Source: a virus. From it: a stretch of 52,886 bases of DNA. Both the position numbers and the translations under genes were made by a program. The stretch covers positions 1 through 52,886 of the IMG/VR virus record IMGVR_UViG_3300050821_000727; one strand, given 5' to 3'. The notes beneath the pieces were generated by a model. The model was not told the origin of the DNA. It worked only from the letters and a program-made list of their open reading frames with translations, and searched no databases. Below, in pieces: positions 1 through 52,886 of this stretch (its first letter is position 1; the number at the start of each line of letters is the position of its first letter).

Positions 1-97
1 TCAACTCTCAAGGAGCAATATCTAGTTAAGCTAACTCGTATGTTACAATCTGAGGCTGTAATAATTGGTATGGAAGAAGCGGTTGAAAACATCAATC
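1..97. repeat. Terminal direct repeat, left copy
   Basis: Bases 1-97 are identical to 52790-52886. The reading frame of the ligase gene continues without a break through this overlap. This fits a circular assembly cut at an arbitrary point rather than a true end. The length could also be a short terminal redundancy, but it lies inside a gene and has no packaging-site features. Confidence 0.95.
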
Positions 98-378
98 CTA
101 TTCAACGAAACGCCATAGGTGCAATGGATAGGTCATCCTGTAAGGCAAACATGATAGGAAAGAATATGTTGGGAGCACTTATTGTCCGCGACTTAAAAAC
201 TAATCAAGAGTTTAAGATTGGTACGGGATTTGATGAATATACTCGTAAGTATATTTGGTTCCACAAAGACGAATATATTGATAGAATATGTTTGTATAAA
301 TTTAAGCCACATGGCACTAAGGTTCTTCCTAGATGTCCTTCTTGGAAAGGATTTCGCAATGCAACAGACATTATTTAA
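1..378 (+). CDS. ATP-dependent DNA ligase, C-terminal part
   Basis: This is the second half of the ligase gene that begins at 52247. The frame is open from base 1, and joined across the 97-bp overlap the protein is about 306 residues, close to small phage ligases. The segment begins just at motif V (K..YLVKLTR) and then holds what should be the OB-fold domain, ending in a basic and aromatic tail. The catalytic KLDG motif is in the other piece. The next gene starts 20 bp before this stop, so they are probably translated together. Confidence 0.9.
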   Translation, partial: STLKEQYLVKLTRMLQSEAVIIGMEEAVENINPIQRNAIGAMDRSSCKANMIGKNMLGALIVRDLKTNQEFKIGTGFDEYTRKYIWFHKDEYIDRICLYKFKPHGTKVLPRCPSWKGFRNATDII

Positions 379-625
379 GCTCCAACCAATAGTTCAACAA
401 GAAGTTCCGGGCGATGTATCGTTCGCGTTGCGTTCTCTCTACGACAGCATACACTTTGATTTCCCAGGTCGTATAAATAAAGAACGTCGCCCAAAACAAT
501 TCCAATATCGTTTTGGAATTAAGGTTCAACCAAGAGATAGGAGATTAGATGCCACTTTCAAAAGAAAAAATGAAACTGTACATGAGGAAGTACAGATACA
601 ACTGGTGGCAACAGGGGCTAAATAA
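359..625 (+). CDS. Small basic protein, unknown
   Basis: An 88-residue protein is predicted from the ATG at 359, which follows a good ribosome binding site (ggaaagg, 344-350) inside the end of the ligase gene. The sequence is basic and aromatic (KERRPKQFQYRFGIKV) with no known motif. It overlaps the next gene by 77 bp in another frame, which is unusual here. Either both are real or one start is wrong. Confidence 0.5.
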   Translation: MQQTLFKLQPIVQQEVPGDVSFALRSLYDSIHFDFPGRINKERRPKQFQYRFGIKVQPRDRRLDATFKRKNETVHEEVQIQLVATGAK

Positions 626-1178
626 TGAGGGAAAACAAATGGTTATGCCTACCAAGTCACATGGTAGAGTATATCCTGTATTACACAAACAAACAAATTT
701 TTCTCAAGAGTATTACGAGAAGAAAGAACACTTAGGACTAAGTATGACGATACTAGAAACTGCTGAACGAGACAGACAAAAAATAAAAGATAGGTTAAAC
801 AAAATATGGTCTAAATCTAAGCCTTTGGAGAAAGAATTAGAAAAATTAAATGCAGTTATTAAACTTCTAAACCCAGAAACATCTGTAGTACAAGATGCTG
901 AGAATGAAAGAACTGTAATTTTTGATAAACCTGAAATTAAATATCCACCTGTGTCGGATATGATTAGGGGCTATGCTGCTAAAAATAAAGATGGATTCAC
1001 CCAAGACCAATTTACATCAATTATAGTTTTAGCTTATCCAGAATGTAAAGTCCTAAATAAAAATAATATCTACCAAGCACTATATTTTCTTGTCTCAAAT
1101 AGCGAGCTTGAAAAACTTGGACAAGGAAGTATGGCGAAATATAAACCAACTGATACACTTCGAGAAGTTAAGCTATGA
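549..1178 (+). CDS. Hypothetical protein with basic N-terminus
   Basis: The protein has 209 residues. It opens with a basic helix (MPLSKEKMKLYMRKYR) of a kind often seen at the start of small phage DNA-associated proteins. A charged, probably coiled-coil segment follows (residues about 60-100), then a folded C-terminal half. A GGAG site lies just before the ATG. It ends 4 bp inside the start of the AAA+ activator gene (ATGA overlap), so the two are probably co-translated. A role alongside the activator is possible but not shown. Confidence 0.7.
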   Translation: MPLSKEKMKLYMRKYRYNWWQQGLNNEGKQMVMPTKSHGRVYPVLHKQTNFSQEYYEKKEHLGLSMTILETAERDRQKIKDRLNKIWSKSKPLEKELEKLNAVIKLLNPETSVVQDAENERTVIFDKPEIKYPPVSDMIRGYAAKNKDGFTQDQFTSIIVLAYPECKVLNKNNIYQALYFLVSNSELEKLGQGSMAKYKPTDTLREVKL

Positions 1179-2077
1179 TACCAATAAAGAATAAAGAACA
1201 ACCGATTAAATCCCTACCTACAGAATATCACTTACGACTCCTTCTAAAGAATGGGATGCAAGAAGCAGTCCAGCAACTACTCGACACCAATCCAGAGTTG
1301 AAGTTTAAAATAGAGAATGGTGAGCTTGTTGATTTAGTAACTGGTGCAGCGTTGTGGCTTAAGAAGTTTATAACGAATGATACAGATACTATGAATATGA
1401 AGTCTGATGCTCTTAAATTATCAAGAGTTGATGATGAAGTTCTAATAACTGGTGAGACTGGAACAGGAAAAGAACTAATCGCCCGCGCCATGATAGGTGA
1501 CCGAACAGGTAAATTTCAAAGAATCAATTGTGCTGCAATGCCAGAAGCATTAATTGAGGCTGAGTTATTTGGGTATGCTAAGGGTGCATTTACTGGTGCT
1601 GAGTCTACAAAGCAAGGAATGATTCTATCAGCGAATGGTGGTGTAATGTTTTTGGATGAGATAGGTGATTTGCCATTGACTGTTCAAGCGAAGTTGCTCA
1701 ATGTTTTACAGCCAATAGATGGTAAAAGATTCCTTCGCCCTGTTGGTGGGACTGACGAGAAGGAAGTAACGTGTAGATTTGTATGTGCAACTCATCGTGA
1801 CTTAAAAGATATGGTCAATAAGAATCTATTCAGGAAAGATTTGTATGCTAGAATCTCGACGTTTGAGTTACACATCAAGCCACTTAGAGAAAGAAAGTCT
1901 GACATTGAGCCTATTGTTATGGCTCTTGGGGAGATACTAAAGATTGGTTCTCCAAAGGTTAAGGAGTTTATGGAGAAGTATTCAGAGTTGATGATGAATG
2001 ATAAGGTTGACCTTAGTCTTAATGTCAGAAGTCTTGAGCAAGCATTAAAGCGTTATATTGTTCTTGATAAAATATAG
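1175..2077 (+). CDS. Sigma-54 activator-type AAA+ ATPase (bEBP core)
   Basis: This 300-residue protein has the full central domain of NtrC-type bacterial enhancer-binding proteins, which remodel the closed complex of sigma-54 RNA polymerase by ATP hydrolysis. Visible in order are Walker A GETGTGKE (93-100), the sigma-54 contact loop GAFTGA (137-142), Walker B GGVMFLDE (155-162), a sensor I region (about 203-208), arginine-finger positions R220 and R226, and a sensor II-like NVRSL (283-287). The first 75 residues resemble no receiver, GAF or PAS domain. The protein stops right after sensor II, so the usual Fis-type helix-turn-helix is missing. GAFTGA is specific to sigma-54 activators and argues against a replication role. 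Six matching promoters lie elsewhere in this genome. Confidence 0.93.
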   Translation: MIPIKNKEQPIKSLPTEYHLRLLLKNGMQEAVQQLLDTNPELKFKIENGELVDLVTGAALWLKKFITNDTDTMNMKSDALKLSRVDDEVLITGETGTGKELIARAMIGDRTGKFQRINCAAMPEALIEAELFGYAKGAFTGAESTKQGMILSANGGVMFLDEIGDLPLTVQAKLLNVLQPIDGKRFLRPVGGTDEKEVTCRFVCATHRDLKDMVNKNLFRKDLYARISTFELHIKPLRERKSDIEPIVMALGEILKIGSPKVKEFMEKYSELMMNDKVDLSLNVRSLEQALKRYIVLDKI

Positions 2078-2084
2078 TATAACA

Positions 2085-2109
2085 ATTAACAAGGTTAATA
2101 GTTGTTTTA
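2085..2109 (+). terminator. Weak hairpin after activator gene
   Basis: A 6-bp stem (ATTAAC/GTTAAT, loop AAG) is followed by a T-rich run ending in TTTT. It lies 8 bp after the activator stop and just before a new promoter. It is AT-rich and may be only partly efficient. Confidence 0.4.
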
Positions 2110-2112
2110 CTT

Positions 2113-2128
2113 TGGCACGTTTCTTGCT
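2113..2128 (+). promoter_or_regulatory. Consensus sigma-54 promoter (-24/-12)
   Basis: TGGCACGTTTCTTGCT matches the classical sigma-54 consensus TGGCACG-N4-TTGCW in every specified base. The invariant GG and GC are separated by exactly 10 bases. It lies in the gap directly downstream of the activator gene and points to the structured stretch 2139-2463 and the genes from 2464. Transcription should begin near 2139. Confidence 0.9.
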
Positions 2129-2138
2129 TATATGGTGG

Positions 2139-2463
2139 TAGAATTTGCAATAGTTAATTTCCATGAAAACGATTAGTGTTGACGCACACTGACATGAAAC
2201 GATACTTCGGTATTATAGAGTCATGCAGAAGGTCGGGTGAGATTGTATCAATCCCCGCACGTTTCATGGCATCTTTGAAACTGGTTGAAGCTACATTTGT
2301 ATGCAATCAACTGTGCAAGTAAAAGATGAGTTCGTGTACCAACTATAGGTACATTGCTTCGTCGAGGGTTTAAGTAATCCGAGATATATGTTAGGTTAAT
2401 AACTGTGTGAAGGGTATATTGGCATAGAAAAATATTCCAAGAATCCTTAATCACAAGTATACT
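2139..2463 (+). ncRNA. Structured non-coding RNA or long leader
   Basis: These 325 bases after the sigma-54 promoter have no credible gene. Several hairpins can be read: AGTGT/ACACT, ATAC-UUCG-GUAU with a stable tetraloop, a 9-bp stem CGGG+GATTG/CAATC+CCCG with a 3-nt bulge, GTTTCA/TGAAAC, and TGTACC/GGTACA. It could be a free RNA or the leader of the 2464 gene, whose ATG has no Shine-Dalgarno site. No known RNA family was recognised. Confidence 0.55.
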
Positions 2464-3060
2464 ATGCCCGATAAAATAACAGTCTCTTTACCTGACGGCA
2501 AAACTGCTGCTGCTATTGTCAATTTAGTTGTTGGCAAGAAGAAACCTCCCGGTTGGAGTCGTAAGTCATATGCGACGTACTACAAAGAATCTTATGCTCT
2601 TTGGCTCAAGAAAGACTTAGACCAAATGATAGCAGATAGACAGTCAGTTGTTTATCGTTATGACAAATGGCCGCGAGTTCGTCCTTCAGCTTTATACCAG
2701 CGTATTATTCAAGCTCTTATGTATGTCTTGGATGAACTAGACCCTGATGGTACATACAAAAGATTACGAGAACAAATACGTATCACTCGTCCTAATGGTG
2801 TAGGGGTTGTTTTGTCATTTGATGAAGTGTTAGAAGGCCAACCTCAAGGTGAAAGATTTGTAGGGGCGGCTGAAAAGCCTAGGTGGTATAAGAAGATGTT
2901 TGATTATCTTGAAGATATGGAAATTGTTGAGCCGTTTCATATCGACAAACTCATGCTAACTCCAGAAGAAGTTGAGCAGATTAAAGCTGAGTTGGATGGG
3001 TTGTCGAACATTATGTTTTCGGTAACGTCTAGGGAGATAAAAATTATTAAGGGGAGCTGA
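2464..3060 (+). CDS. Hypothetical protein, 198 aa
   Basis: The protein is basic near its N-terminus (GKKKPPGWSRKSY) and aromatic-rich throughout (ALWLKKD, RYDKWPR). An acidic helix follows (LTPEEVEQIKAEL, residues about 160-172). No signal peptide, membrane span or known motif is seen. It is the first gene after the consensus sigma-54 promoter, so it heads the replication and recombination run that continues to 12 kb. Its function is unknown. Confidence 0.8.
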   Translation: MPDKITVSLPDGKTAAAIVNLVVGKKKPPGWSRKSYATYYKESYALWLKKDLDQMIADRQSVVYRYDKWPRVRPSALYQRIIQALMYVLDELDPDGTYKRLREQIRITRPNGVGVVLSFDEVLEGQPQGERFVGAAEKPRWYKKMFDYLEDMEIVEPFHIDKLMLTPEEVEQIKAELDGLSNIMFSVTSREIKIIKGS

Positions 3061-3065
3061 TAACT

Positions 3066-3311
3066 TTGACCATAGAACAACTGATACAATGTGATGCAGC
3101 AACACTTGAAAAGATGACAGACCAAGAGTTGCTTGAACATTTCAAACAATACTTGGCAACGACAAGACCCGAACAAGCAGTCAAACAACAAAGAACAACC
3201 AGTCAACAATCGGCAATATTAAAAAATCCAAAGTTTGCTAAAGGAATGTCAATAGCAAAAGAACTTGGAATAGATATTGACCCGTCATTGTTGACATATA
3301 GAAAGAGATAG
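3066..3311 (+). CDS. Small helical protein with TTG start
   Basis: This 81-residue protein starts at a TTG, chosen because AGGGGAG lies about 10 bp upstream and no in-frame ATG is near. It is helical, Gln- and Thr-rich, and ends in a basic tail (LLTYRKR). It follows the previous gene by 5 bp. The AAAGAACAAC motif found near several starts of this phage occurs inside it at 3190-3199. Its function is unknown. Confidence 0.7.
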   Translation: MTIEQLIQCDAATLEKMTDQELLEHFKQYLATTRPEQAVKQQRTTSQQSAILKNPKFAKGMSIAKELGIDIDPSLLTYRKR

Positions 3312-3312
3312 T

Positions 3313-3462
3313 ATGATAGTAAAAGAGCTAATAGAACTAATCAAAGACTATCCTGACAATGAAATCTATGTCAACGATAGAGGAACATACGTAGATATTG
3401 TTGATGCTGATTCAGATAATATTTCTACACACTTAACCATAATGTATGATGCTCGCGATTGA
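3313..3462 (+). CDS. Small acidic protein, 49 aa
   Basis: The frame reads from the ATG at 3313, one base after the previous stop, to TGA at 3460-3462. The product is short and acidic (IVDADSD) with an N-terminal amphipathic helix. Tight spacing on both sides supports a real gene. No family is recognised. Confidence 0.6.
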   Translation: MIVKELIELIKDYPDNEIYVNDRGTYVDIVDADSDNISTHLTIMYDARD

Positions 3463-3465
3463 TTT

Positions 3466-3690
3466 ATGTCTAGAACTGTATTCAAACTTAATGTGCAAGA
3501 ATTTATTGGTAGAACAATAAATAGGGTTACAATTGTTTCAAGTGCTCCCATGAGTAATGGTCGTACTAGAGTTTTATGTAAATGTTCCTGTGGAAAAGAG
3601 TTTATTACATCATTGTCTGACATAAAAACAGAAAGAACGAAATCTTGTGGATGCTTGTGGATAGAGATTAAACCGGAGAAATTATGTTAA
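3466..3690 (+). CDS. Small zinc-ribbon phage protein
   Basis: The 74-residue protein carries four cysteines in a C-x-C-x-C ... CGC arrangement (CKCSCGKEF and SCGCL), typical of a phage zinc ribbon often seen alone or in front of HNH/AP2 homing nucleases. Here no nuclease domain follows. The family is usually of unknown function and may bind DNA. It overlaps the next gene by 7 bp. Confidence 0.75.
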   Translation: MSRTVFKLNVQEFIGRTINRVTIVSSAPMSNGRTRVLCKCSCGKEFITSLSDIKTERTKSCGCLWIEIKPEKLC

Positions 3691-4694
3691 ACATTAATTT
3701 ATCTCAGTCAGCACTCAGTAAGGCTAATTGTATGCTCAACCTAAAGCGTACAGTTATTGATGGGTACAAAGAACTACCATCTTCTAACATTGTGTATGGT
3801 GAAGCTGTACATAAGTTTCGTCATATAATGTTTCAGTCTAAAGGTCATATACCATCTGCTCGTAAATTTGCACTTGAAGTATTCAATCAACCTAAGATTG
3901 ATAAGCCCAAGTCGCCGCACCTTTCTGATGCTAACCATATGTTAACGACAGCTTTTAACTTCTGGGAAATGTATGTAGTAGAAGATAAAGAGCTAGAGTT
4001 GCTAGAGATAATGCAGGATTGTTGGAAGTGTGGTGGAGAAGGAGTCTTAAAGAGGGACTTAGAAATAGTTCAATGTGACTGGTGCAAAGGTGCTAAACAA
4101 TTACTTGGCCCCGCGACTGAAATATCATTCTCTATTCCATACTACAAGGATGATTTTATCTCTGTTGATTTGTGTGGTACGCTTGATGGTTTAGGAAAGA
4201 TTAAAGGTGGGTGTTATGTTATCCCAGACCTTAAAACAACTTCATCTTGGGATACTAAGGGATACTTTGGGACGTATGCTATGTCAAAACAGTTGCGTTT
4301 ATATGTCTTAGCTCTCAAGATAATGGCAGAAAGATTCCCGGATAGTATCTTAGGCCAAGTTGGTAAAACAAAAGTCGGAGCATTTATAGATGCTATCTTT
4401 GTCAAACCTGCACCAAATGAGAATAAGTATGGTCGCTCAGATGTATTTCCATTCCCAGATTGGGATATTGCAGCTTTCAAAAGAACATTAGACAATAAGA
4501 TACTCGAACTAAGTGCGGCGGTGAGGGACAATTATTATCCAAAAGAGGGTATACTTAATGGTACATGTGAGGGCAAGTGGGGCAGATGTCCATTTTGGTT
4601 TGTTTGCCAGAGAGACAATAATGTTGCACAGATTATGTTAGATAGAGATTTCAAGAAGGTACCATTTAATCCACTCAATTATTCAGGTGTATGA
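3684..4694 (+). CDS. PD-(D/E)XK nuclease, Cas4/RecB-like
   Basis: The 336-residue protein has the order expected of the Cas4/RecB exonuclease group. An N-terminal LSQSALSKANCMLN segment comes first, then GEAVHKFRHIM with the motif histidine. The catalytic core has LDGLG followed by VIPDLKTTSS (about residues 163-182), and then a Q-x3-Y helix (QLRLYVLAL). Two CxxC pairs (CWKCGGEG, CDWCKG; about residues 113-135) form an inserted zinc finger. A late cysteine set (CEGKWGRCPFWFVC) recalls the Fe-S cluster region of Cas4. It sits before a RecA-like ATPase and a probable ssDNA-binding protein, which suggests a recombination or end-processing unit. Confidence 0.85.
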   Translation: MLNINLSQSALSKANCMLNLKRTVIDGYKELPSSNIVYGEAVHKFRHIMFQSKGHIPSARKFALEVFNQPKIDKPKSPHLSDANHMLTTAFNFWEMYVVEDKELELLEIMQDCWKCGGEGVLKRDLEIVQCDWCKGAKQLLGPATEISFSIPYYKDDFISVDLCGTLDGLGKIKGGCYVIPDLKTTSSWDTKGYFGTYAMSKQLRLYVLALKIMAERFPDSILGQVGKTKVGAFIDAIFVKPAPNENKYGRSDVFPFPDWDIAAFKRTLDNKILELSAAVRDNYYPKEGILNGTCEGKWGRCPFWFVCQRDNNVAQIMLDRDFKKVPFNPLNYSGV

Positions 4695-4891
4695 GAATCC
4701 TTTCTGACATAGACCTAATGCCATTTGGTAAATACAAAGGAACTCCTATGCAGGATGTTCCTTCTGATTACTTCCATTATCTTTGGATGAACGGAATGAA
4801 ACATAAAATACAAACTGATAGTGTTGCAGACTATATTAATCGTTCATTGTCTGCACTTAAACAGGAGGCACCAGATAAAATATGGAACTGA
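4691..4891 (+). CDS. DUF3820-like small protein
   Basis: The 66-residue protein shows the MPFGKYKGTPMQDVPSDYFHYLW pattern of the DUF3820 family, a small fold common in phages next to exonucleases and recombinases. Its start overlaps the nuclease stop in ATGA fashion, so the two are probably co-translated. Its biochemical role is unknown; the context suggests a helper in DNA processing. Confidence 0.8.
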   Translation: MRILSDIDLMPFGKYKGTPMQDVPSDYFHYLWMNGMKHKIQTDSVADYINRSLSALKQEAPDKIWN

Positions 4892-5088
4892 AACCAATCG
4901 AAGGACATAGTTGTTACATTGAACACAAGATAATTAATGGTCAACCATTCTTAGAGTTGACTGTTTTTAACAAAGAAAATTCACATGGTTCTGGTCATGC
5001 AGTCGACCAATGTACTTTTAGGCCGACTGAGAATGAGACTCTCTTTCGTATTGTAAGAGATTGGATGTATAGCGGGGAGTCAATATGA
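4882..5088 (+). CDS. Hypothetical protein, 68 aa
   Basis: A short mixed beta/alpha protein without recognised motifs (it contains FLELTVFNKE and ENETLFRIVRDWM). It overlaps the gene before by 10 bp and the gene after by 4 bp, within a run of coupled genes between the nuclease and the RecA-like ATPase. Confidence 0.7.
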   Translation: MELKPIEGHSCYIEHKIINGQPFLELTVFNKENSHGSGHAVDQCTFRPTENETLFRIVRDWMYSGESI

Positions 5089-5399
5089 CCGAAAGCCAAG
5101 AGTCACATTTACAGTCTATACTTGACAAGGCTCGTTGTGCTGTTGATTTCAAGTATAGGAAAGGTCAAGAAGAACATAAAGGGAATGTTTGGGATAGAGA
5201 TGTTCTTCAAGATGCGATGGACGAAGTTACAGATTTGACTGTGTACGTTTACACAGCAGACTACAAACGTCGTCAAGCTATATCGCTGATTGAGAATGTA
5301 ATAATTAAACTTAATGGTAAGCCTGACACAGAGTATGAGAAAGAATTATTAGTCCAAGCAGTAGAACAACTAACACAGAAAAGAACAACTGACAAATGA
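5085..5399 (+). CDS. MazG-like or phage helical protein
   Basis: This 104-residue helical protein contains KYRKGQEEHKGNVWD followed by an acidic helix, AMDEVTDLTVYVYTADYKRRQ. That pattern is seen in small phage proteins related to nucleotide pyrophosphohydrolases (MazG-like), where the acidic residues bind metal. The match is only by pattern, and a non-enzymatic protein is possible. It is coupled by 4-bp overlaps on both sides. Confidence 0.6.
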   Translation: MTESQESHLQSILDKARCAVDFKYRKGQEEHKGNVWDRDVLQDAMDEVTDLTVYVYTADYKRRQAISLIENVIIKLNGKPDTEYEKELLVQAVEQLTQKRTTDK

Positions 5400-6250
5400 G
5401 CATTTATATTCCACCCGGTTGTGCAACACTTGATAAGTCGACAACTAGTCCACAAGTTCGTCTTGGGATACAAGGATTTCCCGGTACGGGTAAAACTTGG
5501 GCTGCTTTGACATTTCCTAATCCCATAGTGCTAAATCTCGATAGGGGTCTTGGTGCCCATCAAGGGCGTAGTGATGTTATAGAAATACCATTCTACGACT
5601 CTAAGTTCTCTGGTGGTAAAGGGCAACTTAAGGATAGTCTTATTCGATGGCTAGAAACAGAAGGTGTTAAACTATCATCTGAACAGACTCTTGTGTTTGA
5701 TGGTTGTTCATCTTTGGAAGTATCTTATCACCAATGGTTTGCTCTTAACCAACAGAACTTTCTTACTAAGTCTGGGAAGGTAGATGAGTTTGCAGAGTTT
5801 CAAGTGAAGAAGAAATACTTTGGAGAGTTGCATGAGTTGTTTAAGTCACTACATTGTGACCTTATTTTTATCTCACACGAATCTGAGCGCGCCGATAAAC
5901 CAACAACAGTTGGACAGCCCGGTTCATATACAGGTAAGATTCGTCCGTTACTAACTGGCGCTTATGGTGATATAATAGTTCGTGATTACACAGATTGGTT
6001 TCGTCAGCACGCATCAGACAAACCAAAAGACTACTCCGCAATTACTTCTGAAGCATTAGCTAATTGGGGAATGAAATCTGTGGACGAGTTCAAAGCTATG
6101 TGCGCAGAGTTTCCTCGTAACACTATCTACTATTGGCAGCTTGAGAGTGATAATATCTTTGATGGTAAGGCATCGTCACTCATTAATTTTCCGCGTTTCA
6201 TTGCAGCAAACTACAAATCATTCCAAAAATACCAAAGAAAAACAGTATGA
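5396..6250 (+). CDS. RecA-fold ATPase, Sak4/AAA_24-like
   Basis: The 284-residue protein has Walker A GFPGTGKT (about residues 27-34), then VLNLDRGLGAH, a Walker B-like LVFDGCSSLE (about 100-109) and a LIFISHE strand (about 155-161). This is the layout of phage AAA_24/Sak4-type RecA-core ATPases, which act in single-strand annealing or replication-coupled recombination. Its place between a Cas4-like nuclease and a probable ssDNA-binding protein supports that role. The start overlaps the previous stop. Confidence 0.8.
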   Translation: MSIYIPPGCATLDKSTTSPQVRLGIQGFPGTGKTWAALTFPNPIVLNLDRGLGAHQGRSDVIEIPFYDSKFSGGKGQLKDSLIRWLETEGVKLSSEQTLVFDGCSSLEVSYHQWFALNQQNFLTKSGKVDEFAEFQVKKKYFGELHELFKSLHCDLIFISHESERADKPTTVGQPGSYTGKIRPLLTGAYGDIIVRDYTDWFRQHASDKPKDYSAITSEALANWGMKSVDEFKAMCAEFPRNTIYYWQLESDNIFDGKASSLINFPRFIAANYKSFQKYQRKTV

Positions 6251-6450
6251 ACATAAACATATCACAAGTAGCTAATGGTTGGATAGTCGCAATAATGCTT
6301 CCGGGCAAAGGTCAACAGGCAGTATTCTACCCCACTTTTGCAGAAGTCATTACACAACTCGAAGGTGTCAACAAACAAATGGAGGATGCTATTGCTGAAC
6401 AAGATAAGCAGCCAGAGAATGTTGTTCCACTTGATGCAGGTGGAAAGTAA
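6247..6450 (+). CDS. Small acidic protein, 67 aa
   Basis: A two-strand N-terminal part (VANGWIVAIMLPGKGQ, then AVFYPTFAEV) is followed by an acidic, Gln-rich helix and tail. It overlaps the ATPase stop by 4 bp and is the last gene before a structured gap. Small proteins of this shape in phage recombination operons are of unknown function. Confidence 0.7.
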   Translation: MNINISQVANGWIVAIMLPGKGQQAVFYPTFAEVITQLEGVNKQMEDAIAEQDKQPENVVPLDAGGK

Positions 6451-6536
6451 TTTCCCAACTCTATAGTTGGGCGAGGCATGAGCAGCCTTAAAAGCTCAAA
6501 ACAAACATGGCTGACAATCCTATCTGTCATTAACAA
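6451..6536 (+). promoter_or_regulatory. Structured leader before ssDNA-binding gene
   Basis: This 86-bp gap can fold into three hairpins: CCCAACT/AGTTGGG with a CTAT loop, GAGC/GCTC, and TGACA/TGTCA next to the following start codon. The last one would partly hide the start region. No T-run makes a clear terminator. It may control expression of the 6537 gene, perhaps by self-binding, but this is inference. Confidence 0.45.
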
Positions 6537-7079
6537 ATGAGTAGAAAATGGTCAACTGATATTAAGATACCACAAGATTCATCGTATATCATTCGTTGTA
6601 TTGAGGAATCATTCGCTCCGTCGAAGTCCTCAAACAACCCCATGCTGACTCTGAAGTTCGAGTTGGTATCTCCTGAAGAAGTAGAAGTCGCTGGAGAGAT
6701 GATAAACATTGCTGGAGTTCAACCTCAGCCAATGTATATTGTAACTCAAGCGATGGATGAGGCTGGGGTAGTGGACGTTGAGAAGTCTGCAAATGGGGCT
6801 AAGCGTCTACTTGCAATGTATAAGGCATTTGGTTTGCCTGAGTCACCTCTTAATCCTGAGAATCCTACGTTGGGATTTAAGGGTAAGCAGGTATATGCAC
6901 TGCTATATCCTGACACAACTGAACGTCGTAAATCTCCTACTGCTGCACAGCTAGCTGCTGGACAGAAGCAGGGAGATATTATGATTAATCCTGTCACTAA
7001 ACAACCGCTGGTTCAGCACTATATTAAGATTGGAGAAATCTTTGGGCTGGCACCAGTTGATACTAATAAACCGTACTAG
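6537..7079 (+). CDS. Probable ssDNA-binding protein (DUF669-like)
   Basis: The 180-residue protein resembles phage single-strand binding proteins of the DUF669 type: a beta-rich N-terminus (YIIRCIEESFAPSKSSNNPMLTLKF), an IAGV loop, and a helical middle with GAKRLLAMYKAFGLP. The C-terminal part (QHYIKIGEIFGL) closes the fold. It lies between a RecA-like ATPase and DNA polymerase, where SSBs are common. No acidic C-terminal tip is present. The match is by overall pattern only. Confidence 0.65.
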   Translation: MSRKWSTDIKIPQDSSYIIRCIEESFAPSKSSNNPMLTLKFELVSPEEVEVAGEMINIAGVQPQPMYIVTQAMDEAGVVDVEKSANGAKRLLAMYKAFGLPESPLNPENPTLGFKGKQVYALLYPDTTERRKSPTAAQLAAGQKQGDIMINPVTKQPLVQHYIKIGEIFGLAPVDTNKPY

Positions 7080-7082
7080 ATA

Positions 7083-7457
7083 ATGAAAACTTATATAGTA
7101 AAGTATACATCAGGAACTACTTCAAAAGTAGAAGTTCCTGATGATACTACTGTTACATTTGGAGGACTTATTCCAGGTGCCAAATGTGATGGTGGTTTAA
7201 ATAGAACTGCATTACGATTCTATCAGAAAAAGAATCAGATTGCGGTTCTTACGTCTGTCGAGAGTTTTAGGGAAAGCTCCGTCAAAGTTCTTGAGAAACA
7301 GATAAATTCAGCTTCTAAGGATATAGAAGTTCAAGAAGATGGTGTGTCTAAAATCAAGAGTGTAAAGGTCACTACAGAAGAATGGAAGAATGTAGATGAA
7401 CCACAACCAAGTTCAAATGCAAATAAAATATTTAACCAACTTCAAATAGAAGGTTAG
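7083..7457 (+). CDS. Hypothetical protein, 124 aa
   Basis: A beta-rich N-terminal half (YIVKYTSGTTSKVEVPDD) is followed by a charged helical C-terminal half. No motif or membrane segment is seen. It begins 3 bp after the previous stop and ends before a hairpin. Its function is unknown; the setting suggests a replication accessory. Confidence 0.7.
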   Translation: MKTYIVKYTSGTTSKVEVPDDTTVTFGGLIPGAKCDGGLNRTALRFYQKKNQIAVLTSVESFRESSVKVLEKQINSASKDIEVQEDGVSKIKSVKVTTEEWKNVDEPQPSSNANKIFNQLQIEG

Positions 7458-7472
7458 TTAATTCGCCGCTTT

Positions 7473-7506
7473 ATCCGACGGTCGTAAAATATCGGATTTC
7501 TTATTT
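7473..7506 (+). terminator. Hairpin with T-rich tail
   Basis: The stem ATCCGA/TCGGAT (7473-7478 and 7492-7497) encloses 13 nt and is followed by TTCTTATTT. It may be a weak terminator or a leader hairpin before the 7507 gene. Confidence 0.4.
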
Positions 7507-7761
7507 ATGATTAAAGTACCAAAAGGTTGGAGACGTCTTGGAGGTAATGATATTGTTAGAGAAGGAGATGTGGAGTGGTTTAAAGATTATAACACACCAT
7601 TCACAGGTGAAAATGGAAATCAGACTCACGGTGTTTTGGTAACCAAAAGTTCGTGGTGTCTTGGTGAACAAATGTGTACAGAAGATATGTACAATTATGG
7701 TAATGCAATCTACCGTAAACTAAAACCTAAAAATGTTACTGCGGAACAAACCACGCCTTAG
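7507..7761 (+). CDS. Hypothetical protein, 84 aa
   Basis: An aromatic-rich small protein (VPKGWRRLGGND, DVEWFKDY) with a Cys-containing middle. No family is recognised. It overlaps the start of the polymerase gene by 29 bp if the first polymerase ATG is used. Confidence 0.7.
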   Translation: MIKVPKGWRRLGGNDIVREGDVEWFKDYNTPFTGENGNQTHGVLVTKSSWCLGEQMCTEDMYNYGNAIYRKLKPKNVTAEQTTP

Positions 7762-9304
7762 CTATTGCGGATTGACAATAATAATGTCCAATCCATCTCG
7801 TATGGATACTATGAGGCTCTTGTCTGGTAATGGTGGCATGATGTTCGATAACCATTGCCTCAGACCAGAGTTTAATAGCATGATGTGTGATATTCGTCTC
7901 ATGGAAGATATGTCGCCGTTACTCCCTAACACTAAATGTATTCTATTACTTGGTGAGTCAGCGATGCACAAGTATCTTCCTGAGACGTTTAACAATACTT
8001 TGAATGAGGCTCGTGGTAGCCTTTACTACTATAACAACATCCCAACAATAGCAACCTACAATCCACAAGAAGCTGTGGACTTCAAAAATTATGAAGCAGA
8101 ACTTAATCCGTTATCTAAAGATTATTCTCCAGACGATTCGGTATCAGATGATGGTGAGGGAGATGAAGGAGACGTTAAGCGTCACGGGAAAACAAAAAGA
8201 GCTAATTACGCTTTCTGGATTAAGAGGGATGTTTGGAAAGTTAAACAAATGCTGGCTGGTTTCATTCCATCCAACAGACCACCAATCTATCATATATATC
8301 CAGGTGCACAGGAAGTCATCGACACACTTTATAATACCAAAAACTCATCGCTTTATTTAGATATAGAAACCGATTATGAAGAACAGAATCTACAGTGCTT
8401 TGCGTTCTCTTTTGACGGCATTAACATTTACTCTGTGCCTGTTCTCGATTATAATTATCGGTGGGCCTATTCTTCTCTACACTTTATTCTCAAAGCTTTG
8501 GCCATCGCGATACGAGATAATGTGGTGGTTGCTCATAATGGTGCTTGCTTCGATTTTTTTGTACTTGCTCATAAATATCATATCCCTATCCGCAATACCT
8601 ATGATACAATGATTGCAATGCACAGATGTTTTCCTGACATTGAGAAATCTCTTGGTCATTGTACGTCCTATTGGACATGGGAGAAATTTCATAAAGACCA
8701 AGATAGTCTAGTCTACCGTACTCACGAACAAATGATGGCTCGTCTTAGATATTGTGGCAAAGATGTATTCACTATGGCCCTTATTCACCGCGCCATTGAA
8801 AAGTACGCATCTACTATCCCAGGATTATCAGCCTCTATTGCTCGTGCAATGACATTTATTAGACCATATTTAACTGCAACCCTACAAGGAATAAGAGTTG
8901 ATGAAGAGAAAGTTGCGGCGATGATTGGTGAGAATGATAGATTGATGTGGCAATATAATAGGATGATTGAGCTATTGATTGGCCCGCAAGGTATGAAGGA
9001 TTGTCGTTCTGTGATTAAAGGAAAGGCTAAGTTATTCGCGGGCAGTAACACTCAATGTTGTGAATACTTTCATGAGTTGCTTGGTTATCCTGTTGCTGCA
9101 CGTTCACAGAAAACACAGAAGCCATCTCTTGGAAAGAAGGCTCTGTACAAGCTAGCTCTCAAACATGAGAATCCAGTTATCACTTTAGTATGTGCATATC
9201 GGGCAGTACAGAAAGAAACTAGTCGTCTTAGGTTCGAACCTTGGATAAATACAAATGCAAACAACACAATTACCAGTCAGTCAGAACTTTCAGTTAGTAA
9301 CTAA
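7733..9304 (+). CDS. DNA polymerase A, N-part: UDG-like, exonuclease, thumb
   Basis: This is the first of two pieces of a family A polymerase. Residues about 10-120 resemble a uracil-DNA glycosylase-like fold (CGLTIIMSNPS, ILLLGESAMHK, TIATYNPQEA). An acidic linker follows (about 125-150). The 3'-5' exonuclease has DIET (D210, E212), HNGACFDF (D274) and Y340-x3-D344. The thumb then runs to RFEPWINT, where the normal gene would continue to the palm. Instead the frame ends within about 16 unrelated residues. The start at 7733 keeps the first beta strand; 7784 is the alternative. The palm and fingers are at 9738-10760. Confidence 0.88.
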   Translation: MLLRNKPRLSYCGLTIIMSNPSRMDTMRLLSGNGGMMFDNHCLRPEFNSMMCDIRLMEDMSPLLPNTKCILLLGESAMHKYLPETFNNTLNEARGSLYYYNNIPTIATYNPQEAVDFKNYEAELNPLSKDYSPDDSVSDDGEGDEGDVKRHGKTKRANYAFWIKRDVWKVKQMLAGFIPSNRPPIYHIYPGAQEVIDTLYNTKNSSLYLDIETDYEEQNLQCFAFSFDGINIYSVPVLDYNYRWAYSSLHFILKALAIAIRDNVVVAHNGACFDFFVLAHKYHIPIRNTYDTMIAMHRCFPDIEKSLGHCTSYWTWEKFHKDQDSLVYRTHEQMMARLRYCGKDVFTMALIHRAIEKYASTIPGLSASIARAMTFIRPYLTATLQGIRVDEEKVAAMIGENDRLMWQYNRMIELLIGPQGMKDCRSVIKGKAKLFAGSNTQCCEYFHELLGYPVAARSQKTQKPSLGKKALYKLALKHENPVITLVCAYRAVQKETSRLRFEPWINTNANNTITSQSELSVSN

Positions 9305-9458
9305 TCTATTTCAAGGTGAGTTGTATTATCTTGAAGATGGAGATGTAGTTAAGTACGAAGGGTTTATTCCAGCAGATGGACATTATGTAAGGTTTGTTCC
9401 AGATAGTAAACATGAGTTTGTTTTGCCTCATGGGACTAAATTTTATAGGGTGCGATGA
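9255..9458 (+). CDS. Small protein inside polymerase insertion
   Basis: A 67-residue protein starts 50 bp before the end of the polymerase N-part, at the point where polymerase homology stops. It is beta-rich and acidic (GELYYLEDGDVVKYEGF, HYVRFVPDS). It resembles no nuclease. It was probably carried in with the neighbouring HNH gene, or it arose to couple translation across the insertion. Confidence 0.6.
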   Translation: MQTTQLPVSQNFQLVTNLFQGELYYLEDGDVVKYEGFIPADGHYVRFVPDSKHEFVLPHGTKFYRVR

Positions 9459-9459
9459 T

Positions 9460-9741
9460 ATGGGTGCAAGACAAAGAGAGTGGGCAAGAAGAAAGAGATT
9501 ACAACTAAGAAGATTGCTCGGTCTAAAATGTAGTTGTTGTGGTTCAAAAGATTACAGAAAACTTGAATTTGATATTATAATTCCAGTTGGTAATTCTGAC
9601 CATCACAGAAAAATGGACTGGTCATGGCGTATGAGTTTTTATTTTCAACAATATAAGAAAAATAATTTACAGTTATTGTGTGGTGGTTCTGTTGATTCAT
9701 GTCACAACAAAAAAACTTGCAGAGAAAATTATAAGATATGA
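9460..9741 (+). CDS. HNH-type endonuclease splitting the polymerase gene
   Basis: The 93-residue protein has a basic N-terminus (RQREWARRKRLQL), a first CSCCG zinc pair, then LEFDIIIPVG, DHHRKMDWSWRMSFY and NLQLLCGG with CHNKK. This is the layout of a small phage HNH family. The first motif His of the usual FDHI is Ile here, so catalysis would rely on the later HH pair; other members also vary there. It ends in an ATGA overlap with the polymerase C-part. It probably inserted as a homing element. Confidence 0.82.
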   Translation: MGARQREWARRKRLQLRRLLGLKCSCCGSKDYRKLEFDIIIPVGNSDHHRKMDWSWRMSFYFQQYKKNNLQLLCGGSVDSCHNKKTCRENYKI

Positions 9742-10760
9742 TACGAGATTCCTGCACATGGTCAATAGGTGGCCCAAAAACATTTCGTCTTGGGTCAAGA
9801 AAGATACTTGGACAGTTCGGAGGAAATCTCCAGAACATCGAAAAGAGCATGCGTGAGATATACATACCTGATGATAACTACGGTCTGTGCCAGACTGACC
9901 AAGCTGGAGCCGAAGCACTTATAGTCGCGTACTTATGCGAAGCTGCTGCATTTAGGCAACTATTTATTCATGGAGTTAAGCCACATGTATTCGTAGCACT
10001 TCATATTTTCAAAGATGTTTGGTCTAAGAAGATGAGAGAGTTTCCGGGATTCAATGTTGACGAGATAATACGAACACCAATTCAAGCATTAAAATCTAAT
10101 CCATATTGGCGAGATTTAGATTTGATTATTAAAGACTCTGATAATTGGTCATTAGACCAACGATATTACTACTTAGCAAAGCAAACGTGCCATAGTGCCA
10201 ACTATGGAATTACTGCTCCCACATTCAGGATGAATATTTTGGAGAAGTCAGGTGGAAAGATTAACATATCTAAAGAAGATTCAGAACGCTTTCTTCTTAC
10301 TTATCATGCTCTATTTCCTGAAATTCAAGACTGGCATAGGAGATTGAAACGACAAGTAGAACAAACTAAAATGTTGTTCAACCTATTTGGTGAGCCATAT
10401 AGTATATCGTCGTACACTGTTCTTGAGTCTCATTGGAAAGAGTTGTACTCTTGGATTCCACAATCAACAGTTGGACAAATAACTAATGTTGCTTTTGCTG
10501 CTATGCAATCATTTGTTGAGCAGCAGAAGTTAAGATGGGACAATCTAATCAATGGTCATGACTCTATTATATCTCAAGCTCCATTGGATGAATTAACTGA
10601 TTGTGCAAAGAAACAGAAAGAGTTTATTGAGCAGGAGTTTGAATCACCTGTCGATGGTGTGAAGTTCAGAATGAAATCTGAAACAACGATTGGTCTAAAT
10701 TGGCGTCCTTTTAAGGATAAAGTTAATCCTTCTGGACTTAAGGAATTGCAACTGAAATGA
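9738..10760 (+). CDS. DNA polymerase A, C-part: palm and fingers
   Basis: The 340-residue piece begins near the GGNLQNI element that precedes the palm (about 28-34). Motif A is TDQAGAEA (D54). Motif B is K148-x7-Y156-G157 with His at the position of Pol I F762. Motif C is NGHDSI, where the usual HDE reads HDS. Together with the N-part it makes a full exonuclease-polymerase. It has its own ATG overlapping the HNH stop, so a separate polypeptide is likely and the enzyme would assemble from two chains. No intron core was recognised around it. Confidence 0.9.
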   Translation: MIRDSCTWSIGGPKTFRLGSRKILGQFGGNLQNIEKSMREIYIPDDNYGLCQTDQAGAEALIVAYLCEAAAFRQLFIHGVKPHVFVALHIFKDVWSKKMREFPGFNVDEIIRTPIQALKSNPYWRDLDLIIKDSDNWSLDQRYYYLAKQTCHSANYGITAPTFRMNILEKSGGKINISKEDSERFLLTYHALFPEIQDWHRRLKRQVEQTKMLFNLFGEPYSISSYTVLESHWKELYSWIPQSTVGQITNVAFAAMQSFVEQQKLRWDNLINGHDSIISQAPLDELTDCAKKQKEFIEQEFESPVDGVKFRMKSETTIGLNWRPFKDKVNPSGLKELQLK

Positions 10761-12121
10761 CAAATAAAGAGAAGTATAACTTCTATACTAAAGACTTATC
10801 TAGTCCTCAGAATTACATCGACTGGAGTTGGCGATTCATAATTGCTGCTGCTCTCCAACGTCGTGTTGCTTATGGTGCTGACCCTAAATATGGATTCAAA
10901 CCTTTGTTTCCTAATATGTATGGTATTCTTTATGGTCGCCCCGGCCTTGGGAAATCTTTAGTTCTTGATGTCGTTTCTGACTTCCTTAAATTCCATAAAA
11001 GAAAAGATTTCGTTACTCAGCAACCTAATGCTACTGACCAAGATAAAGTAGTTGCCGCCTCGATAGACCAAGCTAACCTTGAAGACGCAGAAGCAACTAC
11101 TATGAAACTCAAACGCGGAGGGGAGAAAGTTGATGCTGTTCTATTTCCTTATGCGCCAGATGCAACTACTTATGAAGCGTTAGTAGAAGCAATGTCAAAA
11201 TCGGGGCGCCGGATTAATTTTAATCATGTTAATGGGGAAGGAGTACCAAAGCTAGATATATATTTCCACTGCTCAATGTATTTTTGTCTTGATGAAATGG
11301 GTTCTCTTTATAGGAAGAAAGCTGATGCTGTTGCGAACTATTTACTTGGACTTCATGGTTGTCCATTAGACTACGAATATAAAACTAAGACATCAGGAGA
11401 GGATAGAGTTCGTAGAGGCTGTCTTAATTTCTTAGCTGGTACAACTCCTGACTTCATGGAAGAAATATCTGGAGATAAGTTAATAGGCAAGGGATTCTCA
11501 GCGAGATGTTATTTTATTTGTGCGACTAAGAACAGGAAGAATGTTGACACTATAACTCAACCAACCAAAGAGCAACAACAAGCTAAGATGGATTTGTTGG
11601 CACATATTAAACAGTTGGCAGGATTGTATGGGCAAGTTCAGGTTGACCAAGATACATTGGTATGGTTACAAGAGCAATGGAATAATCTTGAGATTAATCG
11701 TTCTTTACGAGCTAATAGTTCACCATTGCTAGATGATTATTATAGCCGGAGGAATATTCATCTAAAGAAAGTAGCAATGATGAATCATTTCGGGGAATCA
11801 ACTAGTATGTTTATTCCTCTCGAAGAATTTCAAAAGGCCGACTATGACTTAGCAGAAGAAGAAAAGTCAATGCACCTAGCGTTAACTGTTGAGTCGAATA
11901 ATCCTTTAGCGAAAGTGACAGAGAGAGTTGCTAGCTATATTGGGGGTAGGAGACAGACAACAATGGTTGACCTACTAGCTGAGTTCTGGAAAGCTTTGCC
12001 ACAAGGAAGAACTTCTATGGATGCAGTATTGGTACAGTTGATAAACACAGGGAGAATAAAGGAGGAGTCCGTAGGAGATGAACATACGAGTAAGGTGATA
12101 ATAAATTACAAAAGCATATGA
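10757..12121 (+). CDS. P-loop NTPase, DUF3987-like replication protein
   Basis: The 454-residue protein has Walker A YGRPGLGKS (about 53-61), a Walker B-like MYFCLDEMGSL (about 171-181), a sensor strand NFLAGTTPDF, and GKGFSARCYFICATK. This order matches DUF3987-type proteins, which often stand beside phage polymerases where a replicative helicase or primase is expected. The overlap with polymerase by 4 bp supports a replisome role. No zinc-binding primase domain is seen. The C-terminal part may be a winged helix. Confidence 0.75.
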   Translation: MTNKEKYNFYTKDLSSPQNYIDWSWRFIIAAALQRRVAYGADPKYGFKPLFPNMYGILYGRPGLGKSLVLDVVSDFLKFHKRKDFVTQQPNATDQDKVVAASIDQANLEDAEATTMKLKRGGEKVDAVLFPYAPDATTYEALVEAMSKSGRRINFNHVNGEGVPKLDIYFHCSMYFCLDEMGSLYRKKADAVANYLLGLHGCPLDYEYKTKTSGEDRVRRGCLNFLAGTTPDFMEEISGDKLIGKGFSARCYFICATKNRKNVDTITQPTKEQQQAKMDLLAHIKQLAGLYGQVQVDQDTLVWLQEQWNNLEINRSLRANSSPLLDDYYSRRNIHLKKVAMMNHFGESTSMFIPLEEFQKADYDLAEEEKSMHLALTVESNNPLAKVTERVASYIGGRRQTTMVDLLAEFWKALPQGRTSMDAVLVQLINTGRIKEESVGDEHTSKVIINYKSI

Positions 12122-12279
12122 CAAAAGAAGAATACGACTTCTTAACTCCTTTACAAAAGGAAATTATCAAGAAAAGATGGAAGTATTGGTGGAAACGAAT
12201 TCAACCTAAGAATGGATTTACTACTCTAGAACTAGAACAAGCTCAAATGAAGTTCATTAGGGCACAACCGAAGCCTTAG
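12118..12279 (+). CDS. Small basic protein, 53 aa
   Basis: The frame opens with an ATG overlapping the previous stop (ATGA) and ends at TAG 12277-12279. The product is helical, basic and aromatic (KKRWKYWWKRIQPK), perhaps nucleic-acid binding. Its last 23 bp overlap the end of the convergent virion gene. It is the last gene of the early arc. Confidence 0.65.
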   Translation: MTKEEYDFLTPLQKEIIKKRWKYWWKRIQPKNGFTTLELEQAQMKFIRAQPKP

Positions 12280-15200
12280 CTTCGTTCGTTATTCTGTGTG
12301 TCATGTAATCTTTTAACTCTGCCTGTGCAGCTTCTGGCCCCTCATAACGCTGTAGGTAGCCAACATATTTCATGAATGACAATGGCATAGTCTGCATGTC
12401 AGGGAATGTGGAGTATTGATTCTCTTTCAATGCTTTCAGTTTGGACATCATTACGTCTGGTTTATCTCCATAGGTCTTTAATATATTCTCAACGAGTGAT
12501 GGTAACTCTTGTACAGCTTGTCCAATATCCTGAGTCATTTTGAATTGTTTCTGTTCTAGATTCATGTACGGATTACTTCCTTGGTCAATATCATTATATG
12601 GTATTCCTTCTGTCATATCAAACCGGCGCAACTGTCCAAGCTTATCAGACAGTTCTTTCTTCTCAGCAGGAAGTCCAGTTATTAATCCATGGTTTATTCC
12701 TTGATTAATAGCAATTCGTGACATCTGAAAATTGGTTGATAGCATGTGCATGGCCACAACTTGTGCCAAGTCAACATAGTTTACATTAGGGTCATTGGCC
12801 AATGTCTCAGAGACGTATCGTAGAGTAGAGGCTGTATCAGTAGCTATCTCATCAAGAGGGAATGTTGCGCCGATGGGTTGATTCTTGTAGGCGAAGTCAA
12901 ATGGATATTTAGCAACTTGTGATAGTAGTCCACCAAAACCTGCATATGTCATAGCTGCCATCATGTTGTAAGCAAGTAATCCTTTGTTGCCTTGCAACCC
13001 TCTGTCAGAGGACGCAATCTCTGATAGAGATGGGATTGGAGATTTCTTTCCTTGTATGTCTTGTCGTAACTCTTTAATTAAATATCCACCAATAGCTGCT
13101 CCAAATAGTCCTGTCAACAATGGCTTAATGTCTCCACGAGTTGCTGGTTCATATATGTCTTTCATGAAGTTATTAGTCTGAGCAATAGACCAATGGGCAA
13201 GAGAGAAGAATCCTGAGAACTCAGAGTCCTTTAACATCCATCCTGGGAGAGAGCGAATGTCTCCTGTGCCATGTATATAGTTGGCAGAGCGAGAAGCTAA
13301 TGCTTGCATCTCTTGGTCGCTATATTGTTTTCCAGGTATGTAAGTTGGGTCAAGTCGTTTGACAAATAACTGGTCAGTAACAGAACCATTATTCGCTCGT
13401 AGAATCTTGGATGGTATAATAACTTCGTTCATTGACTGCACTAATCCCGCCCCGACTTTAGTTGTTAAATCGTCAAATGTGGATATTTTTCTTATAAGAC
13501 GAGCAGCAGATTGGAGTCGCTCAGCAGCAGTATAGGTTCCAGTTACCATTCCAGACACAGAGCGAGATGTTAATTTAACTACACCATTCTCAACTGCGTG
13601 TTGATAGCCAGAAGCAATGTTAGTCATTGCATGAGTTACTGCTCTGACCATAGTAACAGGATTGGAAGTTTGGGCAATAGACTTAACGACATTGCTGACA
13701 ACTTTATGCAGTTCTAGTGCTGGCCCAGCGATGAAGGTTGAGGATATGAGTGACGATATTGACGCCTCATTATACTCAGAAGGATTTCTTGCTTCCCCCC
13801 TCCAGTGCGCTAAAGCTTCCTTGACTGATGGATTGTTAGCGATAGAGGTATTAGCAGTCTTAGGAATATCATTACCCCAAGCATCTTTTGTTTGTCCAAG
13901 AGAGGCTAATATACTAGGGTTTTTCTCTAGATATTGGTAATGTGAGGCATCAATAGCTGCTCTGTCGAAGTAACGTTCTAAGTTACGAACAGGGTCTTGT
14001 TCTCTGAATGTTGGGGGTAATGGAGAACCCTCTGCTTTTCTGTGAGCATTAAAATAGTCTTGGTGAGATATATCACTGTTCTTAATGCTACCTTGTAGTG
14101 CAGTTTTGAAGTTCTGAATACGTTCTTCTGATTCTTGTGGAGTTAGTTTTAACTCTTTAGTATTGTAATCATTGAACTGTTTGTCTAACTCTGCAATCTT
14201 AGCTTGGTCTACATTCTGTCTGTAAGTATCCATTACTTTCTGGTTAGCCATCCCAGGAAAGTACAATGGGTCTTGTCGAAGGTCACGTTTTATGTAGATA
14301 GTTCTTCCACCTTTAGATATTGCTTGCATCACAGGTTCACCTATTGCTAAGCGATATTTACCCGATTCATCGAGTTTAGCTCTTGCTAGTTTGTAAAAGG
14401 CGCGCTGAGCAGCATTAGTAAGCATTGTAGTTGCCGGTTTCTTTGTTACTAATTCTCTATCAAATGTGTCTTGAACTTTACGTTTGTCGAAAGCGTTGAG
14501 TTTCTCTCCGGCCTGAACTATTAAATTCTTCCACTGACCTTTAAGTTCTGTCTCTTTGTCAACTGCTTGTTGGAAGTGGTCACCAAGAGACTTAGCTTGT
14601 GGAGTACCAATGTCACGAACTTTATCTATTACGGCGCGGGTAATGAGGCCAATCTTACCCATGTAACGGTCTTTGGGAAGTCCTACTTCGTCGGGAGACT
14701 TTTTAACAGTTCTACTAAATAGATTCCTCTCCGGCCTTTGCTGACTAATAAGTTCTGACGATGAACGTAGAACTCTATCTAGCATAGAGCCAGCCTTAGG
14801 AGATAGACCAAGCAAATCTCGAACTGCATCAATTATCTTCTGGAATAATGTCCGTCCATCAGTAGTCTTAATCCCATCTAACAATCGCTGAAATTCTGGG
14901 TCTTTAAAAGCTTGAGCTAAGAACTCATCAAGATGGCCCATTGCATATTTAGTGGTTGAACCTAATCCTAAGTTAGACTTCTGTGTTAAGTCTGGTTCAC
15001 CAGCAGTTCCATTCGGCCCGAACAAATCATTCTCAATACCTAAGTGGTGGGCTGTGTCGAGGTAGGATTGGATTAAATCTTTCAGTGGGACGTTAGAACT
15101 ATTCTTCAAGTAGTTCTGTAGCTTAGTATAATACTCTTTTCCTTTACCACCAAATGCTGGAGTTTTTCTGGAGGTTAAAGAGTGAACTACTTCCTCCATC

Positions 15201-17155
15201 ACAGACCTAGAATCTCCGGCTGTTCCAGTGCCTATGTTCACTTGGTCATTAAGAGTGTCGTAGTGAGAGCGTCTATCATTAGTTTTATCTAGTGTTGGGT
15301 CATGCTGCCAAGGAACTCCTAATGACTTAGTATCAGCAGTTGAGAGCAACTCTTTAGCTAATGGCGCAAATGGATGGTCAGGAGTATTAGCTAGGCTATG
15401 TAATATGCTTCCTGTCGTAGCCTTTCCTGACAAGATATGATTCTGTAACATTACAGGATTTAGTACATGATGTTCTGGAAATGCGGGCGGTGGTTTGCCA
15501 CCGTATTTATCCGATATAGTCAATAATTCTCCGGCAGCTTGTTCTCTATCTTCTCTTGGTAAAGTTTTATCTTGTGTTTGTTTTACCAACTCCTGATAAC
15601 GATTATAGTCTGAGAGAGCACTATTAACTCTCGACTTCTCTCCAGTAACAGGATTAAGAACTAATGGGTTTGGCGTCTCTTGCTTAGGTAAGAGGCTGCC
15701 GACTTGTGGTGGAACGGATTCTTTGCTCCCGGATGTCTGCTCCACCATGTTGCCGCCGCTTCTGACTTCGCTGCTTGGACTGATTTGCCGCTCTTGATTA
15801 GGCTGTCCCTTATTTTCTCGTACTCCAGTGGCATTTTGCTCTCCTTCTTCTGTTGGCCGAAACAAATGTAACTCAGCTAATAAGTCAGCCTGACGTAAAG
15901 CTTCTGTTGCATCCTGTTCTGACAAGTTTAATTTCGGAAAAATACGTTGCACTGCTACAGGCTTTGTCGCTCCTTTGTCAATAATTTTTTGTAGAATTTC
16001 TTGAGTAAATTGTGGTGCTTGTGGGGTTGTTCCCTGCTTAACCTGTGGCGTAGTTCCGGGTGTAGTAGCAGGAAGTCCTTCAACTGTTCCTTTGATGGGT
16101 TGTTCAGCGTTCTCATTTAGTCCCTTTTGCTCTTCTAAAGCGCCACCTTGATAGTCAGGGTCTTCAGTAGATGGCTCTTTTAATTGGTTGTTAAGTTCTT
16201 GTTGGTGTAATGCTTCTCGCATATCAGCAACAGGTTGAGATAACATTCTATCTTTGACAGTTTGTATTTGAGCCTTCATTACAGGGTCAATATCTTTAGG
16301 CACCAATGGTGCAAACTGTCGCATGAATAAATTCTTAATTTGTTTGTCACCAATCTTAAAGTTCCCCTGCTCATCTTGAGCCTTAAATGGTGTAGTTGCA
16401 GGTTGAACATATCCCGGCGCACTTTCATCTAGAGATTTAGTATTGTTATTAACCTCTTGTGTAGGTTCATCAGGTGCATGAAAACGTCCAGAAGGAAGCC
16501 ATGATTTGGCAAACAATGCTCCACCACCTGCTTGTTCAGCAAGAGAGCCAATAGTTGGCATACCTTGACCTTGAGCTAAAGATAGACCAGTATTAATAGC
16601 AGGATTAAGCGCAGACTGCAACAAAACATTCTTCGCTTCTTGTGTTAATGCCTTACCACCAATAGTGCCAATAATATCCCTAACTCCACGAGCAGCAGTT
16701 GATGGGGAGAGGGTTCCACCAGAAGCCAAAGCTGAGCCAGCAATATCAGTAGCAAGAGCAGTCTTTGGATTAGTTTGTGCTGCTTCTTCGGCAGCTTGTT
16801 GTTGGGCTGCATAAGTTTCAGGATTTTCTATTGCTTGTTGAGCTTTTTGTCCACCATATGCCCCAGCACCAGCACCAAGAATACCACCACCTAATATTAA
16901 TGCATCAGCTGGTAATCCTGCCTCAGGGCCTAATAGCCAAGGAGCAGCAAGTGCGGCGATTGAACCACCACCAATAGCACCAGCGCCACCACCTAAATAT
17001 GAACCACCATGAGCAACAGCAGTACGGCCAATGGTTTGAGGGATAGATGGTGGTTGCTGTACTGGAGCATTGGTTGTAGGTGAAGCATAACGAGGGTCAA
17101 TACCTTTTGCTTGTAATTCTTGAATCTCTGCTGGTGACCAATCGGTAAGTGCCAT
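12257..17155 (-). CDS. Large internal virion protein, 1632 aa
   Basis: The protein starts with a soluble 40-residue stretch and then a long Gly/Ala-rich hydrophobic segment (about 50-115), as in proteins ejected with phage DNA. A Pro/Gln-rich region follows (about 225-520). The middle has EEVVHSLTSR and later HLDEFLAQAFKDPEFQRLL, the frame of a metallopeptidase-like domain common in phage polyproteins. The first His of HExxH is Glu, so activity is doubtful. The C-terminal third has helical, membrane-like parts. Podoviruses carry such giant proteins for DNA ejection. It is the last gene of the late arc. Confidence 0.75.
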   Translation of the reverse strand: MALTDWSPAEIQELQAKGIDPRYASPTTNAPVQQPPSIPQTIGRTAVAHGGSYLGGGAGAIGGGSIAALAAPWLLGPEAGLPADALILGGGILGAGAGAYGGQKAQQAIENPETYAAQQQAAEEAAQTNPKTALATDIAGSALASGGTLSPSTAARGVRDIIGTIGGKALTQEAKNVLLQSALNPAINTGLSLAQGQGMPTIGSLAEQAGGGALFAKSWLPSGRFHAPDEPTQEVNNNTKSLDESAPGYVQPATTPFKAQDEQGNFKIGDKQIKNLFMRQFAPLVPKDIDPVMKAQIQTVKDRMLSQPVADMREALHQQELNNQLKEPSTEDPDYQGGALEEQKGLNENAEQPIKGTVEGLPATTPGTTPQVKQGTTPQAPQFTQEILQKIIDKGATKPVAVQRIFPKLNLSEQDATEALRQADLLAELHLFRPTEEGEQNATGVRENKGQPNQERQISPSSEVRSGGNMVEQTSGSKESVPPQVGSLLPKQETPNPLVLNPVTGEKSRVNSALSDYNRYQELVKQTQDKTLPREDREQAAGELLTISDKYGGKPPPAFPEHHVLNPVMLQNHILSGKATTGSILHSLANTPDHPFAPLAKELLSTADTKSLGVPWQHDPTLDKTNDRRSHYDTLNDQVNIGTGTAGDSRSVMEEVVHSLTSRKTPAFGGKGKEYYTKLQNYLKNSSNVPLKDLIQSYLDTAHHLGIENDLFGPNGTAGEPDLTQKSNLGLGSTTKYAMGHLDEFLAQAFKDPEFQRLLDGIKTTDGRTLFQKIIDAVRDLLGLSPKAGSMLDRVLRSSSELISQQRPERNLFSRTVKKSPDEVGLPKDRYMGKIGLITRAVIDKVRDIGTPQAKSLGDHFQQAVDKETELKGQWKNLIVQAGEKLNAFDKRKVQDTFDRELVTKKPATTMLTNAAQRAFYKLARAKLDESGKYRLAIGEPVMQAISKGGRTIYIKRDLRQDPLYFPGMANQKVMDTYRQNVDQAKIAELDKQFNDYNTKELKLTPQESEERIQNFKTALQGSIKNSDISHQDYFNAHRKAEGSPLPPTFREQDPVRNLERYFDRAAIDASHYQYLEKNPSILASLGQTKDAWGNDIPKTANTSIANNPSVKEALAHWRGEARNPSEYNEASISSLISSTFIAGPALELHKVVSNVVKSIAQTSNPVTMVRAVTHAMTNIASGYQHAVENGVVKLTSRSVSGMVTGTYTAAERLQSAARLIRKISTFDDLTTKVGAGLVQSMNEVIIPSKILRANNGSVTDQLFVKRLDPTYIPGKQYSDQEMQALASRSANYIHGTGDIRSLPGWMLKDSEFSGFFSLAHWSIAQTNNFMKDIYEPATRGDIKPLLTGLFGAAIGGYLIKELRQDIQGKKSPIPSLSEIASSDRGLQGNKGLLAYNMMAAMTYAGFGGLLSQVAKYPFDFAYKNQPIGATFPLDEIATDTASTLRYVSETLANDPNVNYVDLAQVVAMHMLSTNFQMSRIAINQGINHGLITGLPAEKKELSDKLGQLRRFDMTEGIPYNDIDQGSNPYMNLEQKQFKMTQDIGQAVQELPSLVENILKTYGDKPDVMMSKLKALKENQYSTFPDMQTMPLSFMKYVGYLQRYEGPEAAQAELKDYMTHRITNEAKASVVP
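12269..12290 (+). terminator. Convergent hairpin between early and late arcs
   Basis: The stem CGAAGC/GCTTCG with a CTTA loop (12269-12284) is followed on the + strand by TTCGTTATT. It lies at the meeting point of the two arcs and overlaps both gene ends. The tail is not a strong T-run, so termination may be partial. Confidence 0.45.
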
Positions 17156-17161
17156 AGTGTC

Positions 17162-18469
17162 TTATTGGTAATCTGGAACTTGAACTGGCATACCACGAGC
17201 ACCTTTTTCTGTGTGGTATCCTATTAACTGCGGCGGTGGCGGAACCTTAAACATTTGTCCGTGTGCTCCACGTTCGTAGTGCATTTGTAGATTCTTACTG
17301 TGTGCTTTAAGTGCTGCAACATTAGCAGCAATAGTTGATTGGGTGGCATCATGTTGAGTCTTAGATACGTCTTGCTTTGACTCATTGTACTGCTCAGTTG
17401 CAGCCTGTAAAATAGCAGGGTTGACTCTGCCAGTGACATCTTGTCCATCTTGAAATACTCGTCCAGTAGTGAAATCAACGCTATATCCAGGATATTTATC
17501 TACTGGTGTTGCATTTGTCGCGGCGTTTTGGTTGCTGCCTTGTTGAAAGTTAGTCCCAAGTGTAGGTGGAACAGCAGTAGGTGGTGGAGGACTGTAAGTG
17601 AATCCTCTGCCAGATGATAGAGTTCCACCTGTTGGCTGATTGCCAAGATGCTGCAGTGCCGCCATTTGAGCCATCATTGGTGGACGATATGCAGGATTCA
17701 GAACACCGCCAGAAGGAGTAACGCCCTGAGCACCAATAGTCGCCATATATGGCACAGATGTTCGTTCATCAGACATCATTCCAGAACGATAGTTCTCAGC
17801 AATATCTTGTAGTCGTTGTGTTCCAGTTGTTATTGGTAAATCTGCTATTTGCTGGCCAGTAGTCGCCGCGCCGATGGCAGCTTGATTACCTATTATTTGC
17901 TGTGCAGAAGGTAATGAGCCTAGTCTAGCTTGATTTAAGCCTACGTCATACTGCAAGTTTCCAGCAGTATCTAACTGCTGATTGAACGGAATGTTAAGAC
18001 TCTGTGCTGCTCTAGCACCAATTAGTCTATTCTGTTCTTCTGTTGTATTGGCAGCACCAGTAGTATATGGCATACCAAGTTGGTTTTGTGTAATAGCAGT
18101 TCCAGTAGAACCAAGAGCAGATGGAGAAGTGTTGCCTTCTGTTGCTAAGTAGCCTTGTGTTGGAGTTAATCCTTGTAATTGTTCTGGTGCTAGTGAGCGA
18201 ACTTGGTTGAAGTTCTGTCCACCAATCAAATTTCGTACAGTGTTCTCTTTCTGTTGCTGCAAAGAATCAGCTTGTCCTGCAAGATTCATCAGTTGAATCT
18301 GTCTTGCTTGAGGATTGAACATTCGTTGAAATCCTCCCGGTTGAGTGTACAAAGTAGTGGGCTGTCCATTGGCATCTACATAATTTCCATTCGCGTCAAT
18401 ACCAACAGCATTAAGCTTTGGTTTGTACATCTCCGATGAAATATCTTCTAAGAAATTTGATAGTCCCAT
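17162..18469 (-). CDS. Gln/Ala-rich virion protein
   Basis: The 435-residue protein is low in complexity, with many Gln, Thr, Ala and Gly residues and no enzyme motif. Its C-terminus is Pro-rich (PPPPTAVPPT, KVPPPPQLIGY). It lies 6 bp upstream of the giant ejection-type gene in the same direction. It is probably an internal or ejected virion protein, inferred from position and composition. Confidence 0.7.
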   Translation of the reverse strand: MGLSNFLEDISSEMYKPKLNAVGIDANGNYVDANGQPTTLYTQPGGFQRMFNPQARQIQLMNLAGQADSLQQQKENTVRNLIGGQNFNQVRSLAPEQLQGLTPTQGYLATEGNTSPSALGSTGTAITQNQLGMPYTTGAANTTEEQNRLIGARAAQSLNIPFNQQLDTAGNLQYDVGLNQARLGSLPSAQQIIGNQAAIGAATTGQQIADLPITTGTQRLQDIAENYRSGMMSDERTSVPYMATIGAQGVTPSGGVLNPAYRPPMMAQMAALQHLGNQPTGGTLSSGRGFTYSPPPPTAVPPTLGTNFQQGSNQNAATNATPVDKYPGYSVDFTTGRVFQDGQDVTGRVNPAILQAATEQYNESKQDVSKTQHDATQSTIAANVAALKAHSKNLQMHYERGAHGQMFKVPPPPQLIGYHTEKGARGMPVQVPDYQ

Positions 18470-18473
18470 AATA

Positions 18474-18770
18474 TTATAATCCTAAAAATTTAAGCAAGTA
18501 TTGCTTTCCAGCTTGATTAAACATTCGTACCCCTTGTCCATTAGGTTGCTCTAAGTGCTCATCTGTTAGTTGTGGAGCACCAATTTGGTTTTGCTGTCCT
18601 TGTGCTGGTTGGCCGATTAGTTGTGACTTAGGCTGCCCGTCAGCAGATTGGAATATATTACCAGCAGTATTAATATCTTGCCCAAATCCAGTTTGATTTC
18701 CAATATAGTTCTCCGCGCCTTGCAGTGGGCCATATTGAGATAAACTATTAAGTAGTCCAAGTAATGGCAT
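18474..18770 (-). CDS. Small Gln-rich virion protein
   Basis: A 98-residue protein rich in Gln, Gly and Asn (GQPAQGQQNQIGAP). It starts with a short hydrophobic helix (MPLLGLLNSL) and ends in KYLLKFLGL, which recalls membrane-active peptides. Tight spacing places it with the internal virion proteins. Confidence 0.65.
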   Translation of the reverse strand: MPLLGLLNSLSQYGPLQGAENYIGNQTGFGQDINTAGNIFQSADGQPKSQLIGQPAQGQQNQIGAPQLTDEHLEQPNGQGVRMFNQAGKQYLLKFLGL

Positions 18771-18774
18771 AATG

Positions 18775-19872
18775 TTATCCTTTCAATTCTTGAACCATGT
18801 GGAAATATTTTAGCAACGCAACAGAGTTGCGACCAGATTTAATGTCCAATACGCATGACCTAACTACTTTGTAGACATACATTAATTTATTTCTGTCGTT
18901 CTTTATTCTATTAACTATCTCAGGAGCAACTTTATAATACTCATTAACCACTTCTTTTGGAACAAATTTATCTCTAAAGGCGCGCAATACTTCCAATTCT
19001 TCGCAATCATCTGGCAATCCCATAAATTCACAGCAAGCAGTTGTTAGATAACAAGATACACCACCCTGAGCAGATGAACTTCCACTACGAGTTTGCGAAG
19101 CAGATGATACACCAGCTAATTGATTGCCAAGTCCAGTTGCGAATGTGAATGGAGTTGTAAGATTAGCATTGGCTTGTGTAGGATTGAATTGACCTAAGCC
19201 AAAATTAGCCGAAACATTACCAGCAGAAGTTGCAGCTTGTACAGGATTGAAGGCTGTATTTTGTGCTTGTGCAACTCCAGTTGCTTGTCCAAGAGCAGTA
19301 CCAAGTGCAGCACGCTTGGCTTGTAAAGCATTGCCAAATTGCATTGCATTTTGAACAGCATTAGTAGCATTATCTAACCCAAGATTACCTGTAGCATAGT
19401 TTGATTGATTGAGACTACGGTCAACAGCAGCAGTTTCACCACCAGATAATCCATTTAGATTAATACTATTGACAAGATTAGCTGCTTGAGTATTTGATGC
19501 AGCTTGAGCGGGGTTGAGAAGATTAGTCAATCCAGCACCCTCTAATGCGTATAACCCTCCAGCACCAGATAGCAAGTCGGCTTGAGATAGTGCTTGTTGA
19601 GTTGACAGATTAGCTCCAGCTTGTTGATAACCGGGAGCATATTGATTCAACTGATTAAGACCTGACGCAGTATAAATAGGATTAGAACCAGCCGCCGCAC
19701 CTGCCAATTCATTAGATACTGCCGGGACTTGATTGGTAGTTGTTGCTAAGGTTGCTGGCAAATATTGGTTGTACAACGCCAACATCTGTTGTGGTGTAGC
19801 TTGAGGATTGCTGATACTGGCACTGTCTGATGAACCACCAGATAGTCTTATTGTTGAAGGGCCATAGCTCAT
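18775..19872 (-). CDS. Virion protein with CFI-box C-terminal domain
   Basis: The 365-residue protein has an Ala/Asn/Gln-rich N-terminal 270 residues, like other internal virion proteins of this cluster. The C-terminal 95 residues are quite different: CYLTTACCEF, then LEVLRAFRDKFVPKEVVNEYYKVAPEIV. This is the CFI-box C-terminal domain, found at the ends of diverse secreted and phage proteins and of unknown role. Its cysteines stand out in a cysteine-poor protein. Confidence 0.75.
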   Translation of the reverse strand: MSYGPSTIRLSGGSSDSASISNPQATPQQMLALYNQYLPATLATTTNQVPAVSNELAGAAAGSNPIYTASGLNQLNQYAPGYQQAGANLSTQQALSQADLLSGAGGLYALEGAGLTNLLNPAQAASNTQAANLVNSINLNGLSGGETAAVDRSLNQSNYATGNLGLDNATNAVQNAMQFGNALQAKRAALGTALGQATGVAQAQNTAFNPVQAATSAGNVSANFGLGQFNPTQANANLTTPFTFATGLGNQLAGVSSASQTRSGSSSAQGGVSCYLTTACCEFMGLPDDCEELEVLRAFRDKFVPKEVVNEYYKVAPEIVNRIKNDRNKLMYVYKVVRSCVLDIKSGRNSVALLKYFHMVQELKG

Positions 19873-20225
19873 ATAGTAGTCAACTTTCTGTAAATTTGTT
19901 GTGTGTCATGTTTCTTGTGTATGCCATGTTTAAGCCATTCTAGTTTGTAGTTTGGATACATTTTCTGAACTTTTTCTGCAAAGCGACGTAAAGTAGATAA
20001 TGACATTGCTAAGTTTTCTGTTATGAATAAAACATTGTTGGGCCGTTTTTCAGCCATTATCATTCCTGTTATTCGTCCTTGTTCATCAACAGAGTAAAGT
20101 AGTAATTGATTTCGTACTGCCTCAATTAGTAAGTTGACTATTTGAGTATCGGTAAAACCAATAAATGTTTTATTACCTTTGTTGGCAATAACAAATTCGT
20201 ATAGATTTGTGATAGATAGTTTCAT
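19869..20225 (-). CDS. Small alpha/beta virion-cluster protein
   Basis: The 118-residue protein has helix-strand alternation reminiscent of a shortened acetyltransferase-like fold (LLLYSVDEQGRITGMIMAEKRPNNVLFITENL), with a basic C-terminus. The similarity is slight and no acetyl-CoA loop is evident. It is coupled to both neighbours by 4-bp overlaps. Small proteins here may assist assembly of internal proteins. Confidence 0.6.
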   Translation of the reverse strand: MKLSITNLYEFVIANKGNKTFIGFTDTQIVNLLIEAVRNQLLLYSVDEQGRITGMIMAEKRPNNVLFITENLAMSLSTLRRFAEKVQKMYPNYKLEWLKHGIHKKHDTQQIYRKLTTI

Positions 20226-21196
20226 CGTCCAGTAATTCGGTAGGAATATCTCCAGTCACGACCGAAGCCCACGCGAGGATTTATGATGTCATGTGGGTTC
20301 TCAACAAGTGCTACAGTATCATCTGTTCCTCTGTTTGCGTTCTCATGAATTTGAGCTAACATTTGTTGTGATTTCTGATAGAAAGCTGTTGCGAGATTGA
20401 TATTACCCTGTTCTTCGTACCCAAGTTGTAAGCATTTCGTAATAATAACTTCGTCATATCCAACAGCAGGAAATTCGTCATTATCATTTTGAAACCAAGG
20501 GAGAGCCTTCTTGAACAGAACCTCAATCCATCCAAGCATCTGGTTAGTATTCGGAGGAAACCACGGAGCGGCAGACACATCAATAATTTGAAATTGTGCT
20601 TTCAATTTATTGTTAGCTAAATAACTAATTTGATTTCCATCAATGTCAGCCATGACAACATTATATTGACTAACAGCAGTTTTAGTGAAAGCAGTAACAT
20701 CATTGTACTCATTCGCAGTTTGTACTTGTGTTGCGTTCATTATGACAGTCTCAGAGATAATGCTAGAACCAGCAGTCGAGCCAGAAACATTAACAGTAAT
20801 TGGTGGAGTTTCAACTGCCTCAACATTAAGTAATAGATGAGACTGATTCGTTAGCGCGCTTTGTAGAGTATGGTATCCTTTAATGCGCCAATTTCTCCAC
20901 TCATCTGACCAATTAAACTCATTATATCTCGGACGCATCTGAGATAGTTTGAGAGCAATATGCTCCCATGCTTGGCGCATAGCGCGAACAGAGCCAACAT
21001 AGTCAGGTAGAGCAATCTCTTGGTTAGCATTAACTTTGAAGTATTGCTCATTTAGTGAGCCAGCCATATCAGACATTTCCCACAATTCTTTGGCAGCAGT
21101 ATTAACGTAACGAAGTAATACTGAACGCTGTCCAGAGTCAGCAGGATTAAGTCCTAATTTGAATCCAACTTGTTGTAAAATATATTGTAAGGCCAC
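20222..21196 (-). CDS. Tail tube or adaptor protein, T7 gp11-like by position
   Basis: The 324-residue protein opens with LRYVNTAAKELWEMSDM, a helix pattern common in head-tail adaptor and tail tubular A-type proteins. It continues with a beta-rich core and a helical end with LQLGYEEQGNINLATAFYQK. It sits next to the larger propeller-like 21201 gene, as gp11 and gp12 pair in T7-like phages. The assignment rests on order and pattern. Confidence 0.6.
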   Translation of the reverse strand: MALQYILQQVGFKLGLNPADSGQRSVLLRYVNTAAKELWEMSDMAGSLNEQYFKVNANQEIALPDYVGSVRAMRQAWEHIALKLSQMRPRYNEFNWSDEWRNWRIKGYHTLQSALTNQSHLLLNVEAVETPPITVNVSGSTAGSSIISETVIMNATQVQTANEYNDVTAFTKTAVSQYNVVMADIDGNQISYLANNKLKAQFQIIDVSAAPWFPPNTNQMLGWIEVLFKKALPWFQNDNDEFPAVGYDEVIITKCLQLGYEEQGNINLATAFYQKSQQMLAQIHENANRGTDDTVALVENPHDIINPRVGFGRDWRYSYRITGR

Positions 21197-21200
21197 GATA

Positions 21201-22964
21201 TTATGATTGTTGTATTACAGCCTGAGTCTGTAATGGCTGCATTGGAGTTATGTCTTGAGTGGTTATTGAGGTGGAGTTGAGAACCGCCCCGCCTGTCCAT
21301 GTAAGAACAATAAATGCTTTCCATCCTTGGGCACTATTTGGGAATGAGAAGTAGAGAGAATTAGTCTGTGTCCCAATATCACTTCCGATAGCCACACCAC
21401 TATAAGTATTAGGAGCAGGAACATAACTTATGTTCTGTGTTTGAGATGAGTCAAGTCTATTATTAACAAATAGTGTAGCAGTGACAGAAATATCTTCTGT
21501 AATATTTGCCATTATTGCTCTGAAATTAATAACTTTTAATTCCTTCTTGGGGTCTTGGGAACATACAGCACCAAGTCTTATCGTACCTGCTTCTGGCGCG
21601 GCGATGTAAAGCTGTACTACTCTATCATCGTCAGTTATTGCATAGAGAGCAAGAGTTGCTACTGTAATTGATGCCATTTGCTTAGCGGCATGATTGCCTA
21701 GTTGAGTAGTATCGAGAGATTGATAGACTCCATTTATAGTATCATACACAATTAATACGTATCCAAATACAGTATTGACAGAAAATATTGCATAATTATC
21801 AAATGCTATAGCTGACGACAATAGTGGTTGTTGCTGTACTCCAGAAAATAGAGACGCAACAGTTGCAGAAAACACACTATTACGACCTTCGTTTTGTTGG
21901 TACTCAATAGCATTAAATGAGCGTAGCCCGTTGGCATCAATAAATACAGAATCTCCAGAAGAAGGGGATGCTGGTGTTCCAGAAATATCAATTATACCTC
22001 TCTCTGATACACAATTTGAAGTAAAAAGAAATGTACGAATAAATGTATACTCCCCAAATATAGTTGGAGCATTTGGTGTTGTATTAAGAGTAACAGAGAA
22101 CATTGCTGAATTACCAGCCGCAACAAGTAGCATATTTCCCGGCATTGCTCTCATAGCTGTTATTCCACCAACACCAACAGAATAAGAAGTTGTAGTAGCG
22201 TCACCGCCAGCATTACCATTTAAGTCAACATTAATAACAAAGTCTAATGGACGTCCAGAGACAGAGCGGTAAATATTAACAGCATCTTGTGCTACAATGA
22301 ATAATATTCCATTGTACCATTCCATAAAGGAGCCAATCGGCACATATTCTCTTTTATCATTAACTCCTGTTGGGTCATATGACCATTGAGAGTATGTTTG
22401 TGTTGTTCTACATTGAACAGTATTATTAGAGTCAATATAGATAAACTGTGGCTGCGTAATGTTATCTTGCACCAACAATCCCGGTAAATTGGCGAATGCT
22501 CCCGCGACTTGGTTGACCTGTGATACCGGTAAGTTAGCTTGAGGAACTGTTGGAGTCCCGGAAAGAGCAGTAGCGAGTCGGCCATAGTTTGTTGTAGCCA
22601 AGGGTACAGCAACAAACCAATATCTTGGTGCACTAGAGTTCATTGAGAAGTTGGTAATTTGTGTCCAAGATGAACTGGTATTCAACCTATAGTATGCATT
22701 ACCTGCAACAAATATGATAATATAGTTGCCAAATGTTGTGATGCCTTGTTTTAATCCTTTCGGAGCAGTAACATCTTCTGCTGATTTAAGAATTGGTTGA
22801 GCAACATCAAACCTAGTTCGTATATTAAGACCAATACGATATTGATTATACGTTATATCGTACGGTGTGTCTCCCTCCTTGTACTTAAACGACACAGGCA
22901 AACGTGTGTCGTCAAGCAATAAGTTCAATCCACCAGAGAAAGATGTTTGTTTGTATTCGCCCAT
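21201..22964 (-). CDS. Tail hub or tubular B-like protein
   Basis: The 587-residue protein starts with SFSGGLNLLLDDTRLP, a beginning seen in tail tubular B or DNA stabilisation proteins of short-tailed phages. It continues as repeated beta segments that suggest a propeller (YNGILFIVAQDAVNIY, MLLVAAGNSAMFSV). There is no signal peptide. It is followed by the fibre gene, as expected for a tail nozzle to which fibres attach. Confidence 0.65.
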   Translation of the reverse strand: MGEYKQTSFSGGLNLLLDDTRLPVSFKYKEGDTPYDITYNQYRIGLNIRTRFDVAQPILKSAEDVTAPKGLKQGITTFGNYIIIFVAGNAYYRLNTSSSWTQITNFSMNSSAPRYWFVAVPLATTNYGRLATALSGTPTVPQANLPVSQVNQVAGAFANLPGLLVQDNITQPQFIYIDSNNTVQCRTTQTYSQWSYDPTGVNDKREYVPIGSFMEWYNGILFIVAQDAVNIYRSVSGRPLDFVINVDLNGNAGGDATTTSYSVGVGGITAMRAMPGNMLLVAAGNSAMFSVTLNTTPNAPTIFGEYTFIRTFLFTSNCVSERGIIDISGTPASPSSGDSVFIDANGLRSFNAIEYQQNEGRNSVFSATVASLFSGVQQQPLLSSAIAFDNYAIFSVNTVFGYVLIVYDTINGVYQSLDTTQLGNHAAKQMASITVATLALYAITDDDRVVQLYIAAPEAGTIRLGAVCSQDPKKELKVINFRAIMANITEDISVTATLFVNNRLDSSQTQNISYVPAPNTYSGVAIGSDIGTQTNSLYFSFPNSAQGWKAFIVLTWTGGAVLNSTSITTQDITPMQPLQTQAVIQQS

Positions 22965-22969
22965 ATGAA

Positions 22970-24163
22970 CTACAGATATTCAATAATCTCAAGAACAGAA
23001 TTAATTCCACCAAATACTGTTGTAGAACCATCAGCAGAATTTAGATAGCCAGTTGATGCGCTAATACCCCAAGCAATTTTAAAGTTAATTGCTGATGTGG
23101 AGCCGGGAGCATAAGAAAAGAACGCTTCTGTTGGTAGCATTGCTGTCCCACTGATTGAGACTCCAACTCCTAATGGTGCAGTGGCACCAGTTGCAGTATA
23201 CACTCCAACAACATTGTAACTACTGGCTGTAAACAAATTCACTCTACAACGAATAATAAGTGTACTTGATGCTGACAAAGGAGTGAACGTAGTGTTCATT
23301 GCTGTATAAGCGTTCATGCCTGTAGCATTATAGTTCGGCGCACCTGTTGTACTAACATTACCGGCAGATGTTGCTTTAGTTGCATCATTCACAACCACAA
23401 TTTGCAATATTCTTGCTCCTAAAGATGCAAGAGTAACAAGCTGGTAATCTGTACCACCAGTATTAACTTGTGGAATTTTCAGTCCATTGCCAGTAACTCC
23501 TAAGTTGGCCGATGTAGCAATAGGAGAAGCAAACCATTCTACTGCTGTTGCTCCAGCATTTGTTCTTGGTAGTGTAAGGCCAGTCCCATTTGGTTTAACA
23601 TCTGTGGTAACATCAATTGTTTTCGCCACCAAATTACCGGTAGCTCCACCAGTAATAGTATTGAGAGCTATTTTAGCTCCAGTAATAGCAGCATTAGCAA
23701 CTGATGGATTAGGATAAGTCCCGGTCAAATCACCACCTGCTGTACCGGATGGTGGCAATCCAGTCGGCGCACCAATCAATTTGCTGTAGTTAAGATTGAC
23801 TATCTTATCATCAGTAATAGTGTATGTAGCAATCATTGAGTCAACAATAGTTCCTACACCAATAGATGCTGCTGCTACTGTTTGCCATTGAAGAAGTGTA
23901 ACATCTGTTGCTGCATTAGGATTCCAAATATAAGGAACAGCAGCAGTTGCAGTAATACGAAGCCAAATGTAATTCTGCCACTTTGTTGTGACAGCAGCGT
24001 TGGGAACATTAGGAACGCCTGCAACGTCCATTGTTTGGATAACAAATCCAATATCTGTAAATGGCGCTAATCCAGATACTAGCTGTAGTAACTGCGCGCC
24101 GGTTATAGACGTATAAGCGGTCGGGTCAAATGGTGCAACTAAATCAATGGTTGATATGAACAT
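22970..24163 (-). CDS. Tail fibre protein
   Basis: The 397-residue protein contains GTAGGDLTGTYPNPSVAN followed by AITGAKIALNTITGG, a repeat type characteristic of phage fibres. The N-terminal 150 residues probably attach to the tail. The C-terminal part is beta-rich with small residues, like a receptor-binding knob. It lacks a visible autocleavage or enzyme motif. Position beside the tail tube genes supports the call. Confidence 0.8.
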   Translation of the reverse strand: MFISTIDLVAPFDPTAYTSITGAQLLQLVSGLAPFTDIGFVIQTMDVAGVPNVPNAAVTTKWQNYIWLRITATAAVPYIWNPNAATDVTLLQWQTVAAASIGVGTIVDSMIATYTITDDKIVNLNYSKLIGAPTGLPPSGTAGGDLTGTYPNPSVANAAITGAKIALNTITGGATGNLVAKTIDVTTDVKPNGTGLTLPRTNAGATAVEWFASPIATSANLGVTGNGLKIPQVNTGGTDYQLVTLASLGARILQIVVVNDATKATSAGNVSTTGAPNYNATGMNAYTAMNTTFTPLSASSTLIIRCRVNLFTASSYNVVGVYTATGATAPLGVGVSISGTAMLPTEAFFSYAPGSTSAINFKIAWGISASTGYLNSADGSTTVFGGINSVLEIIEYL

Positions 24164-24166
24164 AAA

Positions 24167-24856
24167 TTACCTTGGTTGAATTATTGGTGTAATAGCAGAG
24201 TTAAGTTGTGATGTTGAACCAACCGGAAATACAAACGGTAGATTAAGATTTGGCGTGTTAAATGTTGTGCAAATTGGGTCAGCATTGACTAGTGTAAAGT
24301 CAGAGCCAAAACGATAGTCCACTCCACCTAACTTAGATGTATAGAGTTGCAGAGAGGTTAATTGAGCAATAGTTATTGCAGCAGGATGGAGTAAATAAAC
24401 TTGAGCAGTAAATGGGACGTTGTTGGCATGTAGATATATTTGGGCTGTTACAATAGAATTTGGAGTGCCTGTTTCCAGAAATGTTTGTGCTGTCTCTCCT
24501 GTTGTAAATGAGCCTGAGGAATTAAGGGTTGGTGGAGTGCCAGCCACTCCATTATCTAGTTGCGTTTCATTTATTCCAAATACAGCATTGTATGTTGTTT
24601 CTGCTATAAGATGTGGATTTACTAGATATAAACTTCCCACATAATTTCCTGGCTGAACTAAGTTTGGATACTGAAAAATAATTGTTGTCCCTTGTGCCAC
24701 TATATTAAATGGTACACCAACAGACATAATAACAGTCTGAGAACCATTAATTAGCCACAATCCTGTCTCAGATGCACCGGGAGTAATTGTATATGTCGCG
24801 CCTTGTGCAATATTAACAACTACTTGTGGAATTGGATTTCCAGTATAAATACTCAT
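24167..24856 (-). CDS. Beta-rich tail or fibre accessory protein
   Basis: The 229-residue protein is almost all beta strand with Thr, Asn and Gly turns (QGATYTITPGASETGLWLI). No signal peptide is present. It lies between the fibre gene and a ConA-like secreted protein, and overlaps the latter by 4 bp. It may be a second fibre subunit. No family is recognised. Confidence 0.6.
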   Translation of the reverse strand: MSIYTGNPIPQVVVNIAQGATYTITPGASETGLWLINGSQTVIMSVGVPFNIVAQGTTIIFQYPNLVQPGNYVGSLYLVNPHLIAETTYNAVFGINETQLDNGVAGTPPTLNSSGSFTTGETAQTFLETGTPNSIVTAQIYLHANNVPFTAQVYLLHPAAITIAQLTSLQLYTSKLGGVDYRFGSDFTLVNADPICTTFNTPNLNLPFVFPVGSTSQLNSAITPIIQPR

Positions 24857-25647
24857 AGTCCGTACTTATTAGTTAGATAACTTTCTATTTGGACAATAGT
24901 ATTGCTAGAAAGTGCCCCTGTATATTCAATATACTCCGGAATAAAATAGTTAGTATTTCCTCCTCCAACTAACAAGTTTCCAAGACTATAGCCATTTGTT
25001 TGTGTTAAAGATGGTATACTTCCTGTACTAGTTAGTTGTACACCATTCAATCTGGCAATACTTGACGCACCATTCATTACTAGCGTTACCCAAATAGTAC
25101 CTCCCAAGTTGATTCCATTGTAATCTTCTGTGCTGGAAGTAGTTACAAGTCGTATAAGGTCTGGAGAGCCACCACCGGGGTCAGCAAAAAACCCTTGATT
25201 AAAGCTAGAATAAGAAGAAAGAACAGGTGCAAATGCGGCTCCATTTAAACGACCAACCCAAAAAATAGTCATTGCTGTTGGTGTTTGTAGACTGGAATTG
25301 CTAATGTAACTGTTTGTTCCAGATGTTGAGTAGAATAAAACAGATGGTTTACCATTTATAATATTCGTGACATATATTACACTCTCTCCAGATATTTGAT
25401 ACGCGTTATTATTATTGCCACTCTGGTCTTGCCATTCTACAACAGCATTACTTTCTCCTGCCAGTCCACCAGAATTATTCGTCCATACGCCAGTATCAGC
25501 TTTAAGCCACAATAACATACCATTAAGAGGTATTGGAGAGTTAGTATTAGTAACAGTATGTCCCCATGCTAGCTCTGCCGGTTGAAATGGTTGAGCTATA
25601 CAGTTAGCGGTCATAAGGAGCAATACTATTGTCCAACGGTAGTCCAT
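24853..25647 (-). CDS. Secreted ConA/LamG-like protein
   Basis: The 264-residue protein begins with a Sec-type signal (MDYRWTIVLLLMTANCIAQP). It continues with LNGMLLWLKADTGV and VVEWQDQSGNNNNA, the hallmark opening of concanavalin/LamG-like domains in bacterial surface proteins. Such domains bind carbohydrate. A signal peptide is odd for a virion operon: it may coat the cell surface or be an adhesin that is exported. It overlaps the previous gene by 22 bp. Confidence 0.75.
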   Translation of the reverse strand: MDYRWTIVLLLMTANCIAQPFQPAELAWGHTVTNTNSPIPLNGMLLWLKADTGVWTNNSGGLAGESNAVVEWQDQSGNNNNAYQISGESVIYVTNIINGKPSVLFYSTSGTNSYISNSSLQTPTAMTIFWVGRLNGAAFAPVLSSYSSFNQGFFADPGGGSPDLIRLVTTSSTEDYNGINLGGTIWVTLVMNGASSIARLNGVQLTSTGSIPSLTQTNGYSLGNLLVGGGNTNYFIPEYIEYTGALSSNTIVQIESYLTNKYGL

Positions 25648-26294
25648 ATAACTGATTGTGTTATGTTGCTCTGAATTGTAATACGAAATTCATTCCCATT
25701 TGTCAAGGTTAAGTAAAATATATTCCCATTAGATGTCCAGCCATTTGTATTGAAATGTGGCCAAGTGTTTGGCAAAGCAATAACTCTATTCCCGCCAGAA
25801 GCAACAACATTGACAGAAAGTAATTTCCATATATTAAGATTTGTAACTCCCAAGAAATCAACATTGTTTGTTGCGAGCAGGGTTGCGTAGATACAATTCT
25901 GACCAAAACTATTTGATATACCGAAGTCGAACCAGTAAAAATTGGTTGCAGAAGTTGTACTGGCAGGTGGATTGGTGTAGCCAGTCTCTATTGCTCCAAT
26001 AATATTTATGTTAGTTATGACTATATTAGTATAATTATTGGTGAAATTATTCGTTATATAGACAAAATTAGTTACATAATTTGTTGTAGCAAACGACAGA
26101 GTATTATTAAGATACGCTACCATTTGTGCAATAGTCCAGTTATAGTTGCCAACATTTGGGTTAGCAAGGACTGTTTCCATGTTAGTCGTGACATTAGTTC
26201 CAACATTAGGTAACTGACCAATAGGCGTAATAACATTCGTTTGTGCTACTACACCAACACAACTAACTAGTAAAATTAGTAATATATTCTTCAT
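25626..26294 (-). CDS. Secreted Asn/Thr-rich protein
   Basis: A 222-residue protein with a clear signal peptide (MKNILLILLVSCVGVVAQ) and a mature part dominated by Asn, Thr and aromatic residues (TNNFTNNYTN). It has no cysteines beyond a few and no enzyme motif. The composition resembles secreted proteins of some environmental Gram-negatives. Its function is unknown. Confidence 0.65.
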   Translation of the reverse strand: MKNILLILLVSCVGVVAQTNVITPIGQLPNVGTNVTTNMETVLANPNVGNYNWTIAQMVAYLNNTLSFATTNYVTNFVYITNNFTNNYTNIVITNINIIGAIETGYTNPPASTTSATNFYWFDFGISNSFGQNCIYATLLATNNVDFLGVTNLNIWKLLSVNVVASGGNRVIALPNTWPHFNTNGWTSNGNIFYLTLTNGNEFRITIQSNITQSVIWTTVGQ

Positions 26295-26791
26295 TCTTGT
26301 CCTAACTCTCCACCAGTTTCCAAACCAATAATTCCACCAGTCTCAGTTCCAATAACATATGTTTGTCCAGTATTAACTGGAATAGATTGCGATACAGACC
26401 ATACCTCAAATCTAAAGTTCTTTCCAATCTTTTGTCCAGTATAAAGCGGACAAGGAAAGTACAGTATTTCTCCTACATTCTGCCAAACTTTATATCGATA
26501 CATAATATTATTGCTATCTATCCAAGATATGCACAATAGATACGTCGTTGTAACCTGCAATAACTGTCTATTAATTTGCAAAGAGAAGTTGTTTGGCCCT
26601 TCATAATTAAAAGTCGCAATAATGTCAGAATATCCAGCCCACAATGTTTGTACAGAAAATGTTGGCAGAGTAATAAATGCTTGTGTTCTAGTAAGTTGTG
26701 TTACAGGATTAGGGTCAAGCCATCTCTGTAGAGTTCTTGGAACTAACCAAGCCCCTGTATCTGACACTGGTGGTGGAACTAAAGGTTGCAT
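26291..26791 (-). CDS. Beta-rich hypothetical protein, 166 aa
   Basis: The protein has no signal peptide and starts with a Pro-rich arm. A beta-sandwich-like body follows with LLCISWIDSNNIMYRYKVW, and a Gly/Thr-rich end. It overlaps its neighbours by 1 and 4 bp. It is probably a virion component by context. Confidence 0.6.
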   Translation of the reverse strand: MQPLVPPPVSDTGAWLVPRTLQRWLDPNPVTQLTRTQAFITLPTFSVQTLWAGYSDIIATFNYEGPNNFSLQINRQLLQVTTTYLLCISWIDSNNIMYRYKVWQNVGEILYFPCPLYTGQKIGKNFRFEVWSVSQSIPVNTGQTYVIGTETGGIIGLETGGELGQE

Positions 26792-27279
26792 TATAAAGTT
26801 AGACTATCATGTTTCCAGATAATACGCTGAGTGGGAGTAACAAGCATAAATGAAGGAGGAACTCTGTCAGCATCCCATTCCTTATTGAATGGTTCAATTC
26901 CTTCTGCTCTCTTGAATCTAGTCCAAAACTCAGAACAAAATTGTTTATCCGCCGCGCCTTGGTGGACTGCAAGAGTAAAACAGAGCAATCCTTTCCAGTC
27001 ATATTTCTGCCCTTGGCATTTCTTAAAAAATTCAATCCCTTCCTCAAAATCATGTGGCTCATTGTCGCGTAGGACTGCAGCCAATCCATCTGAACGAAAC
27101 GAGTATTGATTTACTCCAATTCCATTTCTGCTGGCATAAGATGTCTTATCACCAGCATATATCTCAACATGAGCGACCTTAGTCCATGTCTTAATAGCGA
27201 TAAGCCAGTCGATAATACTGTGGCTGAAATACATCAGCGTATCGCCGGGTTGGAGTAAATCAATCTCGAATTTGGGCAT
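26791..27279 (-). CDS. Permuted papain-like hydrolase (YiiX/NlpC-P60-like)
   Basis: The 162-residue protein has LLQPGDTLMYFS at its start, VAHVEIYAGD with a candidate catalytic His, and later QFCSEFWTRF with a candidate Cys. This order (His before Cys) is that of permuted papain-fold amidases of the YiiX/YaeF group. The usual targets are amide or acyl bonds, including peptidoglycan. It lies by membrane-protein genes that look like a lysis cassette, so a lysis or wall-opening role is likely. Confidence 0.75.
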   Translation of the reverse strand: MPKFEIDLLQPGDTLMYFSHSIIDWLIAIKTWTKVAHVEIYAGDKTSYASRNGIGVNQYSFRSDGLAAVLRDNEPHDFEEGIEFFKKCQGQKYDWKGLLCFTLAVHQGAADKQFCSEFWTRFKRAEGIEPFNKEWDADRVPPSFMLVTPTQRIIWKHDSLTL

Positions 27280-27284
27280 ACTAA

Positions 27285-27809
27285 TTAGAACGTAAAACCA
27301 GCTTCGATTAAGAATGACGGATTACTGTTGAACTTCTTGGTGGTATAGATTGGCAAACTAAGACCAATCTCAGAGAAAGTGTTGGCAGTCATTTTCTTTT
27401 TAAGCACTATTCGAGGCTCAATAACTCCACCATTAACAGTACTATCATATCCACCAAGCAAGTCTCCTTCAAGTTCTGTGTCCATATATCGAACAGCAGC
27501 ATAACCAATACCAGCCTCAGCAGCATTGATTGGCGAACCTACGCCACTGAATTGAAATGACACAGGAATAGTAACAGCACTATTTGGAATGTCATATTGC
27601 AAATCCAGAATACTAGATGCATTAACCCCAGTAACTTGTTTATAGCCAGTGGCTGCTTCAAGTGTTAGATTTGTCCAAGTACCGTTGGTGGTGAAACTTG
27701 TCAAGTACAGTTCAGCAGATGTAAAGAACGTTACAGGAGCATTTGTTTGTGCCTCAACACATGCTGTAGTTAGCAAAGTCGCGGCGATTAGTGTCAGTAG
27801 TTTTTTCAT
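27285..27809 (-). CDS. Outer-membrane beta-barrel-like protein
   Basis: A 174-residue protein with a Sec signal (MKKLLTLIAATLLTTACVEA) and alternating beta strands. It ends in the aromatic EAGFTF, as bacterial outer-membrane proteins do for BAM recognition. A phage-encoded barrel could change the host surface, for example to block superinfection, as proposed for lambda Lom. It follows the hydrolase by 5 bp. The barrel call is by pattern. Confidence 0.65.
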   Translation of the reverse strand: MKKLLTLIAATLLTTACVEAQTNAPVTFFTSAELYLTSFTTNGTWTNLTLEAATGYKQVTGVNASSILDLQYDIPNSAVTIPVSFQFSGVGSPINAAEAGIGYAAVRYMDTELEGDLLGGYDSTVNGGVIEPRIVLKKKMTANTFSEIGLSLPIYTTKKFNSNPSFLIEAGFTF

Positions 27810-27821
27810 TTGTTTTGTTTG

Positions 27822-28076
27822 TTATGGATTTAATGGTGGTGCTGTCATAGGAGATTGTTTAGGTTGAGTAGGTTGAATCTGTTTGCCTTTTGGTATCCAA
27901 AAGAAATATCCAACTCCACGAAGTAGTCCACCTTTATCTTGTGTCCAAGGATAAATCTTTAATATCATATGCCAAATTCCTGCACCAACAGGCAATAAGA
28001 GTAGTGTCCACCACTGATTTAGTTGTGTAACAACTTGCTGAACATCAATATGTGGGAGAGCATTTGTTGGATTCAT
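27822..28076 (-). CDS. Small membrane protein, holin candidate
   Basis: The 84-residue protein has a single strong hydrophobic segment (WWTLLLLPVGAGIWHMILKIYPW, about residues 22-44) and a Pro/Gln-rich soluble tail. It is the first of three small membrane proteins in a row beside a papain-like hydrolase, which suggests a holin or related lysis role. Confidence 0.6.
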   Translation of the reverse strand: MNPTNALPHIDVQQVVTQLNQWWTLLLLPVGAGIWHMILKIYPWTQDKGGLLRGVGYFFWIPKGKQIQPTQPKQSPMTAPPLNP

Positions 28077-28429
28077 GGAAATGTAGCATTTGTTAGTTTG
28101 TTTGTGCTAAATGTTTGTACAACAGCTGACACAGGTTTAGTACCTTCTCCTTCAGGTTCAATATTAAGTCGTCTATCAATATTCGCTATATGAAATTTAA
28201 TAGAACGAAGGTCATTCGTTATTCCAGCTATTATCTGTTCATCTTGTATTAACTTTGATGGCCCATGTATAGTAATAACTACCCAATCAAGTTGTGCAGC
28301 AATCTGGTCACGGAAACCAATGATAGTAGCAATGCCTACAAGTATTCCAAGACCTGTTGTTTGCCACCAAACTATACGTCTACTCTTAACCCATCTTTGT
28401 GTTTCGTCTGATGTATGTGATAACTTCAT
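28073..28429 (-). CDS. Membrane protein, spanin/lysis-region candidate
   Basis: The protein of 118 residues has a basic start, one membrane span (about 24-42, TTGLGILVGIATIIGF) and a long helical part outside. This topology fits an inner-membrane spanin or an anchored lysis regulator. It overlaps its neighbours by 4 bp on both sides. No lipobox partner was identified with confidence. Confidence 0.55.
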   Translation of the reverse strand: MKLSHTSDETQRWVKSRRIVWWQTTGLGILVGIATIIGFRDQIAAQLDWVVITIHGPSKLIQDEQIIAGITNDLRSIKFHIANIDRRLNIEPEGEGTKPVSAVVQTFSTNKLTNATFP

Positions 28430-28644
28430 TTAGTTGTTCTCCCTACTATATCACCAATTATTAGTGCTGCTGGTAATAATACTGCTCCAACACCCATCAA
28501 CCAAGATTGTCTATTTTCAAGAACTAAGATACGTTGTCTGTCAACCTCTAGTCGTTCTTTTAAAGCATCAGAAGCAATTTTTAATGCCTTTTCACGTTCA
28601 GATTGAACGGCTTCGATATACTCTTTTAGAGGGACTGTTTCCAT
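28426..28644 (-). CDS. Coiled-coil membrane protein
   Basis: The 72-residue protein has a charged helix (about 5-45, PLKEYIEAVQSEREKALKI) followed by one hydrophobic span (LMGVGAVLLPAALIIG) and a short basic end. Such small proteins are frequent in phage lysis regions. It might be a holin or an anchor; the sequence does not decide. Confidence 0.6.
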   Translation of the reverse strand: METVPLKEYIEAVQSEREKALKIASDALKERLEVDRQRILVLENRQSWLMGVGAVLLPAALIIGDIVGRTTK

Positions 28645-28646
28645 TA

Positions 28647-29003
28647 TTAGTATGTATTAGTGTTTATAAACATTCCATATAGATTATTTGTTATGTATAA
28701 TCCAGTTGTATAGTTGTAGCGAACACGCTGTATGACAACATAATTTGTACCGGGAATAATACAAGACCCTGGAATTAATTGACGATTATTTCCGCCAAAG
28801 ACAGGAGAGTTAGTAAACACCGATGTACCATCAAAACTAGTGACAGTCATTTGTGCACTAACTTGTACCATGTTTTCAGAACCGTCCTGTGGATAGATGG
28901 CAATTCCGGCGTACTTGCTGCTGCCCCAGTCGGCTATGTAATTGATTTGTCCAAACGCCGGAGCGCAGAGCAGGCAGAATAATATGGTGCGAAGGAGGGT
29001 CAT
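28647..29003 (-). CDS. Secreted small protein, 118 aa
   Basis: The start is taken at 29003, where ATG overlaps the stop of the glycosidase gene (ATGA) and opens a signal peptide (MTLLRTILFCLLCAPAFGQ). An upstream ATG at 29042 would bury the signal. The mature part is beta-rich and Asn/Thr-rich. Base composition changes inside the gene: the signal-coding end is GC-rich like the glycosidase gene, the rest AT-rich, which suggests a recombination joint. Confidence 0.7.
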   Translation of the reverse strand: MTLLRTILFCLLCAPAFGQINYIADWGSSKYAGIAIYPQDGSENMVQVSAQMTVTSFDGTSVFTNSPVFGGNNRQLIPGSCIIPGTNYVVIQRVRYNYTTGLYITNNLYGMFINTNTY

Positions 29004-31504
29004 GGGCCACCCGCCCCAGTTGACATTTGAATAATTGACCACGTCATGTTGCCGGTAAATGTAAGTGCGGTCATTGATGTTACAAAATTGGTGGTAGTAT
29101 AGGTCGTAATCGACAAGCCCGGAATCAAACCGCCATTGTCGGTAAGATTAACCACATAGTTTGTGGTGGGCATCACCACAGGAAAGGATATGGTTTGCGC
29201 CGTGGCTCCAACCAATGTCACGTTTGTCTTGCCAGCTTGTGTGGCTGGTATGAAAAGTCCACCTGATTGGTTAGTCGAAGATAAGGATGTCGAGGCGTTT
29301 ACGTTTGTTATATTAGCCCCATTTAACGCCGGGGTTAGTGACGCAACTCCATCGTTGTATATTTTTACAAATTCATTCGATTGTAATGCTCGATTCCAGA
29401 TTTTTGCATCATCAAAGTTTCCAGTGAAGGCGGTTGCACCATACCTAGTGCCAAAATAAATCACCGCATTGGCGCTGCCGGAGCCTTCATACGGCAGAAA
29501 ACCCGACTGGGCAGCACTTGCCACTTGTTGGCCATCAAGCCAAAGACGATTACTTACCCCGTCGTAGGAGGCCCCCACCAAATGCCAGACATTGGTAGCA
29601 ATTCTGGTGCTCGGATTGTATGCTGGACGTGAATCGCTGTGAGAGTTGTTCAGTGAATCGAAGTACAGGTAGTTGCTAGACTGTAGCACGACGTTCCAAT
29701 CGCCATTTACCGTCCCATCGCCACGGCCAATGATGCCCAGAAATGAGTTGTTCCCAGCATCCGATTTTATATTTATCCAAACCGCAGCAGTGAAGTTGGT
29801 TAAGTTTTGTAGTGCTACATTGACGCTTGAGTTGAAATTAGTTACAAAACCAGTGCCGTTTAATTGTAACCCATAACCATAGACCCCAACGTTCGTGCGC
29901 AAGGTCGCATCGGTCAGCAATCCGTCTGAACCTCCTGTTGAAAAATCGTTGACATATGTTCCCGATGACTCACTAAAAGGATACCAAAGGATAAGTCCGT
30001 CGTTGATTCCGTTTTGAAACCTTGCCGCCGATATAATCGATTGATTGTTGGTTGCTATGACGTTTCCTCCATTTACTACTGGTGATTGAGGAGAAACCAA
30101 CAAAGTAGCCCCGCCGTTGGCAGGACAGGTAAAAGTGACATTTGTAGATGTGAAATAGTTTGTCTGGCTCCAAATATCCAGCACATTCGCGATGTTATTG
30201 GGTGCGATTCTGAGAATCGCTAATGGGATTGTAACGGTAGCGGTTGAGTTAGTGGCCCAAGGTATGACCTGAATTGCAGTTTGGCCGTTACGCATGAATT
30301 TTGCTATTGTGACTGCGGTTGAATTGCTTTGAACAATTTGTCCTCCGAGTCCGCTGTCTAAGTCTATCTGATACAAATAATTGTTTGTTGGTAGCTGAGG
30401 CTCTGTTGTTCCAAAAGAAGCAAAATAAATAATTGGCCCGCCAAGAATTGCCTGCATTCCGAGATTCTCATTAACAAAATTAGTTGACCATGCCCCAAAT
30501 GACCACACTCCGGCAAAATTTATGTTCGCAATGCCAGCATTTTTCACCCAATCAAGTGAGCAGGCATTCAGGACAAATGGCATGAAGTCGTTGAAGTTTG
30601 TTATCTGGTCGCCATCTTGAGTTGCGAATCGAACAGTGATTCCAGCAGGCAGTTCAGATGCCAGTTGTGGATTTTGATAAATCAAGTGAGATAAATAGCT
30701 CGCACCAGTTTCCATGATTGGTTGACCGCTGTTTGTGTACGCCAAAACCATGGCATTCCACGCATTCCAAATTTGCTGGAGATTCGCTTGAGCGGTTGGA
30801 ACACCAAGTTGAGGTTCAAATTTTATTCCATCAAAACCCCACTGCATGGCCTGTGCTATATTCGTCTGGTACAATGCTCCTGCCTGCGGTTTTCCTCCCG
30901 AAGAAGTAGAATTAGGCTCGATATAGAGACATGCTTTCATTCCATAAGCATGAATCAATGCAGCCGCTGCCGCCATACCTTGTGGAAAGTTGTTTGAGTT
31001 GGCATATAACATACCCGCCGAATTTGTTCCCCCAGCCCATCCGTCATCTATTGTGTAAACATACACAGGAAGATTATTGGCAAAATTTTTGTTTGATAAT
31101 GTTACCAAATCATTCGTCAAATTTGTGACGTTGAACGATACTCCGTAAGCTCCAAATGAATTATTACCCACCCAATTTACAAGTTGGCGACTTTGGCCCA
31201 GTGTGCTCAATAAAGCAAAATTTGTTGAATCTAAAGAACCATTTACCGTAAAAGAAACAAGTGAAGTATTGCCTGTCACCACCCCCTGCGCCGCTGCGAC
31301 CATTGCGTTGGTGCCATTAGAAGTGAACTTCGTAACTAAATTCTGTCCCGCCGGTGCACTAACAACACCAGAAGCATCCAACGATATATTCGTTGCAGAC
31401 CCTCCGCCAGAACCACCATTAGCTGATATTGTTGGCGTAACTAAGCCACCCCTACCAAATGCTACAATAGGTAGAAGTGCTAACAGAACAATTAATTTTT
31501 TCAT
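29000..31504 (-). CDS. GH27-like glycosidase with LamG domain
   Basis: The 834-residue protein has a signal peptide (1-17), a Gly/Ser linker, then a GH27/GH36-type (alpha-galactosidase clan) barrel: YVYTIDDGW, the FPQG helix, LIHAYGMKACLYIEP, WGFDGIKFEP, VRFATQDGDQI and AILGGPIIYF. A LamG/ConA domain follows (LILWYPFSESSGTY ... RLWLDGQQVASA), then a Thr-rich end. In GH27 the nucleophile is Asp in LLKFD; here the aligned residue is Glu. The gene is GC-richer (about 50%) than its neighbours and is probably imported. It may degrade host surface polysaccharide. Confidence 0.85.
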   Translation of the reverse strand: MKKLIVLLALLPIVAFGRGGLVTPTISANGGSGGGSATNISLDASGVVSAPAGQNLVTKFTSNGTNAMVAAAQGVVTGNTSLVSFTVNGSLDSTNFALLSTLGQSRQLVNWVGNNSFGAYGVSFNVTNLTNDLVTLSNKNFANNLPVYVYTIDDGWAGGTNSAGMLYANSNNFPQGMAAAAALIHAYGMKACLYIEPNSTSSGGKPQAGALYQTNIAQAMQWGFDGIKFEPQLGVPTAQANLQQIWNAWNAMVLAYTNSGQPIMETGASYLSHLIYQNPQLASELPAGITVRFATQDGDQITNFNDFMPFVLNACSLDWVKNAGIANINFAGVWSFGAWSTNFVNENLGMQAILGGPIIYFASFGTTEPQLPTNNYLYQIDLDSGLGGQIVQSNSTAVTIAKFMRNGQTAIQVIPWATNSTATVTIPLAILRIAPNNIANVLDIWSQTNYFTSTNVTFTCPANGGATLLVSPQSPVVNGGNVIATNNQSIISAARFQNGINDGLILWYPFSESSGTYVNDFSTGGSDGLLTDATLRTNVGVYGYGLQLNGTGFVTNFNSSVNVALQNLTNFTAAVWINIKSDAGNNSFLGIIGRGDGTVNGDWNVVLQSSNYLYFDSLNNSHSDSRPAYNPSTRIATNVWHLVGASYDGVSNRLWLDGQQVASAAQSGFLPYEGSGSANAVIYFGTRYGATAFTGNFDDAKIWNRALQSNEFVKIYNDGVASLTPALNGANITNVNASTSLSSTNQSGGLFIPATQAGKTNVTLVGATAQTISFPVVMPTTNYVVNLTDNGGLIPGLSITTYTTTNFVTSMTALTFTGNMTWSIIQMSTGAGGP

Positions 31505-31507
31505 TTG

Positions 31508-31909
31508 TTATTTTATTGGCCCAAATGAACCTATTGATGGCCCTTTTGTCTGTGATAAATCATTTCGTTTAAGTATAGTAACTGCAATAGTCGTCCCGCC
31601 TCTACTATATACCCAAACTGCTTGTCCAAAATTAGAAGCATCAAATTGTTGTCCAGAACCAAATCCATCTGCATTTACTGTTCCCGGCTTCGATAAAATT
31701 CCATTAAAATTGGTTGGGTCGGTAGTATGACCAATACCATAGTAGCAATCATTGGCACCAACATTCTGTATATAACGTCCAGCATACTCACCAATATCTC
31801 CTGTTATGTCTGGTAAAACAATAGTTGGTTTACTATCAGCAATAGCAATAGGATTAGTTGGTACTTGAACAACATCTTTTTCTACAACATCTACAGTTCT
31901 TAAAGGCAT
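31508..31909 (-). CDS. Small beta-rich virion protein
   Basis: The 133-residue protein has no signal peptide. It contains YIQNVGANDCYYGIGHTTDP and a QAVWVYSRGGTTIAVTILKR end, a pattern seen in small head or decoration proteins of phages. It lies near the major capsid gene, beyond a strong hairpin. A capsid-surface or head-fibre role is inferred. Confidence 0.6.
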   Translation of the reverse strand: MPLRTVDVVEKDVVQVPTNPIAIADSKPTIVLPDITGDIGEYAGRYIQNVGANDCYYGIGHTTDPTNFNGILSKPGTVNADGFGSGQQFDASNFGQAVWVYSRGGTTIAVTILKRNDLSQTKGPSIGSFGPIK

Positions 31910-31918
31910 AAAATATTA

Positions 31919-31949
31919 GGGTGAGTGTAGAATTGAACCACACTCACCC
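31919..31949 (-). terminator. Strong 10-bp hairpin in late operon
   Basis: A perfect stem GGGTGAGTGT/ACACTCACCC encloses 11 nt in the gap between 31909 and 31964. On the - strand it is followed by TAATATTTTA, a weak U-run. It could cut off part of the capsid transcript, leaving capsid mRNA more abundant, or protect its 3' end. Confidence 0.65.
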
Positions 31950-31963
31950 ATTGATTGTTTACT

Positions 31964-32467
31964 TTACTGTTGATAAGTTACAGTCACAGTTTCATATGAC
32001 CCAACAGTAGTGTTAGTGACCCAACATCCAAACAGGAAGTAATAATTTACTCCACTATAGATTGTTGAAGTACCAGCCAATGCAGCAGCACTCAAACGCT
32101 GTGGCCAGTTATTAGTTGCAGCAGCAACATTATTGGTCACATCAATTAGTGCGATGTTAGTCGTAGCATTGGTTACATTGTAATAGTTTGTCCAGATTGT
32201 AATATAGTTAGTTGCATAACTAAGTCTATTAGTGAACGCTGGAGTTGTGTATAGCAAACTATTAGTTGGTGCATCAACAAATAATGCTGATACATTTGTA
32301 GTGCCGGGTGCTGTCAAGACAATTTGTGTAATCTTGAGAGTCCCGTTAGTAACTGACAATAGATTGGTATAAGTACCCGGAAGAATTGTCAGTGTAGTAG
32401 TAATTGCTTGCGAAACATTAACAAACAATGCCATCGCAGCAACCAGAAGGATTAATTTTTTAATCAT
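31964..32467 (-). CDS. Secreted Thr/Asn-rich protein by capsid gene
   Basis: A 167-residue protein with a signal peptide (MKKLILLVAAMALFVNVSQA) and a beta-rich, Asn/Thr/Leu-rich mature part (TLTILPGTYTNLLSV). It is directly after the capsid gene and before a strong hairpin, so it is probably made at high level. Export of such an abundant product is unusual. No family is known. Confidence 0.7.
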   Translation of the reverse strand: MIKKLILLVAAMALFVNVSQAITTTLTILPGTYTNLLSVTNGTLKITQIVLTAPGTTNVSALFVDAPTNSLLYTTPAFTNRLSYATNYITIWTNYYNVTNATTNIALIDVTNNVAAATNNWPQRLSAAALAGTSTIYSGVNYYFLFGCWVTNTTVGSYETVTVTYQQ

Positions 32468-32487
32468 ATTATTTCTTGGTTAATAGT

Positions 32488-33822
32488 TTAGGCAGCAGCA
32501 ACGGCGGGGCGTTGACGCAAGATTAATATTGGAAATGCGAAACGTCTTTCTGTCATGATAAGACCATGAACTAATGACGCTTTGAGTTGCAAGTTTTCAC
32601 CAAAGTCGTTCATTTCATAAGTGCCATCAGCATTTGTAATCAACAGTTGGTCAGTCAGCCTAACTTCACCATTCCAACGAAGAGAATAGAATTTCTCTCC
32701 TGTCATATTCTTCTGAGCAAACTCTTTAGGTGGAGGGCCAACCTTAATAGTTTTGCAGAAGTAATCTCCAAGCAACCATGCAATAGAGAATGGAGAGGAG
32801 ACTAGAGAAGTGTAATACGGATTAGGTTTCCACTTCTGGTCAGTTGGGTCAAATATTTCCGGGTCAATCGGAAATCCCGCAGCCCAAAGAACATTACCAC
32901 CACCATCAACAATATTAGCCGTTGAATAACGAATAGGATATTTCTTAATCTTACAGGTTATTGTACCAAACAGTGAACCTTTGAAATCTTCAAACAGCAA
33001 ATCAAGGTTAACAGATTTCAATTGACCTTGAACACCATTAATACCATTAACATCAGGGTCAAATGTAAAGTTGAAGAAGTCCTCAGAGCCACAGAACAAA
33101 GCATAACGACCTTTGAGTCCTTCATTATCCTTTGGCATATTCATAACGCCATTGAATGAGGGAGCACCCAAATCATCCTGCAAGTTCATAATCGCGCGAT
33201 AAATATCACGCAACCTGAGATTTTGAAGAACACCTGTATTCCCACCAGCACCTTGAGTAACAGCAACTAACCATGCAGCAGTCTTAGAATTAGCTGCATT
33301 AAGTGTTGAGTTACCAGCAGCAATAGGAGCACCACCAACAAGTCCAGTACCACAAAGATAGACATAGTTTGCATTAAACCACATCTGAGTCTCAATAAAC
33401 TGGTTGTTGGAGCAAGCAATCTGTTTAACAATATCATCTGAGTTAAACTTAATATACTTATCCCAAAATACTTGGAATGAAGGAATGAAGTTAAACACAT
33501 ACGAACCGTACTTGTGTCTGTACAGAACAGCCTGTTCATTAGACTCTGTGACCTGATAGATGTCTTTATTAGCTGCTGTAGTGATAGGATTCGGGAAGAA
33601 GAATGACCGTCCAACAGGTGTACGCTGTGGAGTTACTGCTTCCATCACTGAACCCATGTTTTCTTGCCAAGGAATTGACCCATACATTTGGTCAAACTCA
33701 TTCCAGTTGGCGTACTGAGGAATCTCGTTATGTACGAGATAGAAGGGAAGTTGTGCAAACAAGTTATTCGCTTGAATAACTGCTGGCGAGAACTGCCCCG
33801 GTAAGTTATAAAAACTTGGCAT
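32488..33822 (-). CDS. Major capsid protein
   Basis: The 444-residue protein lies directly after the scaffold-like gene and is preceded by a sigma-54-type promoter and a good Shine-Dalgarno site (GAAAGG). It is rich in aromatic and beta segments (QVTESNEQAVLYRHKYGSYVF) and has no enzyme motif. Length and order (terminase, portal, scaffold, capsid) identify it as the HK97-fold capsid subunit. The sequence itself is distant from well-known families. Confidence 0.8.
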   Translation of the reverse strand: MPSFYNLPGQFSPAVIQANNLFAQLPFYLVHNEIPQYANWNEFDQMYGSIPWQENMGSVMEAVTPQRTPVGRSFFFPNPITTAANKDIYQVTESNEQAVLYRHKYGSYVFNFIPSFQVFWDKYIKFNSDDIVKQIACSNNQFIETQMWFNANYVYLCGTGLVGGAPIAAGNSTLNAANSKTAAWLVAVTQGAGGNTGVLQNLRLRDIYRAIMNLQDDLGAPSFNGVMNMPKDNEGLKGRYALFCGSEDFFNFTFDPDVNGINGVQGQLKSVNLDLLFEDFKGSLFGTITCKIKKYPIRYSTANIVDGGGNVLWAAGFPIDPEIFDPTDQKWKPNPYYTSLVSSPFSIAWLLGDYFCKTIKVGPPPKEFAQKNMTGEKFYSLRWNGEVRLTDQLLITNADGTYEMNDFGENLQLKASLVHGLIMTERRFAFPILILRQRPAVAAA

Positions 33823-34015
33823 GTTAGCCTTTCAATTAATTATTAAAATTTCAGTTAAACTCAATCCAAGTTTACCGTAAACTTGTAACCGAGCTAAATG
33901 CCCTTTTAGCAACTATTAGAGGCTAATGTAAATGCCCTTTTACTTATTAGAGGCTACTATCCGACTCTTGACCACTTTATAGCATTTTTTATGCCAAAAT
34001 AAATTAACTATTAAA
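33823..34015 (-). promoter_or_regulatory. Capsid gene leader with repeats
   Basis: This 193-bp gap holds the capsid promoter. It also holds two direct repeats in the transcribed leader (33895-33925 and 33929-33955, the same apart from 4 extra bases in one) and a hairpin CAAGTTT/AAACTTG near 33868-33886. The repeats may serve mRNA stability or binding of a regulator. Confidence 0.6.
33981..33996 (-). promoter_or_regulatory. Sigma-54-type promoter of capsid gene
   Basis: On the - strand it reads TGGCATAAAAAATGCT, with GG and GC exactly 10 apart. It matches four other intergenic sites of this phage in TGGCAT and ATGCT. Transcription would start near 33970, giving a leader of about 150 nt to the capsid ATG. 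It should be driven by the phage activator acting on host sigma-54. Confidence 0.85.
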
Positions 34016-35284
34016 TCATCTCCTTGATGGCATACCATCAAGTGAAAATACAGATGGAACACCATTTGCCAATACTCCATTCTGCTCTTTCTTAATAGGT
34101 TGAGTATCTGATGAAGGTTCTCCGCGCTTTAACTCATCATTTTTAATTTGTGCAACTGTCTGACCATTCTTTGCTTCTCTTAATTCTGCACCTTGAATAA
34201 TCATTGCAACAAAGAGGTCACTCGCAACCTCAGCAATAGGAGATGATTGCCAGTAGATTGGTAGCATTGATTTGAAATCAGACTTTATGTCTTTCAACTT
34301 CTTGTCCCCTGAACCTTCAACATTAACAGAGTACTCAAGCAATTTAGGGTCAGCAACCCAAGCAAATCTTTCTTTTCTTACAGCCTCAACTGCTTGAAGG
34401 TCTGATTGTATTTGTTGCTTAAATCGTTGTGGAAAAGTTTGAAGTTGACCACCAATCTGTTGTACAGCATTAGTACAGGCGGATAAATTACCAGCAATAC
34501 GAATCTCGTCAGCATCAGATGGCTCTCGTTCTTCTGACAATACTGGCTTACCATTTTTATCGAACCCTGTAATATCTCTAAACTTCTTTGCAGCTTTAAT
34601 AGCAAGTAACGCTTGTTCCCAACACTGTCCTTCTGTCTGAGCAAAGTATCCTTTCGATTGCAACTGTTGATATTCTGGACTTAATGTATATCCTTGGTCG
34701 TGTTGTAGATAGGTTGCTTCTCTAAGCGCAGCGAGTCCCTTGTTTTCTTTGATTAAATTGGCAGCATATTCTCGTGATTGACGAGACATATTCTTTAGAT
34801 TAATCTGCTCTTGTGGAGTAAAGCCAGTATAATCAAAAGCATCTTGACCATCTTTATGCTCCTTAACAGGAGTTATTGGCTTAATCGACCCGCTTTTCTC
34901 TTGCTCTTTACTCTTGTCCTCAACTTTAGCATCTTCCTTTTTAACTTCTGTAGGCGCTTTGAGAACCGATTTAGGTTCATCTTTCTTAACTTCTTCTTTC
35001 TTTTCATCTTTCTTTGGCTCTTCCTTTTTAATTTCTTCAACCTTCTTATCATCGGTAGGAGATTTAATAACTAACTCTGGCTTCTCATTATCCTTCTTAA
35101 CTTCTGCTGAATCAGTCTTGACTTCTTTATGGTCAATAGATACCACTGAATCTCCAACCCCCTTATTAGCAAAATTAGGGTCATAAGTAAAGGTCATTTC
35201 CTTTACCTCTTTAGGTGGTTCAGATGGCATCTCAGGAGTTAATCCTCTACCTGCACCGGGAGTTGGTTTAATATCGTCTGGCAT
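34016..35284 (-). CDS. Scaffold-like protein, Lys/Glu-rich
   Basis: The 422-residue protein has a highly charged N-terminal 150 residues of Lys, Glu and Pro (KKEEPKKDEKKEEVKK) followed by a helical body. Such composition and a location between portal and capsid are typical of phage scaffolds, which direct capsid assembly and then leave. No protease domain is seen in or near it. Confidence 0.75.
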   Translation of the reverse strand: MPDDIKPTPGAGRGLTPEMPSEPPKEVKEMTFTYDPNFANKGVGDSVVSIDHKEVKTDSAEVKKDNEKPELVIKSPTDDKKVEEIKKEEPKKDEKKEEVKKDEPKSVLKAPTEVKKEDAKVEDKSKEQEKSGSIKPITPVKEHKDGQDAFDYTGFTPQEQINLKNMSRQSREYAANLIKENKGLAALREATYLQHDQGYTLSPEYQQLQSKGYFAQTEGQCWEQALLAIKAAKKFRDITGFDKNGKPVLSEEREPSDADEIRIAGNLSACTNAVQQIGGQLQTFPQRFKQQIQSDLQAVEAVRKERFAWVADPKLLEYSVNVEGSGDKKLKDIKSDFKSMLPIYWQSSPIAEVASDLFVAMIIQGAELREAKNGQTVAQIKNDELKRGEPSSDTQPIKKEQNGVLANGVPSVFSLDGMPSRR

Positions 35285-35286
35285 AG

Positions 35287-35544
35287 TTAAGTTTTATTTG
35301 ATTGTTCAATGAATTTGGTTGTTGAAGTGACCATTGAAATTATTGCATCAGTTGTTCGTATCCCATAAGCGTGCAAACGAAATGCTACATCTGGTTCAGA
35401 AGTATTACCTGCGCCGAGAGACAGAGTTTTTACAAACTGTTCTCTATGAAGTTGTAGGTTCTTTATTAGTTGCACAGTGCACGGATGTGTCAACCACGCT
35501 CCATGTTGAGCAGACAAAACATTTTCTGGACTTAGTTGTTCCAT
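35287..35544 (-). CDS. Small helical head-region protein
   Basis: An 85-residue helical protein (TVQLIKNLQLHREQFVKTL, then TTDAIISMVTSTTKFIEQ) between the scaffold and portal genes, separated by 2 bp each side. Small proteins here often help capsid or portal assembly. No family was recognised. Confidence 0.7.
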   Translation of the reverse strand: MEQLSPENVLSAQHGAWLTHPCTVQLIKNLQLHREQFVKTLSLGAGNTSEPDVAFRLHAYGIRTTDAIISMVTSTTKFIEQSNKT

Positions 35545-35546
35545 GA

Positions 35547-37472
35547 CTATTTCTGTACTCCATTCTTCTGTTGTGATTGTTCTTGCATCTGTTTGAACTT
35601 ATCTGCTGCCACTTCAACAAGAGGCAAAGCATGTATTCTGCCTGTCTCAGAGAACCATTCTGGATGTTCTGCAAGATGTACAATACCTTGTCCAGCTTGT
35701 TTAGCCATTGCAATACCTTGACCTAATTGCGACTGCTGTTGTTGCTGTTGTTCAGCCATTTGTTGTTTGATGGCTTGAACATATTTAGCAGCACTATCAG
35801 GGAATTGCTTCTCAAGAAAATCAGTCAAAAATGGAATCGCCGCGCCAGTATTTTGAATAACTGGCCAAGTTTCCATCATTGACTGAATAAGTTTTGCCTT
35901 CTCAATAACATCAACATCACCAGAAGGTTTGACTGTCCAAGACCGAGCATATAATGGAGCAACAACAGGATTAACTTTAATCAAACCAGCTAGAACTCGT
36001 GACTTAATAATATCACACTCAAACGTAAATTGATTCTTCAGTGCCACAGAGAATAGTGTAACTTGCACTCCTGATAACTGTTGAGCCTGTTGAGTTGCGG
36101 CTTTAATTGCTGTTGCTGTCTTTCGAGAATCAGCTTGTTTATTAGTTTCTGCAAAATTAACTTGAGATGTTTCTTGCTGATTGGACGACACTAACAACTG
36201 AATAGCAGTAAACATCTGTGGGTCTGGAGCATCTAACTTCATCTCTTTTAGTTTACCATTAATAATAGCTCCTGTCTTGAAATAAATATTCTTCTGGATA
36301 AGAAAATCATCATTTGGGTCAGAAGTATCTTTGGAAAAGTATAATCCAGCAGCGCGGCGGGCCTGAGTAAGAGTTGACGACATCAATGAAGATGCAGCAT
36401 TTTGTGTATCTTGGTCTAAGAATATCCTACCTTTAAGATTAGCTATTGTATCATTCTCTGATATTAAATATGGATATAAGAAGTATGGATAAGCTGTCTC
36501 ATATTCTTCATCAGAAGGAGGAATCCCACTTTTAATTTGGTCTATGTGTTTATCTGTAATGTTGGGATTAAACTTCTTAATTGCTGGAATAGCCAAAGAC
36601 TGCATCATTGGTGGAATCTTTGATATTACTGGTGCCAACTTTGCAGCAGATTGATTAATCTTTCTACGACCCAAAAACAAAGGACGAGGTTTACGAATCC
36701 AATCATCACATATTTTAGGACAAGCCCAAGCAACTTGAACCACTCCTTTTACTCTAAACATAATCTTCATAACTTTATACAAAGACCTATTTATAGTTAC
36801 TGTGCCAGAGTAAATATTAGCTTGTTCGTCATTTGGTTCTGAGTCTAAAATCTTCTGAACTTGTTTCTTTTCCCACTTATCATCTCCTTCTGACTCATTA
36901 GTTATTAGAGACTTCAATTTGGTGCGGGTAAAGTAATAAGAACGTCCTAACATCTCGCACTTTTGAATATCTCTTGTATCAGCAATAAAAGCAAAATCTC
37001 CATATTGTACATACTCTCTTCCCAACTCCCCAGGATTATTCAAGTCTTGAACTGTCTCCATCACTCCATAACCATTAGCTTGGAATCCATCAATATTGGC
37101 ATACATTGATAGTTGCCATCCATCAAAGCGCAACTTCTCTGTTAAATCAACCTCTAATAGAGACAAATCAAAGGCAGCATCAGTCCTATCTTTCAATATT
37201 ACTGCCCTTGGAGATTGAGTAATGTACTGTATATATGCAGACTGCTCCCGACGAATGTTAGTATCAATGATATGTAATGGTACATACAACTCGTCAGGAG
37301 CAATTCTTCCACCCTTTCTTTCCAACTCTATATCAACTTCTGCATAACGCAGTTTACGAGAAGCTAACAACTTAGATGTCAAGTCAAATGTGACATCTTT
37401 TAGGTTGTCAATTTTCGTCGCTAACTTCTCGTAGTTAGTTGAATCTATGTACTCTGTGGAAGTGTCTGCCAT
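35547..37472 (-). CDS. Portal protein
   Basis: The 641-residue protein has a helical and beta pattern usual for portals, with ELYVPLHIIDTNIRREQSAYIQYI near the start and a long helical C-terminus. A poly-Gln stretch (EQQQQQQSQ) is near residue 590. Position between terminase and scaffold supports the call. It forms the ring at the capsid vertex through which DNA is packaged. Confidence 0.8.
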   Translation of the reverse strand: MADTSTEYIDSTNYEKLATKIDNLKDVTFDLTSKLLASRKLRYAEVDIELERKGGRIAPDELYVPLHIIDTNIRREQSAYIQYITQSPRAVILKDRTDAAFDLSLLEVDLTEKLRFDGWQLSMYANIDGFQANGYGVMETVQDLNNPGELGREYVQYGDFAFIADTRDIQKCEMLGRSYYFTRTKLKSLITNESEGDDKWEKKQVQKILDSEPNDEQANIYSGTVTINRSLYKVMKIMFRVKGVVQVAWACPKICDDWIRKPRPLFLGRRKINQSAAKLAPVISKIPPMMQSLAIPAIKKFNPNITDKHIDQIKSGIPPSDEEYETAYPYFLYPYLISENDTIANLKGRIFLDQDTQNAASSLMSSTLTQARRAAGLYFSKDTSDPNDDFLIQKNIYFKTGAIINGKLKEMKLDAPDPQMFTAIQLLVSSNQQETSQVNFAETNKQADSRKTATAIKAATQQAQQLSGVQVTLFSVALKNQFTFECDIIKSRVLAGLIKVNPVVAPLYARSWTVKPSGDVDVIEKAKLIQSMMETWPVIQNTGAAIPFLTDFLEKQFPDSAAKYVQAIKQQMAEQQQQQQSQLGQGIAMAKQAGQGIVHLAEHPEWFSETGRIHALPLVEVAADKFKQMQEQSQQKNGVQK

Positions 37473-37479
37473 AATAGTC

Positions 37480-37704
37480 TTATTTCCCTGGCATACTATC
37501 AGTTGAATATTCTGACGGATGTCCAGAATCGTGAGTCTGTAGATGCATCAATGTTTGTGCAAGTCTAGCTCTATGACCCATTACTCCCGGTGATTTCTCA
37601 TGCTCTTTAGCAAACTCAGCAGTAGATTTACCTGCCTTCTCTGCCGCACTTTTGAAAGCACCATGATGCTCAATCGCTGTTTCTATCCAATGTTTGTCAG
37701 CCAT
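37480..37704 (-). CDS. Small phage protein, MADKHW type
   Basis: The 74-residue protein is read from the ATG at 37704, where a typical opening appears (MADKHWIETAIEHHGAFKSAAEKAGKS). An earlier frame start at 37797 would add an unlikely Leu-rich extension. The sequence is helical, His-rich and basic. Related small proteins appear next to portals in many phages; their role is unknown. Confidence 0.75.
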   Translation of the reverse strand: MADKHWIETAIEHHGAFKSAAEKAGKSTAEFAKEHEKSPGVMGHRARLAQTLMHLQTHDSGHPSEYSTDSMPGK

Positions 37705-37705
37705 A

Positions 37706-38017
37706 TTATGCCTTTGGAGCAGGATTAGTAGGTGGCGGAGTTGTTGGGGCGGGAGTCTTAGCTGGAACAAATGAAGATACAGCTTTACCCTTATCATCTT
37801 GTCCTGTTACACGATAGAGTGTAACCCCTTGCACAGTAACAGTATTCTCATTACTATTCATAACTACCACATTTCCGCTAATTATATTCAAGTATTTATT
37901 CATATGATTTGTTAATGGTTTGATGTCCGCCGCTATTGGTTGACCACAAGTGATACACAACTTCTGTTCTGGTTTCTTGATGAAGGTACGTTCTTGTGGA
38001 TTGTATGTTTCTGGCAT
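37706..38017 (-). CDS. Small protein with CxxC zinc pair
   Basis: The 103-residue protein has one CITCGQ pair (residues 21-25), a beta middle and a Pro/Thr/Ala-rich tail. One CxxC alone could bind zinc only as a dimer. It sits between portal-side and terminase-side genes. Its function is unknown. Confidence 0.65.
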   Translation of the reverse strand: MPETYNPQERTFIKKPEQKLCITCGQPIAADIKPLTNHMNKYLNIISGNVVVMNSNENTVTVQGVTLYRVTGQDDKGKAVSSFVPAKTPAPTTPPPTNPAPKA

Positions 38018-38025
38018 AAAGTTAT

Positions 38026-38259
38026 TTAGATAAAGTTAATTTCAACTGCAAGGCTCCAAATTGCTTCATCTTGTTCAGATGATAATACTTCTGGTAAGGT
38101 ATTACATAGTATTTCTAAATTATTTGCCTTATTTCTAAGACGATGAATTTTATCCTTAAGAACTGCTTTTGCAGATTGTCGTGAACAACATGTTGATACT
38201 TGTCCAATGCTACCACCAGTTGGATAACTTTCCTTTACATTTTTTATTTGGTCTTGCAT
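38026..38259 (-). CDS. Small helical protein, 77 aa
   Basis: The protein has a helical, charged middle (AVLKDKIHRLRNKANNLEILCNTL) and a TCCSRQ cysteine pair. A strong Shine-Dalgarno site (AAGGAG) precedes its ATG. It lies 2 bp after the terminase gene. Role unknown; it may be part of the packaging set. Confidence 0.7.
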   Translation of the reverse strand: MQDQIKNVKESYPTGGSIGQVSTCCSRQSAKAVLKDKIHRLRNKANNLEILCNTLPEVLSSEQDEAIWSLAVEINFI

Positions 38260-38261
38260 AA

Positions 38262-40049
38262 TTATCTCCTTACTAGGTTCTGGTTTATTTCTTTTATTTG
38301 TTCTCTAAGTTCATCCATCTCACTAAATTCAATGTGCTCTGGACGAAATTTATGTAAATCTGCATATGCCCAATTCTTCTGGTCGAAGTCACCAGTTACT
38401 TTAGGATTAGTATCTTCCTCTTTAACTTCATATGGTAATGAAGTCAATATAGACTCAACATATGTTGATTTGTAGTCGTAGAAAGCTAATGCAAAAGAGT
38501 CTGCTCTATCTGGAGAAGGATAGCCTCTGGAACGAGATTCAATCTTTGACAACAACTGATGAACAGAACCATCTACCAATTTGTAATATCTAGTAGATAA
38601 CTGACGAATCAATATTGGGTCATCAATCATTATTATCTCATTACGCTCAAATAATAGCCTTACATTAAACCATATTTCTGACCCACGATTCTTATATGTT
38701 TTTGGCCTAGACGACTTTGTACGATTATCAATATATCGTATATTACTCCACCCTTGACGCTTCATCCTATCCAACATAGGCTTTCCAAGACCACCCATGT
38801 CAGAGAATATATACGCTTCTGGCTTATCCAACTCGTACTCTTTGAACTTCTGATTGAGAAATTCAATGGTATCTTCTGTATTGTCAAAACGAAATGGTAT
38901 TGTTTTGAGATGCTTATTGCCATTACGAATAGTTAATACAGTCTCATCTCCACCATCTGATAAGTCTAGTCCTGCTTTATTGACAGGTTCAGATAGGTGC
39001 GCTGGTGGATTCTTAACTGATTTCCATATGTAAGTATATGGAATAACAACCATTTCATCTGTAGTTCCAAACTCGGCAAGTACTTGAGATTTGTATGCTG
39101 CTCCATTTTCATGCCCTGGCAAATCTCTCCGCATCTGTTCTATGTACTGTTTAGGTATATGAGAACAATCAAACGCTGTTACATGATACTGTATCCAATC
39201 AATCGCCGCAACATCATATACTGATTGGATAGATTTTCTATCTATTGCCGTTGAACAATAGTCAAAGAAGTGACCTTGAATATTTCCTGGCGTTGAAACC
39301 AAGCACCTGTGAGTATAACCTGTGCATTTATTGAGGGCAATGTTAATCTCATCACTGACTGTTTTGGCTTCTGATTCAAAAATTCCCATCTTAGCATTTG
39401 GCTCAAGTGGATGATATCCTTCGGCTTTCCCGGATTCATCTGTTGCAAACAAGACAATAGGGCTTCCCGTTGCAAGACATTCATAATAACGGTAGTTACA
39501 TTTCCAGATTGGCCCAAAGATTTGGTTTGCTTTTTCACAGAGTTGCCTTATATAAGTGTCAGTTTGATTATCAAGTTGAATACCAGACGAAGAAGTAACA
39601 ACTCCACGAGCCTTCTGGTATCTCATACACAGCCAAACAACACATGGAGCTATGATATATTTATCTTTTCCAGAACCATTACAGGCGCGGACTACTGCTT
39701 GAAATGGATTTTTATCTGATTGTCCACCTGCTGCGAAGTCAAGAAGAAACTGAATTTGCCAGGGGTGTAAGTCAATCCCACCATTTTCTTTGCCCTTTTG
39801 AACATTATCATCAAGCAACCATAGCATCTCAAATGGGTCTTTAAACTTTATACCATCAGCAAAGTCATGAGACACAGGTGCCGCTGGCGCAACATCTTTA
39901 ACTTCATCTCCCAAAGAACAACCAAAAGAAGATATAGTCTGTGCCTCAGTTTCCAGTACCTTAGGAGATGGAGGAACCATTGGTACTGGAATTTGTTTTC
40001 CAGAATTAATAGCATCCACTAGTTCTTCTGGAGAAATATTACTAGACAT
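38262..40049 (-). CDS. Terminase large subunit
   Basis: The start at 40049 (8 bp inside the TerS gene) is preferred over 40073. The 595-residue protein has a Walker A-like ACNGSGKD (about 122-129), an SDEIN segment and LVSTPGN coupling motif. The C-terminal RNase H-fold nuclease has GLDLSDGGDE, YIFSDMGGLG and SPDRADSFALAF. These are the ATPase and nuclease that pump and cut phage DNA. Two alternative ATGs lie upstream. Confidence 0.9.
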   Translation of the reverse strand: MSSNISPEELVDAINSGKQIPVPMVPPSPKVLETEAQTISSFGCSLGDEVKDVAPAAPVSHDFADGIKFKDPFEMLWLLDDNVQKGKENGGIDLHPWQIQFLLDFAAGGQSDKNPFQAVVRACNGSGKDKYIIAPCVVWLCMRYQKARGVVTSSSGIQLDNQTDTYIRQLCEKANQIFGPIWKCNYRYYECLATGSPIVLFATDESGKAEGYHPLEPNAKMGIFESEAKTVSDEINIALNKCTGYTHRCLVSTPGNIQGHFFDYCSTAIDRKSIQSVYDVAAIDWIQYHVTAFDCSHIPKQYIEQMRRDLPGHENGAAYKSQVLAEFGTTDEMVVIPYTYIWKSVKNPPAHLSEPVNKAGLDLSDGGDETVLTIRNGNKHLKTIPFRFDNTEDTIEFLNQKFKEYELDKPEAYIFSDMGGLGKPMLDRMKRQGWSNIRYIDNRTKSSRPKTYKNRGSEIWFNVRLLFERNEIIMIDDPILIRQLSTRYYKLVDGSVHQLLSKIESRSRGYPSPDRADSFALAFYDYKSTYVESILTSLPYEVKEEDTNPKVTGDFDQKNWAYADLHKFRPEHIEFSEMDELREQIKEINQNLVRR

Positions 40050-40482
40050 CAACACACTCTTTCTGCACACCACTGCCTAGTATTCGTTGTTTAATACCAG
40101 TTGTAACCTGTCTGGCGCGCTCCAATTGTTTGTTGATGAACAGAATATTAAAATTATTTCCCGCCATTCCTTTTACAACATCTTTTCTCCCCTTTGCATC
40201 ATCTCTTACATATGTAGCCATTTTTGCCCTCAAATGAGGGTCTTCTGCACCTAAGGCCAAATCAAGTATCATTTCTTTTACTCTAGCCTGTTCATCTTCT
40301 GTGTAATTTAATCTATTCTCATTCTCTGGCTCTGTCCCACATGCTTTACGATATTTTGATGAGCATTGCATAAGACCAGCCTTAACAGCATCAACTTGCA
40401 ATTCTTGAGAATCAGAAATCTCTTGTGGGGTCATTCCTTCATCCTCATACGCTGTTTTAATTGCTGTAAGTTCTGCTGTCAT
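40042..40482 (-). CDS. Terminase small subunit
   Basis: The 146-residue helical protein starts with a helix-turn-helix-like MTAELTAIKTAYEDEGMTPQEISDSQEL and overlaps the large subunit by 8 bp. Order and pattern fit a TerS that recognises packaging sites. It is not recognisable by a catalytic motif, so this rests on context. Confidence 0.75.
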   Translation of the reverse strand: MTAELTAIKTAYEDEGMTPQEISDSQELQVDAVKAGLMQCSSKYRKACGTEPENENRLNYTEDEQARVKEMILDLALGAEDPHLRAKMATYVRDDAKGRKDVVKGMAGNNFNILFINKQLERARQVTTGIKQRILGSGVQKECVDV

Positions 40483-40487
40483 ACTAA

Positions 40488-40709
40488 TTATTTAAATCCA
40501 AACCTCTCAAAATCAATATCAAGTTTCTCCATTGACTCAGCGTGCATAAATTGATGTGTGAAATGTATAGCATTGTGCAATGCCGCCAATTCGTCTTTAG
40601 TGTGAGTTTCTTCTGGCCTACGAGTTAAATTCGCTTTAGCTTCAGATTTAGTGCGCATCTGAATAGTTTTCATCGGCGCGCCTTTAGCTGTTGGGATTAT
40701 AAGATTCAT
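40488..40709 (-). CDS. Small basic protein before terminase
   Basis: A 73-residue protein with a basic N-terminal half (KTIQMRTKSEAKANLTRRPEE) and a His-rich helix (LHNAIHFTHQFMHAESMEK). It overlaps the next upstream gene by 4 bp. It may bind DNA, but no family is known. Confidence 0.65.
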   Translation of the reverse strand: MNLIIPTAKGAPMKTIQMRTKSEAKANLTRRPEETHTKDELAALHNAIHFTHQFMHAESMEKLDIDFERFGFK

Positions 40710-40879
40710 ACTATTGGTGCGAGCATTTTATATACTTCCTCAACGAATTTAATAGTTACTGGCGCGGCGACCCCTCCCTCTTCAAATGATGCTATAGAGA
40801 TAGTTTTAACTTTCTGCTCACCTTGTAAGCTAGTCTTAAAGCCACAATCATTTAGTGATATATTGTTCTCTGTGTGCAT
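40706..40879 (-). CDS. Small protein, 57 aa
   Basis: The frame runs from ATG at 40879 to TGA at 40706-40708, overlapping the start of the next gene in ATGA fashion and the end of the previous one by 32 bp. The product has alternating strands and a helix (IKFVEEVYKML). The tight coupling supports it. Confidence 0.6.
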   Translation of the reverse strand: MHTENNISLNDCGFKTSLQGEQKVKTISIASFEEGGVAAPVTIKFVEEVYKMLAPIV

Positions 40880-41012
40880 CTTTGATTTTCTTTCTTATTT
40901 CTCTAATATCAGCCTCTAAAAGTGTCCTATACCTTGCTGGCATTTGTCCTTCTAATTGTTTACTAATCATATTTCTCTGTGACACTAATTCTTTATAGTC
41001 TGTCTCGTTCAT
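40848..41012 (-). CDS. Small helical protein, first gene of late arc
   Basis: The 54-residue protein (MNETDYKELVSQRNMISKQL ...) is helical with a basic end and resembles small phage helical proteins with a QMPARYRTLLEADIREI pattern. It starts about 10 nt downstream of the predicted start of a sigma-54-type promoter. It opens the virion operon. Confidence 0.7.
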   Translation of the reverse strand: MNETDYKELVSQRNMISKQLEGQMPARYRTLLEADIREIRKKIKDAHREQYITK

Positions 41013-41032
41013 TTATCCTATACCGTCCTCTT

Positions 41033-41048
41033 AGCATTTTTCATGCCA
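41033..41048 (-). promoter_or_regulatory. Sigma-54-type promoter of virion operon
   Basis: Read on the - strand it is TGGCATGAAAAATGCT, with GG-N10-GC spacing. It lies 20 bp upstream of the first late gene. A start near 41022 gives a very short leader. It should control terminase, portal and, by read-through, much of the virion arc. Confidence 0.85.
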
Positions 41049-41220
41049 ATTATACTAATAGATATTCTGCGCGCTTGTTAATAGTTGTATTAGTTATTCT
41101 TGTTTTTTCACTATTTGTCGAGAGAGATGTATAGTTCAGTTTCGACTTTCGCTTTCTGGTTTTCTGCTAGAAGTTATCTTTATATTGAATGTTAGTGATG
41201 GTTATGAGTGTTGCTCACTA

Positions 41221-41244
41221 TATACTCAGTATATACTTAGTATA
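41221..41244. repeat. Two overlapping 13-bp palindromes (operator-like)
   Basis: TATACTCAGTATA and TATACTTAGTATA overlap by 2 bp with centres 11 bp apart, about one helical turn. A weaker third half-match follows. Just downstream is a perfect TATAAT. This looks like a pair of repressor or activator sites; no obvious regulator gene is adjacent. Confidence 0.65.
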
Positions 41245-41334
41245 GTCAGTACGCTATATAATACTAACTATTAGTTGCTAGCATTACTAATACATAGTGT
41301 TATTATCCCTAATACAACTATCATAATCATACCT

Positions 41335-41354
41335 AATACTATGCTGTATTCACT
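41335..41354. repeat. 20-bp inverted repeat, left arm
   Basis: This sequence is the exact reverse complement of 41504-41523. The two arms enclose 149 bp, including a sigma-54-type promoter at 41431-41446. Confidence 0.9.
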
Positions 41355-41430
41355 CTTAGACTTTTTAATAAATTGAAAAAAAGGCGTTATTAGGAGTTGT
41401 ATTTCTTAAAATCTGTCTAATAATGGGACA

Positions 41431-41446
41431 TGGCATGAAATATGCT
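41431..41446 (+). promoter_or_regulatory. Sigma-54-type promoter inside inverted repeat
   Basis: TGGCATGAAATATGCT has the invariant GG and GC 10 bases apart and matches the other phage sites. In this orientation it would start near 41458 and transcribe the GIY-YIG gene at 41524. It lies between the two 20-bp arms. Confidence 0.8.
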
Positions 41447-41503
41447 ACATAAGTAATATAACTAATACAAATTATATATTTGTCAATAAATAAATATAAA
41501 TAA

Positions 41504-41523
41504 AGTGAATACAGCATAGTATT
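41504..41523. repeat. 20-bp inverted repeat, right arm
   Basis: It is the exact reverse complement of 41335-41354. It ends at the base before the ATG of the GIY-YIG gene. Confidence 0.9.
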
Positions 41524-41964
41524 ATGGATAATACAACGAGCATAACAAATACTACTAACGACATGCAAGAGTTTTTACGCGAGCACCTAGTTAAGCCACC
41601 ACAGACACTAGAAATGAACATATTGCGTCTTAATGAGTTACAACCAGAGTCTAAACAATTTATTGGCGTGTATTGTATTACTCATCGTGATAGTGGACGG
41701 CGATATATTGGACAATCAAAAGACGTGTGGAATAGGTATGCTCAACACTGTAGGTTTAAAAAGGCTGATAAGGATAACTTATTGCAAGCGGCTTTGAGAA
41801 AATATGGTCTGCAAGCCTTTGATTTTGAGTTACTTGTGGACTGTGAGAAAACAGGGTTAAATAAACTAATAATGGAGCGAGAATTTATTAGAAAATATAA
41901 TACAACTGATATCCGCTACGGATTCAACATTCGTTGTAAATACCCTGATATCAACGAAATATAG
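41524..41964 (+). CDS. GIY-YIG endonuclease
   Basis: The 146-residue protein shows the GIY-YIG core: GVYCI (in place of GIY), then RRYIGQSKDVWNRYAQH, with an Arg and a later Glu (MEREFIRKYN) as expected for catalysis. Phage members are often homing nucleases. Only the N-terminal 40 residues are extra; no DNA-binding domain follows. The start codon touches the inverted repeat. It may have inserted here with the repeat. Confidence 0.88.
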   Translation: MDNTTSITNTTNDMQEFLREHLVKPPQTLEMNILRLNELQPESKQFIGVYCITHRDSGRRYIGQSKDVWNRYAQHCRFKKADKDNLLQAALRKYGLQAFDFELLVDCEKTGLNKLIMEREFIRKYNTTDIRYGFNIRCKYPDINEI

Positions 41965-42160
41965 TTGCAAATAATTGTTGACGTGTATAATATACCTGCT
42001 ATAGTGCTCATAGTTCTTTGACATCTCATAGCACGGTTGAATTACTGGTCTGGTGGACACAATAACTCTACCACCACTCAATTTATCGTGTAACGTATAG
42101 GCAACGGTTATCTGTCATGTTAGACTCACAAATTTGTGGACGTAAGGAGTGTTGCAAGCT
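41965..42160 (+). promoter_or_regulatory. Leader with palindromes
   Basis: After the sigma-70 promoter come a GTGCT/AGCAC pairing, a TGGTGG/CCACCA hairpin and a perfect 12-bp palindrome CACAAATTTGTG (42127-42138). AAGGAG at 42144-42149 precedes the next gene. A regulated leader is likely. No tRNA can be folded. Confidence 0.5.
41978..42005 (+). promoter_or_regulatory. Sigma-70 promoter with extended -10
   Basis: TTGACG (41978-41983), a 16-bp spacer and TATAGT (42000-42005), preceded by TGC as an extended -10. Each box has five of six consensus bases. It follows the GIY-YIG stop and could provide early transcription independent of the sigma-54 activator. Confidence 0.65.
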
Positions 42161-42370
42161 ATGCAACTTATACCTATAAATGAGTCAAGCAAGTATGTTA
42201 ATTGGAATGACTTATCCACAATGAAAATACTTACCTGTAAAAATCACCCTACGGCAAGGTATTCTACCAAGAATCCTTGGAAACGCAATCTACATATTCT
42301 TGAATTTCCGCAAGGCATGTCTAATGAATGTTCTTGTTCATTCAATGACTTGTGTTTGATTGTTGAATAG
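42161..42370 (+). CDS. Small Cys-containing protein, 69 aa
   Basis: The ATG at 42161 is chosen because AAGGAG ends 11 bp upstream; a GTG at 42149 overlaps that site. The protein has a CKNHP and a CSCSF cluster and a basic middle. Its function is unknown. The gene is bracketed by a 14-bp inverted repeat, and a perfect DnaA-box-like TTATCCACA (42212-42220) lies within it. Confidence 0.6.
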   Translation: MQLIPINESSKYVNWNDLSTMKILTCKNHPTARYSTKNPWKRNLHILEFPQGMSNECSCSFNDLCLIVE

Positions 42371-42377
42371 TTCACAT

Positions 42378-42398
42378 GCTAGGCAATTAGTGCCTAGC
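42378..42398 (+). terminator. 8-bp hairpin after small gene
   Basis: GCTAGGCA/TGCCTAGC with a 5-nt loop. It starts 7 bp after the stop at 42370. There is no T-run, so it is at most a rho-type or stability hairpin. It partly overlaps the right arm of the 14-bp repeat. Confidence 0.5.
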
Positions 42399-42475
42399 TT
42401 GCAACACTTCAAAACTCCATAAACGCTTGCGGTAAATCGCCGCAACTGTCACAACGTAGTAACTACAAAACTAAC

Positions 42476-42826
42476 ATGAAAACTGATAACCTAATTGTGG
42501 AAAAAGCTCTTGAGCCGTTCAAACGTTCACTTGGCGACAGCATGCCAAAAATAGTTGGCGACATCAAGTCACTACTTGGACGTGTGGACAAAGACGTAAT
42601 AGTGAAAGACGGCGACTGGAAAGCTAGTGCCGGATTCAAACTGTCACGTCGTAATGGTGAAACGGTTCAGCTACCTGCTAATAACCCTGCAACCATATTG
42701 CTATGTTTTGGTATGCGCTTCAATGAATTGGCGAAGAACGCCGATTGTAACATTGAAGCAGGCATACCTAGCCAGTGTGAGGCATGGGTGAAGGAACACA
42801 AATTGCAACCGAAGGTTGCTGCCTAA
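42476..42826 (+). CDS. Hypothetical protein, 116 aa
   Basis: A mixed alpha/beta protein with a helical start (ALEPFKRSLGDSMPK), a beta middle and a helical cysteine-containing end. Codon use is balanced. It is followed by a strong hairpin and T-run, and so closes a short early transcript. No family is recognised. Confidence 0.75.
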   Translation: MKTDNLIVEKALEPFKRSLGDSMPKIVGDIKSLLGRVDKDVIVKDGDWKASAGFKLSRRNGETVQLPANNPATILLCFGMRFNELAKNADCNIEAGIPSQCEAWVKEHKLQPKVAA

Positions 42827-42843
42827 GTGACGTAACACGACTT

Positions 42844-42922
42844 GGCCGTAACAGTTTAACGCGGACACTAGACGGAGAAAATCTCTTTTGTTCAGCGACT
42901 CTGTTACGGCCATTTTTATTTT
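42844..42922 (+). terminator. Terminator with 11-bp stem and long loop
   Basis: GGCCGTAACAG (42844-42854) pairs with CTGTTACGGCC (42901-42911) and is followed by ATTTTTATTTT. The 46-nt loop holds a small GAGA/TCTC hairpin. The stem and tail make a plausible intrinsic terminator; the unusual loop could be a separate RNA element. Confidence 0.7.
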
Positions 42923-43368
42923 CCACTGACCGTAATATCATCTAATGGATTACAGTAGGTAAATAGCATTAGAACTAGCAATCTGCTAAACCCACATTGT
43001 TACAGATGATGCAACCGCCTAGCATGTACACACCTGCAATGGCTATGTCCAGACAGAGTTAAACTTTGTCACCGCGCCCTAATAGTTGATTTACTCGCTA
43101 TATAGGTATTATTGACTTGCCAACTAGAAAGATTGCAGGACTTTAGATGATAGATAAAGAGTCATCACAACATCATGTGATGCAGTTAAGTTGCTCCTAT
43201 GGCAAACTTGAATAGTAGCCAGTGATTACTGCGTTACACCAGTAGTTGCTCAACTGATTTTGGCGGGACGAAAGACTCGCTATTACTACCAAGATTAACA
43301 GCATAGTGAGATGCAACACTTCAATGAACAGTGAACGAAATCCATAAGAACGTAAGGATAACGGCTGT

Positions 43369-43384
43369 TGGCATAGAATATGCT
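43369..43384 (+). promoter_or_regulatory. Sigma-54-type promoter in non-coding region
   Basis: TGGCATAGAATATGCT with GG-N10-GC spacing. Its start near 43396 would give a leader of over 400 nt to the gene at 43832, covering the inverted repeat. It could make a free RNA or act in origin activation. Confidence 0.8.
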
Positions 43385-43649
43385 TACAAATGTATTCAGC
43401 AATACGTTGACTAGTTATTAGAGTTGCTGATTTATCACTGTTTAATAAATGTGGCTGATAACCACTATATACATAGTTGGTCAATTACACATAGGATTAG
43501 TCCATCTATTGTTTGGAATTTATCACCAAATAAGAAGATGACTCCTAAAGACAAGTAGTGACATGGAATGTGTGACGTATCACTCGCCAACTATGTTGAT
43601 TTGTTATCAACTGTTACAAGCCAGTACAAACACAGAGTAATTGAAATGT

Positions 43650-43777
43650 ATCCTAAACCCTCACACTAATCCCGCCTATACTATATTGCTGATAACGTAC
43701 ATAGTTACCCATGATTGATTGAAGCTGATAACGGAAGTAATACAACTGCTAAATCAATTAGTGTGAGGGTTTATGAT
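43650..43777. repeat. 21-bp inverted repeat with 86-bp centre
   Basis: The arms 43650-43670 and 43757-43777 are reverse complements apart from one base; the inner 16 bp are perfect (AAACCCTCACACTAAT). Two GCTGATAAC repeats lie between them. It may form a long hairpin or be a protein-binding site at an origin. Confidence 0.8.
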
Positions 43778-43831
43778 ATATACCACCCATAGTGGGATTT
43801 AAACCAATACAACAAGAAAGAACAACCAAAT

Positions 43832-44044
43832 ATGAAAATAGAAAAATATAGTGGCTCGGTCAAACCTAAAATAAACTTAAGCCGAAATATTATTAATCTA
43901 AAAGTTGGTGAGGCACTACGATTAACAACAGCGGCAGAGACGCTGTCATCAATAGGTCGTGCATATAATCTTTCATATAAATATAATTTCAAAATACAGG
44001 TTAAAATGGATGGAGACGATGTATTGATAATTAAAATTAAGTGA
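43832..44044 (+). CDS. Small basic protein, 70 aa
   Basis: A beta-rich, Lys-rich protein (MKIEKYSGSVKPKINLSRN ... NFKIQVKMDGDDVLIIKIK). It has AAAGAACAAC 6 bp before its ATG in place of a normal Shine-Dalgarno site. Its function is unknown. The gene after it starts 1 bp later. Confidence 0.65.
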   Translation: MKIEKYSGSVKPKINLSRNIINLKVGEALRLTTAAETLSSIGRAYNLSYKYNFKIQVKMDGDDVLIIKIK

Positions 44045-44045
44045 C

Positions 44046-44231
44046 ATGACACCCCAAGAATTTAATCGTCTCCTATCATTCCATCGCGCCAAACGATATG
44101 CTCCAAGAACTAATGCCATATCTAAGCGCTCTGCAAAGGCCAAAAGAACTGGCACGGGTCAATGGGTAAGAGGTTCACGAATTGTGTCAGAAGTTGGATT
44201 AGAGAAATTGTTCTTACCATTCCATAAATGA
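44046..44231 (+). CDS. Small very basic protein, 61 aa
   Basis: The protein is rich in Arg and Lys (FHRAKRYAPRTNAISKRSAKAKRTG), which suggests nucleic acid or ribosome binding. It overlaps the lysozyme-like gene by 4 bp. No family is recognised. Confidence 0.65.
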   Translation: MTPQEFNRLLSFHRAKRYAPRTNAISKRSAKAKRTGTGQWVRGSRIVSEVGLEKLFLPFHK

Positions 44232-44563
44232 AACTCTCAATCGTTATTTTATTGGCAATCATGCCAGCGATAGTAGCCAGTGGAGCAACATTAAATCAAC
44301 TTGCTATCGACCGGATTGCCAATGCTATTTACAGAGCAGAGGGTGGTAATAATACTCGTTTCCCATATGGTATCAAATCAATCAAGAATTGCCATAACCG
44401 CCGTGCCATTTGTATCAACACAATAGTTAACAACTACAACCGTTGGTCAGGTCGCGGCGATTTTATTGTTTATTTAGCAGACCATTATTGCCCAGCATCA
44501 ACAGATTTCATTGGTCACAAAAATTGGATAAACAACGTGAAGTATTTCTTAAGAAAGGATTAA
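44228..44563 (+). CDS. Lysozyme-like secreted endolysin candidate
   Basis: The 111-residue protein has a signal sequence (MKLSIVILLAIMPAIVASGA) then ANAIYRAEGG, with a candidate catalytic Glu, PYGIKS, NNYNRWSGRGDF and ADHYCP. This set occurs in a family of small phage and bacterial lysozyme/transglycosylase-like proteins. Export by Sec would let it act without a classical holin. It is in the early arc, far from the papain-like protein in the late arc, so two separate wall enzymes may exist. Confidence 0.75.
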   Translation: MKLSIVILLAIMPAIVASGATLNQLAIDRIANAIYRAEGGNNTRFPYGIKSIKNCHNRRAICINTIVNNYNRWSGRGDFIVYLADHYCPASTDFIGHKNWINNVKYFLRKD

Positions 44564-44564
44564 T

Positions 44565-44837
44565 ATGCTAATAGCAGTATGTGATGGTTGTGGAAAAGAA
44601 CTTCCAGTTAATTTGGAAAAAACATTAGACCATGACTCTATGCCTAATGAAGTTCCAGAACGGTTTTCTCTGACATTCAAGAGAGATTTTGGTTGTAGAA
44701 TACCAGAGGATGGAAAGCAAAATCATTATATTTGCTGTTCTGATGAATGTCGACGTTTGATTGACGGAGATAAACAATACGGAATTTTACGTTCACTTGA
44801 AGAAGTAAAATCTGGAACTTTTCCAACAAAAAGTTAA
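44565..44837 (+). CDS. Zinc-finger-like small protein
   Basis: The 90-residue protein has CDGCGKE near its start and CCSDECRRLI further on, a four-cysteine treble or ribbon arrangement. A good Shine-Dalgarno site (AAAGGA) precedes it. Such proteins may bind DNA or RNA. No catalytic motif is visible. Confidence 0.7.
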   Translation: MLIAVCDGCGKELPVNLEKTLDHDSMPNEVPERFSLTFKRDFGCRIPEDGKQNHYICCSDECRRLIDGDKQYGILRSLEEVKSGTFPTKS

Positions 44838-44841
44838 CACT

Positions 44842-45012
44842 ATGGAAACAGCAAAAACATTAGCAATTAAACATATCGGCATGAAACAATTTACGTTTCA
44901 TGTGAAACAACCATGGAAATCATCACCAACTAAAGTAACTCGTTTAGTAGAGTCTCACAAAATAGGACGAGTTGTTCATGCTGGTGGAACAAGAATAGGA
45001 GCATTCAAATGA
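44842..45012 (+). CDS. Small basic protein, 56 aa
   Basis: The frame runs from ATG 44842 to TGA 45010-45012 and overlaps the next ATG by 4 bp. The product is basic with KHIGMKQFTFHVK and RVVHAGG segments. It is unrecognised, but the coupling supports expression. Confidence 0.6.
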   Translation: METAKTLAIKHIGMKQFTFHVKQPWKSSPTKVTRLVESHKIGRVVHAGGTRIGAFK

Positions 45013-45422
45013 AGTTGTCAGATGCAAAGAAATACCTGCCATTCGTGCAAGCTGTGGCGGAGGGGAAAACTATACAATGGGCACATAAAGGAGCACAAGA
45101 CTGGCAAGATTGTAACGAAAATGTTTTTAATGGTTGGTTTACTCCACAAGACACTGATTTTGGTAGGCATTTTCGCATCAAACCCGAACCAAAACTTCGT
45201 CCTTGGAAGCCAGAGGAAGTGCCATTGCAAACATTTCCCTTTAGACTAAAGGAGTATCCTAATGATATACTATTTTCCATTGGCCACAACGAAAAAGGAC
45301 TAATTTTTGTAAGCAGAATTCTTGATATTCAAGTATATGACTATAAAACTCTCTGTGAATTAAGAGAGTATTCCTCTGACCACGGCAAAACTTGGCTTCC
45401 TTGCGGAATATTAGAAGAATGA
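45009..45422 (+). CDS. Conserved phage protein with RIKPEPKLRPW motif
   Basis: The 137-residue protein has LPFVQAVAEGKTIQ and then a RIKPEPKLRPWKPEEVP stretch, a pattern seen in many phage hypothetical proteins. Its beta-rich end has YDYKTLCELREYSSDHGKTWLPCG. The function is unknown in all cases known to me. Confidence 0.8.
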   Translation: MKLSDAKKYLPFVQAVAEGKTIQWAHKGAQDWQDCNENVFNGWFTPQDTDFGRHFRIKPEPKLRPWKPEEVPLQTFPFRLKEYPNDILFSIGHNEKGLIFVSRILDIQVYDYKTLCELREYSSDHGKTWLPCGILEE

Positions 45423-45628
45423 AAATTTTATTAGACAACAAAGAAGAAACTCGTACTGGTTATGGTTTTCTGAATTTCAATATGACTGTCAAACTAACAT
45501 TTTATCCTTTTGAATTTGTTATTTTGCCGTTTTTCATTTTGTCACGCTATAAAGAGCCATTTCAATACTACAAATGGTACTTCACATTTAGATGGCTATT
45601 TCTGTTTATAGTAATTTATCACAAATAG
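45419..45628 (+). CDS. Small membrane protein, 69 aa
   Basis: The ATG at 45419 overlaps the previous stop. The protein has two aromatic hydrophobic segments (FEFVILPFFILSR and FTFRWLFLFIVIY) and a short soluble start. It might be a holin or a membrane modifier. It ends just before a promoter gap. Confidence 0.65.
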   Translation: MKILLDNKEETRTGYGFLNFNMTVKLTFYPFEFVILPFFILSRYKEPFQYYKWYFTFRWLFLFIVIYHK

Positions 45629-45694
45629 TATTAATTGCAGATTACAACCGGTTTTAATAATTGATTAAACCACAATTTAGCCTATAATATAACA

Positions 45695-45710
45695 TGGCAT
45701 AGAAAATGCT
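45695..45710 (+). promoter_or_regulatory. Sigma-54-type promoter of 45803 gene
   Basis: TGGCATAGAAAATGCT with exact GG-N10-GC spacing. A start near 45722 gives an 80-nt leader containing AAAGAACAAC and a minimal ATG-TAA. Read-through would supply the genes up to the helicase and ligase. Confidence 0.85.
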
Positions 45711-45802
45711 ATGCTATATGTAGCGACTAAAGAAAGAACAACAATGTAAACTTCTTTCCTAACTGTCGGTAAACAAACAAAAACAAAGTAAGTTAATCAT
45801 AT

Positions 45803-46393
45803 ATGAGCGAAACAACTGTAAAATCACCCCTTGAAACTCCACACGTTGTTGAACGTAATGGAGTCTCTGAAACACTCAAATGCTTCATTGGTAAGCGTGG
45901 AGCGTGGGAAGGTAAACATTATCAAGCTCCACAGTTGGAGACTGATGGAACTGATAGCGCACCAGCAGAAGATAATATCTTCATGCGTGGTCTAACCTTT
46001 GTCGGCAAAACTAATCTCAAGAATTTCTTGAATGTTATCTTGCGCCGATTTGGTCAAGATTATGTTGAAGATGCTATTGGTACTGAAGGAACTCCTGAAG
46101 CTGGTATTTTCAATTTGGAACGCTTCTTGGCCTTCTGGAAAGAACTTCGTTCTTCTGCAATGAAGTTGTCCGAATTGAATGAAGCATATCAAGCTGCTGT
46201 TGCTGAATATACTTCTTTCACTGGTGGAGAACTTGTTGAGGCGTTTGAATCGGGTGACGTTACTCGTATCAAATATGCCAAGGATAAGATGGCATCTCTC
46301 AAAGGTACTCTTAATTCTCTGAAAGCAGAGTTTGAAGAGCGCAAGGCTCGTCGGAGCAAGGAAGCTGCTGCTGAAACGACTCAACCCGAATAA
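45803..46393 (+). CDS. Abundant-type unknown protein, 196 aa
   Basis: The protein is helical and acidic with a long C-terminal coiled coil (about residues 110-185, LSELNEAYQAAVAEY ... LKAEFEERKARRSKEAAAE). Its codon use is smoother and more GC-ending than that of its neighbours, as for a highly expressed gene. Its own sigma-54-type promoter and a hairpin after the stop support strong expression. It may be a nucleoprotein or structural helper; no family is recognised. Confidence 0.75.
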   Translation: MSETTVKSPLETPHVVERNGVSETLKCFIGKRGAWEGKHYQAPQLETDGTDSAPAEDNIFMRGLTFVGKTNLKNFLNVILRRFGQDYVEDAIGTEGTPEAGIFNLERFLAFWKELRSSAMKLSELNEAYQAAVAEYTSFTGGELVEAFESGDVTRIKYAKDKMASLKGTLNSLKAEFEERKARRSKEAAAETTQPE

Positions 46394-46429
46394 GGTTAAA
46401 AATTCTTGAAGAATAATAGTTAATTCATC

Positions 46430-46458
46430 GAGTAGATTATCTAGCAAATAGTCTACTC
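46430..46458 (+). terminator. Hairpin after 45803 gene
   Basis: GAGTAGA-T-TAT pairs with ATA-G-TCTACTC around a 7-nt loop. No T-run follows, so it is likelier an mRNA 3' stabiliser or partial terminator. Confidence 0.5.
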
Positions 46459-46473
46459 CATTGAGTAAATTAT

Positions 46474-47001
46474 ATGCAATTATTAAAACTATCGAATGAT
46501 GGAATGTTTGCAATGGTGGATGACGAAGATTTACCTCGTCTATCTTTGTATAGGTGGTGTGTGGCAGGTAAGTCTATTGGAAGAAGTTTCCAAATTCAGG
46601 TGGGTGCAATTCGAAAAAAGAAAACTGTTTGGGTTTCATTGGCCTCTGAAATAATGAGACAATACGGTCAAATGAGACAATACGGTCAAATGTTTGACCA
46701 CGCCGATAGAAATATATTTAACTGTATCAAAAATAATCTTAGGCCTACAAATAAGTCACAAAATGGAATAAATAGAGGTAAACCAAACTTATCGATTTAT
46801 TCCTCAAAATATAAAGGGGTAACTTGGATAAAAAGAGATTCCAAATGGAAAGCAAGAATTAAGTGTGGAAACAAAACCTATAACATAGGACATTTTATTA
46901 ATGAAATTGATGCTGCGAAAGCATATAACAAGAGAGCATATGAACTATTTGGAGAATTTGCTTATTTAAATACCAATGATGGCTCAAATGGCGGCGATTA
47001 G
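46474..47001 (+). CDS. HNH homing endonuclease with AP2 domain
   Basis: The 175-residue protein begins with a FAMVDDEDLPRLSLYRWC segment typical of this family. It continues with a short HNH-like stretch (MFDHADRNIFNCIKNNLRP) and ends in an AP2 DNA-binding domain (SKYKGVTWIKRDSKWKARI ... DAAKAYNKRAYELFGEFAYLN). An in-frame 18-bp tandem duplication repeats MRQYGQ just before the HNH part. These genes spread by homing and seldom serve phage growth. AT content is high. Confidence 0.85.
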   Translation: MQLLKLSNDGMFAMVDDEDLPRLSLYRWCVAGKSIGRSFQIQVGAIRKKKTVWVSLASEIMRQYGQMRQYGQMFDHADRNIFNCIKNNLRPTNKSQNGINRGKPNLSIYSSKYKGVTWIKRDSKWKARIKCGNKTYNIGHFINEIDAAKAYNKRAYELFGEFAYLNTNDGSNGGD

Positions 47002-47040
47002 GAGATTATTCTTAGTCGCCGCACCTTAGCTATTAATTTT
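46991..47040 (+). terminator. Hairpin at end of HNH-AP2 gene
   Basis: GCGGCGA (46991-46997) pairs with TCGCCGC (47016-47022) across the stop codon and is followed after a short gap by TATTAATTTT. It may end the homing gene transcript. Confidence 0.55.
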
Positions 47041-47496
47041 ATGTCAAAGAAAGAACAACCAACAATAACTCTACCTTTATCAGACTTTATTTGGTGTTTA
47101 ATTGGCGATGAAACAACTGGTTCTAGTTGTGCAACAGTAACGGAACAGACAGCCATTATACTCAATCACCTATTAAAAGATAGCTTACTTTTTAAAGTTG
47201 AGTTTAATGATAAAGAGGGCAAACCACTCAAATATCCATTACTATGGAGATATAAAGAATGGAAAACATCTTCTGATACGTATTATAGGCAGAAAAAATA
47301 TGCCTATGAGCAGCGGATTAGATTATTTATCAAGGAGAAAAATGTAGCTAATATAGCTCTTTCTATAATGAAAGAAACCAAAATGTCTATTGAACAAGCT
47401 AAACCAATAGCTATGAAACTATTAGAGAAAGGAAATATGGAAGTAATTAGCTATATGGGAGTGTCGAAACTAGTAACAAGAGAGGAAGAATTATGA
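47041..47496 (+). CDS. Hypothetical protein, 151 aa
   Basis: A helical protein with LPLSDFIWCLIGDE and a basic, aromatic middle (YYRQKKYAYEQRIRLFIKEK). The AAAGAACAAC motif lies at codons 4-7. It follows the homing gene and precedes the GC-rich block. No function is apparent. Confidence 0.7.
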   Translation: MSKKEQPTITLPLSDFIWCLIGDETTGSSCATVTEQTAIILNHLLKDSLLFKVEFNDKEGKPLKYPLLWRYKEWKTSSDTYYRQKKYAYEQRIRLFIKEKNVANIALSIMKETKMSIEQAKPIAMKLLEKGNMEVISYMGVSKLVTREEEL

Positions 47497-47532
47497 ACCA
47501 CCCTCAACCCAACAACCCATGAGCACTAAAAT

Positions 47533-47853
47533 ATGAACATACAACGATTAAGAAATCTCACAACTGGTCGTCTTCACACTGAGATGGGACACATCTATGA
47601 AGATTTGGAAACGATTACGGGCGAGCAAGGATTGATGACCCACATGCTACCACGGGAGTGCAAGGCAGTTGAGCCTTGGCTTCGTGAGCACGTTACCGAC
47701 CAGCGTTTTTGGGATGGTAAATATGATACGACACACATTGGAGAAATTGAACTGCCAAACCCATCTGAAACAGAACGCAAGGCCATGTTTGAGCGATACG
47801 CCGAACAACCAAACCCACTTACGGGCAAAGAAGTCATTGTTGTGAAGACTTAA
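47533..47853 (+). CDS. DUF7736-like phage protein
   Basis: The 106-residue protein has NLTTGRLHTEMGHIYEDLE, ITGEQGLMTHMLP and RFWDGKYDTTH, a conserved set in small phage proteins of unknown role. It is the first gene of a GC-rich block. No enzyme is implied. Confidence 0.75.
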   Translation: MNIQRLRNLTTGRLHTEMGHIYEDLETITGEQGLMTHMLPRECKAVEPWLREHVTDQRFWDGKYDTTHIGEIELPNPSETERKAMFERYAEQPNPLTGKEVIVVKT

Positions 47854-47885
47854 ACCCCCCACCCCACCGATAGGATGATGAGATT

Positions 47886-48314
47886 ATGACCAAAGAAACG
47901 CCTACGCTTATGCCGTGCCCGTTTTGCGGAGAATCTTGGGCAGTAGCTTATTTCAAAATTGTCAACGGGAAAGAAGTATGGCTAACGGCATGTGAATGCT
48001 GTCATTGTGACGGCCCTGTCGGAGATGGCCTGTCAAAGGAAGAATCAATTAAGGCATGGAACACCCGCACCGACCTCACCAACCGACAACCCGAAAGGAT
48101 AAATATGGAAAATGACAATCGAAAACTGGACGACGTAATCACGTCGCCTCCAGCAACTTGTTCAGCCTCACCGTTCAATCTGGTGGCAATCATTCTACTG
48201 CCAGTTTTTATCGCCTGTGGAATTTTCATGGGCGCATGGAAGGGGCTGCAACTGTGGTGTCACAATATGGCTCACAATGGCCCCGGAGAATGGACGCTTC
48301 GACTGCCGAAGTGA
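47886..48314 (+). CDS. Lar-like restriction-alleviation protein fused to membrane tail
   Basis: Residues 1-66 match Lar family proteins: LMPCPFCGES, ACECCHCDGPVGDG and EESIKAWNTRT, a zinc-binding fold whose founding member lowers EcoK restriction. At residue 74 a second ATG (48105) with its own GAAAGGA site opens a membrane protein (LVAIILLPVFIACGIFMGAW). The two are in frame with no stop, so this looks like a fusion of two adjacent genes, or two starts for one frame. The anti-restriction role is by family only. Confidence 0.75.
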   Translation: MTKETPTLMPCPFCGESWAVAYFKIVNGKEVWLTACECCHCDGPVGDGLSKEESIKAWNTRTDLTNRQPERINMENDNRKLDDVITSPPATCSASPFNLVAIILLPVFIACGIFMGAWKGLQLWCHNMAHNGPGEWTLRLPK

Positions 48315-48366
48315 GGCTGAACGACCCCGGTGAGCCATCGGGCGTCAAAAACCAGAAGCCAAATAT

Positions 48367-48684
48367 ATGAATGCGACAAACGAAAATCCAAACATCATTA
48401 TAATTGGAGGGGCCAAGCCCGATTGTGCTCCACTGGGCTTGTTAGACCCGCCCGACGAACTGAGAACAGAATCCGGGCTGCAAAAATACGTCGAACACGA
48501 GACGGTCAAACAAATCATCGAGGCTGAAATCTCACTCCACAAAAACGAGCTAAAAGGTAAAAGCGGACATGTCATTGAGTGGGAGCAAGGCTTCATAGCT
48601 GGCATGTATCACATCGGAAAAATAATGGAGAAAATACGGCGCACACCTCCGTCAGCAGGCGAAGGGTCTAACAGCCGGAGCTGA
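48367..48684 (+). CDS. Hypothetical protein, 105 aa
   Basis: A soluble acidic protein with a NIIIIGGAKPDCAPLGLLDPP start and a helical middle. GC-rich codons distinguish it from the AT-rich early genes. It is probably part of the same acquired block as the Lar-like gene. Unrecognised. Confidence 0.65.
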   Translation: MNATNENPNIIIIGGAKPDCAPLGLLDPPDELRTESGLQKYVEHETVKQIIEAEISLHKNELKGKSGHVIEWEQGFIAGMYHIGKIMEKIRRTPPSAGEGSNSRS

Positions 48685-48697
48685 CCTACCGCGAACT

Positions 48698-48793
48698 ATG
48701 GACACACAAGCGCACCAGACGTTACCGATTGACCCGCAGCGCCGTTTGAGGCTATTTCCTCAGACTGGCCCCAACGCGCCCCTGCAATTATGA
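48698..48793 (+). CDS. Possible 31-aa peptide
   Basis: A short frame from ATG 48698 to TGA 48791-48793 in a gap otherwise without genes. It is Pro- and Gln-rich. It has no clear ribosome binding site. It may be chance. Confidence 0.25.
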   Translation: MDTQAHQTLPIDPQRRLRLFPQTGPNAPLQL

Positions 48794-48821
48794 AAGTTTA
48801 CCAAGAAAAGGGAGAATGAGT

Positions 48822-49556
48822 ATGAGTGACCACAATGAACGAGCATGTACAAAATGTGGAAGTTTACTTCACCATGAAAACGATTGTAGTGACACACCAA
48901 GAACAGATTTTTGCATTCAAAATCACCAATTTAAATTGGGTTCAAAGCCATTGGCAGACTTGTCCCGCACCCTCGAACGCGAACTCGCCCAAGCGCGGAA
49001 GGATTATGATAATGAAAAGGCTATCAGAAAGTACTACCAGAATATCGTATATGAATCCACATGTATTCTTGATGTTGCTTTTGGTCGAAGCGTTAGAAAA
49101 GGAACGAGCATTCATACAGGCAATGCGAAAGAGCAATTAAAGGAAGTTCAAGAAAACCTAAAATATCTTGTTGAAGAACGCGACCAACTCCGCCAATCCC
49201 TAGCCGATGCGTTAGGTAGGGAGAAGTATTTAACTGAAGCTTTCTATAACATGGCAAATAACGGTGCAGATAGTATGGAAGGCGCAGATGCCATAGAGTT
49301 CAAGGTGGCCGAGGAAATAATGTGTCAAGGAATTGACCTACTTAAAATGGTTGGAATCAACTATGACCCAATTTCAGGACGAAAAGAGACAGTCAAAACA
49401 ACCTTCCTAACCCTCGAAGAATTGCGGACGTGGCCGTGTGGGTGTCAAAAGACGCGAAGGAACGCGATTGAATCCGGCGTAAGCGCATTTGATGCGGAAG
49501 AATTATTATGTCCACGCTGCCAACGCATTGAGGAAATGGAGAAAGGAACAAAATGA
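48822..49556 (+). CDS. Coiled-coil protein with zinc pairs at both ends
   Basis: ATG 48822 is favoured over 48816 because AAGGGAG lies 7 bp before it. The protein of 244 residues has CTKCGS near the start, SDTPRTD and a TLERELAQARKDYDNE coiled coil, then CGCQKTRR and LLCPRCQRIEEM at the end. Related phage proteins with SDTPRTD/TLERELA patterns are common and of unknown role. Confidence 0.75.
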   Translation: MSDHNERACTKCGSLLHHENDCSDTPRTDFCIQNHQFKLGSKPLADLSRTLERELAQARKDYDNEKAIRKYYQNIVYESTCILDVAFGRSVRKGTSIHTGNAKEQLKEVQENLKYLVEERDQLRQSLADALGREKYLTEAFYNMANNGADSMEGADAIEFKVAEEIMCQGIDLLKMVGINYDPISGRKETVKTTFLTLEELRTWPCGCQKTRRNAIESGVSAFDAEELLCPRCQRIEEMEKGTK

Positions 49557-49801
49557 AAAGTGCTGAGGAATGGGTTAAACTATTAGATGGCTCAACAGAA
49601 TCCACGGCTTTATTAACCATTCGAGGTATTAACGCCATCCAACTCGACGCAGCCAAAGCAGGAATGACGTTGGCGGCAAAACTTTGTAACAATGGCGATA
49701 TTCCAACTGAATTAGAAAGTAACATTGAACACGCAATCCTCACCGCTCGCGACAATCTCACCCTCTCCCAACTCCAAAACGAAAAGGATGAGTTGAAATA
49801 A
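49553..49801 (+). CDS. Small helical phage protein, 82 aa
   Basis: MKSAEEWVKLL, then a helix with IQLDAAKAGMTLAAKL, a pattern frequent in phage small proteins. It overlaps the coiled-coil gene by 4 bp. It is the last gene of the GC-rich block. No function is known. Confidence 0.7.
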   Translation: MKSAEEWVKLLDGSTESTALLTIRGINAIQLDAAKAGMTLAAKLCNNGDIPTELESNIEHAILTARDNLTLSQLQNEKDELK

Positions 49802-49817
49802 TCCGACCCTCCATGTC

Positions 49818-49829
49818 TTCCATATGGAA
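49818..49829. promoter_or_regulatory. 12-bp palindrome before helicase
   Basis: TTCCATATGGAA is a perfect palindrome 16 bp upstream of the helicase ATG. It marks the return to AT-rich sequence. It may be an operator; single copy. Confidence 0.4.
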
Positions 49830-49845
49830 TCGCCATAATTAATTT

Positions 49846-52056
49846 ATGTCAACAACAGAAAAAGAACAACAAATAATTCTTAAAGCACAGAATAAGCAAC
49901 GACTAGCTGTAAAAGGAATTGTTAATCGTCTATTATCTCAATTCTCATTTAAGAATGTTAAATGCTGGAGAGACATATATCGTTTTACAGGCTATGATGA
50001 TGCCTACATCGCCGCGAACTTTACTATTGAACAGTGTGATAAACAAGTATCATTAGTCGAAGTTAAGTCTTGGTGCAAGAAATTAACTGATGATTTAGAA
50101 GAACATATAAGGAAACAGAATGAAAATAATGGAGTATTACAACCAGATAAAGTTATACAACTTCCATCCGAGTTTAGGAAGGATAGTAAGGCTGAGCCAG
50201 CTCATTTCCAAACATCACAATCAGTCTCTACGCCCGACGAAAGCGGATTTAACAACTCCAATGACTACGGACTTAGTCCATCGCCAAAAGAGAAAGCGTA
50301 CCTCTATTGGTTCCAAAAGAAAGCCGTTAAAGAAATCCTAGATAAGATAGTTTCCGAAAAAAAGAGTGCTTGTTTACTGCTCGCATCAACTGGTACTGGC
50401 AAGACTTTTATTACTGCTGCTGTTGATAGAAGGCTAAAAGATGTCGAGTTCGAGAAAGACCGAACATGGGGTCATGTTAATTATCTTTCAATCACTCGCG
50501 CAACTGTTGTCGAACAAACCAAGCGTGTCAATCAGAGGTTCTTCTCTATTAATCATCCCAACGACACAGAGGTTATTAATATAGAACAACTTCGTTCACG
50601 CGCTGGCCAAATATGGATTAAGTCTTGGGTTGCAATAGAAAATGGTGAAGAAGTTGAGAAGTATGAGTGGAAGAAGATGATTGCTCCATGTGTTCTATTT
50701 CTTGATGAATGTCAGGCTGTCAAGAACCAAGATAGCATACAGCACAAGTTACTAGTTGAATACTCTAACATCAAAGAGATTCCAACAACTCAACTATTTA
50801 TATCTGCAACTCCTTTCACTCGTGTGTCAGAAGCTAAAGCATTTGCTATTGCTACTCACAAAGACATCTCTCATATTACTGGTATTCCTGGTTCTAGACT
50901 GTCAGCAACTTCTTGGCCAACTTATGCTGCTGCAATCGCCGCGCCCTCACCACCTGATGAGTATAACGAGGCTGCTGTGGAGAGGTTAATGAAGGATTTG
51001 GACGACTATATTGTAAGAGTCAAGGGTGTAAGATGGCAATTTAATGCTCTTAATAATGTTGAGATAATAGATTTCTTAACAAATGAAGAACGTGAAGAGT
51101 ATGATGGAGCTTGGCAAAGATATTTAATTCGTAAAGCTAAGTTAGAAGAGTCCGTGACGGACAATCCAAGATTTCAAGCTCTCGTAGAACTAGGTATTTT
51201 CCTCGCCGCAGCAGAATATTGTAAGCGTTTTATATTTGCTGAGAGGATGTTTAGAGATGTTCAGTCTGGAAAGGCGGCTGTTCTTGCTGTGAAGTTTAAG
51301 AAAACAATTATAGCAGTAACCAAGATTCTTCATGAGAAGTATGGAGTTGACCGTAATAATATAAGTCTTATCTGGGGTGGTGGTCAGACTCAACTCACAG
51401 CTAAGCAGAAACTCAAAGCTAAGATAAGAGAGAAGATGGAATTGTTTGAAGAAGCTGGAGTTTCAATGGAAGATTTGATGCTAGAAGATGTTGAAGAAAG
51501 AGTGCTTGAAGATTTGCCACCAGAGCTAAGGCTAGGCAATCAATCTAAAGAGGAACGACAGAAAGAGATTGATAGGTTTCAGTCTGGACGTAGTAACTAT
51601 TGTATCTTCACATACAAAGCTGGTGGAGTGGGGTTATCATTACATCATACTGACGAACAAACTAATGTCAAAGTTAGACGACAGAAATCAGGATATGCTG
51701 TAGTTGGGGATATTCCTAAAGTGCCAGTACGTCCTCGTAAGGTGACTATTGGCCCAACTTGGTCGCCAATAGAATTAGTTCAAGGTTGTGGGAGAGTTCC
51801 TAGGTTGACATCTTTGTCTGATACTGAGCAGAATTTTCTATATTATCGAGGCACAGTAGAAGAAGAACAGGCATTTGTAGTTACTCATAGACTTAAATGT
51901 CTTAAACAGGTAGTAAGACAGCATGAAAATTGGATGGAACTAATCAACAATCACACCAAGGCTAGAGAGATTTCACGACAGTTAATCGAATCAAAACAAC
52001 TAAAAGAGGATAGTCAAGATGACTTATCCTCAGATGGAGAAGGAGAGGAAGAATAA
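49846..52056 (+). CDS. SF2 helicase
   Basis: The 736-residue protein has the SF2 order: Walker A STGTGKTFI (about 180-188), LFLDECQAV as motif II, FISATPF as motif III, then KAGGVGLSL as motif V and LVQGCGRVPR as motif VI. The first 150 residues carry no known domain and may be regulatory; the end is acidic (DDLSSDGEGEEE). Phages use such enzymes in replication, recombination or DNA repair. It leads into the ligase gene after a 63-residue protein. Confidence 0.88.
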   Translation: MSTTEKEQQIILKAQNKQRLAVKGIVNRLLSQFSFKNVKCWRDIYRFTGYDDAYIAANFTIEQCDKQVSLVEVKSWCKKLTDDLEEHIRKQNENNGVLQPDKVIQLPSEFRKDSKAEPAHFQTSQSVSTPDESGFNNSNDYGLSPSPKEKAYLYWFQKKAVKEILDKIVSEKKSACLLLASTGTGKTFITAAVDRRLKDVEFEKDRTWGHVNYLSITRATVVEQTKRVNQRFFSINHPNDTEVINIEQLRSRAGQIWIKSWVAIENGEEVEKYEWKKMIAPCVLFLDECQAVKNQDSIQHKLLVEYSNIKEIPTTQLFISATPFTRVSEAKAFAIATHKDISHITGIPGSRLSATSWPTYAAAIAAPSPPDEYNEAAVERLMKDLDDYIVRVKGVRWQFNALNNVEIIDFLTNEEREEYDGAWQRYLIRKAKLEESVTDNPRFQALVELGIFLAAAEYCKRFIFAERMFRDVQSGKAAVLAVKFKKTIIAVTKILHEKYGVDRNNISLIWGGGQTQLTAKQKLKAKIREKMELFEEAGVSMEDLMLEDVEERVLEDLPPELRLGNQSKEERQKEIDRFQSGRSNYCIFTYKAGGVGLSLHHTDEQTNVKVRRQKSGYAVVGDIPKVPVRPRKVTIGPTWSPIELVQGCGRVPRLTSLSDTEQNFLYYRGTVEEEQAFVVTHRLKCLKQVVRQHENWMELINNHTKAREISRQLIESKQLKEDSQDDLSSDGEGEEE

Positions 52057-52058
52057 AT

Positions 52059-52250
52059 ATGAAATTAACAAATCAACAAGCATACGAAGAAGCAAATAAA
52101 TTTGATGATAATATGAATAAAGCTTTAGAAATTAATCCTATCACAGAAGATACTGCTAAATTTTGGCTCTGTTATTGTAGAACTATCAGGTCAACATGTG
52201 AAATTGTTGAAGCTCATGCACTTGATGTTGTAAAGAAGTTTAGAGTATGA
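52059..52250 (+). CDS. Small acidic protein before ligase
   Basis: A 63-residue helical protein (YEEANKFDDNMNKALEINPITEDTAKFWLCYCRTI). Its stop overlaps the ligase ATG (ATGA). It may be co-translated with ligase, but its role is unknown. Confidence 0.7.
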   Translation: MKLTNQQAYEEANKFDDNMNKALEINPITEDTAKFWLCYCRTIRSTCEIVEAHALDVVKKFRV

Positions 52251-52886
52251 TTAATTTCAAGCGCCCCATGTTGGCCGCATCTCTGCTCAAGCCAACTGAT
52301 AAACATGATGACGAGACTATCTTAGCAGCAATGCAGAAGTTGCGTTATCCAGTCTTGGCTACGTTGAAGCTTGATGGTATTAGAGCTATTAAGTTGGACG
52401 ACCTCTATAGTCGTACACTAAAGAAAATACCTAATCACTCTATAAGAGCAAGAGCAATGAAATTGCCTGCTGGATTTGATATGGAATTATTCAATCCAGA
52501 CTTAGCATATGATGAGATAGAATCTATTGTTATGTCTAGGGAGCATCCTAGGTCTGACCTAATACAGTTTCATGTGTTGGATTGGATAGAAATTGCCCCA
52601 TATTATCAAAATAGATGTTATGAATATCATCAATGGTGTTATTCAAATAATAATTTTGATGCAATTCCTGTTGCTACATCAACATTTCTTGATGCTGAAT
52701 ATTTATTCAAATACTTCTTAGAATGTGAATCAGAACATGGCGAAGGCATCTGCTTCCGAACTCCAAATAGTCCATACAAACAAGGACGTTCAACTCTCAA
52801 GGAGCAATATCTAGTTAAGCTAACTCGTATGTTACAATCTGAGGCTGTAATAATTGGTATGGAAGAAGCGGTTGAAAACATCAATC
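52247..52886 (+). CDS. ATP-dependent DNA ligase, N-terminal part
   Basis: From ATG 52247 the frame opens with KRPMLAASLL and reaches motif I KLDGIR (Lys at residue 41 is the adenylation site). Motif III is GFDMELF and motif IV GEGICFR. The window ends inside the gene; it continues at base 1 to the stop at 378, for a total of about 306 residues. It seals nicks in phage DNA. No BRCT or zinc finger is present. Confidence 0.93.
   Translation, partial: MINFKRPMLAASLLKPTDKHDDETILAAMQKLRYPVLATLKLDGIRAIKLDDLYSRTLKKIPNHSIRARAMKLPAGFDMELFNPDLAYDEIESIVMSREHPRSDLIQFHVLDWIEIAPYYQNRCYEYHQWCYSNNNFDAIPVATSTFLDAEYLFKYFLECESEHGEGICFRTPNSPYKQGRSTLKEQYLVKLTRMLQSEAVIIGMEEAVENIN
52790..52886. repeat. Terminal direct repeat, right copy
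   Basis: Exact copy of bases 1-97, in the same reading frame. It indicates that the sequence closes on itself. Confidence 0.95.

Follow-up and report, generated by a model that had tools for sequence, protein, structure and literature searches.

Predicted sigma-54-type promoters and a phage-encoded activator in an uncultured tailed-phage lineage

Six short elements, each pairing a GG and a GC, are dispersed between the genes of an uncultured lytic-type tailed phage that also encodes an AAA+ protein, raising the question of whether they are sigma-54-type promoters and, if so, what fires them. The window analysed here is the whole IMG/VR virus record, of 52,886 bases. Its positions 1–97 are identical to 52790–52886 (a 97-bp end overlap), and a DNA ligase gene spans the junction of the two ends; thus the record, which itself gives no completeness, is a complete genome of ~52.8 kb, circular or circularly permuted.

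Promoter-like sites and the gene blocks behind them

A pattern search of the window recovered all six sites of the initial annotation, with GG-N10-GC spacing in each (Table 1). Five are exact matches to TGGCAT-N5-ATGCT, a pattern whose reversed form had no match in the window, and the sixth, immediately behind the activator gene, is an exact match to the classical TGGCAC-N5-TTGC. The sites had been placed in gene-free gaps, and none of the six overlaps a curated open reading frame (ORF); with 12.5% of the window non-coding, the chance of six of six falling in non-coding DNA is ~4e-6. Scored with a weight matrix derived from other genomes, the six sites reached 20.5–27.9 bits; nothing else in the window came to 13, and the reversed window sequence gave no match. 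Each site is directed at downstream genes, as had been proposed, but the block after 43369 is weak, with ~440 bases of gene-poor DNA preceding a small ORF. Upstream of the promoters, no long common element was found beyond AT-rich words, which fits an activator independent of enhancers.

Table 1. Sites, genes and gene blocks of the window (positions in the 52,886-base stretch)
Feature	Position	Strand	Remark
Predicted -24/-12 promoter TGGCACGTTTCTTGCT	2113-2128	+	Just 3′ of activator gene, ahead of replication block
Predicted -24/-12 promoter TGGCATAAAAAATGCT	33981-33996	-	~157 bases upstream of putative major capsid protein
Predicted -24/-12 promoter TGGCATGAAAAATGCT	41033-41048	-	Ahead of terminase/portal block
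Predicted -24/-12 promoter TGGCATGAAATATGCT	41431-41446	+	78 bases before GIY-YIG endonuclease gene
Predicted -24/-12 promoter TGGCATAGAATATGCT	43369-43384	+	Gene-poor region
Predicted -24/-12 promoter TGGCATAGAAAATGCT	45695-45710	+	93 bases before gene 45803-46393
Predicted sigma-54 activator, bare AAA+ bEBP, 300 aa	1175-2077	+	PF00158, 1.3e-54
Replication block	2464-12121	+	Downstream of 2113 promoter
Unknown genes	2464 and 3684	+	Replication block
Sak4-like AAA protein	5396	+	Replication block
DNA polymerase A (family A)	7733, 9738	+	Replication block
Primase-like DUF3987 protein	10757	+	Replication block
Late structural block	12257-33822	-	Downstream of 33981 promoter; from gene order
Tail genes, 834-aa glycosidase/LamG protein, 1632-aa protein	Within 12257-33822	-	
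Putative major capsid protein	32488-33822	-	Role from position and conservation
Leader RNA of capsid transcript, two tandem hairpins	33893-33943	-	Covariation
Terminase/portal block	34016-41012	-	Downstream of 41033 promoter; from gene order and conservation
Gene 34016-35284	34016-35284	-	Terminase/portal block
Putative portal	35547-37472	-	Name from position
Putative terminase	38262-40073	-	Name from position
Small ORF, plus a further ORF	41012; 40042-40482	-	Terminase/portal block
GIY-YIG endonuclease gene	41524-41964	+	Downstream of 41431 promoter
Helicase	49846-52056	+	Rightward gene

Leftward from 40482 to 12257, the genes run in the order putative terminase, portal, the gene at 34016, major capsid and tail proteins; the proteins so named gave no informative match in profile libraries, and their names come from position and conservation. 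Gene 45803-46393 opens a rightward block leading to the helicase and the activator. Several features of the layout were noted alongside. The DNA polymerase A gene (7733-10760, +) comes in two pieces, one for the exonuclease and one for the polymerase; in the window they flank a small cysteine-rich, HNH-looking ORF (9394-9741), an arrangement resembling the insertion of a homing element. An AP2-domain protein (46474-47001, +) is of a kind typical of free-standing homing endonucleases, with the GIY-YIG gene nearby. The 834-aa structural-block protein (29000-31504, -) joins alpha-galactosidase-like (Melibiase_2) and Laminin_G_3 domains; perhaps it is a tail glycosidase, which could hint at the host surface. 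An ORF-poor stretch of ~2.2 kb (41965-44227), from the GIY-YIG gene to 44228, contains the 43369 promoter along with several short inverted repeats and may encode small proteins or a non-coding RNA; the window gave no match in Rfam and tRNA scans.

The leader RNA of the capsid transcript contains two tandem hairpins with an invariant AGGGCA loop closed by an A-U pair, each preceded by a box resembling GCTTCTA, GCCTCTAA or GCTACTTTA. Across 31 hairpin copies from relatives' capsid leaders, 86% of cells were paired and covariation reached 0.907, as against 0.18 when shuffled and at most 0.19 when slid. The hairpins are rare elsewhere in the genomes and had no Rfam match. Box followed by hairpin recalls the boxA-then-boxB layout of nut sites, and the hairpins are possibly a nut-like antitermination or translation-control element; a nut-like role would suit a long late transcript.

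Spacing, direction and placement across relatives

The activator, terminase and capsid proteins, used as queries, brought up 21 related records, which have a common gene order, in circular permutation, and widely diverged proteins. Alignment of the activator to IMG/VR found 267 encoding stretches, the best 80 of which were kept. In the 27 non-redundant records used for spacing tests (1.40 Mb), TGGCAY-N5-WTGCT had 139 matches, while spacings of 0–4 and 6–12 had 1–9 each, making every other spacing 15-fold or more rarer than N5. The base after the 3′ half was T in 139 cases and C in 4 (TGCT versus TGCC); the motif therefore has a direction and is no palindrome. A leave-one-genome-out matrix found 135 sites of at least 13 bits in 20 records, as against 1 in reversed controls. 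Long ORFs (100 or more codons), which cover 80% of the DNA, hold 21 of the 139 sites (15%) but 28 of the 36 wrong-spacing controls; the equal frequency inside genes that the initial annotation had named as grounds for rejection was thus not seen.

Placement was followed by looking for matches at 12 or more of 14 positions in up to 900 bases of DNA ahead of orthologous genes. Of 26 non-redundant records, 25 have a site before the major capsid gene, 107–264 bases from its start and always in coding orientation. The block behind the activator gene is preceded by one in 17 of 18 records and the terminase block in 17 of 20; all seven records with gene 45803 have a site ahead of it. The same scan found none before the activator, helicase, two polymerase and portal genes, and with the spacing off by one base, as a negative control, only 0–3 matches before orthologous genes. 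A motif search of the genome and its relatives thus bears out the family as first described, with spacing, intergenic placement and position before orthologous genes all kept. Matches are fewer in the most distant records: the capsid site is missing from the G004 group, and G037 lacks an exact match but has a 12-of-14 site before its capsid gene. Among 36 further activator-bearing records, 28 have at least one TGGCAYN5WTGCW site (the reversed pattern had 3 matches), and at least one of the eight without a site (G050) has only the activator in common with the window.

The published sigma-54 consensus is TGGCAC-N5-7-TTGCT (PMC12316311). In spacing and in both halves the phage motif equals TGGCAC-N5-TTGCT, with GG and GC exactly 10 bases apart (consensus TGGCAY-N5-TTGCW), and its sites lie upstream of genes, in gene direction and depleted inside genes, as in sigma-54 promoters.

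No capsid match was found in 50,697 records of cultured phages, where the activator matches seem to be mostly bacterial sequence deposited as phage, along with one gut phage. Against 84,980 species genomes, the capsid alignment gave a single contig (JACTVG010000014.1; capsid protein 80% identical), filed in a Methanoregulaceae archaeon MAG from a SPRUCE sample. As archaea, to our knowledge, have no sigma-54, this is probably a mis-binned phage contig.

The predicted activator and how it would act

The matching activator that had been reported is indeed encoded, with its motifs intact: Walker A GETGTGKE, L1 loop GAFTGA, Walker B VMFLDEIGD and arginine fingers FRKDLYAR, which make up the AAA+ core of a bEBP. 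The protein aligns with NtrC1 (5e-45) and falls with NtrC1, PspF and FleQ by sequence and fold; its AlphaFold model (pLDDT 89) matches the AAA+ domains of FleQ, FlrC, NtrC1 and PspF, and in a library of viral protein models the closest found were Clp and MoxR-like ATPases. E-values given here apply to single searches. Fifteen aligned activator sequences retain the Walker A, GAFTGA, Walker B and arginine-finger positions, some relatives having loop variants of unproven activity (GAYTGS, GSYTGS, GAFTDA). All 15, like the model, end at the lid helix and therefore have no C-terminal HTH, a domain present in all bEBPs but group 5; the N-terminus comprises only ~65 poorly conserved residues and is shorter still in the G004 group. 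Judged from sequence and model, then, the phage protein is an activator by its core and not an enhancer binder.

All 15 near-full-length relatives tested carry one PF00158 activator each, at 40–74% identity and with the catalytic motifs kept, and the three relatives without it are fragments of 15–34 kb. An RpoN model that gave positives for E. coli, B. subtilis, Caulobacter and Bacteroides found no sigma-54 gene in 16 genomes, and a single-subunit RNA polymerase was not found in a search run without positive control; no phage RNA polymerase is recognizable, as far as large unannotated ORFs without Pfam matches allow.

The reading of the sites as sigma-54-type promoters with a phage-encoded activator is supported by their spacing in 27 records, their intergenic placement, their orientation and their conserved location ahead of orthologous genes, and by the presence of an activator in all near-complete relatives. 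Completeness of the genome, conservation among relatives and an activator devoid of a DNA-binding domain go beyond the initial annotation. We consider it very likely that host sigma-54 polymerase is fired at the middle and late -24/-12 promoters of the phage by a bare activator that the phage itself makes and that works independently of enhancers. The following course is what we infer as to the host, the order of events, activation from solution and transcription as such. Early genes, including the helicase and activator, which have no sigma-54 site immediately before them, would presumably be read by ordinary host polymerase, and the early transcript would yield the activator. Host RNA polymerase with host sigma-54 would bind the -24/-12 promoters as a closed complex, which activator hexamers would remodel with ATP via the GAFTGA loop, opening the promoter. 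As the activator has no DNA-binding domain, it would most likely act from solution, with no need of an enhancer. Transcription of the replication block would start at the promoter that immediately follows the activator gene and that of the late genes at the promoters ahead of the capsid and terminase/portal blocks, and several rightward transcripts would also be switched on; since the 45695 site points along the strand leading to the activator, positive feedback would be possible.

The sites might instead be sigma-54 promoters fired by a host activator, with the phage AAA+ protein doing something else, for example forcing on the host sigma-54 regulon. That phages can use host activators is indicated by the Pseudomonas phage YuA (Yuavirus), reported to be strictly dependent on host sigma-54 (PMC5053324) and carrying no PF00158 protein. 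Were the activator dispensable for phage promoters, however, its loss would be expected, so its retention in every near-complete relative, despite divergence to 40–74% identity, counts against this explanation, as does the site that nearly always precedes the block behind the activator gene; we regard it as improbable.

A different protein altogether, a phage repressor or other DNA-binding protein, could have the sites as its operators, and the near-palindrome TGGCAT-N5-ATGCTA, with its two nearly complementary halves, as well as the location near gene starts, would fit. Yet the palindrome is not kept in the 3′ half across records, on which count a palindromic operator was rejected, and the capsid sites all share the coding orientation; with spacing and both halves equal to the published consensus and a cognate activator co-occurring, operators are very improbable. 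Chance matches in AT-rich intergenic DNA find some support in a loose search with three mismatches allowed, which gave 211 matches in the window, only slightly above the 171 in shuffles, and is uninformative. Exact matches, however, number 5 against 0, and the rarity of other spacings over 1.4 Mb, together with a position before orthologous genes that is kept despite wide protein divergence, already refutes this explanation, to which we give practically no credence. The preferred reading, host sigma-54 polymerase fired by the phage activator, can be extended with less assurance to the group as a whole: a widespread lineage of uncultured phages probably relies wholly on host sigma-54 polymerase for its middle and late transcription, via a self-encoded, naturally bare, enhancer-free AAA+ activator, which would replace a phage polymerase or sigma factor and also induce the whole host sigma-54 regulon.

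Comparison with known systems

In YuA (GenBank AM749441), three -24/-12 promoters are marked in the stretch examined; its annotated promoter stretches had no match to the window motif and its proteins, apart from one marginal match, none to those of the window. The two phages are alike in having genes under -24/-12 promoters that use, or here would use, host sigma-54, and, as expected of a YuA-type phage, no sigma-54 gene was detected for the window phage. YuA, however, has no sigma-54 activator gene, whereas the window phage and its relatives carry one and thus represent a different variant.

Sigma-54 activators that, like the phage protein, have no DNA-binding domain are known in bacteria. 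The group 5 bEBPs FlgR (Helicobacter) and CtcC (Chlamydia) carry a receiver domain, unlike the phage protein with its short N-terminus. PspF(1-275), a truncated laboratory activator, is a bare AAA+ domain that works from solution. Another bare AAA+ domain, DctD250, activates sigma-54 promoters without an enhancer, from solution (PMC3844500); both resemble the phage protein but are laboratory constructs and not natural proteins. FleT, also bacterial, has been named the only known bEBP without both regulatory and DNA-binding domains (PMC7175178). The phage protein would be a natural example of a bare bEBP, making enhancer-free sigma-54 activation testable with a native pair.

Activator-like proteins, to judge from sequence, occur elsewhere in phages, as the PHROGs family phrog_7998 (unknown function) matches the window activator (1.6e-35) and the human gut phage MT121960 (MT121960.1) has an unannotated 307-codon sigma-54-activator-like frame at ~22538-23002. 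MT121960 showed no motif enrichment and no other genes in common with the window group. Phage-borne activators may have arisen more than once. Searches of the open-licence literature found no phage-supplied sigma-54 activator, and none paired with a phage-wide promoter family.

The best-known routes by which phages take over transcription are polymerases or sigma factors of their own, the appropriation or activation of sigma-70, and antitermination. In T7-like phages an early product, their own RNA polymerase, redirects transcription to dispersed short phage promoters before the replication and structural blocks. The general plan of an early product and a dispersed promoter family is the same here, but the early product would be an activator of a host holoenzyme form. 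The findings, an arrangement shared by dozens of uncultured relatives, point to a scarcely known viral route for taking over the cell's transcription, predict host sensitivity through rpoN and offer a compact orthogonal activator/promoter set; the activator plus TGGCAY-N5-WTGCT is a simple marker for a large phage group of which the collection searched contains no cultured member. That phages use host sigma-54 was known; what is new, as far as the open-licence literature shows, is a phage genome that carries both halves of the predicted sigma-54 switch, the activator as well as the promoters.
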